From: Acidimicrobiaceae bacterium
GTDB taxonomy: Bacteria; Actinomycetota; Acidimicrobiia; Acidimicrobiales; Aldehydirespiratoraceae
Reading direction: 5' to 3'
NCBI GenBank assembly: GCA_009843735.1
Contig: VYCW01000076.1
Location: 1-40,090 of the forward strand
DNA: 40,090 nucleotides
Shown: positions 1-40,090 of the stretch, piece by piece
Layout: each line of letters opens with the position of its first letter
Numbering within the stretch: position 1 is the first letter of the stretch
The notes under the pieces: generated by a model
What the model saw: only the letters and a program-made list of their open reading frames with translations
Database searches by the model: none
What the model was told of the DNA's origin: nothing
Made by a program: the position numbers and the translations under genes

Positions 1-38
1 ATGCCGACGGTCAGATAGGTGCGCAGGAACTCCGACAC
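1..38 (-). CDS. 5' fragment of an unidentified gene leaving the window
   Basis: An open minus-strand frame begins with GTG at 38 and runs off the left edge, giving the residues MSEFLRTYLTVG. A TAAGCT box lies 8 nt upstream of the GTG (47-52), the same arrangement seen before many start codons here, which is the main reason to call it. Only 12 residues are visible, so no family can be named. The 72 bases between this start and the stop of the next gene (111) hold nothing else that I can see. Confidence 0.35.
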   Translation of the reverse strand, partial: MSEFLRTYLTVG

Positions 39-46
39 GGGCCGGA

Positions 47-52
47 AGCTTA
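47..52 (-). promoter_or_regulatory. Putative -10 box (TAAGCT) for leaderless mRNA
   Basis: TAAGCT on the minus strand ends 8 nt before the GTG at 38, matching the TANNNT-to-start spacing repeated across the window. Confidence 0.35.
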
Positions 53-110
53 CCGGCGCGGCAGCCCGCGACGCGTCAGTGAAAGCCCCGGAACATGCCC
101 GCTCGGCCTG

Positions 111-566
111 TCAGCCGAGAAGCACCACCCGGCGGGCCATCCAGGCCGCGCAAGCCGACAGCAGCACGGCCGGTCCCGAGCGCCACGCCACCACGGCCAG
201 CCGCATCGCGGCTGCGTCCCCGGCGGAAGGCACCGACAGCACATTGATGATCGCGACCACGCCGAGCACGGCCACAGCCAGCGAGATCCAGTAGACGGAC
301 TGCCGGAGCCGGGGAACCATGTCCACAGCCGGAGTGGTACACACAATCACAGCCGCGCCCAGCAGCAGGACGCCGGTCATCGTGTTGACGTTGGTGAGGG
401 CGCTGTGTAGGTCATCCCACCACGGGTAGCGCCGATCGATGCCCAGGTAGCGGATGACGGGCGCGACCACATGCAGCAGCGCGGCAGCCAGCAGCACTAC
501 GACAAGGATCTCCCGCGCCTCGTCCCAGGCAACCGCCACCGGACGGCGCTCGCGCTCATCCGCCAC
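111..566 (-). CDS. Hypothetical four-helix membrane protein
   Basis: A 151-aa protein read from GTG 566. It has a short charged N-terminus (MADERERRPVAVAWDEA) and four hydrophobic stretches at about residues 18-38, 58-77, 87-107 and 118-146, so it is probably an integral membrane protein with four helices. I recognise no family and no catalytic motif. The GTG is chosen because a TACCGT box lies exactly 6 nt upstream, as at many starts here; the frame is open further upstream, but that part lies antisense to the STAS gene and reads as low-complexity shadow. It follows the STAS gene by 91 nt on the same strand and may have its own promoter. Confidence 0.6.
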   Translation of the reverse strand: MADERERRPVAVAWDEAREILVVVLLAAALLHVVAPVIRYLGIDRRYPWWDDLHSALTNVNTMTGVLLLGAAVIVCTTPAVDMVPRLRQSVYWISLAVAVLGVVAIINVLSVPSAGDAAAMRLAVVAWRSGPAVLLSACAAWMARRVVLLG

Positions 567-572
567 GGCGCG

Positions 573-578
573 ACGGTA
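573..578 (-). promoter_or_regulatory. Putative -10 box (TACCGT) for leaderless mRNA
   Basis: TACCGT on the minus strand ends 6 nt upstream of GTG 566. Transcription would start at or next to the start codon. Confidence 0.45.
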
Positions 579-657
579 CCTGCTGCACGGGACTCTGGGC
601 GCGCCAAGCGGCCGGAAGACCCGGGCCGACCTCGCGGGAGAGGCTGCTAGGCGAGGA

Positions 658-996
658 TCAGCCTCCGACGCCGGCCAGCGCGTCGGGCCGGGAACCGTGG
701 ACCGGGATGATCTTGTCGAAGCCGCTGATCTCGAATATCTCCCGGATCGACTCGGACAGCGAGCAGACGGCCATCTTGGCGTTCTGCTTCTGGAGCGTCT
801 TGGCGACCAGTAGGACAACCCTGAGACCGGCGCTGCTGATGTAGGAGATGCCTTCGAAGTCCAGCACCATCCCCGTGTCGTCGGGGCTGATCGCGGCTTC
901 GAGCGCCTCGTGGAATTCGAGGGCATTGGCACCATCGACACGGCCCTCAGCCACTGCGATCAACGCTCCACCCTGCCTCTCAGTGCTGATATTCAA
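658..996 (-). CDS. STAS-domain anti-sigma factor antagonist
   Basis: A 112-aa single STAS-domain protein of the SpoIIAA/RsbV type. In that family a partner-switching antagonist binds an anti-sigma kinase when unphosphorylated, releasing a sigma factor. The signature region DFEGISYISSAGLRVV at about residues 46-61 contains the serine pair (S54/S55) where the phosphorylated serine lies in the family. Length is normal for a stand-alone antagonist. The start is assigned to TTG 996 because GAGGAG lies 10 nt upstream; an open extension to 1053 exists but has no matching family sequence. No anti-sigma kinase gene or sigma factor is visible nearby, so the partner is unknown. The regulatory role is inferred from the family. 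Confidence 0.8.
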   Translation of the reverse strand: MNISTERQGGALIAVAEGRVDGANALEFHEALEAAISPDDTGMVLDFEGISYISSAGLRVVLLVAKTLQKQNAKMAVCSLSESIREIFEISGFDKIIPVHGSRPDALAGVGG

Positions 997-1222
997 TGAA
1001 CCGCGTCTCCTCGGGAAATAACGAACGGGCCTTTGGCTGACCGTAGCCGCCAACAGCGCGCCATGCTAGCCCGGCGACGCGGTGCGCGCCTACCGACCAC
1101 TCCAATTCCATCCTGCGCTACGAACTCTTCGACCGCTCCGATTGCCCGACTCAAGCCCGACAATGTTCCACAAACTATGGTTGATCGCTGTTTCGGCGGC
1201 CACGACGGGGGGTGCGTTTCGA

Positions 1223-2878
1223 ATGCTGCTTGACGTGTTCCTCCCCATCGGGCTGCTGATCGTCGTGGCCAAGCTCCTAGAGGGCGTGCTCAGCCGCTTC
1301 GGCCTCAGCTCGATCATCGCCTTCACGCTGACAGGCGTCCTTCTGGGTCCCGCCACCGGGATCGTCGAGCCGCATCACGACCTCAACCTGTTCCTGGAGA
1401 TCGGCATCTTCGTGCTGTTCTTCCTGGTGGGGCTGGACGAGATCGACGTTCCGGGCTTCGTGGCCACCATGCGGGGGCGCTACTTCGCGGCAGCCATCAT
1501 CTCGGTGCTCATATCGCTGGTGGCGGCCCTCACCGTCACATCGGACATCCTCGGAATCGACTTGGGCCTGGGGCTCGACTTCGATGAGGCCCTGGCCCTC
1601 GCCGGCATCCTCTCGCTGTCGAGCCTCGGCCTCGCGGCCAAGGTGCTGTCGGACTCCGGAACGCTGCGGCAACCCATCGGACTGAAGATCTTCACCATCG
1701 TGATCATCGCGGAGATCGCCTCCCTGCTCGTGGTGGGATTCACGATCGGGGAGCACAGCCACGACCTCAACGTGGCCGCGGTGGCGGCGCTGGTGGGGAA
1801 GATCGCCGCCTTCGTGGTGGTGGCGTGGCTGCTGTCGGCCAAGGTGCTGCCGGTCGTGATCGTCTTCCTGCAGCGCGTCCTGAACGTGCCGGAGCTGTCC
1901 TTCGGACTGCTGCTGGGAGGTCTGTTCCTGGTGGTCGTGGGAGCCGAGCGCATGGGACTGCACGGCACCATCGGAGCGCTGCTGTTCGGTGCTGCCCTGT
2001 CGGGGCTGTCCGAGGGCGTGCGCGAGGACATCATGCCCGGCATGCGAAGCGCCTCGGAGGGCTTCTTCGTGCCGCTGTTCTTCGCATCGGCCGGCCTCCA
2101 CTTCGATCTGTCCTTCATGAACCTGACCCCGACGACCGCGGCGGCTCTGGTGCTCGTGCCGCTCGTCGGCAAGTTCGCCGGGGCCTTCATCGGCACCTAC
2201 ATCACCCGGATCGACGCCCCGTTCGCGCTGGCCACTGGGCTGATGTCCAAGGGCGTGGCCGAGATCGCCTTCCTGCTGGTGCTGTTCGAGAGCGGCGTGA
2301 TCACCAAGGACATCTTCTCGCTGCTGGTTCTGACCATGTTCGGATACATCCTGTTCATGCCGGTCATCCTGAACTTCGCGGTCAAGCGGGCGACGGTGTC
2401 GGAGCACCCCTCACTCCCCGACGCCGTCGCACGGTCGTTCGCCCGCTACGCGCTGGAGGGCGTCAAGGTCCGCACCGTGATGGACTCGACCCGCGACTAT
2501 CCGGGCTCCGAGACCTCGGTGGCCGAGTTCATCGACGCTTGGACGGTGCCCAACCAGCACGACTACCTCGTGGTGGACGGCGGCGTTGTCTCGGGGATCG
2601 TCACCACGTCCGGACTTCACTCCGTTCGCCGGGGCGCCCACGCCACCGCCACGCTGGGGGCGGTGATGCGGGCCAGCACGCTCAAGGCCCGGCCCGACGA
2701 TCCGATCCACGATGCGCTGGAGCGGATGACCGCCACCTCGCAGTCGGTGATCCCGGTGACCGACCCGGAGTCAGGACGGTTCCTGGGCTCGGTCACGAGC
2801 GCGGACGTGATCCACCTGGCCATGCTGATGGACGAGATCCAGGAGGAGATCCAGCGAATGGAGACCGAGGAGCCCTGA
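1223..2878 (+). CDS. CPA2-family cation/proton antiporter with C-terminal CBS pair
   Basis: A 551-aa membrane protein. Residues 1 to about 395 form the multi-helix Na+/H+ exchanger domain of the CPA2 (KefB/NapA-like) family, with the conserved early stretch FGLSSIIAFTLTGVLLGPAT and LFFLVGLDEID. About residues 414-545 form two CBS motifs (around VRTVMDSTRDY and LGAVMRASTLKARPDDPIHDALERM), which in other transporters bind adenine nucleotides and gate activity. The predicted role is exchange of Na+ or K+ for protons across the cytoplasmic membrane. ATG 1223 is preferred because a G-rich stretch lies about 11 nt upstream and the hydrophobic first helix begins there; the frame is open from 1082 but that part is not hydrophobic. 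It converges on the PhyH gene with 14 nt between stops. Ion specificity cannot be read from sequence. Confidence 0.87.
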   Translation: MLLDVFLPIGLLIVVAKLLEGVLSRFGLSSIIAFTLTGVLLGPATGIVEPHHDLNLFLEIGIFVLFFLVGLDEIDVPGFVATMRGRYFAAAIISVLISLVAALTVTSDILGIDLGLGLDFDEALALAGILSLSSLGLAAKVLSDSGTLRQPIGLKIFTIVIIAEIASLLVVGFTIGEHSHDLNVAAVAALVGKIAAFVVVAWLLSAKVLPVVIVFLQRVLNVPELSFGLLLGGLFLVVVGAERMGLHGTIGALLFGAALSGLSEGVREDIMPGMRSASEGFFVPLFFASAGLHFDLSFMNLTPTTAAALVLVPLVGKFAGAFIGTYITRIDAPFALATGLMSKGVAEIAFLLVLFESGVITKDIFSLLVLTMFGYILFMPVILNFAVKRATVSEHPSLPDAVARSFARYALEGVKVRTVMDSTRDYPGSETSVAEFIDAWTVPNQHDYLVVDGGVVSGIVTTSGLHSVRRGAHATATLGAVMRASTLKARPDDPIHDALERMTATSQSVIPVTDPESGRFLGSVTSADVIHLAMLMDEIQEEIQRMETEEP

Positions 2879-2892
2879 GAACGAGGGCCCGG

Positions 2893-3723
2893 CTAGCGGT
2901 CGATGGCGTAGACCAGCGGGAAGCGCTCGTCGTCGGCCGGGTACTCGCCCGGCACCGCGGTGGTGTCGTCCTGGGTGACGGTGGGATCGCACCCGGGGTG
3001 CGGGAACCAGGTCGCGTCGTCGCCCAGCCAGCGGGTCGACAGCGCCACCCGGCGACCGGCGCCGGTGTTGGGCGGCGCGCCGTGGATGATCCAGGCCGAG
3101 AAGAAGATGGCGTCTCCCGGCTCCACGTCGAATCCGACGATGTCGTAGGGGCAGCCGGCCAGGTCCCGGGCCGCTTCGATGTCTGGCATCGGATCGCCGT
3201 CGAAGTCCTCGGTCCAGCCGCCCTGGCCGTCGAAGGACTCGGGGGCGTAGTAGGCCTCCCAGCGGTGCGATCCCCGCACGAACTCCAGCGAGCTCTCGCT
3301 GACCGAGCTTCCGGTGGCGGCCACCCAGGCCGAGACGATCTGCTTCCCTAGAAAGGGCCAGTACGGGATGTCCTGATGCCAGGGGGTGGGCGCGGCCGTG
3401 TGGGGCTCCTTGACCAGTAGGTGGTCGAAGTAGAAGCGCATCGTCGACGAGCCGGTCAGGGCCGCGGCCATGGCCGCGATCGGCGACCGGAACACGAAGT
3501 CCCGCACAACCGGCTCGTGCTGCCAGCGGTACCGGGTGGTGAAGAGCCGGTCGGTGGCTGCACCCGGGTTGGTGTCGGTCACCCACGGGCCGCCGTCGAC
3601 CAGTTGACTCTGGGCGTCCTCGAGGATCCGATCGATCCACTCCTCGCCCACCGCGCCGGGCACCTTGACGACGCCGTCGGCGTCGAAGGCAGCCCGTATC
3701 TCCGGCGTGATCACTGCCGACAT
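2893..3723 (-). CDS. Phytanoyl-CoA dioxygenase (PhyH) family oxygenase
   Basis: A 276-aa Fe(II)/2-oxoglutarate-dependent oxygenase-like protein. Numbered from ATG 3723, the facial-triad candidates are H116 and D118 in PWHQDIPYWPF and H214 in WIIHGAPPNTG, with the 2-oxoglutarate-binding Arg in the following GRRVALSTRW. Length fits the PhyH family. The substrate is unknown; the family hydroxylates lipids, amino acids and many small molecules. It lies 36 nt after the nuoN stop in the same direction, so it may be read through from the complex I operon, though nothing links it to respiration. A GTG at 3744 adds seven residues and is an alternative start; neither has a clear ribosome site. Confidence 0.82.
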   Translation of the reverse strand: MSAVITPEIRAAFDADGVVKVPGAVGEEWIDRILEDAQSQLVDGGPWVTDTNPGAATDRLFTTRYRWQHEPVVRDFVFRSPIAAMAAALTGSSTMRFYFDHLLVKEPHTAAPTPWHQDIPYWPFLGKQIVSAWVAATGSSVSESSLEFVRGSHRWEAYYAPESFDGQGGWTEDFDGDPMPDIEAARDLAGCPYDIVGFDVEPGDAIFFSAWIIHGAPPNTGAGRRVALSTRWLGDDATWFPHPGCDPTVTQDDTTAVPGEYPADDERFPLVYAIDR

Positions 3724-3759
3724 TGTCTCGGACGATGCAGCCACATCAACGCGCCATCG

Positions 3760-5259
3760 TCACAGCCCGGCCGCGGTGCTGGACAGGGACTCCAGCAGGC
3801 CGGGGACGATGCCGGCAACCACGGTGAACAGCACGGCTGCGACGATCACGGCCGCGGCGCCCAGACCCATCGCCGGCGAATCCTCGGCACCGTCGGAGCC
3901 GTCGGAGCCCTCGTCGCCGAAGTACATGGCCACCACTACCCGCAGGTAGGCGAAGGCGGCTACCACCGCGCTGACCATGGCCACGATGGCCAGCCAGTAC
4001 GAACGGGCCTCCACGGCCGCGGAGATCACCGAGAACTTGGCCACGAAGCCCGACGTGAACGGCACGCCGGCCTGAGCCAGCAACAGGATCGTCAGCCCAA
4101 GGGCCAGGGCCGGCCTGCGGTTGCCGAGTCCGGCCAGCGCGGCCAGGCCGGTGCGGTCGTCCGCCCGACCCGACAGGACGGCCACCACGGTGAAGCTCCC
4201 GACCGCGATCACCGCGTAGGCGGCCAGGTAGAACAGCACCGCGGCCACGCCGGAATCGGAGGCCGCCTGCACGCCGACGAGGATGAAGCCGGCGTGCGAG
4301 ATCGACGAGTAGGCCAGGATGCGTTTGGCGTCGCTCTGAACTGCGGCCAGCACCGACCCGACCGCCAGCGTTGCGCAGGCGAGGGCGAACATGACCGGCT
4401 GCCAGTCGTCGGCCCGCACCCCCAGCGCATCCACGAACACCCGGATGAGCGCCGCGAACCCGGCCGCCTTCACCGCTGAGGCCATCAGGGCAGTCACCGG
4501 CGTGGGCGCGCCCACGTACACGTCGGGCGCCCAGGCGTGGAACGGCACCGCGGCCACCTTGAACCCCAGGCCGACAAGCAGCATCGCCAAGCCGGCCAGC
4601 AACATCCCGTCGCGCAGCACCAGGAACGTGTCCAGATAGCCGGCGATCCCGTCGAGGCTGGTCGTGCCGGTCGCTCCGTAAACGAGGGCGATCCCGTACA
4701 GCAGGAACGCGGTGGAGAAGGCGCCCAGCACGAAGTACTTGAGACCCGCCTCCAGCGACTCGAGCCGGCGCAGGTTGAGGGCGGCCATCACGTAGGCCGC
4801 GATGGACATCGTCTCCAGCCCCAGGAACAGCACGATCAGATCGGCGGCCCCGGCCATCACCACCGCCCCAGCCGCGGCCAGCAGGGTCAGCACACAGAGC
4901 TCGGCGGAGTCGATGCCCACTCGCTGGCAGTACCGGGGCAGCGTGGGGGCGGCCAGCGCCACCGAGCCGAAGACGACCGCGGCGGTGAACAGGGCCAAGC
5001 CGTCCATCACGAGCTGGTCCCCGAATGCGGTGACCTCGCCGTCCCGCTGCCACAGGACCACGACCGCGACGAACCCCGCCGCCACCACCGCGAAGGTCCA
5101 GAGTGCGTCGAGCCCGACCGGCAGCAGCCGGCTCGGCACCAGCGAGCGGACCATCAGCAGCACCAGCGCTCCCGCGGCCGGCAGGAGCACCGGCAGCAGC
5201 CCCGCCCAGTCGACGGCCGGCGCCACAATGGGCTCGAGCTGGGCCAGCACGGTTCCCAT
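3760..5259 (-). CDS. nuoN: NADH-quinone oxidoreductase subunit N
   Basis: A 499-aa antiporter-like membrane subunit of complex I, one of three proton-channel subunits. Diagnostic stretches are FLGLETMSIAAYVM (with the conserved Glu), KVAAVPFHAWAPDVYVGAPT and the helix with AVKAAGF carrying the channel lysine. About 14 hydrophobic helices are visible. An acidic Gly/Ser loop, DEGSDGSDGAEDSP, precedes the last helix and is unusual in composition. Its ATG overlaps the nuoM stop (TGATG), implying translational coupling. It is the last gene of a complete nuoA-N operon. Confidence 0.96.
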   Translation of the reverse strand: MGTVLAQLEPIVAPAVDWAGLLPVLLPAAGALVLLMVRSLVPSRLLPVGLDALWTFAVVAAGFVAVVVLWQRDGEVTAFGDQLVMDGLALFTAAVVFGSVALAAPTLPRYCQRVGIDSAELCVLTLLAAAGAVVMAGAADLIVLFLGLETMSIAAYVMAALNLRRLESLEAGLKYFVLGAFSTAFLLYGIALVYGATGTTSLDGIAGYLDTFLVLRDGMLLAGLAMLLVGLGFKVAAVPFHAWAPDVYVGAPTPVTALMASAVKAAGFAALIRVFVDALGVRADDWQPVMFALACATLAVGSVLAAVQSDAKRILAYSSISHAGFILVGVQAASDSGVAAVLFYLAAYAVIAVGSFTVVAVLSGRADDRTGLAALAGLGNRRPALALGLTILLLAQAGVPFTSGFVAKFSVISAAVEARSYWLAIVAMVSAVVAAFAYLRVVVAMYFGDEGSDGSDGAEDSPAMGLGAAAVIVAAVLFTVVAGIVPGLLESLSSTAAGL

Positions 5260-6911
5260 CAGCCGCCGTCCCCGCCGTGGCCGGCCCCGCCGTCCTCGCT
5301 GCCGCTCTGGCCTTCAGTGCCGTGGTCGTCGTAGCCGGCGGGCTTGTCCAGGTCGTCGAGACTCACCGGGGGCTGCACATCGGCCGCGGGCTCCGCGAAG
5401 CCGGCGACATTGTCCTCGACGTGGGCGATTATCGCGTCCACGGCGGGCTCGACCCGGTCGATCACCGGCTTGGGGTAGACGCCCATGAACACGATGGCGG
5501 CCAGGAACGGCACCATCACCAGGCCCTCTCGCCAGCGCATGTCCGGCATCTCGGCGTTGGCCCCGGAAGCCGGTCCGTGGAACACCCTCTGGTAGGCCCA
5601 CAGCAGGTACACGGCGGCCAGGATCACGCCCGCGGCGGCAACGACCGCCCACCAGCGGTGGGCGTTGAAGGCGCCGAGGAGCACCAGCAGCTCACCGACG
5701 AAGCCGTTGAGCCCGGGAAGCCCCACCGAGGACAGCATCACCACCGTGAATACCGCGGCCATCACCGGCGCCGGCTTCTGGAGACCGCCCAGGTCGGAGA
5801 TCTCGCGTGTGTGGCGGCGCTCGTAGATCATCCCCACCAGCAGGAACAGCGCGCCGGTGGACACCCCGTGGTTGACCATCTGCAGCACGCCGCCGGTGAG
5901 GCCCTCGGTGTTGAGCGCGAAGGTGCCGATCACGATGAAGCCGAGGTGAGCCACCGACGAGTACGCCACCAAGCGCTTGAGGTCCCGCTGCATGGCCGCG
6001 GCGATGGCGCCGTAGATGATCCCGATCACGCCGAGAGTCACCATCAGCGGCGCGAAGTACACCGATGCCTCCGGGAACAGGTACAGACCGAAGCGCACCA
6101 AGCCGTAGGTGCCGAGCTTCAGCATCACCGCGGCCAGGATCACCGAGCCCGCGGTGGGCGCGTTGGTGTGGGCGTCGGGCAGCCATGTGTGCACCGGGAA
6201 CAGCGGCACCTTCACCGCAAAGGCCAGCGCGAAGGCCAGGAACAGCCAGCGGGCGGTGTTGGTGGCCAGCACCTGGTTCTCGGCGATCCCGACAAGGTCG
6301 AAGCTCACCCCGCCGCCGGACGCCGAAGCGTGCAGGAAGGCCAGCGCCACGATCGCCACCAGCATCAGGGCCGAGCCGAACATGGTGAACAGGAAGAACT
6401 TCGTGGCCGCGTAGGCCCGGCGACCGTGGCCCCAGCCGCCGATAAGGAAGTACATGGGCACCAGCACGATCTCGAAGAAGACGAAGAACATGATCAGGTC
6501 GAGGGCCACGAAAGTGCCCAGGCAACCGGTCTCCAGGATCAGCAGCCAGGCGTAGTAGGGCTTGGGCGAGTGCTCCGGGTCCACGCCGACGATGGCCAGC
6601 GGGAACATCAGCGCGGTCATCACCACCAGGAACAGCGACAGCCCGTCCACCCCGACATGCCACGAGACGCCCAGCCCCTCGATCCAGGTGTACCGGTCCG
6701 AGAACTGGAACAGGCCCGCGGCACCGGCGTCGAACTCGGTGAGCAGCCACACGGCCAGAGCGGCCGGAAGGACCGACGCCAGCAGCGTCACCGGCTTGAG
6801 CAGATCGGAACGCGTGCGCGGCATGGCCAGCAGCACCAGCGCACCGGCGGCGGGAACCAGCACCAACACAGTGAGCACGGCCGGGAAGGAGGCTGAGGCG
6901 ACCGCGGTCAT
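5259..6911 (-). CDS. nuoM: NADH-quinone oxidoreductase subunit M
   Basis: A 550-aa proton-pumping membrane subunit of complex I. It shows FFEIVLVPMYFLIGGWG with the conserved Glu and KVPLFPVHTWLPDAHTNAPT, followed by the lysine-bearing helix VILAAVMLKLGTYG. The C-terminus runs on for about 75 residues after the last helix into an acidic, Gly-rich tail (ending in repeats of Asp, Glu and Gly) that typical NuoM proteins lack. The ATG abuts the nuoL stop with no gap, and the stop overlaps the nuoN start. The tail is probably cytoplasmic or surface-exposed; its role is unknown. Confidence 0.96.
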   Translation of the reverse strand: MTAVASASFPAVLTVLVLVPAAGALVLLAMPRTRSDLLKPVTLLASVLPAALAVWLLTEFDAGAAGLFQFSDRYTWIEGLGVSWHVGVDGLSLFLVVMTALMFPLAIVGVDPEHSPKPYYAWLLILETGCLGTFVALDLIMFFVFFEIVLVPMYFLIGGWGHGRRAYAATKFFLFTMFGSALMLVAIVALAFLHASASGGGVSFDLVGIAENQVLATNTARWLFLAFALAFAVKVPLFPVHTWLPDAHTNAPTAGSVILAAVMLKLGTYGLVRFGLYLFPEASVYFAPLMVTLGVIGIIYGAIAAAMQRDLKRLVAYSSVAHLGFIVIGTFALNTEGLTGGVLQMVNHGVSTGALFLLVGMIYERRHTREISDLGGLQKPAPVMAAVFTVVMLSSVGLPGLNGFVGELLVLLGAFNAHRWWAVVAAAGVILAAVYLLWAYQRVFHGPASGANAEMPDMRWREGLVMVPFLAAIVFMGVYPKPVIDRVEPAVDAIIAHVEDNVAGFAEPAADVQPPVSLDDLDKPAGYDDHGTEGQSGSEDGGAGHGGDGG

Positions 6912-8789
6912 CTACAGGCTCGCCCGCGACAGGAACCACACCAGCAGCGCCACCGCTCCGACCGCGGTGAGCAGCGCGTAGAAGCGCACGAAGCCCGACT
7001 GCACCCGCCGCAGCGCGGTGCCGCCGGCCCGCACCGAGCGGCCCACGCCATCGACCGCCCCGTCGACGACCTTCGAGTCGAAGGCGGCCAGCAGGTCGAA
7101 GGCCCGCCGGCCGGGTCCGCCCACGAAGCGGGTCACCGCTTCGTCCACGTAGAACGCCCGAGCAGCAACCGGCCGCTCCACCACGCTGGCCGGCACCCGG
7201 CCGCGCAGGTACACCGCGACCGCTCCGGCGATCCCGGCTGCGGCCCCGGCCACCGCGACCAGCGCCAGCAGCCACAGCGCCCCGCCGCCGATCTCAAGGT
7301 GGGCCTCGTTGCCGAACAGCGAGGGCTTCAGCCAGGTGCCCAGGAAGTGAAGGTCCTTGGTGAAGGGGAGATTCATCACTCCGGCCACCACTGCCGCCCC
7401 CGCCAGAGCCACCAGCGGTGCGGTCATCAGGGGCGAGGGCTCGTGGGGATGCTGCTCGTCGCCGTAACGGGCCTCGCCGTAGAAGGTCATGAACACCAGC
7501 CGGCTCATGTAGAAGGCGGTGAGCACCGCGGTGACCAGGCCGACCAGCCACAGCGCCGGGTTGGCATCGAAGGCGTAGGCGAGGATCTCGTCCTTGGACC
7601 AGAAGCCCGCGAACGGCGGCACCCCGGCGATGGCCAGCCAGCCGACGATGAACGTGATCGAGGTGATCGGCATGGCGGCCCGCAGCGCCCCATAGCGGCG
7701 CATGTCCTGGTCGCCGTCGAGGGCGTGGATCACCGAGCCCGAACCCAGGAACAGCAGCGCCTTGAAGAAGGCGTGGGTGACCATGTGGAAGATGGCGGCC
7801 ACGTACGCGCCCGTCCCGACAGCCAGCATCATGTAGCCCAACTGGCTGATCGTGGAGTAGGCCAGCACCTTCTTGATGTCGTTCTGGGCCATGGCCGCCC
7901 CCGCCGCGAACAGGGCGGTGGCCACCCCGACCCAGGCGATCATGTCCGGAGCCCAGGCGTCGGCCGCGGCGATGAGCGGGTTGACCCGAACCATGAGGTA
8001 GACGCCCGCGGTGACCATGGTGGCCGCGTGGATCAGCGCGGAGACCGGGGTGGGACCGGCCATGGCGTCAGGCAGCCAGATGTACAGGGGCAGCTGTGCC
8101 GACTTCCCGGCTGCGCCGACGAAGAGCAGGACCACGATGGCGGTGGCGGTGCTCGACGACAGCGACCCGGCGTGGCCGAACAGGTCCAGGTACCGCACCG
8201 AGCCCAGAGCACCGAAGGCCCAGAACATGGCCAGCATGAAGCCCCAGTCACCGACCCGGTTGGTGACGAACGCCTTCTTGCCGGCGGCCGCGTTGGCCTC
8301 CTCGGTGAACCAGAACGAGATGAGCAGGTAGGAGCAGACGCCCACCCCCTCCCAGCCGAGGAAGGTGAGGGCCAGGTTGTCGCCCAGCACCAGCACCAGC
8401 ATCGAGAAGGCGAACAGATTGAGGTAGATGAAGAACTTCGAGAAGTCGCGGTCTCCGTGCATGTAGCCGATGGCGTAGAGATGGATGAGCGAGCCCACAC
8501 CGGTGACGAACAGAGCCATGGTCACCGACAGCGGATCGACAAGAAGGCCGGCGTCCACGGAGAAGTCACCGGCCGGCACCCATTCGAAGAGGGTCACCAC
8601 GAAGCGGCGATCGGCCGGGTCCCGGGACATGAGGCCGGCGAACACCGCCACCGATGACACGAACGAGCCGGCCATGGCCGCGGTGGCCAACCAGCCGGCG
8701 CGGGGCTCGCCGAGGCGGCGTCCCGCGGCGAGCAGCACTGCGAAGCCGGCCAGCGGGAACGCACAGATGAGCCAAGCAGCAGCGCCCAT
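6912..8789 (-). CDS. nuoL: NADH-quinone oxidoreductase subunit L
   Basis: A 625-aa distal membrane-arm subunit of complex I, normal length for NuoL. Key regions are FLGWEGVGVCSYLLISFW (conserved Glu of the first half-channel), GAAGKSAQLPLYIWLPDAM (Lys) and the GPTPVSALIHAATMVTAG helix. The C-terminal part holds the lateral helix region and a final TM helix. ATG 8789 is 1 nt after the nuoK stop, with AAGGG just upstream. It forms the nuoKLM core together with its neighbours; proton translocation is established for the family. Confidence 0.97.
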   Translation of the reverse strand: MGAAAWLICAFPLAGFAVLLAAGRRLGEPRAGWLATAAMAGSFVSSVAVFAGLMSRDPADRRFVVTLFEWVPAGDFSVDAGLLVDPLSVTMALFVTGVGSLIHLYAIGYMHGDRDFSKFFIYLNLFAFSMLVLVLGDNLALTFLGWEGVGVCSYLLISFWFTEEANAAAGKKAFVTNRVGDWGFMLAMFWAFGALGSVRYLDLFGHAGSLSSSTATAIVVLLFVGAAGKSAQLPLYIWLPDAMAGPTPVSALIHAATMVTAGVYLMVRVNPLIAAADAWAPDMIAWVGVATALFAAGAAMAQNDIKKVLAYSTISQLGYMMLAVGTGAYVAAIFHMVTHAFFKALLFLGSGSVIHALDGDQDMRRYGALRAAMPITSITFIVGWLAIAGVPPFAGFWSKDEILAYAFDANPALWLVGLVTAVLTAFYMSRLVFMTFYGEARYGDEQHPHEPSPLMTAPLVALAGAAVVAGVMNLPFTKDLHFLGTWLKPSLFGNEAHLEIGGGALWLLALVAVAGAAAGIAGAVAVYLRGRVPASVVERPVAARAFYVDEAVTRFVGGPGRRAFDLLAAFDSKVVDGAVDGVGRSVRAGGTALRRVQSGFVRFYALLTAVGAVALLVWFLSRASL

Positions 8790-8790
8790 C

Positions 8791-9105
8791 TCAGCCCTTC
8801 AGCATCGACACGTCGTCGGTGGTGGCCCCGGCACGCCGCCGGTTGATGGCCACTACCAGGGCGAGACCGATCACCACTTCAGTGGCCGCCACCACCAGCA
8901 CGAAGAACACCGCGACCTGGCCGCCCACGTCGTTGAGGCCGGCTCCGAGGGCCACGAAGGTCACGTTGACCGCGTTGAGCATCAGCTCGACGCACATGAA
9001 CATCACCAGCGGGTTGCGGCGCACCAGCAGCCCGACGGCCCCAATGATGAACAGCGCGGCCGCGAGGGCCAGGTACCAGCCGGTGGTCAGTCCGCTCAGG
9101 TCCAT
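8791..9105 (-). CDS. nuoK: NADH-quinone oxidoreductase subunit K
   Basis: A 104-aa membrane subunit with three helices. The conserved acidic residues lie in FMCVELMLNAVNVTFVAL and AATEVVIGLALVVAI, the Glu pair needed for coupling in NuoK. ATG 9105 (MDLSGLTTGW) matches the family start; the frame is open upstream to 9171 but that part is Pro/Gly-rich and overlaps nuoJ. It begins 16 nt after the nuoJ stop and is followed 1 nt later by nuoL. Confidence 0.96.
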   Translation of the reverse strand: MDLSGLTTGWYLALAAALFIIGAVGLLVRRNPLVMFMCVELMLNAVNVTFVALGAGLNDVGGQVAVFFVLVVAATEVVIGLALVVAINRRRAGATTDDVSMLKG

Positions 9106-9121
9106 GGCTCGCCCGACCCCG

Positions 9122-9682
9122 TCACCCGCTGCCGGGCCCGGCCGGTGCGGCCCCGTCGGATCGGGCCGCACGGCGGGTCAGCACCACTGCCCCGACCACT
9201 GCGATGGTCAGGAGGGCCGCCGTGATCTCCACCGCGAAGGCGAACTCGCCGAACAGCACCCGGCCCATCCGCTCGATGTCGGTGGCCTCGCCGTCGAGAG
9301 CCCGCTCGCCGCCGCTTCGCCGGATCCCGCTGAGCACGTCGGCGGTGGTGAGGATCACCGTGCCCAGCACCGCGGCCAGCGCCGCTCCGATTACAGCCGC
9401 CAGCGGTCGCTGCCCGAAGATGGGCTCCACCCGCAACTCCTCGGCCTTGTCGACGCCCAGCAGCATGATCACGAACAGGAAGAGGATCACGATGGCCCCG
9501 GCGTAGACCACCACCTGCACGGCGGCGAGGAAGTGGGCGTCGTTGAGGATGAACAGGAGGGCCACGCCGACCAGGGTCTGGACCAGGAACAGCGCGGCAT
9601 GGACCGGGTTGCGGCTGGCCACCACCCCGATGGCGCCGGCAAGCATCAGGACCGCGGCGACCGCGAACACCGCCTCAGCCAT
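9122..9682 (-). CDS. nuoJ: NADH-quinone oxidoreductase subunit J
   Basis: A 186-aa membrane subunit of complex I with five predicted helices. The recognisable core is NPVHAALFLVQTLVGVALLF and VQVVVYAGAIVILFLFVIMLL, the conserved helix with a pi-bulge in the family. The gene overlaps the end of nuoI by 8 nt (start ATG 9682, nuoI stop at 9675), typical of coupled nuo genes. A GTG three bases upstream (9685) is an equivalent start. The C-terminus ends in an Ala/Gly/Pro-rich cytoplasmic tail. Confidence 0.95.
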   Translation of the reverse strand: MAEAVFAVAAVLMLAGAIGVVASRNPVHAALFLVQTLVGVALLFILNDAHFLAAVQVVVYAGAIVILFLFVIMLLGVDKAEELRVEPIFGQRPLAAVIGAALAAVLGTVILTTADVLSGIRRSGGERALDGEATDIERMGRVLFGEFAFAVEITAALLTIAVVGAVVLTRRAARSDGAAPAGPGSG

Positions 9683-10340
9683 CACCCGGCTCCCCTTCGG
9701 TCTGAACGTCCCCGCCGGCCGGGGATTCCTCCGCGGCGTCTGCCGGCTCCGCGGGTCGGACGCCGTAGCCGAGCTCGCCCGACCAGGCCACCTCCCCGAC
9801 GTAGCGGCTGTCCCCCGACGGCGATGTTGCCCGCATCCATCCCGAGGTGAGGGCGTCGTCGCCCTCTCTCCAGTCCTCCCACGGCATCTGCCGGGGGCGG
9901 CCGTCGTCGTCCACCAGCAGCTCGTCCTTGGTGTAGACGGCGTCGTCGCGGCTGGTGAACGAGAACTCGAACAGCTTCGACTCGGTGATGGCCTGAGTGG
10001 GGCAGGCCTCCACGCACAGATCGCAATGGATGCAGCGCAGGTAGTTGATCTCGTACACGTAGCCGTAGCGCTCGCCCGGCGCGACCGGATCGTCGGGATC
10101 GTTGTCGGCGCCGCGCACGTAGATGCAGTCGGCCGGGCACACGCCCGCGCACAGCTCGCAGCCGATGCACTTCTCCATGCCGTCGTCGTAGCGGTTGAGC
10201 ACGTGGCGACCGTGCAGTCGCTCCGGCTTGGGCCGCTTGACGTCGGAGGGCGAGTCGTCGAAGCCGCCCCGGTAGTCGGTGGTGACCCGGGGCAGGAACA
10301 ACTGGCGCAGGGTGACGGCGAAACCGTGCAGGTAGCCCAT
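9675..10340 (-). CDS. nuoI: NADH-quinone oxidoreductase subunit I (2x[4Fe-4S])
   Basis: A 221-aa peripheral-arm subunit carrying clusters N6a and N6b. The two ferredoxin motifs are C58-C61-C64-C68 (KCIGCELCAGVCP) and C103-C106-C109-C113 (RCIHCDLCVEACP), so all eight ligands are present. ATG 10340 is preceded by a strong purine-rich site (GAGGAGAGGG). The protein is longer than many NuoI proteins because of an acidic tail of roughly 60 residues ending DVQTEGEPGDG. The start lies 1 nt after the nuoH stop. Confidence 0.97.
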   Translation of the reverse strand: MGYLHGFAVTLRQLFLPRVTTDYRGGFDDSPSDVKRPKPERLHGRHVLNRYDDGMEKCIGCELCAGVCPADCIYVRGADNDPDDPVAPGERYGYVYEINYLRCIHCDLCVEACPTQAITESKLFEFSFTSRDDAVYTKDELLVDDDGRPRQMPWEDWREGDDALTSGWMRATSPSGDSRYVGEVAWSGELGYGVRPAEPADAAEESPAGGDVQTEGEPGDG

Positions 10341-10341
10341 G

Positions 10342-11616
10342 TCAGGCCCTCTCCTCGACAGGGTCGGAAGGCTCGTCGGCGCGGGCGGCCTCGCGGTCAC
10401 GGGCACGGCGTCCGCTTCGCACCGCCCGGACCAGCAGAAGGGCCGCTCCGGCGAACACCAGCAGCGAAACGACGGTGACCGCGGCCTCGTTCCAGCCGCG
10501 CTCGCGGCCAACCTCCAAGGCGGTGAGGAACAGGAACCAACCCAGCGCCACCGGTATGAGCGCCTTCCATCCAAGGTCCATGAGCTGGTCGTAGCGGAAC
10601 CGGGGCAGCGTGGCCCGCATCCACACGAAGCAGAACAGCAGCACGAACAGCTTGATGAAGAACCACACCACGCCCCAGGCCCAGGCAAGGCCGAAGCCCC
10701 CGATCTCGCTGACCAGCGCGGGGCCGGAGGGACCGCCCAGGAACAACGTGACGATGATGGCCGACATCGTGATCGTGTTCATGAACTCGGCCAGGAAGAA
10801 CAGCGCGAAGCGGATCGACGAGTACTCGGTGTGGAAGCCGCCCACGAGCTCCTGCTCGGCCTCGACCAGGTCGAACGGCGGGCGGTTGAGCTCCGCGGTC
10901 CCCGCGATGGCGAACACTATGAACGGCACCAGGCCGGTGACGATGATGTTCCAGCGCGGGATTATGCCGAAGTAGCCCTCGGCTGCTTGGGCCACCACCA
11001 TGTCGTGGGTGGACAGGCCCCCGGTGACCAGCACGATGGACGCCACGGCCAGGCCCAGAGCGGCCTCGTAACTCACCATCTGCGCCGAGGCCCGCACCGA
11101 CCCCAGCAGCGGGTACTTCGATCCCGACGACCAGCCGGCCAGCATCACTCCGTAGACGGCCACCGAGCTCATGGCCAGGAACAGCAGGATGCCCACCGGC
11201 GGGTCGGCCACCTGGAGATAGGTGATGCGACCCCACCACTCGACCTCGCCGGCGCGGCTGTTGAAGTCCCCGCCGAGCGGGACGATGGCGAAGGCCAGGA
11301 ACGCGGGTATGAGCGACAGGTAGGGCGCCAGCTTGAACACGAACCGGTCGGACCGGTCCGGAACTAGGTCCTCCTTGAAGAAGAGCTTGATGCCGTCGGC
11401 CATTGTCTGGAGAACGCCGAAGGGACCGGCGATGGTGGGTCCGAAGCGCTGGTGCATCCCTCCCAGGAGCTTGCGCTCGAACCAGATCATCAGCATCACA
11501 GCCACGAGCAGGAAGGCGAAGGCAACCACCACCTTGGCCAGGGTCAGCAGGACCTCTACCAGCCCGATGTCGCCGGCCAGCATGGGATCGGCAGCCAGCA
11601 CGAGGTGGCCGGTCAT
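10342..11616 (-). CDS. nuoH: NADH-quinone oxidoreductase subunit H
   Basis: A 424-aa membrane subunit that forms the quinone-binding chamber with NuoB and NuoD. Family markers are RFGPTIAGPFGVLQTMADG, KYPLLGSVRASAQMVSYE and the acidic loop PPFDLVEAEQELVGGFHTEY. About eight helices are visible. ATG 11616 has GGGTGGAG a few bases upstream; an in-frame GTG at 11637, seven codons earlier and closer to the nuoG stop, is the alternative. The C-terminus has a charged Arg/Glu-rich tail of about 30 residues. Confidence 0.95.
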   Translation of the reverse strand: MTGHLVLAADPMLAGDIGLVEVLLTLAKVVVAFAFLLVAVMLMIWFERKLLGGMHQRFGPTIAGPFGVLQTMADGIKLFFKEDLVPDRSDRFVFKLAPYLSLIPAFLAFAIVPLGGDFNSRAGEVEWWGRITYLQVADPPVGILLFLAMSSVAVYGVMLAGWSSGSKYPLLGSVRASAQMVSYEAALGLAVASIVLVTGGLSTHDMVVAQAAEGYFGIIPRWNIIVTGLVPFIVFAIAGTAELNRPPFDLVEAEQELVGGFHTEYSSIRFALFFLAEFMNTITMSAIIVTLFLGGPSGPALVSEIGGFGLAWAWGVVWFFIKLFVLLFCFVWMRATLPRFRYDQLMDLGWKALIPVALGWFLFLTALEVGRERGWNEAAVTVVSLLVFAGAALLLVRAVRSGRRARDREAARADEPSDPVEERA

Positions 11617-11644
11617 CGGACTCCACCCGCCCGCCACGAGCGCG

Positions 11645-14224
11645 TCATCGGGCCTCCACGCTGACCACGGTGACGTCGGTGGCCGCGGCGATCAGCGCGT
11701 TGGCGGGCGCGCCCGGTGCCATCCAGTCCACCCTCAGCGAGCCGGGAGGTACGCCGGCATCGGTGGTCAGGGTCGCCTCAATATGACCGAAGTCCGAGAC
11801 GACCCGCACTGCCGTGCCTACGTCGATGTCGATGCGGTCTGTGTCCGCCGGGTTGATGCGGGCGGTGGCGGCCGGGGCAAGACCCCGGCTCGAGGGGCAG
11901 TGGCGCAGCATCACGCCGTCGTCGTACATGGTGCGGGTCGCTACCAGCAGGAAGCCCTCCGGGGGTGGGTCCTCATGCTCGTCCTCCCGGCCGGCGGGTC
12001 CTGTCGCAGGCTCCGTCCGGCCGACGGGGCTTCGCCCCATTGTCGGCCGCCCGGACCTGCGCCACCCCCCGGCCTTGCCGGTCGCGCCGGAGGGCGATGC
12101 CAGCAGCACGCCTTCCATTGGGTTCTGGGTCAGGGCATCCTCTGTGATCGGGGCATGTGCTTGGGATATCTGGGCTAGTTCGGCTCTGATGGCTTGGGGG
12201 GAGTCGAGGTTGCTGGTCGAGCCGGGCTCCAGCCGCTCACACAGGTCCGCCGCGATCATCCAGTCGGCGCGCGCCGTTCCCGGCGGCGTCACCTTGCGGC
12301 TCATGACGCTGACCCGGCCCTCGACGTTGGTGAACGTGCCGTCGCACTCGGTGGGGCCCGCGGCGGCCAGAACGACGCGGGCCGCGAGGGAAGCCGAGTC
12401 GTTGACGAACAGATCGACGGCCAGGACACAGGCGGCACCTCGAAGGCCCCGGTAGGCCAGGTCGCGGTCGACGAAATCGTTGAGCGGATCGGCGCCCAGC
12501 AGCACGAGCACGTCGATGTCTCCGCGTGCGGCTGCCCTGAGGACGCTGGTCGCGTCCAGTCCCAACGAATCAGGCAGCCGGGGCCAGGACCCGGCCAGCA
12601 GCGCGCCGTCGCCGGCATCCTCGAGCTGCATCCGGCCCGGAACCAGTCCCGGAGCCAACCCCGCTTCGAGCGCCCCCATCAGGTTGCCTCTGCGCAGCGC
12701 AGGCAGGAAGCGCGCCGACGGAAGCCTCGACAGCTCCCCGGCCGCGGCGTCGCCGATGTCGGCCGGCTCGGCCAGCGACATGCGGCCCAGCACCACGACC
12801 ACCCCGTCGCCGGCCTCCCGCAGGCTCCGGGCCGCCGCTTCGATCTCGGAGCCGTCCCCCGACGTACCGGGCGCGGTGGCCGCATCCACCAGTGCAGCCA
12901 CCAGCCGGGCGGTCGTGCCCGGGCTAGGACGCAGGGAGTGCGCGGCCAGATGCGACAGGCCGGTGGCGTGCGGAGTGACCTCGATCAGCTTCACGCCGTC
13001 GTTGACGATGGCGTGGCGCAGCCGCAGGTACAGCGTCGGCAGCTCCTCCTTGGGATCGGGGCCGACCAGCAGGACCGTGCCCCCGGGGCGGCAGGCATCA
13101 TCGATCGTGGCCCTCGGCAGGCCGAGAACGAGATCGGGGTCCAGACCGTCGCCGAGCTGGGAGTCGACGTTGTCGGTACCGACCACGCCCTTGGCCAGCT
13201 TGGCCCACATGTACTGCGCCTCGTTGGTCATCCTGGCCCCACCCAGCACCGCGACCCGCTCGGGCGAGGTGGCCCCCAGAGCGTCGGCCACCGCCTCGAG
13301 AGCCTCCCCCCATCCGGCCTGGCGGAACTCGCGGTTGTCGCCGTCCACCGCGTCCCTGAGCATCGGGGCTGATAGCCGCTCGGGGCTGTTGAGAGCCTCG
13401 AATCCGAATCTCTCCTTGTCCGACAGCCAGCCCCAGTTGACGGCATCGGCGTCGGCTCCCAGCACCCGCAGGACCCGGTTGCGGGACGCCTGAACCGCCA
13501 CCCGCGACCCCAAGCTGTCCACCCAGGCAGTGGACAGCGTCTCGGTCAGGTCCCAGGGACGGGCCTTGAAGCGGTAGGGCGCCGCGGTGAGCGCGCCCAC
13601 CGGGCATATCTGAACGGTGTTGCCCGAGAAGTACGACGCGAAGGGCTCGTCGGTGAATGTGTTGACCTCGGTGTGGTTGCCGCGGCCCATGAAGTGGATC
13701 AGGGCGTCACCGGCCACCTCGTCGGCGAACCGGGTGCAGCGGTCGCACAGGATGCAGCGCTCCCGGTCGAGGAAGACGGTCTCGCTGATGGCGATGGGCT
13801 TCGGGAAGTGGCGCTTCTCCTCCACAAAACGGGTCTCGCCCGGGCCGTAGGCCATGGTCTGGTCCTGCAGCGGGCACTCGCCGCCCTTGTCGCAGACGGG
13901 GCAGTCGAGCGGGTGGTTGATGAGCAGGAACTCCAGCACGCCGTCCTGGGCCTTCTTGGAGGCATCGGAGTCGGTGGACACCTTCATGCCCTCGCTCACC
14001 GGCACCATGCACGACGGCTGCAGCCCGAAGCCGCGCCCGGTGTCCACCTCCACCAGGCACATGCGGCACATGCCCACCGGACTCATGCGGGGGTGGTAGC
14101 AGAACCTCGGTATGTAGGTGCCGCTGCGCTCGCAGGCCGCGATCAGCATCTCGCCGGGGCGCGCCTCTACCGCGACGCCGTCCACCGTGATCTCCACAGT
14201 CGTTTCGGACTCTGTCGCGGTCAC
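11645..14224 (-). CDS. nuoG: NADH-quinone oxidoreductase subunit G
   Basis: An 859-aa iron-sulfur subunit of the NADH-oxidising arm. The [2Fe-2S] ligands are C42, C53, C56 and C72; the His-Cys cluster ligands are H104, C108, C111 and C117; the [4Fe-4S] ligands are C157, C160, C163 and C207. The rest is a molybdopterin-oxidoreductase-like domain without an obvious active site, as usual in NuoG. Around residues 705-752 a low-complexity Gly/Arg/Pro-rich stretch (encoded near 11970-12110) interrupts this domain and contains an imperfect DNA hairpin. The GTG start overlaps the nuoF stop (GTGA). The frame is open far upstream across nuoF, but that part is antisense-free shadow of nuoF in another frame. 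Confidence 0.95.
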   Translation of the reverse strand: MTATESETTVEITVDGVAVEARPGEMLIAACERSGTYIPRFCYHPRMSPVGMCRMCLVEVDTGRGFGLQPSCMVPVSEGMKVSTDSDASKKAQDGVLEFLLINHPLDCPVCDKGGECPLQDQTMAYGPGETRFVEEKRHFPKPIAISETVFLDRERCILCDRCTRFADEVAGDALIHFMGRGNHTEVNTFTDEPFASYFSGNTVQICPVGALTAAPYRFKARPWDLTETLSTAWVDSLGSRVAVQASRNRVLRVLGADADAVNWGWLSDKERFGFEALNSPERLSAPMLRDAVDGDNREFRQAGWGEALEAVADALGATSPERVAVLGGARMTNEAQYMWAKLAKGVVGTDNVDSQLGDGLDPDLVLGLPRATIDDACRPGGTVLLVGPDPKEELPTLYLRLRHAIVNDGVKLIEVTPHATGLSHLAAHSLRPSPGTTARLVAALVDAATAPGTSGDGSEIEAAARSLREAGDGVVVVLGRMSLAEPADIGDAAAGELSRLPSARFLPALRRGNLMGALEAGLAPGLVPGRMQLEDAGDGALLAGSWPRLPDSLGLDATSVLRAAARGDIDVLVLLGADPLNDFVDRDLAYRGLRGAACVLAVDLFVNDSASLAARVVLAAAGPTECDGTFTNVEGRVSVMSRKVTPPGTARADWMIAADLCERLEPGSTSNLDSPQAIRAELAQISQAHAPITEDALTQNPMEGVLLASPSGATGKAGGWRRSGRPTMGRSPVGRTEPATGPAGREDEHEDPPPEGFLLVATRTMYDDGVMLRHCPSSRGLAPAATARINPADTDRIDIDVGTAVRVVSDFGHIEATLTTDAGVPPGSLRVDWMAPGAPANALIAAATDVTVVSVEAR
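12015..12056. repeat. Imperfect palindrome inside nuoG
   Basis: Three nested stems: GTCCGG/CCGGAC at the base (12015-12020 with 12051-12056), CCGAC/GTCGG (12021-12025 with 12042-12046) and GGGGC/GCCCC around a TTC loop (12026-12038). It lies in the part of nuoG that encodes a low-complexity insertion. It may be a relic of an inserted palindromic element. Confidence 0.6.
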
Positions 14225-15678
14225 GACGCGGCTCCTACGGGGACCACTTCGATCGGGATGGGGTCGCGGCGGGTGATCTTGGCCTCGTACTCGTGGCGGA
14301 AGCGGCGGATGGTCGACACCACCGGCGCCACTGCCGACGGCCCGAGCGGGCAGATCGTGGTCTGGCGGGGCGGGAACGGCACCGCCTCCGCACCGTCGTC
14401 GGCGGCGACCGGGTAGGGGCCGGGGCTGATGTTGTCGCCGATGTCGAGCAGCAGGTCGATGTCGGACGGGCGCCCCTCCCCGTCGAGGATGCGCCGCAGG
14501 ATCTGCTCCAGCCAGGTCGTTCCCTCCCGGCACGGAGTGCACTTGCCGCACGACTCGCGGGCGAAGAACTTCACGACCCGCCACGCCGCCCTCACCGCGT
14601 CGGTGGTGTCGTCCATGATCACGATGGCGCCCGATCCCAGCATCGACCCGGCCGCCCCGACTGGGCGGGCCTCCAGCGGCAGGTCCAGGTGGTCCTCGAA
14701 GAACCAGGGAGCCGAGCCCCCGCCGGGGATGAACATCTTCAGCTCGTTGCCGTCGCGGATGCCGCGGCAGAAGTTGTCGCCGTAGATCAACTCCCGGAAG
14801 GTGGTCACCCCGTGCTCGACCTCGTACACCCCGGGGCGGCGGAGGTGGCCCGACACCGCGAACATCCGCGTCCCCGGCGACGACTCCGAGCCGTGTCCCT
14901 TGTAGGCCTCGGAGCCGTTGACCATGAGCCACGGCAGGTTGGCGAGCGTCTCGACGTTGTTGACGATGGTCGGCTGCCCGTACAGGCCTACTGCGGCCGG
15001 AAAGTAGGGCGGCTTGAGGCGGGGCATGCCCCTGCGGCCCTCGAGGCTCTCGATCAGCGCGGTCTCCTCGCCCACGATGTAGGCGCCCGCGCCCCACGCC
15101 ATCACGATGTCCACCGAGAAGTCGCTGCCGCAGACCTGCCGGCCTACGTAGCCGGCCTCGTAGGCGTCGTTGAGGGCGGCCGCGATGCGCTCCTGGGCCA
15201 GGGCCATCTCGCCCCTTACGTACAGGAAGCACTGCTGCAGCCCCAGCGCGTAGCAGGCGATGAGGCACCCCTCTATGAGTTGGTGGGGGTCGCGCTCCAT
15301 GAGCAGGCGGTCCTTGTAGGTACCGGGCTCGCTCTCGTCACCGTTGACCACCAGGTAGTACGGGTGCTTGCCCGGCGGCAGGAAGCCCCACTTGACACCA
15401 GCAGGAAAGCCGGCGCCTCCCCTGCCCAGCAGGGTCGCGGCCCGCACCTCGTCGTGCACCGCGGCCGGCGTCATCTCCAGTGCGGCCCTCAGCCCCTCGT
15501 AGCCGCCGGTGGCAACCGAGCGCTTCAGGGTGAAGGAGTCCTCGTGGACGAACCGGCTCGTGATGAGCTTCGGCCCGTCGTTGAGCACGTAGCCCGGCGC
15601 GTGCTGGAGATAGCCGTCACCGACCGACCGGTCCGGCAGGGGCGCGGGATAGCCGCCGGTCGCGGATGGCGTGCCCAT
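14221..15678 (-). CDS. nuoF: NADH-quinone oxidoreductase subunit F (NADH- and FMN-binding)
   Basis: A 485-aa subunit where NADH reduces FMN. FMN/NADH-site motifs are GRGGAGFPAG (about residues 85-94) and YIVGEETALIESLEG. The N3 [4Fe-4S] ligands are C377, C380, C383 (ESCGKCTPC) and C443 (TICPLGPSA). Between the last helix residues DIGDNI and C443 there are about 20 extra residues rich in Pro and Ala (418-439) that NuoF proteins I know lack. The ATG overlaps the nuoE stop (TGATG) and its stop overlaps the nuoG start, so E-F-G are tightly coupled. Confidence 0.96.
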   Translation of the reverse strand: MGTPSATGGYPAPLPDRSVGDGYLQHAPGYVLNDGPKLITSRFVHEDSFTLKRSVATGGYEGLRAALEMTPAAVHDEVRAATLLGRGGAGFPAGVKWGFLPPGKHPYYLVVNGDESEPGTYKDRLLMERDPHQLIEGCLIACYALGLQQCFLYVRGEMALAQERIAAALNDAYEAGYVGRQVCGSDFSVDIVMAWGAGAYIVGEETALIESLEGRRGMPRLKPPYFPAAVGLYGQPTIVNNVETLANLPWLMVNGSEAYKGHGSESSPGTRMFAVSGHLRRPGVYEVEHGVTTFRELIYGDNFCRGIRDGNELKMFIPGGGSAPWFFEDHLDLPLEARPVGAAGSMLGSGAIVIMDDTTDAVRAAWRVVKFFARESCGKCTPCREGTTWLEQILRRILDGEGRPSDIDLLLDIGDNISPGPYPVAADDGAEAVPFPPRQTTICPLGPSAVAPVVSTIRRFRHEYEAKITRRDPIPIEVVPVGAAS

Positions 15679-16292
15679 CAGCCGCTCGCTCCGGCTTCGT
15701 TGCGGGCCAGCCAGACGGGGGCCTCGCGGGCCTGCTCGGGCGGGACCACCCCGGCCAGGCGCTCGGCCGGTATCGACTGCCGCACCTGGGCCAGGACACC
15801 GTGGCCGGCGATGCCGGTCCGGCCGGCGCGCAGGTCCTCGACCAGGCCGTCGAAGTCAGCTGGGGTCACACGGCCGCGATAGCGGTAGTTGACCTGCAGG
15901 CACGGGGCCTCGGTGCAGGCCGCGATGCACTCCGCCTCCTCGACTGTGAACATGCCGTCGTCGGTGGTGCCGCCCACCTCCACGTCCAGCGACTCGCAGG
16001 CGTGCTCCAGCAGCTCCTCGCCGCCCCACAGCAGGCACGAAATGTTGGTGCAGACGTTCACGAGGTAGGTGCCCACCGGCTCGAAGCGGAACATCTCGTA
16101 GAAGCCGGCTGTTCCCTTCACCTCGGCCGGGGTGGCCCCCACCAGTTCTCCGACACGGCGCATGGCCTCGTCGGTGAGGTACCCGTCCTGAGCCTGGGCG
16201 AGGTGCAGGAGCGGTATGAGAGCCGATCGGGGCCGGGGGAACCAGCCGATGATCTCGCCGGCCAGCGCCTCGTTGGCAGGACTGAGCGTCAC
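15678..16292 (-). CDS. nuoE: NADH-quinone oxidoreductase subunit E ([2Fe-2S])
   Basis: A 204-aa thioredoxin-fold subunit holding cluster N1a. Ligands are C81 and C86 (CTNISC, Cx4C) and C122 and C126 (CIAAC, Cx3C), all present. GTG 16292 follows GAGGCGAG with good spacing. The open frame continues upstream to 16430 but that part translates the repeat-rich nuoD-nuoE spacer. Unusually for this operon, it is separated from nuoD by 195 nt instead of overlapping; the gap contains duplicated segments. A tail of about 40 residues follows the core. Confidence 0.95.
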   Translation of the reverse strand: MTLSPANEALAGEIIGWFPRPRSALIPLLHLAQAQDGYLTDEAMRRVGELVGATPAEVKGTAGFYEMFRFEPVGTYLVNVCTNISCLLWGGEELLEHACESLDVEVGGTTDDGMFTVEEAECIAACTEAPCLQVNYRYRGRVTPADFDGLVEDLRAGRTGIAGHGVLAQVRQSIPAERLAGVVPPEQAREAPVWLARNEAGASG

Positions 16293-16304
16293 CGGCTCGC
16301 CTCG

Positions 16305-16388
16305 GGCATGGACAGGCGGCGGACGCCGGTGCCGGGACGAATGGGCCTCACCGATCGACCTCCGGCATGGACAGGCGGCGGACGCCGG
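16305..16388. repeat. 25-nt direct repeat upstream of nuoE
   Basis: Two identical 25-nt copies, 16305-16329 and 16364-16388, 59 nt apart. Each starts GGCATGGACAGG and ends GACGCCGG. The first copy lies just upstream of the nuoE ribosome site. Confidence 0.85.
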
Positions 16389-16502
16389 CGCTCGACTTGC
16401 GAGCGAGTAGGGCGAAGCCCGTGCGAGCAAGCGAGTGCCAGTGGCCGGTGCCGGGACGAAGGACGCCGGTGCCGGGACGAACGGGCCTCACCGGTCGACC
16501 TC
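16321..16502. repeat. 42-nt duplication that includes the nuoD stop codon
   Basis: 16461-16502 (nuoD tail, stop and 3' flank) is repeated at 16321-16362 with only two substitutions, offset 140 nt. The repeated unit includes the nuoD stop (TGA at 16488-16490). A shorter 17-nt word starting GCCGGTGCCGGG occurs three times, at 16325, 16444 and 16465. Together with the 25-nt repeat this shows serial duplication of the nuoD/nuoE junction. Confidence 0.88.
16389..16442. repeat. Segment inserted between the duplicated nuoD/nuoE junction copies; possible diverged repeat copy
   Basis: This piece lies between the two 42-nt copies and is not itself duplicated. It has a small GGGC-GAA-GCCC hairpin and near-repeats TGCGAGCGAG and TGCGAGCAAG. 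The stretch GCCCGTGCGAGCAAGCGA (from about 16418) resembles the right half of the dispersed repeat found elsewhere in the window (GCCCGTGAGCAAAGCGA at 29688), so it may be a decayed copy. Confidence 0.35.
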
Positions 16503-17795
16503 GCCCATGATCGGGTCGACCGAGGAGATGATGGCCACACCGTCGGCGATCAGGCCGTTCTGCATCAGGTGCGGAAGGGTCTGGAGGTTGATGAAGCTCG
16601 GGGCCCGCACATGCACCCGGTACGGCACCGAGGTGCCGTCGCTCACTAGGTAGACGCCCAGCTCGCCGCGGGGTGACTCGACCGCGGCGTAGGCCTCGCC
16701 GGGCGGCACCTTGAACCCCTCGGTGAAGATCTTGAAATGGTGTATCAGCGCCTCCATCGAGGCGTCGATGCGCGACCGCGGCGGCGGGGTCACCTTCTTG
16801 TCCTGGACCCGGTAGTCGCCCGAGGGCATGGCCTCGATGATCTGAGCGACGATGCGCAGCGACTCCCGGATCTCGTTTAGCCGTATGGCGTAGCGGTCGT
16901 AGCAGTCGCCGTGAGTGCCCACGATGACGTCGAAATCGACCTGGTCGTAGAACAGGTAGGGCTCGTCGCGCCGCAGGTCCCAGGCCATTCCCGCGCCCCG
17001 CAGGATCGGTCCGGTGGCCCCCAGCGCGAGGGCCTCGGCCACACTGATCACGCCAACCCCCTGGAGCCGCTCGCGCCAGATGGGCTGCCCGGTGAGCAGG
17101 GTGTCGTACTCCTCGAGGCGGGGCTCGATCAACTCGATCAGCCGGGCCACGTCGGTGCGCCAGTCCGCGGGCAGGTCGGCGGCCACCCCGCCGGGCCGGA
17201 TGTAGTTGTGGTTCATCCGCAGGCCGGTGACCTTCTCGAAGAAGCGCAGCACCTCCTCGCGCTCGCGCCACCCGTAGATCATCATCGACACCGCGCCCAG
17301 GTCCATGCCGTTGGTGGCCATGAACAGCAGGTGCGAGCTGACCCGGTTGAGTTCGCACATCAGCATGCGGATCCACGTGGCCCGCTCGGGCACCTCGATG
17401 CCCAGCAGCCGCTCCGTGGCCAGCGAGAAGGCCAGCTCGTTGAACAGCGGCGAGGCGTAGTCCATGCGGGTCACGTTGGTGCCGCCCTGCAGGTACGTGA
17501 GATTCTCACCGGTCTTCTCCATGCCGGTGTGGAGGTAGCCGATGACCGGCTTGGAGCGCAGCACGGTCTCGCCGGAGAGCTCCAGCATCAGCCGCAGCAC
17601 GCCGTGGGTCGACGGGTGGGACGGACCCATGTTGAGGAGCACCAGCTCGTCGTCGCCGGGGTCGTCGGGGTCGCCGCCGATCTCCGCGGCCTCGGCCTCC
17701 GACATGCGCAGCACCGCGGAGGGCTCTCTCCGGCTGACCCGGTCAGCGCCTGAAGGGGCGACGCCAGTCGTGCTCATCGCGGTCTGAAGCGTCAT
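16488..17795 (-). CDS. nuoD: NADH-quinone oxidoreductase subunit D
   Basis: A 435-aa subunit of the quinone-binding module, related to hydrogenase large subunits but lacking the metal-binding cysteines, as expected. Markers are LNMGPSHPSTHGVLRL, GYLHTGMEKTGEN, RGAGMAWDLRRDEPY and the C-terminal DPIMGEVDR. The quinone-site His lies in the first motif. The ATG overlaps the nuoC stop (ATGA). An in-frame ATG at 17777 is an alternative. About 50 residues before the core form an N-terminal extension. The stop codon lies inside a 42-nt duplicated segment. Confidence 0.96.
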   Translation of the reverse strand: MTLQTAMSTTGVAPSGADRVSRREPSAVLRMSEAEAAEIGGDPDDPGDDELVLLNMGPSHPSTHGVLRLMLELSGETVLRSKPVIGYLHTGMEKTGENLTYLQGGTNVTRMDYASPLFNELAFSLATERLLGIEVPERATWIRMLMCELNRVSSHLLFMATNGMDLGAVSMMIYGWREREEVLRFFEKVTGLRMNHNYIRPGGVAADLPADWRTDVARLIELIEPRLEEYDTLLTGQPIWRERLQGVGVISVAEALALGATGPILRGAGMAWDLRRDEPYLFYDQVDFDVIVGTHGDCYDRYAIRLNEIRESLRIVAQIIEAMPSGDYRVQDKKVTPPPRSRIDASMEALIHHFKIFTEGFKVPPGEAYAAVESPRGELGVYLVSDGTSVPYRVHVRAPSFINLQTLPHLMQNGLIADGVAIISSVDPIMGEVDR

Positions 17796-18280
17796 CTGAC
17801 GTTGGAAGCGGCCTTGAACTGGACCGGTATCCGGCCGCTGTCGTAGTCCTTGCGCAGCGGATTGCCCGGCCAGTCCTCCGGCATCAGGATCCGCGACAGG
17901 TCCGGGTGCCCCTCGAAGGCGATGCCGAACATGTCGTAGACCTCGCGCTCGAGGCTCTCCGAGCCGGGCCACAGATCGAACAGGGTGGGCAGGGCCGGGT
18001 CGTCGGCGGAGACCTGCACCCGCATGCGCAGGCGCTCCAGCCGCGCGTGCGACATCAGGCTGGCCACCACCTCGAACCGCTCCGGCTGCACCCCCTCGGG
18101 CAGGCTCCGGTCGGCGCCGTACGTCAGGTAGTCGACTGCGGTGAGGTCGACGAGCTGGTCGAAGCCGTCGGCTCGGGCCGCGGCAGCCACGTCGAGCCAT
18201 TGGCTCGGTGACGGATGGATCACGGCCTGGCCGCGGGACGGCCGGCCGTCCCCGACCGGGGCCCCGTAGCGCTCAGTCAT
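17792..18280 (-). CDS. nuoC: NADH-quinone oxidoreductase subunit C
   Basis: A 162-aa peripheral-arm subunit. The 30-kDa-subunit signature is clear: [18 protein letters not shown] followed by [17 protein letters not shown]. The length is at the short end for a stand-alone NuoC. ATG 18280 overlaps the end of nuoB by 8 nt, and the stop overlaps the nuoD start. The frame is open upstream to 18346 within nuoB, but that part is shadow sequence. Confidence 0.95.
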
Positions 18281-18872
18281 GCTCGCGGCGGATCGTGGCG
18301 GTCGCCGTCTGGCCGTCGATCTGTTGCACCGTGATGCCGGCACCACCGGACTCGCCAGCGGCTCGGCGGGCCAGCAGCTCCCCGGACAGGATCTCTTGGT
18401 GGAGCGTGAAGATGGCGTGCATCAGCGTCTCGGGGCCGGGCGGGCAGCCGGGCGCGTACACGTCCACGGGCACCACCTGATCGACACCCTGCACGATGGC
18501 GTAGTTGTTGAACATGCCCCCGCTGGAGGCGCAGACCCCCATCGAGATGACCCACTTGGGCTCCATCATCTGGTCGTAGATCTGGCGCAGCACCGGGGCC
18601 ATCTTCTGGGACACCCGGCCGGCCACGATCATCAGGTCCGCCTGGCGGGGCGAGGCCCGGAACACCTCCATGCCGTAGCGGGCGAGGTCGTAGTGGGCTG
18701 CCCCGGTTGCCATCATCTCGATGGCGCAGCAGGCCAGGCCGAAGGTCGCCGGCCAGCAGCTGCGCGCCCGGGACCACTTGACCAGGCTCTCCAGCCTGGC
18801 CGTCATGAAGTTGTGCTGGATGCCCTCCAGGCCGCGTTCCCGCAGCTCCTCGATCTGGTTCCCAACCCCCAT
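18273..18872 (-). CDS. nuoB: NADH-quinone oxidoreductase subunit B (cluster N2)
   Basis: A 199-aa subunit carrying the terminal [4Fe-4S] cluster N2 that reduces quinone. Ligands C48-C49 (LACCAIEMM), C114 (MGVCASSGG) and C143 (PGCPPGPE) have the spacing known from the family. ATG 18872 overlaps the nuoA stop by one base and is preceded by GGAGGTGA, the best ribosome site in the operon, located inside the last codons of nuoA. A Gly/Ala/Thr-rich tail of about 40 residues follows the core. Confidence 0.97.
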
Positions 18873-19375
18873 CAGGTCACCTCCTGCGGTTCCGGGAGGC
18901 GACCCTCGAGACCCACCCGGCGCACGGTGCTGCGAGCGGTCCGGGTCTCCGACACCATGGGGTCGGAGACCACGGCTGAGGCCTCAGCGTCGACGGCGGA
19001 GCGCCGGTGCCTCGACGCCGGCCCCCATTCGAGTGCCCCCGCTCCGATCAGGTACACGAACGACTCGAACACCGCGAACGTGAACACCAGCAGGGCCACC
19101 AGCCCGAACAGCCCGAGCCCCCCACGGGCCACGGCATAGGGGTAGAACAGCACGATCTCCACGTCGAAGACGATGAAGATCATCGCCACCAGGAAGAACC
19201 GCACCGGGAAGCGCTCCGGGGTCTCCCGGGAGGGAACGATCCCGCACTCGTAGGGATCCAGCTTGGGAACGGTCGGCCGGCGAGGCGCCAGCAGCCCCGA
19301 TGCCACGAAGCTCCCGGCCGCGAACAGCGCGGCCAGCAAGAACAGCCCCAGCAGCGGTAGGTACTGGCCGAGCAC
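18872..19375 (-). CDS. nuoA: NADH-quinone oxidoreductase subunit A
   Basis: A 167-aa membrane subunit with three helices. Family landmarks are DPYECGIVP (C44) and [20 protein letters not shown], with acidic D71 and E73, plus E104 in the third helix. Typical NuoA is about 120 residues; here about 45 hydrophilic residues follow GALEWGP, overlapping the nuoB ribosome site. The start is GTG 19375 without a clear ribosome site or TANNNT box. That start codon lies inside a 15-nt direct repeat flanking an inserted segment (19383-19505), so the original junction with the upstream gene seems to have been only three bases. Confidence 0.94.
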
Positions 19376-19520
19376 GGCTCAGAGGCCCCGCAGATTGACG
19401 AGCGAACCCGGTCCGTACGGGCGGGGCCGTGGCCCGAGCGGCCCGTGAGCGCAGCGAACAAGAGCGGGAATGACCCCGCCGCACCGCGACACGCTCTCGA
19501 GCAATCCGAGCACGGCTCAG
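19368..19520. repeat. 15-nt direct repeats flanking a 123-nt insert before nuoA
   Basis: CCGAGCACGGCTCAG occurs exactly at 19368-19382 and 19506-19520. Each copy holds the junction TGA-GCC-GTG on the minus strand: the right copy contains the stop of the 341-aa gene, and the left copy contains the nuoA start. The 123 nt between them contain a copy of the dispersed repeat. This is what an insertion with target duplication would leave. Confidence 0.85.
19399..19469 (+). repeat. Dispersed repeat copy 1
   Basis: Shares GAGCGGCCCGTGAGC and AGCGAACAAGAGCGGG with the copies near 23544, 29190 and 29671 (one or two changes in the latter). The left half contains a stem of ACGGGC (19417-19422) with GCCCGT (19441-19446), enclosing GGGCC-GT-GGCCC. 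It also shares its left flank (AGCGA.CCCGG..C.TACGGGCG) with the copy near 29190. Confidence 0.85.
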
Positions 19521-20542
19521 GTGCCGGCTGGCGTGCCGGCCTCTCGCTGGCGCCAGGCCAACTTGTCGCGCTCGTGCAGGAACAGGCACAGCGCCACGAA
19601 GATGCACAGCGAGCCGAGCGTCACCAGCGCGGGCTTGAGGCGAAGGTTGCCCAGGTCTCGGATCATGATCACCGAGATCACCGGCTTGGACTCGTCGACC
19701 ACGGGTCGGGGTGGCGGCTGGCCGGGAACGAGCGGCTGATCGATCACCTCCTGGACCTGCACCACGCCGTAGCGGGTGGGATGGGTGATGGTCAGGGCGG
19801 TGCGAATCTGGGTCCAGATCCGGTCCCAGCGATTCGGGTTGTCGGGCAGGCCCCGCTTCCCGCCGACGGTGTAGGCGTCTAGCAGCTTGAAATCGTCCTG
19901 GGAGACGAACGTCAGGTCCGGGCTCTCCAGCAGCATCGCCACCGCCGATGCCTGCGCTTCGCCCGCCTCGGCGGTGGACAGCAGCTCCCAGCCGCCTAGT
20001 GCGATCCGGCCAGTCGCCTCTGCATCCGCGATCAGGCCCGGCGACACCGAGGCCAGCTCCGACAGCGTCGTGGCCTGGTTGCGGGCCAGTTCGTCGGCGA
20101 CCAGTTCGTCGATCTCGGAGCCGCTGAGCCCCTCGATCTGGTCTGGCGTGAGCGTGTCGCGGGTGACGACACCGAACTCGGCCTGCGCCACGGGGTCGTC
20201 GGAGTTGACGACGAGCTCGAACGCGGTCGGGAGCTCGGGGAGGTCGGGCAGCACTCTGGCCTCCTCCAATGCTGCCGCGTCGAGGTCGCCCACGTTGATC
20301 TCCTGCAGCTGCCAGGTCGGGGTGTCGCCGGCCCAGCCGATGCCGTAGATCCACCACACCGCGGCCATGATCACCATCCAGCCGAAGAAGCCGGCAGTGG
20401 CGACGAGGGTTCCCAGCCGGGTGCCGGTGTTGAGGGCGAGCAGCAGCCAGACCGAGCCCATCAGCACGATCACGCCCGCGAACACTGCCATGAAGCCGCG
20501 GATCTCGGGATCCCACGCGAGCCCGGCGATCACATGTTCCAT
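19517..20542 (-). CDS. Membrane protein of unknown function between cytochrome c and nuoA genes
   Basis: A 341-aa protein I cannot assign. It has two N-terminal helices (about residues 16-38 and 44-67), a hydrophilic domain of about 230 residues rich in Asp, Glu and Leu, and one C-terminal helix (about 306-326) ending in LHERDKLAWRQREAGTPAGT. The large domain is probably outside the membrane. There are no cysteine, heme or metal motifs. ATG 20542 has AAAGGA about 9 nt upstream, and the start is 1 nt after the diheme cytochrome c stop, so it belongs to the cytochrome operon. An accessory or assembly subunit of the quinol-oxidising complex is the likeliest role, judged from position only. Confidence 0.78.
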   Translation of the reverse strand: MEHVIAGLAWDPEIRGFMAVFAGVIVLMGSVWLLLALNTGTRLGTLVATAGFFGWMVIMAAVWWIYGIGWAGDTPTWQLQEINVGDLDAAALEEARVLPDLPELPTAFELVVNSDDPVAQAEFGVVTRDTLTPDQIEGLSGSEIDELVADELARNQATTLSELASVSPGLIADAEATGRIALGGWELLSTAEAGEAQASAVAMLLESPDLTFVSQDDFKLLDAYTVGGKRGLPDNPNRWDRIWTQIRTALTITHPTRYGVVQVQEVIDQPLVPGQPPPRPVVDESKPVISVIMIRDLGNLRLKPALVTLGSLCIFVALCLFLHERDKLAWRQREAGTPAGT

Positions 20543-20543
20543 C

Positions 20544-21803
20544 TCAGAGGTTCCTTTCGAACGCGACGATGGCGTCGATCTGGTCCTGGGTGAGTGTCGC
20601 CGGGTAGGTGATCTCCAGGTCGTCGTCGGTGCGGGGCCCGAAGCCGGGCATCTGCCCGTTGCCTCCGGAGCCGCCGCGGCCGTAGGTCTGCCCGATGGTC
20701 TGGCCAGCGGAGATGAAGTCGGAGTGCAGGGCCGCGGTCTCGAACTGGTCCAGGGTGCTGCCGCCGGTCAGGTTGGGCCCGAAGAAGCCGCCGCCGACGT
20801 TGTAGGACTGCAGGATCGGCCCGGCATGGCCGTCGATGCTGTCATCGCCGTCGGTGGTGGCATCGAACGACCAGCCGTACGTATGGCATCTCGCACAGCT
20901 GTAGGTGCCGCCCGCGGCCGCGTTGTTGAACAGGATCTCGCCGTAGGTCCGGTAGAGCTCGCTGCCGGGCGTCTGGCCGGAGGCGAGCAGCTCCAGTCCG
21001 GCCCGCCTGATCCCCTCGGGGCTGCCGGCCAGCGACTGGTCGGCGGCCAGGGCCATGGAACGGGCCTCCTCGACGGCTGAGTCCACCGCGCCGAGCCATT
21101 CGTCCACGACGGGATCGTCAGCGGCAACCCCTAGATGCTCGGCGATGCCCTCGCGCACCCCGGTGTCGACGATGTCTCGCAGCTCCGACTCGGGAATCTG
21201 GATGCGCCTCATGTAGCGGATCAGGTACTCGATCTGCTGCTCGGTGAGGGGGCCGCCGCCGGGGGCGCCCCACGCCGGCATCACGTTGTTGCGGCCGTAG
21301 TTGAGCACGTGGCGCACCTCGTCCTCGCTGTGGCGGGACAGCACGGTGTTGAGCGCCGGCGCCGCCCAGGCCACCGTGGCCACGAAGTTGCCCTCGGCGT
21401 CGGTGATGGTGACCGGCGCGGAGCCGCCCGTTCCCTCGGCCCCGTGGCACTGCTGGCAGTCGGAGCCCTCGGTGTAGAGTTCGCCGCCGCGGTCGGCGAA
21501 GATGCGGTCGGTGTCCTTGATCAGACCGTCGTGGCGCCCGGGTTCGCCCAGCCAGTAGAGGGGCAGCCCCACCCCGATGATGGCCAGCATGGCCAGCCCG
21601 GCCAGAAGCGACTTGTCGAGCTTGGGGCCCTCCAGCTCCTCGTCCTCCAGGTAGGGCTTGCGGTTGGCGGCCAGCTCGATCTCGCTGCCGACCTCGTCGC
21701 GGGAGGCGCGCGCGTTGAGGATCAGGTACACGACGTACCCGACGAAGACGATGGCCAGGATGACGAACCCGATGGTTCTCTGCGTTGAGGCGGCTAGGAG
21801 CAT
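20544..21803 (-). CDS. Membrane-anchored diheme cytochrome c of the bc/b6f-like complex
   Basis: A 419-aa protein with two N-terminal helices (about residues 10-29 and 64-84) and two cytochrome c domains. Heme 1 binds CQQCH (116-120), with M175 in NNVMPAWG as the probable sixth ligand. Heme 2 binds CARCH (303-307), with M385 in GQMPGFG. It probably takes electrons from the Rieske protein and passes them to a terminal oxidase, like the diheme QcrC of actinobacteria, though QcrC usually has one C-terminal anchor and this one has two N-terminal helices. It starts 38 nt after the Rieske stop. No good ribosome site is seen at ATG 21803. Confidence 0.88.
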   Translation of the reverse strand: MLLAASTQRTIGFVILAIVFVGYVVYLILNARASRDEVGSEIELAANRKPYLEDEELEGPKLDKSLLAGLAMLAIIGVGLPLYWLGEPGRHDGLIKDTDRIFADRGGELYTEGSDCQQCHGAEGTGGSAPVTITDAEGNFVATVAWAAPALNTVLSRHSEDEVRHVLNYGRNNVMPAWGAPGGGPLTEQQIEYLIRYMRRIQIPESELRDIVDTGVREGIAEHLGVAADDPVVDEWLGAVDSAVEEARSMALAADQSLAGSPEGIRRAGLELLASGQTPGSELYRTYGEILFNNAAAGGTYSCARCHTYGWSFDATTDGDDSIDGHAGPILQSYNVGGGFFGPNLTGGSTLDQFETAALHSDFISAGQTIGQTYGRGGSGGNGQMPGFGPRTDDDLEITYPATLTQDQIDAIVAFERNL

Positions 21804-21841
21804 GCGCGGCGACGATTCCTACGGGTCGGATCGAGCGGTCA

Positions 21842-22717
21842 CTAGTGGCCGGTGGCCTGGCCGATGCAGGCCGGCCCCTCGGCTTCCTGGCCGGTGGTGT
21901 TGGTGCCGATGGGCGGTCCCTGGATGATGGTGCCGGTGTCGACGGTGAGCGAGCCGTCCGCACCGATCTCCACCGCGAAGCGGTCCATGCCCCGCGGTGC
22001 CGGCCCGCCCCGCTTCTCGCCCACCTGGTTGTACTTCGAGCCGTGGCACGGGCACTCGAACCACTGCGAGGTCACGCATTCGGGCACCCGGCAACCGAGA
22101 TGGGGGCACTTCTGGTACAACGCCACGATGCCGCCGTCGAGCCCCAAGTCGTGGCCCGCGGTCATCCCCGCCAATTCGGGCGCCGAATAGGTGGCAGTCG
22201 CCTTCTCCACCGCGCCGTTGGGGTACTCGGTGAGCCACATCCGGCCCTCGGGCTTGTACAGGAACCCCGAGTTGTCGCGGATCTCGGCCAGCAGATCGCT
22301 CACCAGGCCCACCTTGATCTTGGAGCCGAAGCCGCTGGCGCCCTGAGGCCACAGGAAGGCGATGCACGCCACACCGAACCCCGACAGGCTCAGGCTCATC
22401 AGCATCACGATCGTCCGGTTGAAGAACTGGCGGCGGCTCACGCCGATCGTCTCGGGATCGGGCGGGACGTAGGGCGCGGGCGGTCCACCGCTGTCCGTCG
22501 GCGCCGGCGCGCCGCCAGCCCGGGCCGCGGCCGCGGCCTTCTCGACCTCCCGGCCGGTGGGTGGCGCCTCGGCCCGCAGGACCACCGATGACCGGTCCCG
22601 GCTGCGGGTCTCGCGCGACAGCATGCCGATGGCGGCGTCCGACTGGCGCCGGCGTACCGCGGCGAGCACCGCCACGATGGCCAGCACAGCCAGCACAGCC
22701 ACAGCGACATAGATCAT
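21842..22717 (-). CDS. Rieske [2Fe-2S] protein of the bc/b6f-like complex
   Basis: A 291-aa protein. Cluster ligands are C204 and H206 (KCPHLGC) and C222 and H225 (ECPCHGS), with C209 and C224 available for the usual disulfide. A first helix spans residues 1-20. A twin-arginine motif SRRQFF (94-99) precedes a second helix (about 102-123), so the cluster domain is probably exported folded by the Tat system. An Ala/Pro-rich linker joins the two helices. ATG 22717 has GGAGG at good spacing. It accepts electrons from quinol at the Qo site by family function, and its place between cytochrome b and cytochrome c genes fits. Confidence 0.93.
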   Translation of the reverse strand: MIYVAVAVLAVLAIVAVLAAVRRRQSDAAIGMLSRETRSRDRSSVVLRAEAPPTGREVEKAAAAARAGGAPAPTDSGGPPAPYVPPDPETIGVSRRQFFNRTIVMLMSLSLSGFGVACIAFLWPQGASGFGSKIKVGLVSDLLAEIRDNSGFLYKPEGRMWLTEYPNGAVEKATATYSAPELAGMTAGHDLGLDGGIVALYQKCPHLGCRVPECVTSQWFECPCHGSKYNQVGEKRGGPAPRGMDRFAVEIGADGSLTVDTGTIIQGPPIGTNTTGQEAEGPACIGQATGH

Positions 22718-22733
22718 CGGTTGCCTCCAAAGG

Positions 22734-23519
22734 TCATAGCTCGAAGAACAGGCCCGCTTCCCAGGGGAAGACGAAGTTGAAGCCCGGGCCCCTGAAGAAG
22801 GAGCCGATGATCACCAGCACTGCCCAGAACATCAGGTGGATGGTCATGAGGCTGATGGCGAACTTGCGGTCCTCAGGCCTCTTGGACGGGTTCTTGTCGA
22901 TGTAGGGCGCCAGCATCAGGGCCAGCAGCCCGATGCCGGGGATGGTTACGCCCGCCACCATCGGATGGAACATCGTCAGCAGCTCCTGCAGGCCGAGGAA
23001 GTACCAGGGGGCCTTGGAAGGGTTGGGCGTCTGGTTGTAGTTGGCCAACTCCAGCAGCGGGGCGTTCACGAAGATCGAGAAGATCAGCGTGAACGCGGTG
23101 ATGAACAGCGCAGCCACGAACTCCACCACCAGCAGGTGCGGCCACACGTGCACCTTGTCCTGCGGCTTGGATTTCACGTCCTGGATCGAGCCCGACTTGA
23201 CCACCGTCAGCAGGCGCTGGGTGTGCCCGCCGGGGCCGGTGGCCGGCATCTCCGGCGCGGTCGGCGGGGCGGCTACGGCCACTCCGCCGCCGGCGGCCGA
23301 GGCGGCTTCCGGGGCGTCCCCGGACGCCTGGGCGCGGGCGGCCACCGAGCGCTCCAGCAGGTGCGGCGGGATCTTGCTCGCCGCCTGTTGCTGGGCCTCG
23401 GAAGCGCCGTCGCCTGAGCCTGCGGCTGCGGGCCCGCCGGCCGCAGCCGCCTTGGCCGCCTCAGCCTTGGCCCGGGCCTCGTCGGCCCGCTTGCGCAGAT
23501 GCTCGGGGATCTCCACCAT
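22734..23519 (-). CDS. Cytochrome b C-terminal half (subunit IV-like)
   Basis: A 261-aa protein. Residues from about 118 match the C-terminal half of cytochrome b (subunit IV/PetD-like), with three helices and the region TPNPSKAPWYFLGLQELL, where bc complexes carry the Qo-site PEWY motif; the Glu is not present here. The first 110 residues are a hydrophilic Ala-rich extension with two copies of a short pattern: IPEHLRKRADEARAKA at 4-19 and IPPHLLERSVAARAQA at 50-65. The start ATG 23519 follows AGAGG. It is separated from the N-terminal half by 121 nt containing a dispersed repeat. Confidence 0.9.
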   Translation of the reverse strand: MVEIPEHLRKRADEARAKAEAAKAAAAGGPAAAGSGDGASEAQQQAASKIPPHLLERSVAARAQASGDAPEAASAAGGGVAVAAPPTAPEMPATGPGGHTQRLLTVVKSGSIQDVKSKPQDKVHVWPHLLVVEFVAALFITAFTLIFSIFVNAPLLELANYNQTPNPSKAPWYFLGLQELLTMFHPMVAGVTIPGIGLLALMLAPYIDKNPSKRPEDRKFAISLMTIHLMFWAVLVIIGSFFRGPGFNFVFPWEAGLFFEL

Positions 23520-23520
23520 C

Positions 23521-23644
23521 GCCTCTACCCCTACGCCGCGCTTGCCCGCTCTTGTTCGCTGCGCTCACGGGCCGCTCGGGCCACGGCCTCGCTCGGTGCG
23601 TTGCGTACGTTCATGAATCGCTCCATTTTCCGCTCGGCCTCTAC
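23521..23644. repeat. 8-nt direct repeats flanking a 108-nt insert between the cytochrome b genes
   Basis: GCCTCTAC occurs at 23521-23528 and 23637-23644. On the minus strand this is GTAGAGGC, which holds the TAG stop of the upstream gene in one copy and the ribosome site of the downstream gene in the other. The segment between contains dispersed repeat copy 2. Confidence 0.65.
23544..23592 (-). repeat. Dispersed repeat copy 2
   Basis: Reverse-oriented copy. On the minus strand it reads through GAGGCCGTGGCCC, GAGCGGCCCGTGAGC and AGCGAACAAGAGCGGG, matching copies 1 and 3 over about 46 nt. The ACGGGC left arm of copies 1 and 3 is replaced here. Confidence 0.85.
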
Positions 23645-24435
23645 AGCGGACCCGAGATGCCGCCGTCCTTGCGGACCCGCCAGAAGTGGACGGCCAGGAA
23701 GATTACGAGCACGAACGGCAGCATCAGCACGTGCAGCACGTACCAGCGCAGCAGCGTGTCCGTTCCGATCTCGACCCCGCCGAGCAGCACGAACCGCACC
23801 TGGTCGCCGAACACGGGGGTGTAGCCCATCATGTTGGTGCCCACGGTCACCGCCCACAGAGCCAACTGGTCCCACGGCAGCAGGTACCCGGTGAACGACA
23901 GCAGCAGCGTCAGCTTCAGCAGGATCACGCCGATGACCCAGTTGAACTCCCTGGGCGGCTTGTAGGCCCCGTGGTAGAACACCCGGGCCATGTGCAGGAA
24001 CACGGTGATCACCATGAGGTGGGCGCCCCACCGGTGCATGTTGCGGACCAGCAGGCCGAAGGTCACCGAGGTCTGAAGGATGTAGATGTCGTCCCAGGCC
24101 TGGGCCGCGGTGGGGCGGTAGAAGAACATCAGGAAGATGCCGGTGACGGTCTCGAGGATGAACAGGAAGAAGCTGAGGCCGCCCAGGCACAGGGTGTAGC
24201 TCACCTTCACGGCGTGACGCTTCACCTTCACGGGGTGAAGGTGGTACAGCACGCTGTTCATGATCACGTAGGACCGGTTGCGGGGGCTGTCGGTGTAGCC
24301 CTTGCGGAAGATCGACCCGGGCCGGAAGATCGAAGTCCAGGCCTGCGAGCCCTGGACCTGGTCGGCCAGGGTGCTCATCTGATCGGCTATGCGCTCCGGA
24401 AGCGGCTTCCTGCGCTCTTCTGTGTCGATGGCCAT
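23641..24435 (-). CDS. Cytochrome b N-terminal half (cytochrome b6-like)
   Basis: A 264-aa four-helix cytochrome b that looks like cytochrome b6 rather than the single-chain cytochrome b usual in actinobacteria. Heme ligand pairs are H134/H148 (14 apart) and H235/H250 (15 apart); the 15-residue spacing in the last helix is a b6f-type trait. The end [12 protein letters not shown] closely resembles the b6 end RKQGISGPL. C83 in TLCLGG sits where b6 carries the Cys that binds heme c-i/c-n covalently. ATG 24435 has AGGAGA about 13 nt upstream. It oxidises quinol together with the Rieske protein and subunit IV by family function. Confidence 0.93.
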
Positions 24436-24484
24436 CGGGGTGGGGGATCTCCTATGGGATCGAGTCGTCTGTCCGCTTCAGCCT

Positions 24485-24901
24485 CTAGGCGAGGCGCATC
24501 CCGTAGCCGTAGCCGTGGGAGTTGGTTCGCTGGTGGGGGTCCCCTCCCGGGGGAGGATCGCCCATCTTTCCGAGAATGATTACACCGGTGGGGCAGCGAT
24601 CCACACACAGCGCGCAGCGGGTGCACACGTCGTCGTCGATGGTGAAGATGACCTTGTCGGCAGGATCGATGCCGGGCAGCTCGGTGCCGACGGCCTCGTC
24701 CACCGCGTCGGGCGTGACCATGAAGATGCACTTCCAGGGGCAGATGTCCACGCAGCCCTCGCACATGATGCACTCCGACTGGTCTATGTGGATGAACTGC
24801 TTGGGCTTGACGGCCGCCGAGAGCCAGGCCGCGTCCACCTCCTGCAGGACATAGTCGTCCCGGAACTCCGGCATCGGGGGGTTGGCGTCGGTGGTGGTCA
24901 C
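24485..24901 (-). CDS. Dicluster (2x[4Fe-4S]) ferredoxin-like protein of the cytochrome operon
   Basis: A 138-aa soluble iron-sulfur protein. Two cluster motifs are visible: C44-C47-C50-C54 (ECIMCEGCVDICPWKC, with an extra C58) and C93-C96-C99-C103 (CTRCALCVDRCP). About 30 residues separate the motifs, longer than in simple ferredoxins, and there is a 35-residue tail rich in Gly and His. GTG 24901 overlaps the stop of the preceding membrane-protein gene (GTGA), so the two are coupled. Its place directly before cytochrome b suggests an electron-transfer subunit of the quinol-oxidising complex or a donor to it; this is inference from context. Confidence 0.88.
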   Translation of the reverse strand: MTTTDANPPMPEFRDDYVLQEVDAAWLSAAVKPKQFIHIDQSECIMCEGCVDICPWKCIFMVTPDAVDEAVGTELPGIDPADKVIFTIDDDVCTRCALCVDRCPTGVIILGKMGDPPPGGDPHQRTNSHGYGYGMRLA

Positions 24902-25353
24902 GCCTCTGAGCCCTCCCGCACCAGCGGGCGCCCGAAGCTCGAGACCTCGACGGCCTCGGCAGCCTCGGCCTTCTTGCCCCGGTTCTGCCACACCAGGAAC
25001 ATCCAGACGTGGAGGCCCACGCCCACGACGTATATGCCGCTGGCGAGGATGTCCCGGATCACCACGTAGGTGATGGTGAACGGGAAGCTGCCGCCCTGCG
25101 CCTGAGCCCTCAGGATGCCCCCGGGTCCCACGAAGAGCTTGTCGGTGCGCCAGTTGAGCTCGTTGTCGGCCCAGGTGAGGAACTGGTGGGGCACCACCCC
25201 GTAGACCCAGAACATGGCGAAGAACACGATCATCGACCCGAACATGGCCTCGCCCCATGTGACCGGGGCCCCGACCGGCCTGCGCTGCATGTAGGCGAGG
25301 ATGGCGCCGATCAGCACGACCGTTACCAGGATGGACAGGGCGAAGGCGACCAC
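24898..25353 (-). CDS. Three-helix membrane protein, first gene of the cytochrome/complex I cluster
   Basis: A 151-aa protein I cannot place in a known family. Helices lie at about residues 2-20, 34-55 and 104-124, with the stretch VVPHQFLTWADNELNWRTDK between helices 2 and 3 and a charged C-terminal tail. His residues near the helices (for instance in VPHQF and GLHVW) could bind heme, but no motif proves that. GTG 25353 has GAGGAG upstream. It overlaps the ferredoxin gene, so the two products probably act together, perhaps anchoring the ferredoxin to the membrane complex. Confidence 0.8.
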   Translation of the reverse strand: MVAFALSILVTVVLIGAILAYMQRRPVGAPVTWGEAMFGSMIVFFAMFWVYGVVPHQFLTWADNELNWRTDKLFVGPGGILRAQAQGGSFPFTITYVVIRDILASGIYVVGVGLHVWMFLVWQNRGKKAEAAEAVEVSSFGRPLVREGSEA

Positions 25354-25623
25354 CGGTACTCCTCGGCGACGACTATTGACAGCTGGCAGTGTAGTCCCGG
25401 CAGGGCGGACCCTCCCCGGACCGGGGTAGGTCTATCACCGCTGCACCGTCGATCCGAACACCGGCCCCGCCTCGATGCCCGGCCGGTACGGACACCGGCG
25501 GAGAAGGGACGACTCCGCAACTTCCCCGAGTGGTCGCCCCATCTCCGCCGGATAGAGTTCGAAATAGCTGATACTCAACCTCATATCAAATCCTGGGCTG
25601 CTTAATCTGTCGCGTTGACCCGC
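25354..25623. other. 270-nt intergenic region upstream of the respiratory cluster
   Basis: It separates the first cytochrome-cluster gene from the YbjN-like gene end. The left part holds the putative promoter at 25388-25393. The right part (about 25560-25610) is clearly less GC-rich than its surroundings, with words such as ACCTCATATCAAATCC. I see no open frame, tRNA or strong hairpin. Confidence 0.5.
25388..25393 (-). promoter_or_regulatory. Putative -10 box (TACACT) for the cytochrome/nuo cluster
   Basis: TACACT on the minus strand would place a start site near 25381, giving a leader of about 27 nt with GAGGAG before GTG 25353. No good -35 hexamer is seen. Confidence 0.35.
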
Positions 25624-26133
25624 TCAGCCCCGGAACTTGGAGGCGTAACCGATCCGCATCGCGGGACGGAAGATCAACTCGGTGGCGGCGTACATCGACC
25701 CGAGGATCCCGTCCAGCGCGCCCGGAGTCACTTGCATCACCGGCATCGAGCCCGACAGGAAGACGGCGTCCTCGGGGCCGATCTCGAGCTTCAGCCCGGT
25801 CAGCCGCCGGTTCCGGCGCAGCAGGTGCTCGTAGAACTGGGCGTGGTTCTCCTCGGGGGCAGGCACCAGGTACGTCTCGTAGTGCAGGGTGCGCTGGCCG
25901 AGGGTGAACCAGATAGTCCACACCTCCTTCTCGTCGCCGGTGACCCTCACATACCAGCGCCGTGCGCCCTCCGGGCCGCGCTCCACCGCCGCGATCGCCT
26001 CCTTCGAGCCGGCTGCTGCCTCCAGCCATGAGTCGATGAGCCGCTCGGTGGCGTCGAGCTCAAGGTCCGAGACCGGCGCGGCTCCGGTGAGGGGATCCGC
26101 GCCGTCCGGCTCAGGGGAGTCTCGGCCGCCCAC
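25624..26133 (-). CDS. YbjN-domain protein
   Basis: A 169-aa protein resembling the YbjN/type III secretion chaperone-like fold, with the core RRWYVRVTGDEKEVWTIWFTLGQ, YLVPAPEENHAQFYEHLLRRN and a C-terminal MYAATELIFRPAMRIGY. The YbjN family is poorly characterised; binding of peptides or partner proteins is suspected. In mycobacteria a YbjN-like gene also lies next to mshA and near a phosphoglycerate mutase, and the same three lie together here. GTG 26133 is 5 nt after the mshA stop and is the only good start in frame near the domain. Confidence 0.8.
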   Translation of the reverse strand: MGGRDSPEPDGADPLTGAAPVSDLELDATERLIDSWLEAAAGSKEAIAAVERGPEGARRWYVRVTGDEKEVWTIWFTLGQRTLHYETYLVPAPEENHAQFYEHLLRRNRRLTGLKLEIGPEDAVFLSGSMPVMQVTPGALDGILGSMYAATELIFRPAMRIGYASKFRG

Positions 26134-26138
26134 CGCGC

Positions 26139-27353
26139 TCAGGCCGTGCAGTCCAGCGGGACCCGCGCCGACAGGTCCTCGAAGATCCTGCGGAGGCGTC
26201 CCGCGGTGGCAGTCCACGAATACCGGCCGGCCATCTCGGCGCCGTGGCGGGCCATCGATGATGCCAATGCCGGATCATCGAGAATCGACCGTACCGCTGC
26301 GGTGTACAGGGCGGGATCGCGTTCGGCGATCCGGAAGCCGTTGCGGCCGTCGTCCACCAGCGTGCGCAGCCCGCCGACATCGGCCGCGACCACCGGGACG
26401 CCGCAGGCCGACGCCTCCAGCGCGACCAGGCCGAAGGACTCCGACCGGCTGGGCACCAGGCACACGTCGGCAGCCCGGTAGTAGGTGGACAGCAGATGGT
26501 GAGGTTGCGGGGCGACCATGCCGACGCGCCCGTGGAGGCCGTAGCGGTGTACCGCGTCGTGGAGGCGCCGCAGTTCGCGCTCGCCGTCGGGACCCGATGC
26601 GCCGCCCACCACCAGCAGCCGGGCGTCGCGATGGCTGGTGCCCAGCCCGGCGAGGGTGTCCACCGCCACGCTGAGACCCTTCAGGGGCTGGATGCGGCCC
26701 ACGAACAGCAGCACCGGCTCGTCTCCCAGCCCCAGAGCGGCCCGGGCCCCGCGCCGGGACCCGGCTGAGAAGAAGGCCGGGTCCACCCCCGGTGAGACCA
26801 CGTCGATGCGCTGGGGGTCGGCGCCGTAGAGCTTGGACAGCTGCTGAACCTCGGCCACAGAGTTGGCGGTGATCACGTCGGAGCACGCGATCACCTCGGC
26901 CTCCGCCTCGATCCGGCGCTGAGGCTCGGGGTCGCCCGTGGTGGCCTTCACCCGGGCCAGGGTGTGGAACGTGGACACCAGCGGAAGGTCGAGTTCGTGC
27001 TTGAGCCGGTGTCCGGCCACGCCCGAAAGCCAGTAGTTGGCGTGCAGCACATCGGCCGGGTTCTCCTGCATCCGAGCGGCCACCCCCTCCGCGAACTCAT
27101 CGACCGACCCGGCCAGCGACTCCTTGGGCAGCTCGGGCGGGCCCGCATCGATATGGACGACCCGGAATCCGGGCTCCACGTCCACAACAGCGGGCCCGTC
27201 GCTGTGGCGCCTGACGAAGACGGTGGCGTCGATCCCGGCCTGGGCCATCGACGACACCAACTCGCGCACGTAGACGTTCATCCCGCCCGCGTCGCCGCGG
27301 CCCGGCAGCACCAGCGGTGAGGTGTGGAGCGACAGGACAGCGACGCGGCTCAC
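26139..27353 (-). CDS. mshA: D-inositol-3-phosphate glycosyltransferase (mycothiol biosynthesis)
   Basis: A 404-aa GT4-family (GT-B fold) enzyme. MshA transfers GlcNAc from UDP-GlcNAc to inositol 3-phosphate, the first step of mycothiol synthesis. N-terminal signature: SLHTSPLVLPGRGDAGGMNV; acceptor-side NYWLSGVAG; C-terminal donor site VGRIQPLKG and the E-x7-E region SRSESFGLVALEASACG. All match MshA closely. GTG 27353 matches the family N-terminus and a TATCCT box lies 9 nt upstream. The YbjN-like gene follows 5 nt after the stop. Mycothiol is an actinobacterial thiol, so this gene is a good lineage marker. Confidence 0.92.
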   Translation of the reverse strand: MSRVAVLSLHTSPLVLPGRGDAGGMNVYVRELVSSMAQAGIDATVFVRRHSDGPAVVDVEPGFRVVHIDAGPPELPKESLAGSVDEFAEGVAARMQENPADVLHANYWLSGVAGHRLKHELDLPLVSTFHTLARVKATTGDPEPQRRIEAEAEVIACSDVITANSVAEVQQLSKLYGADPQRIDVVSPGVDPAFFSAGSRRGARAALGLGDEPVLLFVGRIQPLKGLSVAVDTLAGLGTSHRDARLLVVGGASGPDGERELRRLHDAVHRYGLHGRVGMVAPQPHHLLSTYYRAADVCLVPSRSESFGLVALEASACGVPVVAADVGGLRTLVDDGRNGFRIAERDPALYTAAVRSILDDPALASSMARHGAEMAGRYSWTATAGRLRRIFEDLSARVPLDCTA

Positions 27354-27362
27354 GGACGGTCG

Positions 27363-27368
27363 AGGATA
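27363..27368 (-). promoter_or_regulatory. Putative -10 box (TATCCT) for mshA
   Basis: TATCCT on the minus strand ends 9 nt before GTG 27353. No ribosome site lies between, consistent with a leaderless or near-leaderless mRNA. Confidence 0.4.
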
Positions 27369-27385
27369 ATGCGGGCTCCGGTTGT

Positions 27386-27622
27386 TCAGCCGCCGGAGAC
27401 GGGAGGCAGCACCGCGATCTCGTCGTCGTCGCCCACCGGCATGTTGGGCGCGGTCGGCTCGCCGTTGCACCAGACCTGACATGTCTCGAGCAGTCCGGCG
27501 AAGTCATGTCCGTAACGGCCGCATGCCTCCTCGAGCACCTCACGCACGGTGGCGCCGGGAACGGTGTCACGGCCCTTCCCGGCAGCCTCGCGCGCCGATG
27601 CGAACAGCCGTAGATGAGCCAC
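27386..27622 (-). CDS. MoaD/ThiS-family sulfur carrier protein
   Basis: A 78-aa ubiquitin-like protein with the N-terminal LRLFASAREAAGKGRDTV and the C-terminal DDEIAVLPPVSGG, ending in the di-Gly that is adenylated and thiocarboxylated in MoaD, ThiS and CysO. The pattern LFASAREAAG and the PPVSGG end favour MoaD (molybdopterin synthase small subunit) over ThiS, but no other molybdopterin genes are present, so the pathway is unproven. GTG 27622 has TACCAT exactly 6 nt upstream. It lies 32 nt upstream of mshA and reads the same way. Confidence 0.85.
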   Translation of the reverse strand: MAHLRLFASAREAAGKGRDTVPGATVREVLEEACGRYGHDFAGLLETCQVWCNGEPTAPNMPVGDDDEIAVLPPVSGG

Positions 27623-27628
27623 GGCGAC

Positions 27629-27634
27629 ATGGTA
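27629..27634 (-). promoter_or_regulatory. Putative -10 box (TACCAT) for the MoaD-like gene
   Basis: TACCAT on the minus strand ends 6 nt before GTG 27622, the commonest spacing in this window. Confidence 0.45.
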
Positions 27635-27711
27635 GCGGTGACCCCGCGCCCGGCGCGGCTGAGAGGCCGATCGGCCAGGCGGGCATCCGCGGCCAGGGTG
27701 CTCTGCCCGGT

Positions 27712-27717
27712 TACGGT
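27712..27717 (+). promoter_or_regulatory. Putative -10 box (TACGGT) for the histidine phosphatase gene
   Basis: TACGGT ends 11 nt before ATG 27729, leaving a leader of only a few bases. It is weaker support than the boxes with 6-8 nt spacing. Confidence 0.3.
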
Positions 27718-27728
27718 CACCTGCGATC

Positions 27729-28331
27729 ATGGTCAATCTTCTTGTCGTTCGCCACGCCGAGTCGGTGTGGAATCTCGAGGGCCGCTGGCAGGGTCAGGCG
27801 GACCCCCCGCTCTCGGAACCCGGCGCCGCCCAGACCCGGCTCGCGGCCACCAACATCGACGGCGTCGGCTGCATCGTGTCCAGCGACCTTCGCCGGGCCA
27901 GTGCGACCGCCGAGATCATCGCCGAGACTCTGGGCGTTGAGCCCGTGATCATCGATACGGGGTGGCGCGAGCGCGACATCGGCCGGTGGCAGGGACTGAC
28001 CACGGCCCAGATCGAGAGCCAGTATCCCGGTGCGCTGGCTGCGGGCGACTACCCGCCGGGCTGGGAGAGCAACGAGTCGCTGCTCGACAGAGTGTTGGCG
28101 GCGATCCACCGGACCGCGGCCAGAGTGGTATCGGGCGATGTGTTGGTTGTGTCACATGCTGGGGTTATCTATACACTTGAAGGGCATTTCGGTTGCGGTT
28201 TCGACCGCATCGGGAACCTCGGGGGCCGCCGCCTGCTCGTTCAGTCGGGCGAGGTGCGCTTGCGGGAGCGAATCGCGCTCACCAGTGACGGTGAGTGCCT
28301 CAGACCCGCGGCAACCAAGGAGCGACAATGA
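27729..28331 (+). CDS. Histidine phosphatase family protein (phosphoglycerate mutase-like)
   Basis: A 200-aa enzyme of the RHG superfamily. The catalytic set is visible: R8-H9 (VVRHAES, phospho-His), R55, E81 (WRERDIGRWQG) and H143 (VVSHAGV). The family includes cofactor-dependent phosphoglycerate mutases and many broad phosphatases. The short length and absence of the dPGM insert suggest a phosphatase rather than the glycolytic mutase. It is divergent from the MoaD-like/mshA genes across about 106 nt. Its stop overlaps the start of the downstream metallopeptidase gene (ATGA). Substrate unknown. Confidence 0.87.
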   Translation: MVNLLVVRHAESVWNLEGRWQGQADPPLSEPGAAQTRLAATNIDGVGCIVSSDLRRASATAEIIAETLGVEPVIIDTGWRERDIGRWQGLTTAQIESQYPGALAAGDYPPGWESNESLLDRVLAAIHRTAARVVSGDVLVVSHAGVIYTLEGHFGCGFDRIGNLGGRRLLVQSGEVRLRERIALTSDGECLRPAATKERQ

Positions 28332-28891
28332 ACACAGGCGGCAGGCCGGCTGCCGACTTCGACGGTGGGGATCACCAGAACCTTCCCCCCGTTCGGGTGA
28401 TCCGCAGCTCGAGGCGAAAGGAATCGGTGTCGGCACGGATGTCCGACGGCGTACTGGTGGTGCGCATCCCCGACTTCTTCACGAAGGACGAGGAGCACGC
28501 CATGGTCAGCAAGGTGCTGGACCGGTTCGAGGAGAAGTGGCGCTGCGGTCATGTGCCGCTGGAGCCGAGGGCCCGGGAACTGGCGGCCCGATTCGGCCTC
28601 CCCGAGCCCCGCTCGATCCGGTGGTCCTCCCGCCAGCGCCTGCGCTGGGGATCCTGTTCGGCCACCAGCGGCGACATACGGATCTCGAGCCGGCTGGCCG
28701 GTGCGCCACCCTGGGTGCTCGACCATGTCATCGTCCACGAGCTTGCCCATCTAGTGGTGGCCGACCACTCACCCGAGTTCCACGCCCTCGTGAACCGCAA
28801 CCCCAACGCGGAGAGGGCTGAGGGCTACCTGCTGGCGCTCAGCGACATCGGCTCCAGGCCGCAGTCCTCAGAGCAGGCCCTCGCCAGCTAA
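28328..28891 (+). CDS. YgjP-like (DUF45) zinc metallopeptidase domain protein
   Basis: A 187-aa protein with the YgjP/WLM-like core RWSSRQRLRWGSC followed by VIVHELAHLVVADHSPEFH. The zinc site is H137-E138-x2-H141 (HELAH) with a later His in HSPEFH as the probable third ligand, and E138 as the general base. Family members are thought to be proteases, but few have known substrates. ATG 28328 has AAGGAG at 7-8 nt and overlaps the upstream stop, so it is coupled to the phosphatase gene. The first 45 residues are hydrophilic and not conserved. Confidence 0.84.
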   Translation: MNTGGRPAADFDGGDHQNLPPVRVIRSSRRKESVSARMSDGVLVVRIPDFFTKDEEHAMVSKVLDRFEEKWRCGHVPLEPRARELAARFGLPEPRSIRWSSRQRLRWGSCSATSGDIRISSRLAGAPPWVLDHVIVHELAHLVVADHSPEFHALVNRNPNAERAEGYLLALSDIGSRPQSSEQALAS

Positions 28892-28908
28892 CGGCCCACG
28901 CGGAGGGG

Positions 28909-29145
28909 CTAGCCGTCCGGACTAGCCGGTTCCTGCTCGTCGCCGTGCCGCTGCTCGTCATCGGGCGCCGGCGCCCGGGGTGAGTCGAGTCCAGCGGCCA
29001 GCGCTTCGGCGGCATCGAGGTCCCCGGAGTCAAGCGCGGCCAGAGCCTCGTCGACGTTGTCCAGATCCTGCTCGATGCCCTGGAGCGACGCCTCGTCCTG
29101 CGTAGCGGCGTGCTCGGAGGGAAGAGGCTCGCCGGCGTCGGTCAC
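28909..29145 (-). CDS. Small acidic protein resembling the DksA/TraR coiled-coil without zinc finger
   Basis: A 78-aa, strongly acidic protein. The stretch QGIEQDLDNVDEALAALDSG resembles the helical segment that precedes the zinc finger in TraR/DksA proteins (where one finds ALARLDxGTYGxC), but no cysteine is present at all. The C-terminus is rich in Pro, Asp and Glu and looks disordered. GTG 29145 is supported by TACCCT ending exactly 7 nt upstream. It converges on the metallopeptidase gene with 17 nt between stops. The family relation is tentative. Confidence 0.55.
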   Translation of the reverse strand: MTDAGEPLPSEHAATQDEASLQGIEQDLDNVDEALAALDSGDLDAAEALAAGLDSPRAPAPDDEQRHGDEQEPASPDG

Positions 29146-29151
29146 GGGCCA

Positions 29152-29157
29152 AGGGTA
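29152..29157 (-). promoter_or_regulatory. Putative -10 box (TACCCT) for the small acidic protein gene
   Basis: TACCCT on the minus strand is separated from GTG 29145 by 6 nt (29146-29151), matching the leaderless pattern. Confidence 0.45.
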
Positions 29158-29163
29158 ACTCGC

Positions 29164-29188
29164 GCCCGCTCCAAGAGGCCGAGCGGGC
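29164..29188. repeat. Perfect 8-bp inverted repeat between divergent genes
   Basis: GCCCGCTC (29164-29171) and GAGCGGGC (29181-29188) are separated by 9 nt. It lies just upstream of the -10 box of the small acidic protein gene and next to dispersed repeat copy 3; it could be an operator or part of the repeat element. Confidence 0.6.
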
Positions 29189-29189
29189 A

Positions 29190-29262
29190 AGCGAGCGGAT
29201 CCGGCTCATACGGGCGAGGCCGTGGCCCGAGCGGCCCGTGAGCGAAGCGAACAAGAGCGGGA
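29190..29262 (+). repeat. Dispersed repeat copy 3
   Basis: Matches copy 1 over about 70 nt, including the left flank, the ACGGGC/GCCCGT stem (29210-29215 with 29234-29239) and the right words GAGCGGCCCGTGAGC and AGCGAACAAGAGCGGG. It occupies the gap between the small acidic protein gene and the DUF2237 gene. I see no flanking direct repeat here. Confidence 0.85.
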
Positions 29263-29294
29263 ACCGCCACGCGCGATCTGCGAGACTTGGCGCC

Positions 29295-29666
29295 ATGCCC
29301 CAGAACGTGCTCGGTGATGAGCTTCAGCCCTGTTCCTTCGATCCGCTCACCGGCTGGTTCAGAGACGGCTGCTGCAACACCGACTCGGGCGACTACGGGG
29401 TCCACACCGTCTGCGCGGTCATGACCGCCGAATTCCTCGCGTTCTCCAAGGCGGCCGGCAACGACCTCTCCACACCGCAGCCCGCCATCGGCTTCGACGG
29501 GCTAGCCCCCGGGGACCACTGGTGCCTGTGCGCGCCCCGCTGGACCGAGGCCCTGGAAGCCGGCGCGGCCCCCGAGGTCGTGTTGGAGGCGACCCACGCC
29601 CGCACCCTGGAGTGGGCTGATCTCGGCGACCTGAAGGCCCACCGCTTCACCGGCGACCCAGCCTGA
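29295..29666 (+). CDS. DUF2237 family protein
   Basis: A 123-aa protein that matches the DUF2237 family along its whole length: NVLGDELQPCSFDPLTGWFRDGCC, HTVCAVMTAEFLAFSKAAGNDLSTP, GDHWCLCAPRWTEALEAGAAP and VVLEATHARTLEWADL. Several Cys residues (in CSFD, GCC, VCAV and WCLCA) are conserved in the family and could bind metal or form disulfides, but function is unknown. ATG 29295 begins the conserved region. No clear ribosome site is present; GAGACT 7 nt upstream is a weak -10-like word. The stop is followed at once by dispersed repeat copy 4. Confidence 0.88.
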   Translation: MPQNVLGDELQPCSFDPLTGWFRDGCCNTDSGDYGVHTVCAVMTAEFLAFSKAAGNDLSTPQPAIGFDGLAPGDHWCLCAPRWTEALEAGAAPEVVLEATHARTLEWADLGDLKAHRFTGDPA

Positions 29667-29717
29667 TTGCCCCGGGCCCGAGCGGCCCGTGAGCAAAGCG
29701 AACAGGAGCGGGATTGC
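29665..29717. repeat. 6-nt direct repeats flanking dispersed repeat copy 4
   Basis: GATTGC at 29665-29670 and 29712-29717 flank a 41-nt insert that is almost exactly the repeat core. The left copy overlaps the last two bases of the DUF2237 stop codon. Confidence 0.55.
29671..29711 (+). repeat. Dispersed repeat copy 4 (shortest)
   Basis: Contains GAGCGGCCCGTGAGC, then AAAGCGAACAGGAGCGG, differing from the other copies by two substitutions. It begins CCCGGGCC instead of the longer left arm, so it defines the minimal core. It lies between convergent genes. Confidence 0.8.
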
Positions 29718-29727
29718 AGGCCGGCTC

Positions 29728-30621
29728 CTAGCTGACTGCGGGGGTCTCCTCGATGGTCACCGAGTGGATAGTCACGTCCCGCGAGGGAGCACCGCCGAGT
29801 GATCCACCCGGCTCGTGAAGGGCGATGATCGACCGGGCCACCTCCAGTCCCGCCTCGTCGGTCTGGCCGAAGACCACGTAGACGCCCTGCGAGTCCAGCA
29901 ACGAGGCGTTGGGGCCGGTGGTGAGGAAGAACTGCGCGCCGGCCGCGTCACGTCCGGCCGACCGGGCCATGACGAGCTGACCGGGCTGGTAGCGGTAGGG
30001 CCCGGTGAGCCGGCCCGTGTCCGGGTCCTCGTCGAAGGCAGGCTCGTCCGGGATGGTGTATCCCGGCCCGGGGTCCGAGGCGCTGTTGGTGTGCGGCGAA
30101 CCGCCCTGGATGATGTCGATGGACGGGTCGGTGCGGAACAGCCGAGTGCCGTCGTAATAGCCCCAGCGGGCCAGGGTGACGAAATTGTTGACCGTCAGCG
30201 GGGTGTCCTCGGCGGTCAACTCGAAGCGCATCTCGCCCTCGCTGGTGTCAAGAACGGCCACGTAGCCGGCCTCGGGATCGATGCACATCCGCTGGGGGCC
30301 ATCGAAGTCGATGGTTCGCGGGCTTGATCCGTCGTCCGCCGGGCATCCTCCGTCCGGCTGGGCGCTCTCGGGGTCGGGCACCGGGTCGACCTCGGCGGGG
30401 TCGGTGGCAGTGTCGGCGGCCACCGGCTCAGGGGCGGTGACCGGCTCGGAGCTGTCACGCTGCAGGTAGCCGATCACCGCGACGGCCGCCCCCACCACCA
30501 CGACGGCGAGGCCGATCCTCTTGATGCGCCGGTTGGTGGTGTACTTCTTGGCCGCGGTTTCGTCGGCGACGATGCGTTGCATGCGGTTCTGGCGTTGTCG
30601 CTCCCGCTTCGGTGTGCTCAT
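29728..30621 (-). CDS. Membrane-anchored cyclophilin-type peptidyl-prolyl isomerase
   Basis: A 297-aa protein. A basic cytoplasmic N-terminus (KRERQRQNRMQR) leads to one helix at about residues 36-54, an acidic Pro-rich linker, and a cyclophilin domain from about residue 115. Domain marks are MRFELTAEDTPLTVNNFVTLA, TRLFRTDPSIDIIQGGSP and GAQFFLTTGPNASLLDSQGVYVVFGQ. The catalytic Arg appears as LFR, as CHR does in mycobacterial PpiB-like proteins. It catalyses Xaa-Pro isomerisation outside the membrane by family function. The ATG is 3 nt after the stop of a 59-aa membrane-protein gene, which probably supplies its promoter. Confidence 0.9.
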   Translation of the reverse strand: MSTPKRERQRQNRMQRIVADETAAKKYTTNRRIKRIGLAVVVVGAAVAVIGYLQRDSSEPVTAPEPVAADTATDPAEVDPVPDPESAQPDGGCPADDGSSPRTIDFDGPQRMCIDPEAGYVAVLDTSEGEMRFELTAEDTPLTVNNFVTLARWGYYDGTRLFRTDPSIDIIQGGSPHTNSASDPGPGYTIPDEPAFDEDPDTGRLTGPYRYQPGQLVMARSAGRDAAGAQFFLTTGPNASLLDSQGVYVVFGQTDEAGLEVARSIIALHEPGGSLGGAPSRDVTIHSVTIEETPAVS

Positions 30622-30624
30622 CAG

Positions 30625-30804
30625 CTAAATGACCGACACCAGCCCCACCAGCAGCGAGGCCACCATCATCACTGCCACCACGACCGCGACCAACGCGATC
30701 AGCCGGCGCTTGCGGTCCCGCCGGGATCCGCGCCGCGGCACTCCGGCCGGTGGCCGGGCTTCAGCGTGCTGCCGGCGCTTGCGGACCTCGTTCTGGGAGG
30801 GCAC
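30625..30804 (-). CDS. 59-aa basic single-helix membrane protein
   Basis: A short frame from GTG 30804 to TAG 30625 encodes a very basic N-terminal half (Arg and Lys throughout, for instance EVRKRRQHAEAR and RRGSRRDRKRR) followed by one helix, LIALVAVVVAVMMVASLLVG, at about residues 36-55. TAGGGT lies exactly 6 nt upstream of the GTG, the window's recurrent leaderless promoter pattern, and the cyclophilin gene starts 3 nt after its stop. Both products have a basic cytoplasmic stretch and one helix, so they may pair in the membrane. I recognise no family. Confidence 0.65.
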   Translation of the reverse strand: MPSQNEVRKRRQHAEARPPAGVPRRGSRRDRKRRLIALVAVVVAVMMVASLLVGLVSVI

Positions 30805-30810
30805 GGCCCA

Positions 30811-30816
30811 ACCCTA
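30811..30816 (-). promoter_or_regulatory. Putative -10 box (TAGGGT) for the small membrane protein/cyclophilin operon
   Basis: TAGGGT on the minus strand ends 6 nt before GTG 30804. Confidence 0.45.
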
Positions 30817-30912
30817 CATCGGCACCCCGTCGGCGCCGCCCGGACCCGCTCCTATGGCTCCGCCTGCCGGCTCGGCAAGAGTCCGGGTCCCCCATTCAAG
30901 GATCCGGTCGCC

Positions 30913-30918
30913 TACCTT
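30913..30918 (+). promoter_or_regulatory. Putative -10 box (TACCTT) for the lipoprotein gene
   Basis: TACCTT ends 6 nt before ATG 30925, with no ribosome site between. Confidence 0.45.
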
Positions 30919-30924
30919 GGTGCG

Positions 30925-31512
30925 ATGGCGACTCGATGTCGGAGCGCGCCTTGGGGGTGGTTGCGGCGCCTCGGCACGGCGGGATGGGTTCTCGCCGCGG
31001 TCGCGGCCGCGTCAGCCTGCGCGGGCACCGGCGATGGCCCGTTGGTGAGCGACGAGACTCCTGACGAGGCCACCGCGGCCACGACATCCTCATCGGCGCC
31101 GGAGGACCCGGCCTCACAGGCGCCGACCACCTCCGAGGGGCCACCTCCGTCCGAGGGGACGGTCGAGATCGGCGACACCCGTTACCAGTTCACGGTCACA
31201 TGCCAGGAGCTGGGAGCGGGCGACGTGCGCGTCGAGGGAACAGGAGAGGACCCCGACTCGGACGGTACCGTCGAGTTGTACCTGCTGGCGTTCCTCGTCG
31301 ACCCCTACGTCGGTCTGCGCCTCGCGGACGGGACGCTCTTCGAGCCCTCGCTGGAGAGCCCGCTGGACCTGTACGTCCAGGATGACGTGATCCGTGCCTC
31401 CGCTATCCGCTTCGTGCGGGACTTGGATCTTGAGACGGGCACGGCCACCGATGTCGGATTCGGTGAGCTCGAGATCCACTGCTACGAGTATTCGAGAGAG
31501 GCGCCCGAATGA
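30925..31512 (+). CDS. Putative secreted lipoprotein
   Basis: A 195-aa protein with an export signal: basic start, then hydrophobic GWVLAAVAAASAC, giving a plausible though weak lipobox with C32 as the lipidated residue. A Ser/Thr/Pro-rich linker (about 45-75) follows, then a compact domain with VEIGDTRYQFTVTCQELGAG and GFGELEIHCYEYSRE, whose two Cys could form a disulfide. I do not recognise the domain. ATG 30925 is set by the TACCTT box 6 nt upstream and by the signal peptide. It converges on the next gene with 25 nt between stops. Confidence 0.72.
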   Translation: MATRCRSAPWGWLRRLGTAGWVLAAVAAASACAGTGDGPLVSDETPDEATAATTSSSAPEDPASQAPTTSEGPPPSEGTVEIGDTRYQFTVTCQELGAGDVRVEGTGEDPDSDGTVELYLLAFLVDPYVGLRLADGTLFEPSLESPLDLYVQDDVIRASAIRFVRDLDLETGTATDVGFGELEIHCYEYSREAPE

Positions 31513-31537
31513 GCTTCCGGCAGGGGGCAGCCGCCTC

Positions 31538-32428
31538 CTAGCCGCTCTCGCAGCCGGTGTCGAGCATCACCTGGGGTAGGCGCCCCGACTTGAAGGCCCG
31601 CACCGCCCCCTCCGAGACGTTGAAGACCACCCGGTAGTTCCGGTCGCCCGGGTCGCTGGGAACGAAGACGAGGTCGACGGTCCCGTCGACCCGCACCTGC
31701 CGCTCGATCGAATCGCCGAAGAGGTCGGTGACCATGGTCTCGGGCGATCCCACGCCCACGCCGGACCGGGTGGTGATGGGCCCTCCGTTGATGTCGACCC
31801 GCTCGATCGTGCCCTGGTGCACAAGGAAGACGATGCCCTCGGGGGCGTCGTGGGGCACCACGTGGTAGCAGGATCCCGTCGGACCGGCCGGCACGAGCAC
31901 GGTTCCGGCCGCTTCCTGGGCCTCTGCCGCCGTCATGCCGAAGTGCACCGTGTCGAGACCCACGGTCGACACGGTCGACCCGTTGCTCAGCGTCGGCGGG
32001 CCGTATTGATCCGGGTTGTCGGGCGGAACGGTCGTGATCGTGGTGGTAGTGGCCGCAACGGTGGTGGTTGGCCCGGTCGTCGTGGTGGTCGCGGCCAGAG
32101 TCGTGGTGGTCTCGTCGGCGGTCGCGGCGCTTGGCTCAGGGGCGTCCTCGGTGCCGCTGCCGGTGGCGCCATCGCCGGTCGCGGCTGGCTCGCTGGGTTC
32201 CGTGGCCGTGGCCGGTTCTTCGGTGTTGTCGGTGGAGCCTTCCGTCGTGCCGTCCTCCTCAGAGTCACGTCCGAGCCACCAGATGAGCCCGCCGACGACC
32301 AGGATGACCAAAGCCACCGCGATCAGGATCGCCGACCATCTGGGGCTGCGTCGCTCGGCCGCGCCGGGCCAGAACGGGCCTTGATCCCTGGGCAGCTCCT
32401 GGGGCTCCGGGTTCCACTCCACGGTCAT
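31538..32428 (-). CDS. Single-helix cell-surface protein with Thr-rich linker
   Basis: A 296-aa protein. A Pro-rich cytoplasmic start is followed by one helix (about residues 33-54), an acidic Ser/Thr/Glu stretch and a Thr-rich segment (TTTTLAATTTTTGPTTTVAA), typical of extended or O-glycosylated actinobacterial linkers. The C-terminal 140 residues form a folded domain starting GLDTVHFGMTAAEAQEAAG and containing TGSCYHVVPHD and a final Cys, a pattern like small beta-rich lipoprotein domains. Function unknown. ATG 32428 is used; two TTG codons 12 and 15 nt upstream, next to AGGGG, are alternatives. Confidence 0.7.
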   Translation of the reverse strand: MTVEWNPEPQELPRDQGPFWPGAAERRSPRWSAILIAVALVILVVGGLIWWLGRDSEEDGTTEGSTDNTEEPATATEPSEPAATGDGATGSGTEDAPEPSAATADETTTTLAATTTTTGPTTTVAATTTTITTVPPDNPDQYGPPTLSNGSTVSTVGLDTVHFGMTAAEAQEAAGTVLVPAGPTGSCYHVVPHDAPEGIVFLVHQGTIERVDINGGPITTRSGVGVGSPETMVTDLFGDSIERQVRVDGTVDLVFVPSDPGDRNYRVVFNVSEGAVRAFKSGRLPQVMLDTGCESG

Positions 32429-32536
32429 GGAGGCTACCAACAACCCCTGTCGGTCAGTTATGCACGGCTGAGTGGCTCACCCTGGAACCGACCACCTCAG
32501 AGACCATGGCCACGGTCCCTGCTCGGGTCGACTCGG

Positions 32537-32609
32537 TGGGCCGCCCGGGGCTCGAACCCGGCACCTTGAGATTAAAAGTCTCCTGCTCTACCCGATGAGC
32601 TAGCGGCCC
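32537..32609 (-). tRNA. tRNA-Lys (anticodon UUU)
   Basis: A complete 73-nt cloverleaf on the minus strand. The acceptor stem GGGCCGC/GCGGCCC pairs fully, the D stem is GCTC/GAGC and the T stem CCGGG/CCCGG encloses TTCGAGC. The anticodon loop is CTTTTAA, giving anticodon UUU for lysine. The first anticodon-stem pair (G27-A43) is a mismatch. The discriminator is A73; the 3' CCA is not encoded (CCG follows). Confidence 0.96.
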
Positions 32610-32650
32610 GCTTCCATTGTGGCAGCCGCCCTGACCAACGGCGCGCCGGC

Positions 32651-32690
32651 TACCGCTCTTGTTCGCTGCGCTCGGCGACCGCTCGGCCGC
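32651..32690 (-). repeat. Dispersed repeat copy 5 (diverged)
   Basis: On the minus strand it ends AGCGCAGCGAACAAGAGCGG, identical to the right half of copies 1 and 2, while the left half has diverged. It lies between the tRNA-Lys 5' end and the stop of the S51-like gene, just downstream of that stop. Confidence 0.7.
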
Positions 32691-32715
32691 TAGGTCCAGG
32701 TCCTAGGTCTAGGTC
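32690..32715. repeat. Short tandem CTAGGTC-type repeats at a gene end
   Basis: CTAGGTC, CAGGTC, CTAGGTC and TAGGTC follow one another at 32690-32715. The stop codon of the S51-like gene (TAG on the minus strand, 32709-32711) lies within them. Confidence 0.6.
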
Positions 32716-33398
32716 CCTGCGGTCGGCCGGGCCGGCAAGGTCACCGGACCGCCGCCTTGACGGGCTTCGACCGTGCCGCCCAGCAGGGTCCAGTCCTCGG
32801 GCCGCGACGAGGACGCCAACTCCGGAGGCGAGGCCGTCGACTGCACGGCCGCGCCCGACTCCAGTGCCATGAACAGGGCCGACTCACCGACCATGCCGCG
32901 GAGGCGGCGGCGACGGTCCCTGGGCCAGTTCTCCCAACCCGCGGCCACCACGATCCCGCCGTAGAGACCCAGGCCGACGGTGAGCGCACCGCCGCGGTCG
33001 TCCACCATCGAAGCGCAGACTGCGGCCGCGGTCGCTCCGGACCAGACCACATCGGCGCCGCGGCGGTGAGCTTCCACGATGGCATCCAGCAGAGGGGTGG
33101 CCTTGGCTGCGCCCACGAAGTGAGCGGGGGACCCGTCCAGCACGAGCACGCCGTCGCAGTCGGCGATCGGCGCGAACACGGCCGGGTCCAGCGAGTCGGA
33201 CCGGCGCACGGCCTTCACCACGGCGTGCTCCACCGAGAGTTCACCGGCCCAGGCGCCGATCCGGGACTCCACCGCGTCGGGCCGTCGGTACGCGGCGGCC
33301 AGCGTCACCACCGCGACCAGGCCGCAGCCGTCCAGTGCCCGGCCAGCCGCGGTGCTTGCGTCCAGCTCGCGGCCCCCGGCCAGAACCACCCGAGTCAT
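32709..33398 (-). CDS. Peptidase S51/cyanophycinase-like protein
   Basis: A 229-aa protein with features of the S51 peptidase group in the class I glutamine-amidotransferase-like fold: a Rossmann start MTRVVLAGGREL, DGVLVLDGSPAHF, and a nucleophile-elbow-like ADVVWSGATAAAVCASM with Ser as candidate nucleophile, then an acidic/basic stretch LRGMVGESALFMALESG resembling the cyanophycinase end. The usual GTSAG elbow is changed to WSGATA, so activity is uncertain. ATG 33398 overlaps the stop of the methyltransferase-like gene (ATGA). Substrate unknown. Confidence 0.6.
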   Translation of the reverse strand: MTRVVLAGGRELDASTAAGRALDGCGLVAVVTLAAAYRRPDAVESRIGAWAGELSVEHAVVKAVRRSDSLDPAVFAPIADCDGVLVLDGSPAHFVGAAKATPLLDAIVEAHRRGADVVWSGATAAAVCASMVDDRGGALTVGLGLYGGIVVAAGWENWPRDRRRRLRGMVGESALFMALESGAAVQSTASPPELASSSRPEDWTLLGGTVEARQGGGPVTLPARPTAGT

Positions 33399-33877
33399 GT
33401 CCGGACGGGTGTCTCGCGCCGAGCGCGGATCTCTACGTAGCGCCGCCACCGCGCCGGCGCCGACACCAGTTCGCGGCGGTGGAGGTCAGCAACGGTGAAG
33501 CCGCCGGCGCGCAGGGCCGACACCACGTCGCGCCCGGCTTGGTCCGGGCTCGGCCGCCGGCGGCGGCGCCCGGTGTTGCCCGACCCCGACGGCTCGATCA
33601 TGAGGATCCATCCGTCGTCGGCCAGCAGCAGCTCCAGAGCGGCCACAAAGTCGTCGAGGTCGGCCACTTCGGGGGTGCGCATGAACGACAGGATCGTGTC
33701 GTAGCGGGCGCGGCGCGAGCACTCTGCCCGCACGGTCTCCTCCACGCCGCCGGCGGCAAGTTCGAGCACGCGGCCCGCCGCGGAGGCCGCCACCGCCCGC
33801 CAGCGCCCGCCGAGAGCGTCGAGTACCGCCGGCGGCACCGGACCGCCGTTCGGGCCCTGTCCGGCGGCGATCACCAT
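33395..33877 (-). CDS. Class I SAM-dependent methyltransferase-like protein
   Basis: A 160-aa protein, short for a methyltransferase. The SAM-site region GRVLELAAGGVEETV and the later YDTILSFMRTPEVADLDDF followed by LLADDGWILMIEPSGSG match the beta-strand order of the fold. It could also be a degenerate member, since the first glycine loop is atypical. ATG 33877 has TAGGTT exactly 6 nt upstream. It is divergent from aat by only 23 nt, with overlapping promoter boxes, and is coupled to the S51-like gene downstream. Confidence 0.65.
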   Translation of the reverse strand: MVIAAGQGPNGGPVPPAVLDALGGRWRAVAASAAGRVLELAAGGVEETVRAECSRRARYDTILSFMRTPEVADLDDFVAALELLLADDGWILMIEPSGSGNTGRRRRRPSPDQAGRDVVSALRAGGFTVADLHRRELVSAPARWRRYVEIRARRETPVRT

Positions 33878-33883
33878 CTCTTC

Positions 33884-33889
33884 AACCTA
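33884..33889 (-). promoter_or_regulatory. Putative -10 box (TAGGTT) for the methyltransferase-like gene
   Basis: TAGGTT on the minus strand ends 6 nt before ATG 33877. It shares two bases with the -10 box of aat on the other strand. Confidence 0.45.
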
Positions 33890-33893
33890 CTCT
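33888..33893 (+). promoter_or_regulatory. Putative -10 box (TACTCT) for aat
   Basis: TACTCT ends 7 nt before GTG 33901 and overlaps the divergent box at 33884-33889, so the two promoters probably exclude one another. Confidence 0.45.
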
Positions 33894-33900
33894 TTCAGGG

Positions 33901-34632
33901 GTGCCCGCCGACGCGGGGCGCTCGCCCCTCCCTGGACTCCGAGCCGGCGAGCGCGAGGGGCGCCACGGCCAGTCCGATGGGCTGCCGGCGTGCCGATGGA
34001 CGTTCCCGCACCCCTCGGCCGGCGACGAGGCCGGGCTGGTGGCCGTGGGCGCGGACCTGGAGCCGCCCACACTGATCGCGGCCTACAGCCGCGGGCTGTT
34101 CCCGATGCCGCTGAGACCCGGCGGGCGTATCGGCTGGTGGTCGCCGCCCGAGCGGGGCGTCCTGGAGCCGGAGCGGCTGATCGTCCGTCGATCGCTGCGA
34201 CAGGCCTGCCGCCGCTACGAGATCACGGTCGACACCGCCTTCGCCGAGGTCGTGGAGGGATGCGCGGACCCGGCACGGCCCCATGGCTGGATCGACGAGC
34301 AGATGCGGACCGCCTATGTGCGACTGCACCGGGAGGGCTTCGCTCACAGCGTCGAGGCGTGGAGCGGCGGTGAGCTGGCCGGCGGGCTGTACGGGGTGGC
34401 CCTCGGAGGGCTGTTCGCCGGAGAGTCGATGTTCTTCCGGTCCAGGGACGCCTCGAAGGCGGCACTGGTGGCCCTCGCCGCCGGCCTCCGGGACGGGCGG
34501 CCGAGACTGATCGACGTCCAGTGGGCCACGCCGCACCTGCGCTCGCTGGGCGTGAGCGCGATCCCCCGCCAGGACTACCTGCAGCGTCTACGAGAGCTGC
34601 TCGCCTCCCCGCCCCCTGCGCTGTTCGGGTGA
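33901..34632 (+). CDS. aat: Leucyl/phenylalanyl-tRNA-protein transferase
   Basis: A 243-aa enzyme that adds Leu or Phe from aminoacyl-tRNA to N-terminal Arg or Lys, marking proteins for ClpAP(S) degradation. Family signatures are FPHPSAGDEAGLVAVGADLEP, YSRGLFPMPLRPGGRIGWWSP, GWIDEQMRTAYVRLHREGFAHS, GGLYGVALGGLFAGESMF and LIDVQWATPHLRSLG. GTG 33901 is the only start ahead of the conserved region and has TACTCT 7 nt upstream. The first 38 residues are not conserved. It converges on accE with 4 nt between stops. Confidence 0.93.
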   Translation: MPADAGRSPLPGLRAGEREGRHGQSDGLPACRWTFPHPSAGDEAGLVAVGADLEPPTLIAAYSRGLFPMPLRPGGRIGWWSPPERGVLEPERLIVRRSLRQACRRYEITVDTAFAEVVEGCADPARPHGWIDEQMRTAYVRLHREGFAHSVEAWSGGELAGGLYGVALGGLFAGESMFFRSRDASKAALVALAAGLRDGRPRLIDVQWATPHLRSLGVSAIPRQDYLQRLRELLASPPPALFG

Positions 34633-34636
34633 TCTC

Positions 34637-34839
34637 TCAGGCCCAGCCGCCGTAGCTCTCGCGCGTCCGCCAGGGACGGCCCGCGTAGCGCCAGCGGGGC
34701 GAGGGTGGCGGCATGGCCGCCGCCCCGAGACGGGGCCAGAGCTCGGACTGCAGGGCCTCGACGGCTGCGACGATGGCGGACCGCTCCGCATCGGTCGGCT
34801 CTGGAGTGATCGACACGATCTGGAACCCTTCCGCCGCGG

Positions 34840-34843
<4 letters not shown>
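34637..34843 (-). CDS. accE: Acyl-CoA carboxylase epsilon subunit
   Basis: A 68-aa protein of the AccE/PccE type: N-terminal [25 protein letters not shown] and a C-terminal [20 protein letters not shown], the Arg/Trp-rich end typical of the family. In actinobacteria this small subunit stabilises the carboxyltransferase and its complex with the biotinylated alpha subunit. GTG 34843 overlaps the stop of the beta-subunit gene (GTGA), so the pair is coupled. The alpha subunit is not in this window. Confidence 0.88.
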
Positions 34844-36396
<1,553 letters not shown>

Positions 36397-36404
36397 GACC
36401 CCGA

Positions 36405-36410
36405 AGGCTA
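36405..36410 (-). promoter_or_regulatory. Putative -10 box (TAGCCT) for the carboxylase operon
   Basis: TAGCCT on the minus strand ends 8 nt before GTG 36396, which supports that start over ATG 36381. Confidence 0.45.
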
Positions 36411-36442
36411 CCGGCGGCTCGGCACGGGCCGGGAGCCTCACC

Positions 36443-36448
36443 TACCCT
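36443..36448 (+). promoter_or_regulatory. Putative -10 box (TACCCT) for the OYE-family gene
   Basis: TACCCT ends 8 nt before GTG 36457. No ribosome site is seen in between. Confidence 0.45.
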
Positions 36449-36456
36449 GTGCTGCC

Positions 36457-37677
36457 GTGGCTGCCGGCGCTCCCTACCTGGAACCCGGCAGGATCGGTTC
36501 GCTGACGCTCAAGAACCGGCTGGTCAGAGCGTCGACCTCCGAGACGATGGCCGCGCCCGACGGCGCCGGAACGCCGGCACTGGCCAACCTCTATGGCACG
36601 CTGGCCGCCGGCGGCGCCGGGCTGCTCCTCACGGGCCACATCTATGTGGAGCCCCGCGGCCAGGCCAGCGCCAACCAGCCCGGCCTCTACGACGACCGCC
36701 TCGTCGAGTCGATGGTCCAGGTCACTGAGGCAGTGCACGCCCGCGGGGGCCGGATCTTCGCCGAGATCGGACACGCCGGCAGCCAGACGATGCTGCCCGA
36801 GGTCGGGCCGATCGCTCCGTCGCCGACAGCCAACGAGATGTACGGGCTGCAGCCCCGCGAGGCGACGCCGGAGGACATCACCGACGTGATCGCCGCGTTC
36901 GGGCACGCGGCCCGGCGGGCCCGGGAAGCCGGTTTCGACGGCGTTCACATCCACGGCGGCAACGGCTACCTGATCTCAGAGTTCTCCTCTCCGATCACCA
37001 ACGTGCGCACCGACGGATGGGGTGGCGACGCCGAGCGCCGCGGCCGGTTCGTGCTGGCCGTGTACGACGCGGTGCGCCGCGCGGTGGGCGACGACTATTG
37101 CGTGACGGCCCGCATCGGGATCGGCGATTCCATACCGGGCGGCCTTGAGGCCTCCGAGAGCGTGGAGCGGGTGGGTCTGCTGGCCGAGCGTGGGCTGGAC
37201 GCGGTGGAGGTGTCCTACGGGATCATGAAGAGCTATCTCGAGAACATCCGCACCTACGTCGCGGTCGGCGCGGCCCAGGCGGCCAGGAACGGGCTCGTGC
37301 AGCGGCTCGTCAAGCCGGAGGGGCCCGAGGCCTACTACCGCCACTTCGCTAGAGCCGTGAAGGAGGCGGTGGACATCCCGGTGATCCTCGTAGGGGGGAT
37401 CCGGACGACCCAGACGATGGCCGACGTGATCAGCTCGGGAGATGCCGACTTCCTCGCCATGTCACGGCCGTTCATCCGCGAGCCCGATCTGGTCAACAAG
37501 CTGGCCGCAGGGCGGACCGGCACCGTCGAGTGCGTGTCCTGCAACATGTGCCTCGTCCACGACGGGTTCGATCCGCTCCGCTGCTGGCGCACCAGCCCCG
37601 CCGCGGTGGCCGCCCACGTCTACACCCACCACATCCGCGGCCGCCTCCCCAGGAGGTTCCGTTCGGAGCGGGACTGA
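36457..37677 (+). CDS. NADH:flavin oxidoreductase, Old Yellow Enzyme family, with Fe-S-type cysteine motif
   Basis: A 406-aa TIM-barrel flavoenzyme. Family marks are IGSLTLKNRLVRASTSE, AGFDGVHIHGGNGYLISEFSSP (active-site His pair region), RRGRFVLAVYDAVRRAVG and the FMN phosphate region VGGIRT / DFLAMSRPFIREPDL. Near the end C359, C362, C365 and C376 (CVSCNMC plus a later Cys) resemble the [4Fe-4S] motif of 2,4-dienoyl-CoA reductase-like members, though spacing is x2-x2-x10 rather than x2-x3-x11. The NAD(P)H-binding domains of those larger enzymes are absent. The substrate is probably an activated alkene, not defined. Start GTG has a TACCCT box 8 nt upstream. Confidence 0.88.
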   Translation: MAAGAPYLEPGRIGSLTLKNRLVRASTSETMAAPDGAGTPALANLYGTLAAGGAGLLLTGHIYVEPRGQASANQPGLYDDRLVESMVQVTEAVHARGGRIFAEIGHAGSQTMLPEVGPIAPSPTANEMYGLQPREATPEDITDVIAAFGHAARRAREAGFDGVHIHGGNGYLISEFSSPITNVRTDGWGGDAERRGRFVLAVYDAVRRAVGDDYCVTARIGIGDSIPGGLEASESVERVGLLAERGLDAVEVSYGIMKSYLENIRTYVAVGAAQAARNGLVQRLVKPEGPEAYYRHFARAVKEAVDIPVILVGGIRTTQTMADVISSGDADFLAMSRPFIREPDLVNKLAAGRTGTVECVSCNMCLVHDGFDPLRCWRTSPAAVAAHVYTHHIRGRLPRRFRSERD

Positions 37678-37695
37678 CGCAGCGGCGCACGTCAT

Positions 37696-37701
37696 TAGCC
37701 T
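37696..37701 (+). promoter_or_regulatory. Putative -10 box (TAGCCT) for the PNPOx-like gene
   Basis: TAGCCT ends 6 nt before GTG 37708, although the upstream gene on the same strand ends only 30 nt earlier, so the gene may have its own promoter. Confidence 0.4.
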
Positions 37702-37707
37702 CTCAGC

Positions 37708-38412
37708 GTGACGCAGGACTCGAACGACTTCGGGGGAGCTCCGTCGGCCCGCACCAGGGTTCGGCGGGGGGCGCCCCGGGCCCGGTACGGCCATGACGAC
37801 GTGCTCGGCATCCTTGACGCCGGGCTGATCGCGCATGTGGGGGTGACCACCGAGGACGGGCCGCTGGTGCTCCCCATGGCCTACGGGCGCGACGACGACC
37901 GGCTCTACCTGCACGGCGCGGCCGCCAACCACCTCCTCAACACCGGCGAGGGCCATGAGGTCTGCGTCACCGTCACCCATCTCGACGGGCTGGTGATGGC
38001 CCGCACGCCGTTCCACAACTCGATGAACTATCGGTCGGTGGTGGTCCGGGGCCGGGCTACCAGGATCCTCGACGAGCCGCGCCGGCTCTACGCCCTCAAG
38101 CTGGTCACCGACCACGTGGTGGCCCACTGGGACTCCGTCCGGCCGCCGTCGCCGCCGGATCTGCGCAAGACGATGGTGCTGGAGCTTCCGCTGGCCGAGG
38201 CGTCGGCCAAGGTCCGGGCCGGCGACCCCGTCGACGAGCCCGACGACATCGCCGGCCCCTGGTGGGCCGGGGTGGTGCCGATCACCACCCGCTTCGAGGC
38301 ACCGATCACCTCCGCGGACCTAACCAGCGGCGCGGAGACCCCGCCGGCGATAGCCGCCCTGGAGGACCTAACCCCCGACGAGCGCCCGGCCTCGGAGCCC
38401 GATCTGAGTTGA
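37708..38412 (+). CDS. Pyridoxamine 5'-phosphate oxidase-family (flavin-binding) protein
   Basis: A 234-aa protein of the PNPOx-like split-barrel fold, closest in pattern to the FMN-binding Pyridox_ox_2/NimA-like group: LDAGLIAHVGVTTEDGPLVLPMAYGRDDDRLYLHG, CVTVTHLDGLVMARTPFHNSMNYRSVVVRG, and LRKTMVLELPLAEASAKVRAGDP followed by WAGVVPI. These proteins usually bind flavin and reduce small molecules; the substrate is unknown. The last 40 residues are Pro/Glu-rich and likely flexible. GTG 37708 has a TAGCCT box 6 nt upstream. It converges on the lipoprotein gene with 12 nt between stops. Confidence 0.87.
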   Translation: MTQDSNDFGGAPSARTRVRRGAPRARYGHDDVLGILDAGLIAHVGVTTEDGPLVLPMAYGRDDDRLYLHGAAANHLLNTGEGHEVCVTVTHLDGLVMARTPFHNSMNYRSVVVRGRATRILDEPRRLYALKLVTDHVVAHWDSVRPPSPPDLRKTMVLELPLAEASAKVRAGDPVDEPDDIAGPWWAGVVPITTRFEAPITSADLTSGAETPPAIAALEDLTPDERPASEPDLS

Positions 38413-38424
38413 TCAGGCTCGACG

Positions 38425-39732
38425 TTAGGTCTCCTCGCACACGACGTCGCGGTGGCCGTACTCCTCGCTGTGGACATACTCGCACCCTTCAGGTGCGCAA
38501 GTATTCGCGCCCGCGTTGGCGTACTCGTGTGGGTTGGCATCGAGGTCGGCCCGAAACTCTTCACACCCCGACAAGGAGGGCTCGTACACCTCCGAGGTGG
38601 CGTAGTCGTCGTCGCCCTCTAGCAGGTCTTCGTCGATGATGGCGTCGGGCGGCGGGGCCTCCACGCTGATGTCGGCGTCGTAGTCGTAGAACTCGATGTT
38701 GATCAGGCTCGACGGGATCTCCGGGCCGGCATCGCCGCCCGCGAGACTGGCGAACATCGACGCCAGGTCGAACGACAGGCGCCGGATCAAGCTCTCGTCG
38801 TCGATCCACACCTCCACCTCGAAGTCTGCGTCGAGGAAGCCGAAGATCTGGTCCAGCCCCTCCGCGAACGGGTCCGAGGCAGTGTCGTCGAAGGCGCCCC
38901 CGCCGGTGGCGTCCTCGTCATCGGGCTCCATGCCCATGGCCTCCCCGGCCAGGTCGAGCAGAGACACCAGGAAGCGCACTCTGGTGGTCTCGACCCCTCG
39001 CACGTCCTCGCGCCCGACGATCTCCGCTTCGCGGCCGGCCTCGACGAAGGTACCGGTGTCGCCCAGCGGGTCGCAGTCCTCGAAGGGCTCATCGATCGCC
39101 TGGGGAAAGATGCACATCACCCCGCCGGCCGACTGCATCGGCGCCATCAGCGGGTCGCCGATGGGCCCTGGCACGAACCAGGCCTCGTCGACACCCAGTT
39201 CCGCCAGCGTCTCTCCGGTGGCCGGTGGCCTCACGTAGGCCACGCCGTCCACGTACCGCATCTCGGCCTCGGCGCCGCCCGGGAACTCGGGGTCCATGCC
39301 GGGGGGAATCTCGATCACCGCCGCGAGATCGCCGTCGGCGTCGGACTCGAAGCTCGTGGAGAACGCGAGGCCCGGAGCGAACTCGATGGTCGCCTCGCCG
39401 CGGACCGATCGCCCTTCGAGGTCCGTCGTTGCCGAGGCCAGCAGGGCCCCGGCATCGGCCGGCGCCGCGCCCGCACCGTCACCGGCCGGTGCGGCCTCGT
39501 CAGGGTCGACGGATTCCGCCGGGGCCGCGGTGCTGGTGGTCACGTCGCCGCTCGTTTCGGCGCCGGTTGTGTCGGCCGGTTCTTCCGGTGCGGCTGACGT
39601 CGCGGGATCCGGTTCGGCCGCGACCGTCGTCTCCGGATCGTCGACACTGCCGGTCGTGGAGGCGTCTCCGCAGGCCGCGGCCAGCAGGGCCACCGCCAGC
39701 ACCACTGTCCCGACAACTCGTGTCCGCAACAT
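38425..39732 (-). CDS. Large secreted lipoprotein, LppX/LolA-like
   Basis: A 435-aa protein with a clear lipoprotein signal, VVLAVALLAAAC, making C21 the lipidated residue. A long acidic Thr/Ala/Pro-rich linker runs to about residue 95. The central domain (LASATTDLEGRSVRGEATIEF, MRYVDGVAYVRP, GVDEAWFVPG, then an FEVEVWIDDESLIRRLSFDL strand pair) resembles LppX/LprG-type or LolA-like lipid-binding domains of actinobacteria. A Cys-rich C-terminus (four Cys in the last 45 residues, in GCEEF, NTCAPEGCEY and VVCEE) is an unusual addition. ATG 39732 has GGGAGG 5 nt upstream. Lipid binding is inferred, not shown. Confidence 0.75.
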   Translation of the reverse strand: MLRTRVVGTVVLAVALLAAACGDASTTGSVDDPETTVAAEPDPATSAAPEEPADTTGAETSGDVTTSTAAPAESVDPDEAAPAGDGAGAAPADAGALLASATTDLEGRSVRGEATIEFAPGLAFSTSFESDADGDLAAVIEIPPGMDPEFPGGAEAEMRYVDGVAYVRPPATGETLAELGVDEAWFVPGPIGDPLMAPMQSAGGVMCIFPQAIDEPFEDCDPLGDTGTFVEAGREAEIVGREDVRGVETTRVRFLVSLLDLAGEAMGMEPDDEDATGGGAFDDTASDPFAEGLDQIFGFLDADFEVEVWIDDESLIRRLSFDLASMFASLAGGDAGPEIPSSLINIEFYDYDADISVEAPPPDAIIDEDLLEGDDDYATSEVYEPSLSGCEEFRADLDANPHEYANAGANTCAPEGCEYVHSEEYGHRDVVCEET

Positions 39733-39851
39733 CGCTGCCTCCCGGAGGGCGTCGCCCGCCAGCAACCTCCTGTGCCGGCGGGCCGCGCTCACTTCTGCTG
39801 ACGATACAGACCGATCCATGGCCGCCACCGGCTCCAGGATTTCGCCCGGAG

Positions 39852-40090
39852 TCAACCGGCCGGACTCGGCGGGTGCGGCGCGTTCACGTGGACCGTGATG
39901 ATCTCGAGTTCGTGGTACTGCTGGTGGAGCACGGACGTCGCGTAGTGCTGTAGCAGCCGCAGCGAGACGTCGCGCTCGACCGGCCTGTCCGTGGTCGGCT
40001 CGTCGAGCACGGCCAGCCGGTCCTCGATGTTCTCTCCCCGGGCCGCGGCCACGAACTCGAGCACGGCCCGCCCGTCCTGCTTGCTGGCGG
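39852..40090 (-). CDS. 3' part of an unidentified gene entering from the right edge
   Basis: An open minus-strand frame runs from the window edge to a stop at 39852, giving 78 or more C-terminal residues with LEFVAAARGENIEDRLAVLDEP, VERDVSLRLLQHYATSVLHQQYHELEIITVHVN and a Pro-rich end. GTG 40064 is an in-frame candidate start, but coding-like sequence continues upstream of it, so the gene probably begins outside the window. I recognise no family. It lies 119 nt upstream of the lipoprotein gene on the same strand. Confidence 0.55.
   Translation of the reverse strand, partial: ASKQDGRAVLEFVAAARGENIEDRLAVLDEPTTDRPVERDVSLRLLQHYATSVLHQQYHELEIITVHVNAPHPPSPAG

Follow-up and report, generated by a model that had tools for sequence, protein, structure and literature searches.

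The window, the whole stretch of 40,090 nucleotides that was analysed, carries on its minus strand a cluster of seven genes around a split cytochrome b, directly followed by the nuo operon (complex I), whose genes were named by eye from the sequence. The genes and the sites discussed below are as follows.

24898..25353, minus strand: TM3, a three-TM membrane protein that opens the cluster (GTG start, 151 aa)
24922..24942, minus strand: C-terminal tail motif of TM3, S-S-F-G-R-P-L, residues 138-144 (G141, R142 and P143 invariant in 47 class sequences)
24485..24901, minus strand: FDX, a 2x[4Fe-4S] ferredoxin (GTG start, 138 aa)
24593..24772, minus strand: cluster-binding region of FDX, C44xxC47xxC50xxxC54 and C93xxC96xxC99xxxC103 (invariant, 40/40)
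23641..24435, minus strand: cytochrome b6, the four-helix half of the split cytochrome b (PF00033, E 1.8e-46)
24187..24189, minus strand: Cys83 codon of b6 (CLGG), corresponding to the cysteine that binds haem c_n (c_i) covalently in b6f (invariant, 40/40)
22734..23519, minus strand: subunit IV, the C-terminal half of cytochrome b, with a long N-terminal extension (PF00032)
23121..23123, minus strand: Glu133 codon of subunit IV, corresponding to Phe40 of b6f (Glu in 39/39; alignment with Phe40 by eye)
21842..22717, minus strand: Rieske [2Fe-2S] protein (PF00355, E 5.5e-10)
20544..21803, minus strand: dihaem cytochrome c in place of cytochrome f (two CxxCH; PF00034/PF13442)
19517..20542, minus strand: P7, a membrane protein of 341 aa without a family, at a conserved position closing the conserved cluster
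3760..19375, minus strand: nuo operon (complex I), directly downstream of P7

The stop codon of TM3 and the GTG start of FDX have 4 bp (GTGA) in common, and b6 is the next gene. The original prediction of a membrane protein overlapping a 2x[4Fe-4S] ferredoxin in front of cytochrome b was confirmed, at the place first given. As this arrangement recurs at every inspected FDX operon locus and none of the eight ligand cysteines varies among 40 FDX sequences, it is not due to chance. Cytochrome b is divided between b6 and subunit IV, which match PF00033 and PF00032, and the c-type subunit is a dihaem membrane cytochrome c for which no match to the cytochrome f family was obtained in Pfam. Among the NCBIfam models b6 scored above the cut-off for ExtP only, the b-type cytochrome of selenite/tellurite operons. 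Neither TM3 nor P7 reached the cut-off of any Pfam or NCBIfam family; P7 is kept across the phylum and is probably a further, so far undescribed subunit. In many relatives the cytochrome cluster also lies near nuoA-D. A second FDX or another cytochrome b match was not found in the genome of the window (140 contigs, 85% complete).

A dispersed repeat of about 50 bp is present in four copies (19418-19468, 23545-23595, 29211-29261 and 29675-29712) that are 92-96% alike and occur in both orientations. The copies sit in or beside intergenic gaps, one of them between b6 and subunit IV. The core of the repeat was found in four copies in a near relative (L102) and was absent from the 18 further class and phylum loci compared.

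FDX contains two CxxCxxCxxxCP motifs and matched Fer4_7, Fer4_10 and Fer4_21 of Pfam above the cut-off. Besides the eight ligands, an additional cysteine (C58) was present in 39 of 40 sequences. The C-terminal tail, GYxYGxRL, is conserved, and conservation spans the full length of the protein, tail included. With a mean identity of 63% in the class, FDX exceeds subunit IV (56%) and the Rieske protein (43%), and only b6 is more conserved. Since a signal peptide or TM segment was not apparent, FDX must be cytoplasmic. It is distinct from NuoI, as it reached 37.8 bits against a cut-off of 113.05 for the NCBIfam NuoI model, and a separate nuoI-like match lies inside the nuo operon. An AlphaFold2 model of FDX, calculated from an alignment of 40 class sequences that was too uniform, had a pLDDT of 37, and mirror-tree correlations of the cluster subunits were not above those of the nuo controls.

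For TM3, AlphaFold2 (47-sequence alignment) predicted helices at residues 2-24, 33-64 and 96-123 with a mean pLDDT of 87.6. Neither a sequence match in the PDB nor a fold match by Foldseek (best E 3.2) was obtained. According to the positive-inside rule the topology is probably N-out/C-in, with both loop 1 and the C-terminus facing the cytoplasm, which would place the conserved tail on the same side of the membrane as FDX. TM3 is on average 30% identical within the class, where its tail follows the pattern S-x-[YF]-G-R-P-L; outside the class the tail mostly ends with GGYK, GGYR or KGY. Such a motif was found outside the class at 18 of 20 loci with FDX versus two of five without it (p 0.04), and three class genomes without FDX still keep the tail. 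A contact between the tail of TM3 and FDX is therefore a hint and no more, because of these three exceptions.

The cofactor residues of b6 and subunit IV were surveyed in about 40 class and phylum sequences. The haem b ligands of b6, H134/H148 and H235/H250, are invariant (40/40) and show b6-type spacing. By eye, Cys83 of b6 corresponds to Cys35 of plastid b6, to which haem c_n is covalently attached, and is the predicted attachment site here. Glu133 of subunit IV is a candidate for the axial ligand of haem c_n, and a glutamate ligand was reported to confer a low haem c_n potential of around -50 mV (PMC12954380). Judged by these residues, the cytochrome of the window is b6f-like. The Qo motif of subunit IV reads A170-P-W-Y (codons 170-173, 23001-23012) and is devoid of the PEWY glutamate; APWY was seen in all 39 complexes of the FDX type and in all 17 of the sister complex described below.

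To follow the genes through the class, 247 genomes were searched with TM3, FDX and b6 (cut-offs E < 1e-100 for b6 and E < 1e-40 for FDX) and tallied by hand. FDX was present in 191 of the 199 genomes with the A-type b6 compared with four of the 48 that lack it or hold a fragment (Fisher 1e-35, a figure that is only descriptive because the genomes are related). Five of the eight b6 genomes scored without FDX are accounted for by contigs that end at or inside FDX or b6, and three are true absences; two of the four FDX genomes scored without an intact b6 carry fragments of that b6. The order to which the window belongs includes 23 genomes with no cytochrome b match other than a divergent one (E 1e-20 to 1e-27), presumably of the actinobacterial bcc type, and without FDX and TM3, so that whole lineages lack the complex, TM3 and FDX together.

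The order TM3, FDX, b6, subunit IV, Rieske protein, dihaem cytochrome c and P7 recurs across the class. Among 20 distant class loci that were fetched, 18 hold TM3, a full FDX and b6; FDX is missing from one (L065) and broken by a frameshift in another (L080), and at two loci the last gene is missing or the contig stops short. Natural fusions of TM3 with FDX or of FDX with b6 were looked for; the one candidate, an apparent FDX-b6 frame in L080, stems from the frameshift in FDX and was rejected. Among the 80 named class loci listed, TM3 precedes and b6 follows FDX wherever the contig reaches. Two apparent exceptions in synteny were rejected as artefacts of ORF calling, as tblastn recovered TM3 in L133 and b6 in L172. 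The nearest named records among the matches listed are metagenome bins of Acidimicrobiia and Acidimicrobiaceae, and the seven-gene order with FDX is also found in a family with genomes of 0.6-1.1 Mb. In the rest of the phylum, 396 genomes were searched and yielded FDX homologues with E values of 1e-26 to 1e-41. At 20 loci fetched from these, TM3, FDX and b6 stand in order in all 20 and the rest of the cluster follows in 19, the remaining one (L186) lying at a contig edge. A plasmid location of the relatives was looked for and not found. Both genes had been proposed to belong with the cytochrome complex, and synteny, co-occurrence and co-absence with this b6 bear this out; the TM3-FDX pair was never found away from cytochrome genes, an occurrence that had been named beforehand as speaking against the proposal.

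Within this pattern the two genes behave differently. In eight genomes of five families TM3 stands directly before b6 and FDX is absent (G168, G095 and G077 in the class; G402, G412, G432, G451 and G347 outside it). Whole-genome searches did not reveal FDX elsewhere in these eight genomes; weak ferredoxin-like matches (best E 7e-9) were obtained in four, three of them on the same contig as nuo genes. The haem c_n cysteine is kept in all eight. As these genomes retain the complex, TM3 and the cysteine, the complex appears to work without FDX, and the persistence of TM3 beside b6 argues that TM3 is a core partner rather than simply an anchor for the ferredoxin, and that FDX is facultative. The idea of a single 'membrane-bound ferredoxin module', as originally put forward, was consequently not borne out.

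Two genomes (G162 and G257) carry a second FDX that stands alone at a syntenic place near lgt, a gene named by eye (L085:7494-7913, minus strand, with L089; L086:7445-7864, plus strand, with L073). Within each genome the solo and the operon copy are 99.3% and 99.8% identical, respectively, over little more than the coding region, and the solo copies of the two genomes are 84% identical to each other. From the sequences, the near-identity of solo and operon FDX looks like gene conversion. The solo copies imply that FDX is not produced only together with the complex. In other genomes (e.g. G151) contigs break inside FDX, as would fit assembly on identical repeats, so that solo copies may be commoner than seen.

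Several genomes hold a second b6 that is 53-58% identical to the first and belongs to a sister complex (type B; loci L225-L234, L201, L202 and L204-L208). Here b6 is directly preceded by an open frame of 600-800 aa that combines Fer4_20 and Pyr_redox_2 domains with an FDX-like domain at the C-terminus; the closest matches of this protein in the PDB are NfnA, NfnI and the small chains of glutamate synthase. A GltD/NfnB-like FAD-NAD(P) domain fused to an FDX-like domain thus occupies the gene position of FDX, and in phylum genomes that carry both complexes this fused domain is the next best FDX match. The sister b6 is followed by subunit IV, the Rieske protein and cytochrome c; TM3 and P7 were not detected at the sister loci. 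The haem c_n cysteine is absent in 17 of 17 sister complexes, and Glu133 of subunit IV is replaced by His in the same proportion (17/17). For the Rieske/b complexes of anammox bacteria, a chain of n-side [4Fe-4S] clusters that connects cytochrome b with FAD and NAD(P) was reported (PMC12954380), and with its n-side FAD/NAD(P) oxidoreductase subunit the sister complex resembles that layout. By analogy, the fusion supports the idea that an FDX-type domain beside b6 may act as an electron wire, and a link of the complex to electron exchange on the n-side, for which ferredoxin or complex I had originally been suggested as possible partners, gains support from it. Since the sister complex is devoid of the haem c_n cysteine, such wiring need not use haem c_n.

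Starting from the gene order, the co-occurrence, the invariant cofactor ligands and the FDX-like fusion in the sister complex, all of which the sequences show, we favour, with a probability of about one half, a seven-subunit b6f-type menaquinol:cytochrome c oxidoreductase in which FDX would be a peripheral subunit on the n-side and TM3 a small core subunit in the membrane. FDX would sit over cytochrome b6 and subunit IV near haem c_n, both its binding and its docking site being inferred, and the cytoplasmic tail of TM3 may help it to dock. Through its two [4Fe-4S] clusters, acting as a short wire, electrons would pass from a soluble carrier of low potential to the n-side haems and, at the Qn site, into the menaquinone pool, a route and direction that we likewise infer, as postulated for ferredoxin-dependent cyclic flow through b6f, where haem c_n is the postulated entry point of ferredoxin (PMC9342900). 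More tentatively, and with odds slightly against the statement as a whole, Actinomycetota might possess widespread respiratory b6f-type complexes in which a ferredoxin subunit of their own connects the low-potential electron pool of the cytoplasm with the n-side haems. This would be a respiratory, gene-encoded version of the path from ferredoxin to b6f that was postulated for cyclic photosynthetic flow, and a reduced counterpart of the sister and anammox complexes with their link to NAD(P)H. As for the electron donor, FDX showed no association with genes for 2-oxoacid:ferredoxin oxidoreductase, which were found in 16 of 23 genomes with and 16 of 23 without FDX; the donor is therefore not simply this enzyme.

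The solo copies and the losses make a soluble, mobile FDX, co-expressed as a dedicated donor or acceptor and not bound as a subunit, the strongest rival, although we consider it rather unlikely. The solo copies near lgt, with their near-identity within and looser identity between genomes, indicate a supply that is not tied to the operon, the assembly breaks inside FDX fit further such copies, and FDX was lost without loss of the complex. A freely diffusing carrier would be harder to reconcile with the strict TM3-FDX-b6 position across a phylum, with conservation that extends over the full length including the tail, and with the finding of no FDX in genomes that have only a bcc-like cytochrome b. 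The same losses, in which the catalytic subunits stay, would also suit a redox sensor or an assembly or structural factor without a part in electron transfer. This is improbable, as the eight cluster ligands are invariant across the phylum and the sister complex fuses an FDX-like domain to an electron-transfer flavoenzyme.

Electrons might also flow in the opposite direction, with bifurcation of menaquinol such that one electron passes to the Rieske protein and cytochrome c and the other via the low-potential haems to FDX, providing reduced ferredoxin for biosynthesis or CO2 fixation, in analogy to the NAD(P)H formation proposed for anammox complexes. The FAD/NAD(P) architecture of the sister complex, for which quinol-driven formation of NAD(P)H was proposed (PMC12954380), speaks for this, as does Salinilacustristhrix flava EGI L10123 (L166), which carries the FDX operon and was reported to fix CO2 by a ferredoxin-requiring cycle, the roTCA cycle with POR and OGOR (PMC11697166). 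However, the reverse direction from quinol to ferredoxin would be thermodynamically harder, and a haem c_n at or near the potential of menaquinone would shunt electrons to menaquinone. Moreover, 2-oxoacid:ferredoxin oxidoreductase was not found in several genomes that carry FDX and are 95-99% complete, and FDX occurs in streamlined genomes, so we give bifurcation only a slim chance.

Among environmental actinobacteria it is common for the quinol-oxidising complex of respiration to be encoded by genes that open with a small membrane protein, usually together with a dedicated ferredoxin, and the presence of the latter suggests a built-in wire between this complex and the low-potential electron pool. 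In the literature outside subscription journals we found neither a description of a ferredoxin gene in this operon nor a test of a wire from ferredoxin to a quinol-oxidising complex in a respiring bacterium. Photosynthesis research has long debated whether ferredoxin can feed electrons directly into b6f at haem c_n, and the operon ferredoxin, the relatives without FDX as a natural control and the sister fusion make this question testable outside photosynthesis. The arrangement is also relevant to the energy metabolism of actinobacteria that are abundant and uncultured in marine, freshwater and soil habitats.

In comparison with known systems, FDX is of the same 2x[4Fe-4S] type as NuoI, FwdF, RnfB and PsaC, but differs from other dicluster ferredoxins as a conserved family of its own whose N- and C-terminal extensions are specific to it. 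The position proposed here for FDX, that of a soluble protein on the n-side of b6 near haem c_n, has a parallel in PetP and in the proposed docking of ferredoxin-FNR on b6f (PMC9342900); PetP, however, was suggested to be a competitor of ferredoxin-FNR there and not to deliver electrons (PMC9342900), whereas FDX has two clusters. The actinobacterial bcc complex (QcrCAB) likewise oxidises menaquinol by means of a Rieske protein, cytochrome b and a dihaem cytochrome c in the same phylum, but its QcrB is unsplit, and neither FDX nor TM3 occurs in the genomes whose sole cytochrome b is bcc-like. The models of QcrB, QcrA and QcrC gave 114, 20.1 and 14.7 bits with the window proteins, all below their cut-offs of 500, 275 and 200 bits. 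The anammox complexes Kuste4569-4574 and Kustd1480-1485 share a b6-like cytochrome, a subunit IV-like protein and an n-side iron-sulfur chain to cytochrome b, but contain FAD/NAD(P) oxidoreductases as well as cytochromes c with six or eight haems, whereas the window cluster has only FDX with its two clusters and a cytochrome c with two haems (two CxxCH) and is devoid of an FAD/NAD(P) gene. As far as its genes tell, the complex of the window is hence neither of the bcc nor of the NAD(P)-linked anammox kind. With b6f, including its heliobacterial and Bacillus b6-type relatives, it shares the split into b6 and subunit IV, the haem b histidine spacing of 13/14, the haem c_n cysteine and the Rieske protein, and for b6f an entry of ferredoxin via haem c_n has long been postulated. 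It differs from b6f in the ferredoxin gene in its operon, the dihaem cytochrome c instead of cytochrome f, the APWY motif, the glutamate at the position of the c_n ligand and the additional TM3 and P7, and a photosystem context was not seen. Without the cytochrome f and PEWY features of b6f, the complex is, by its split cytochrome b and its c_n cysteine, still to be read as b6f-type.
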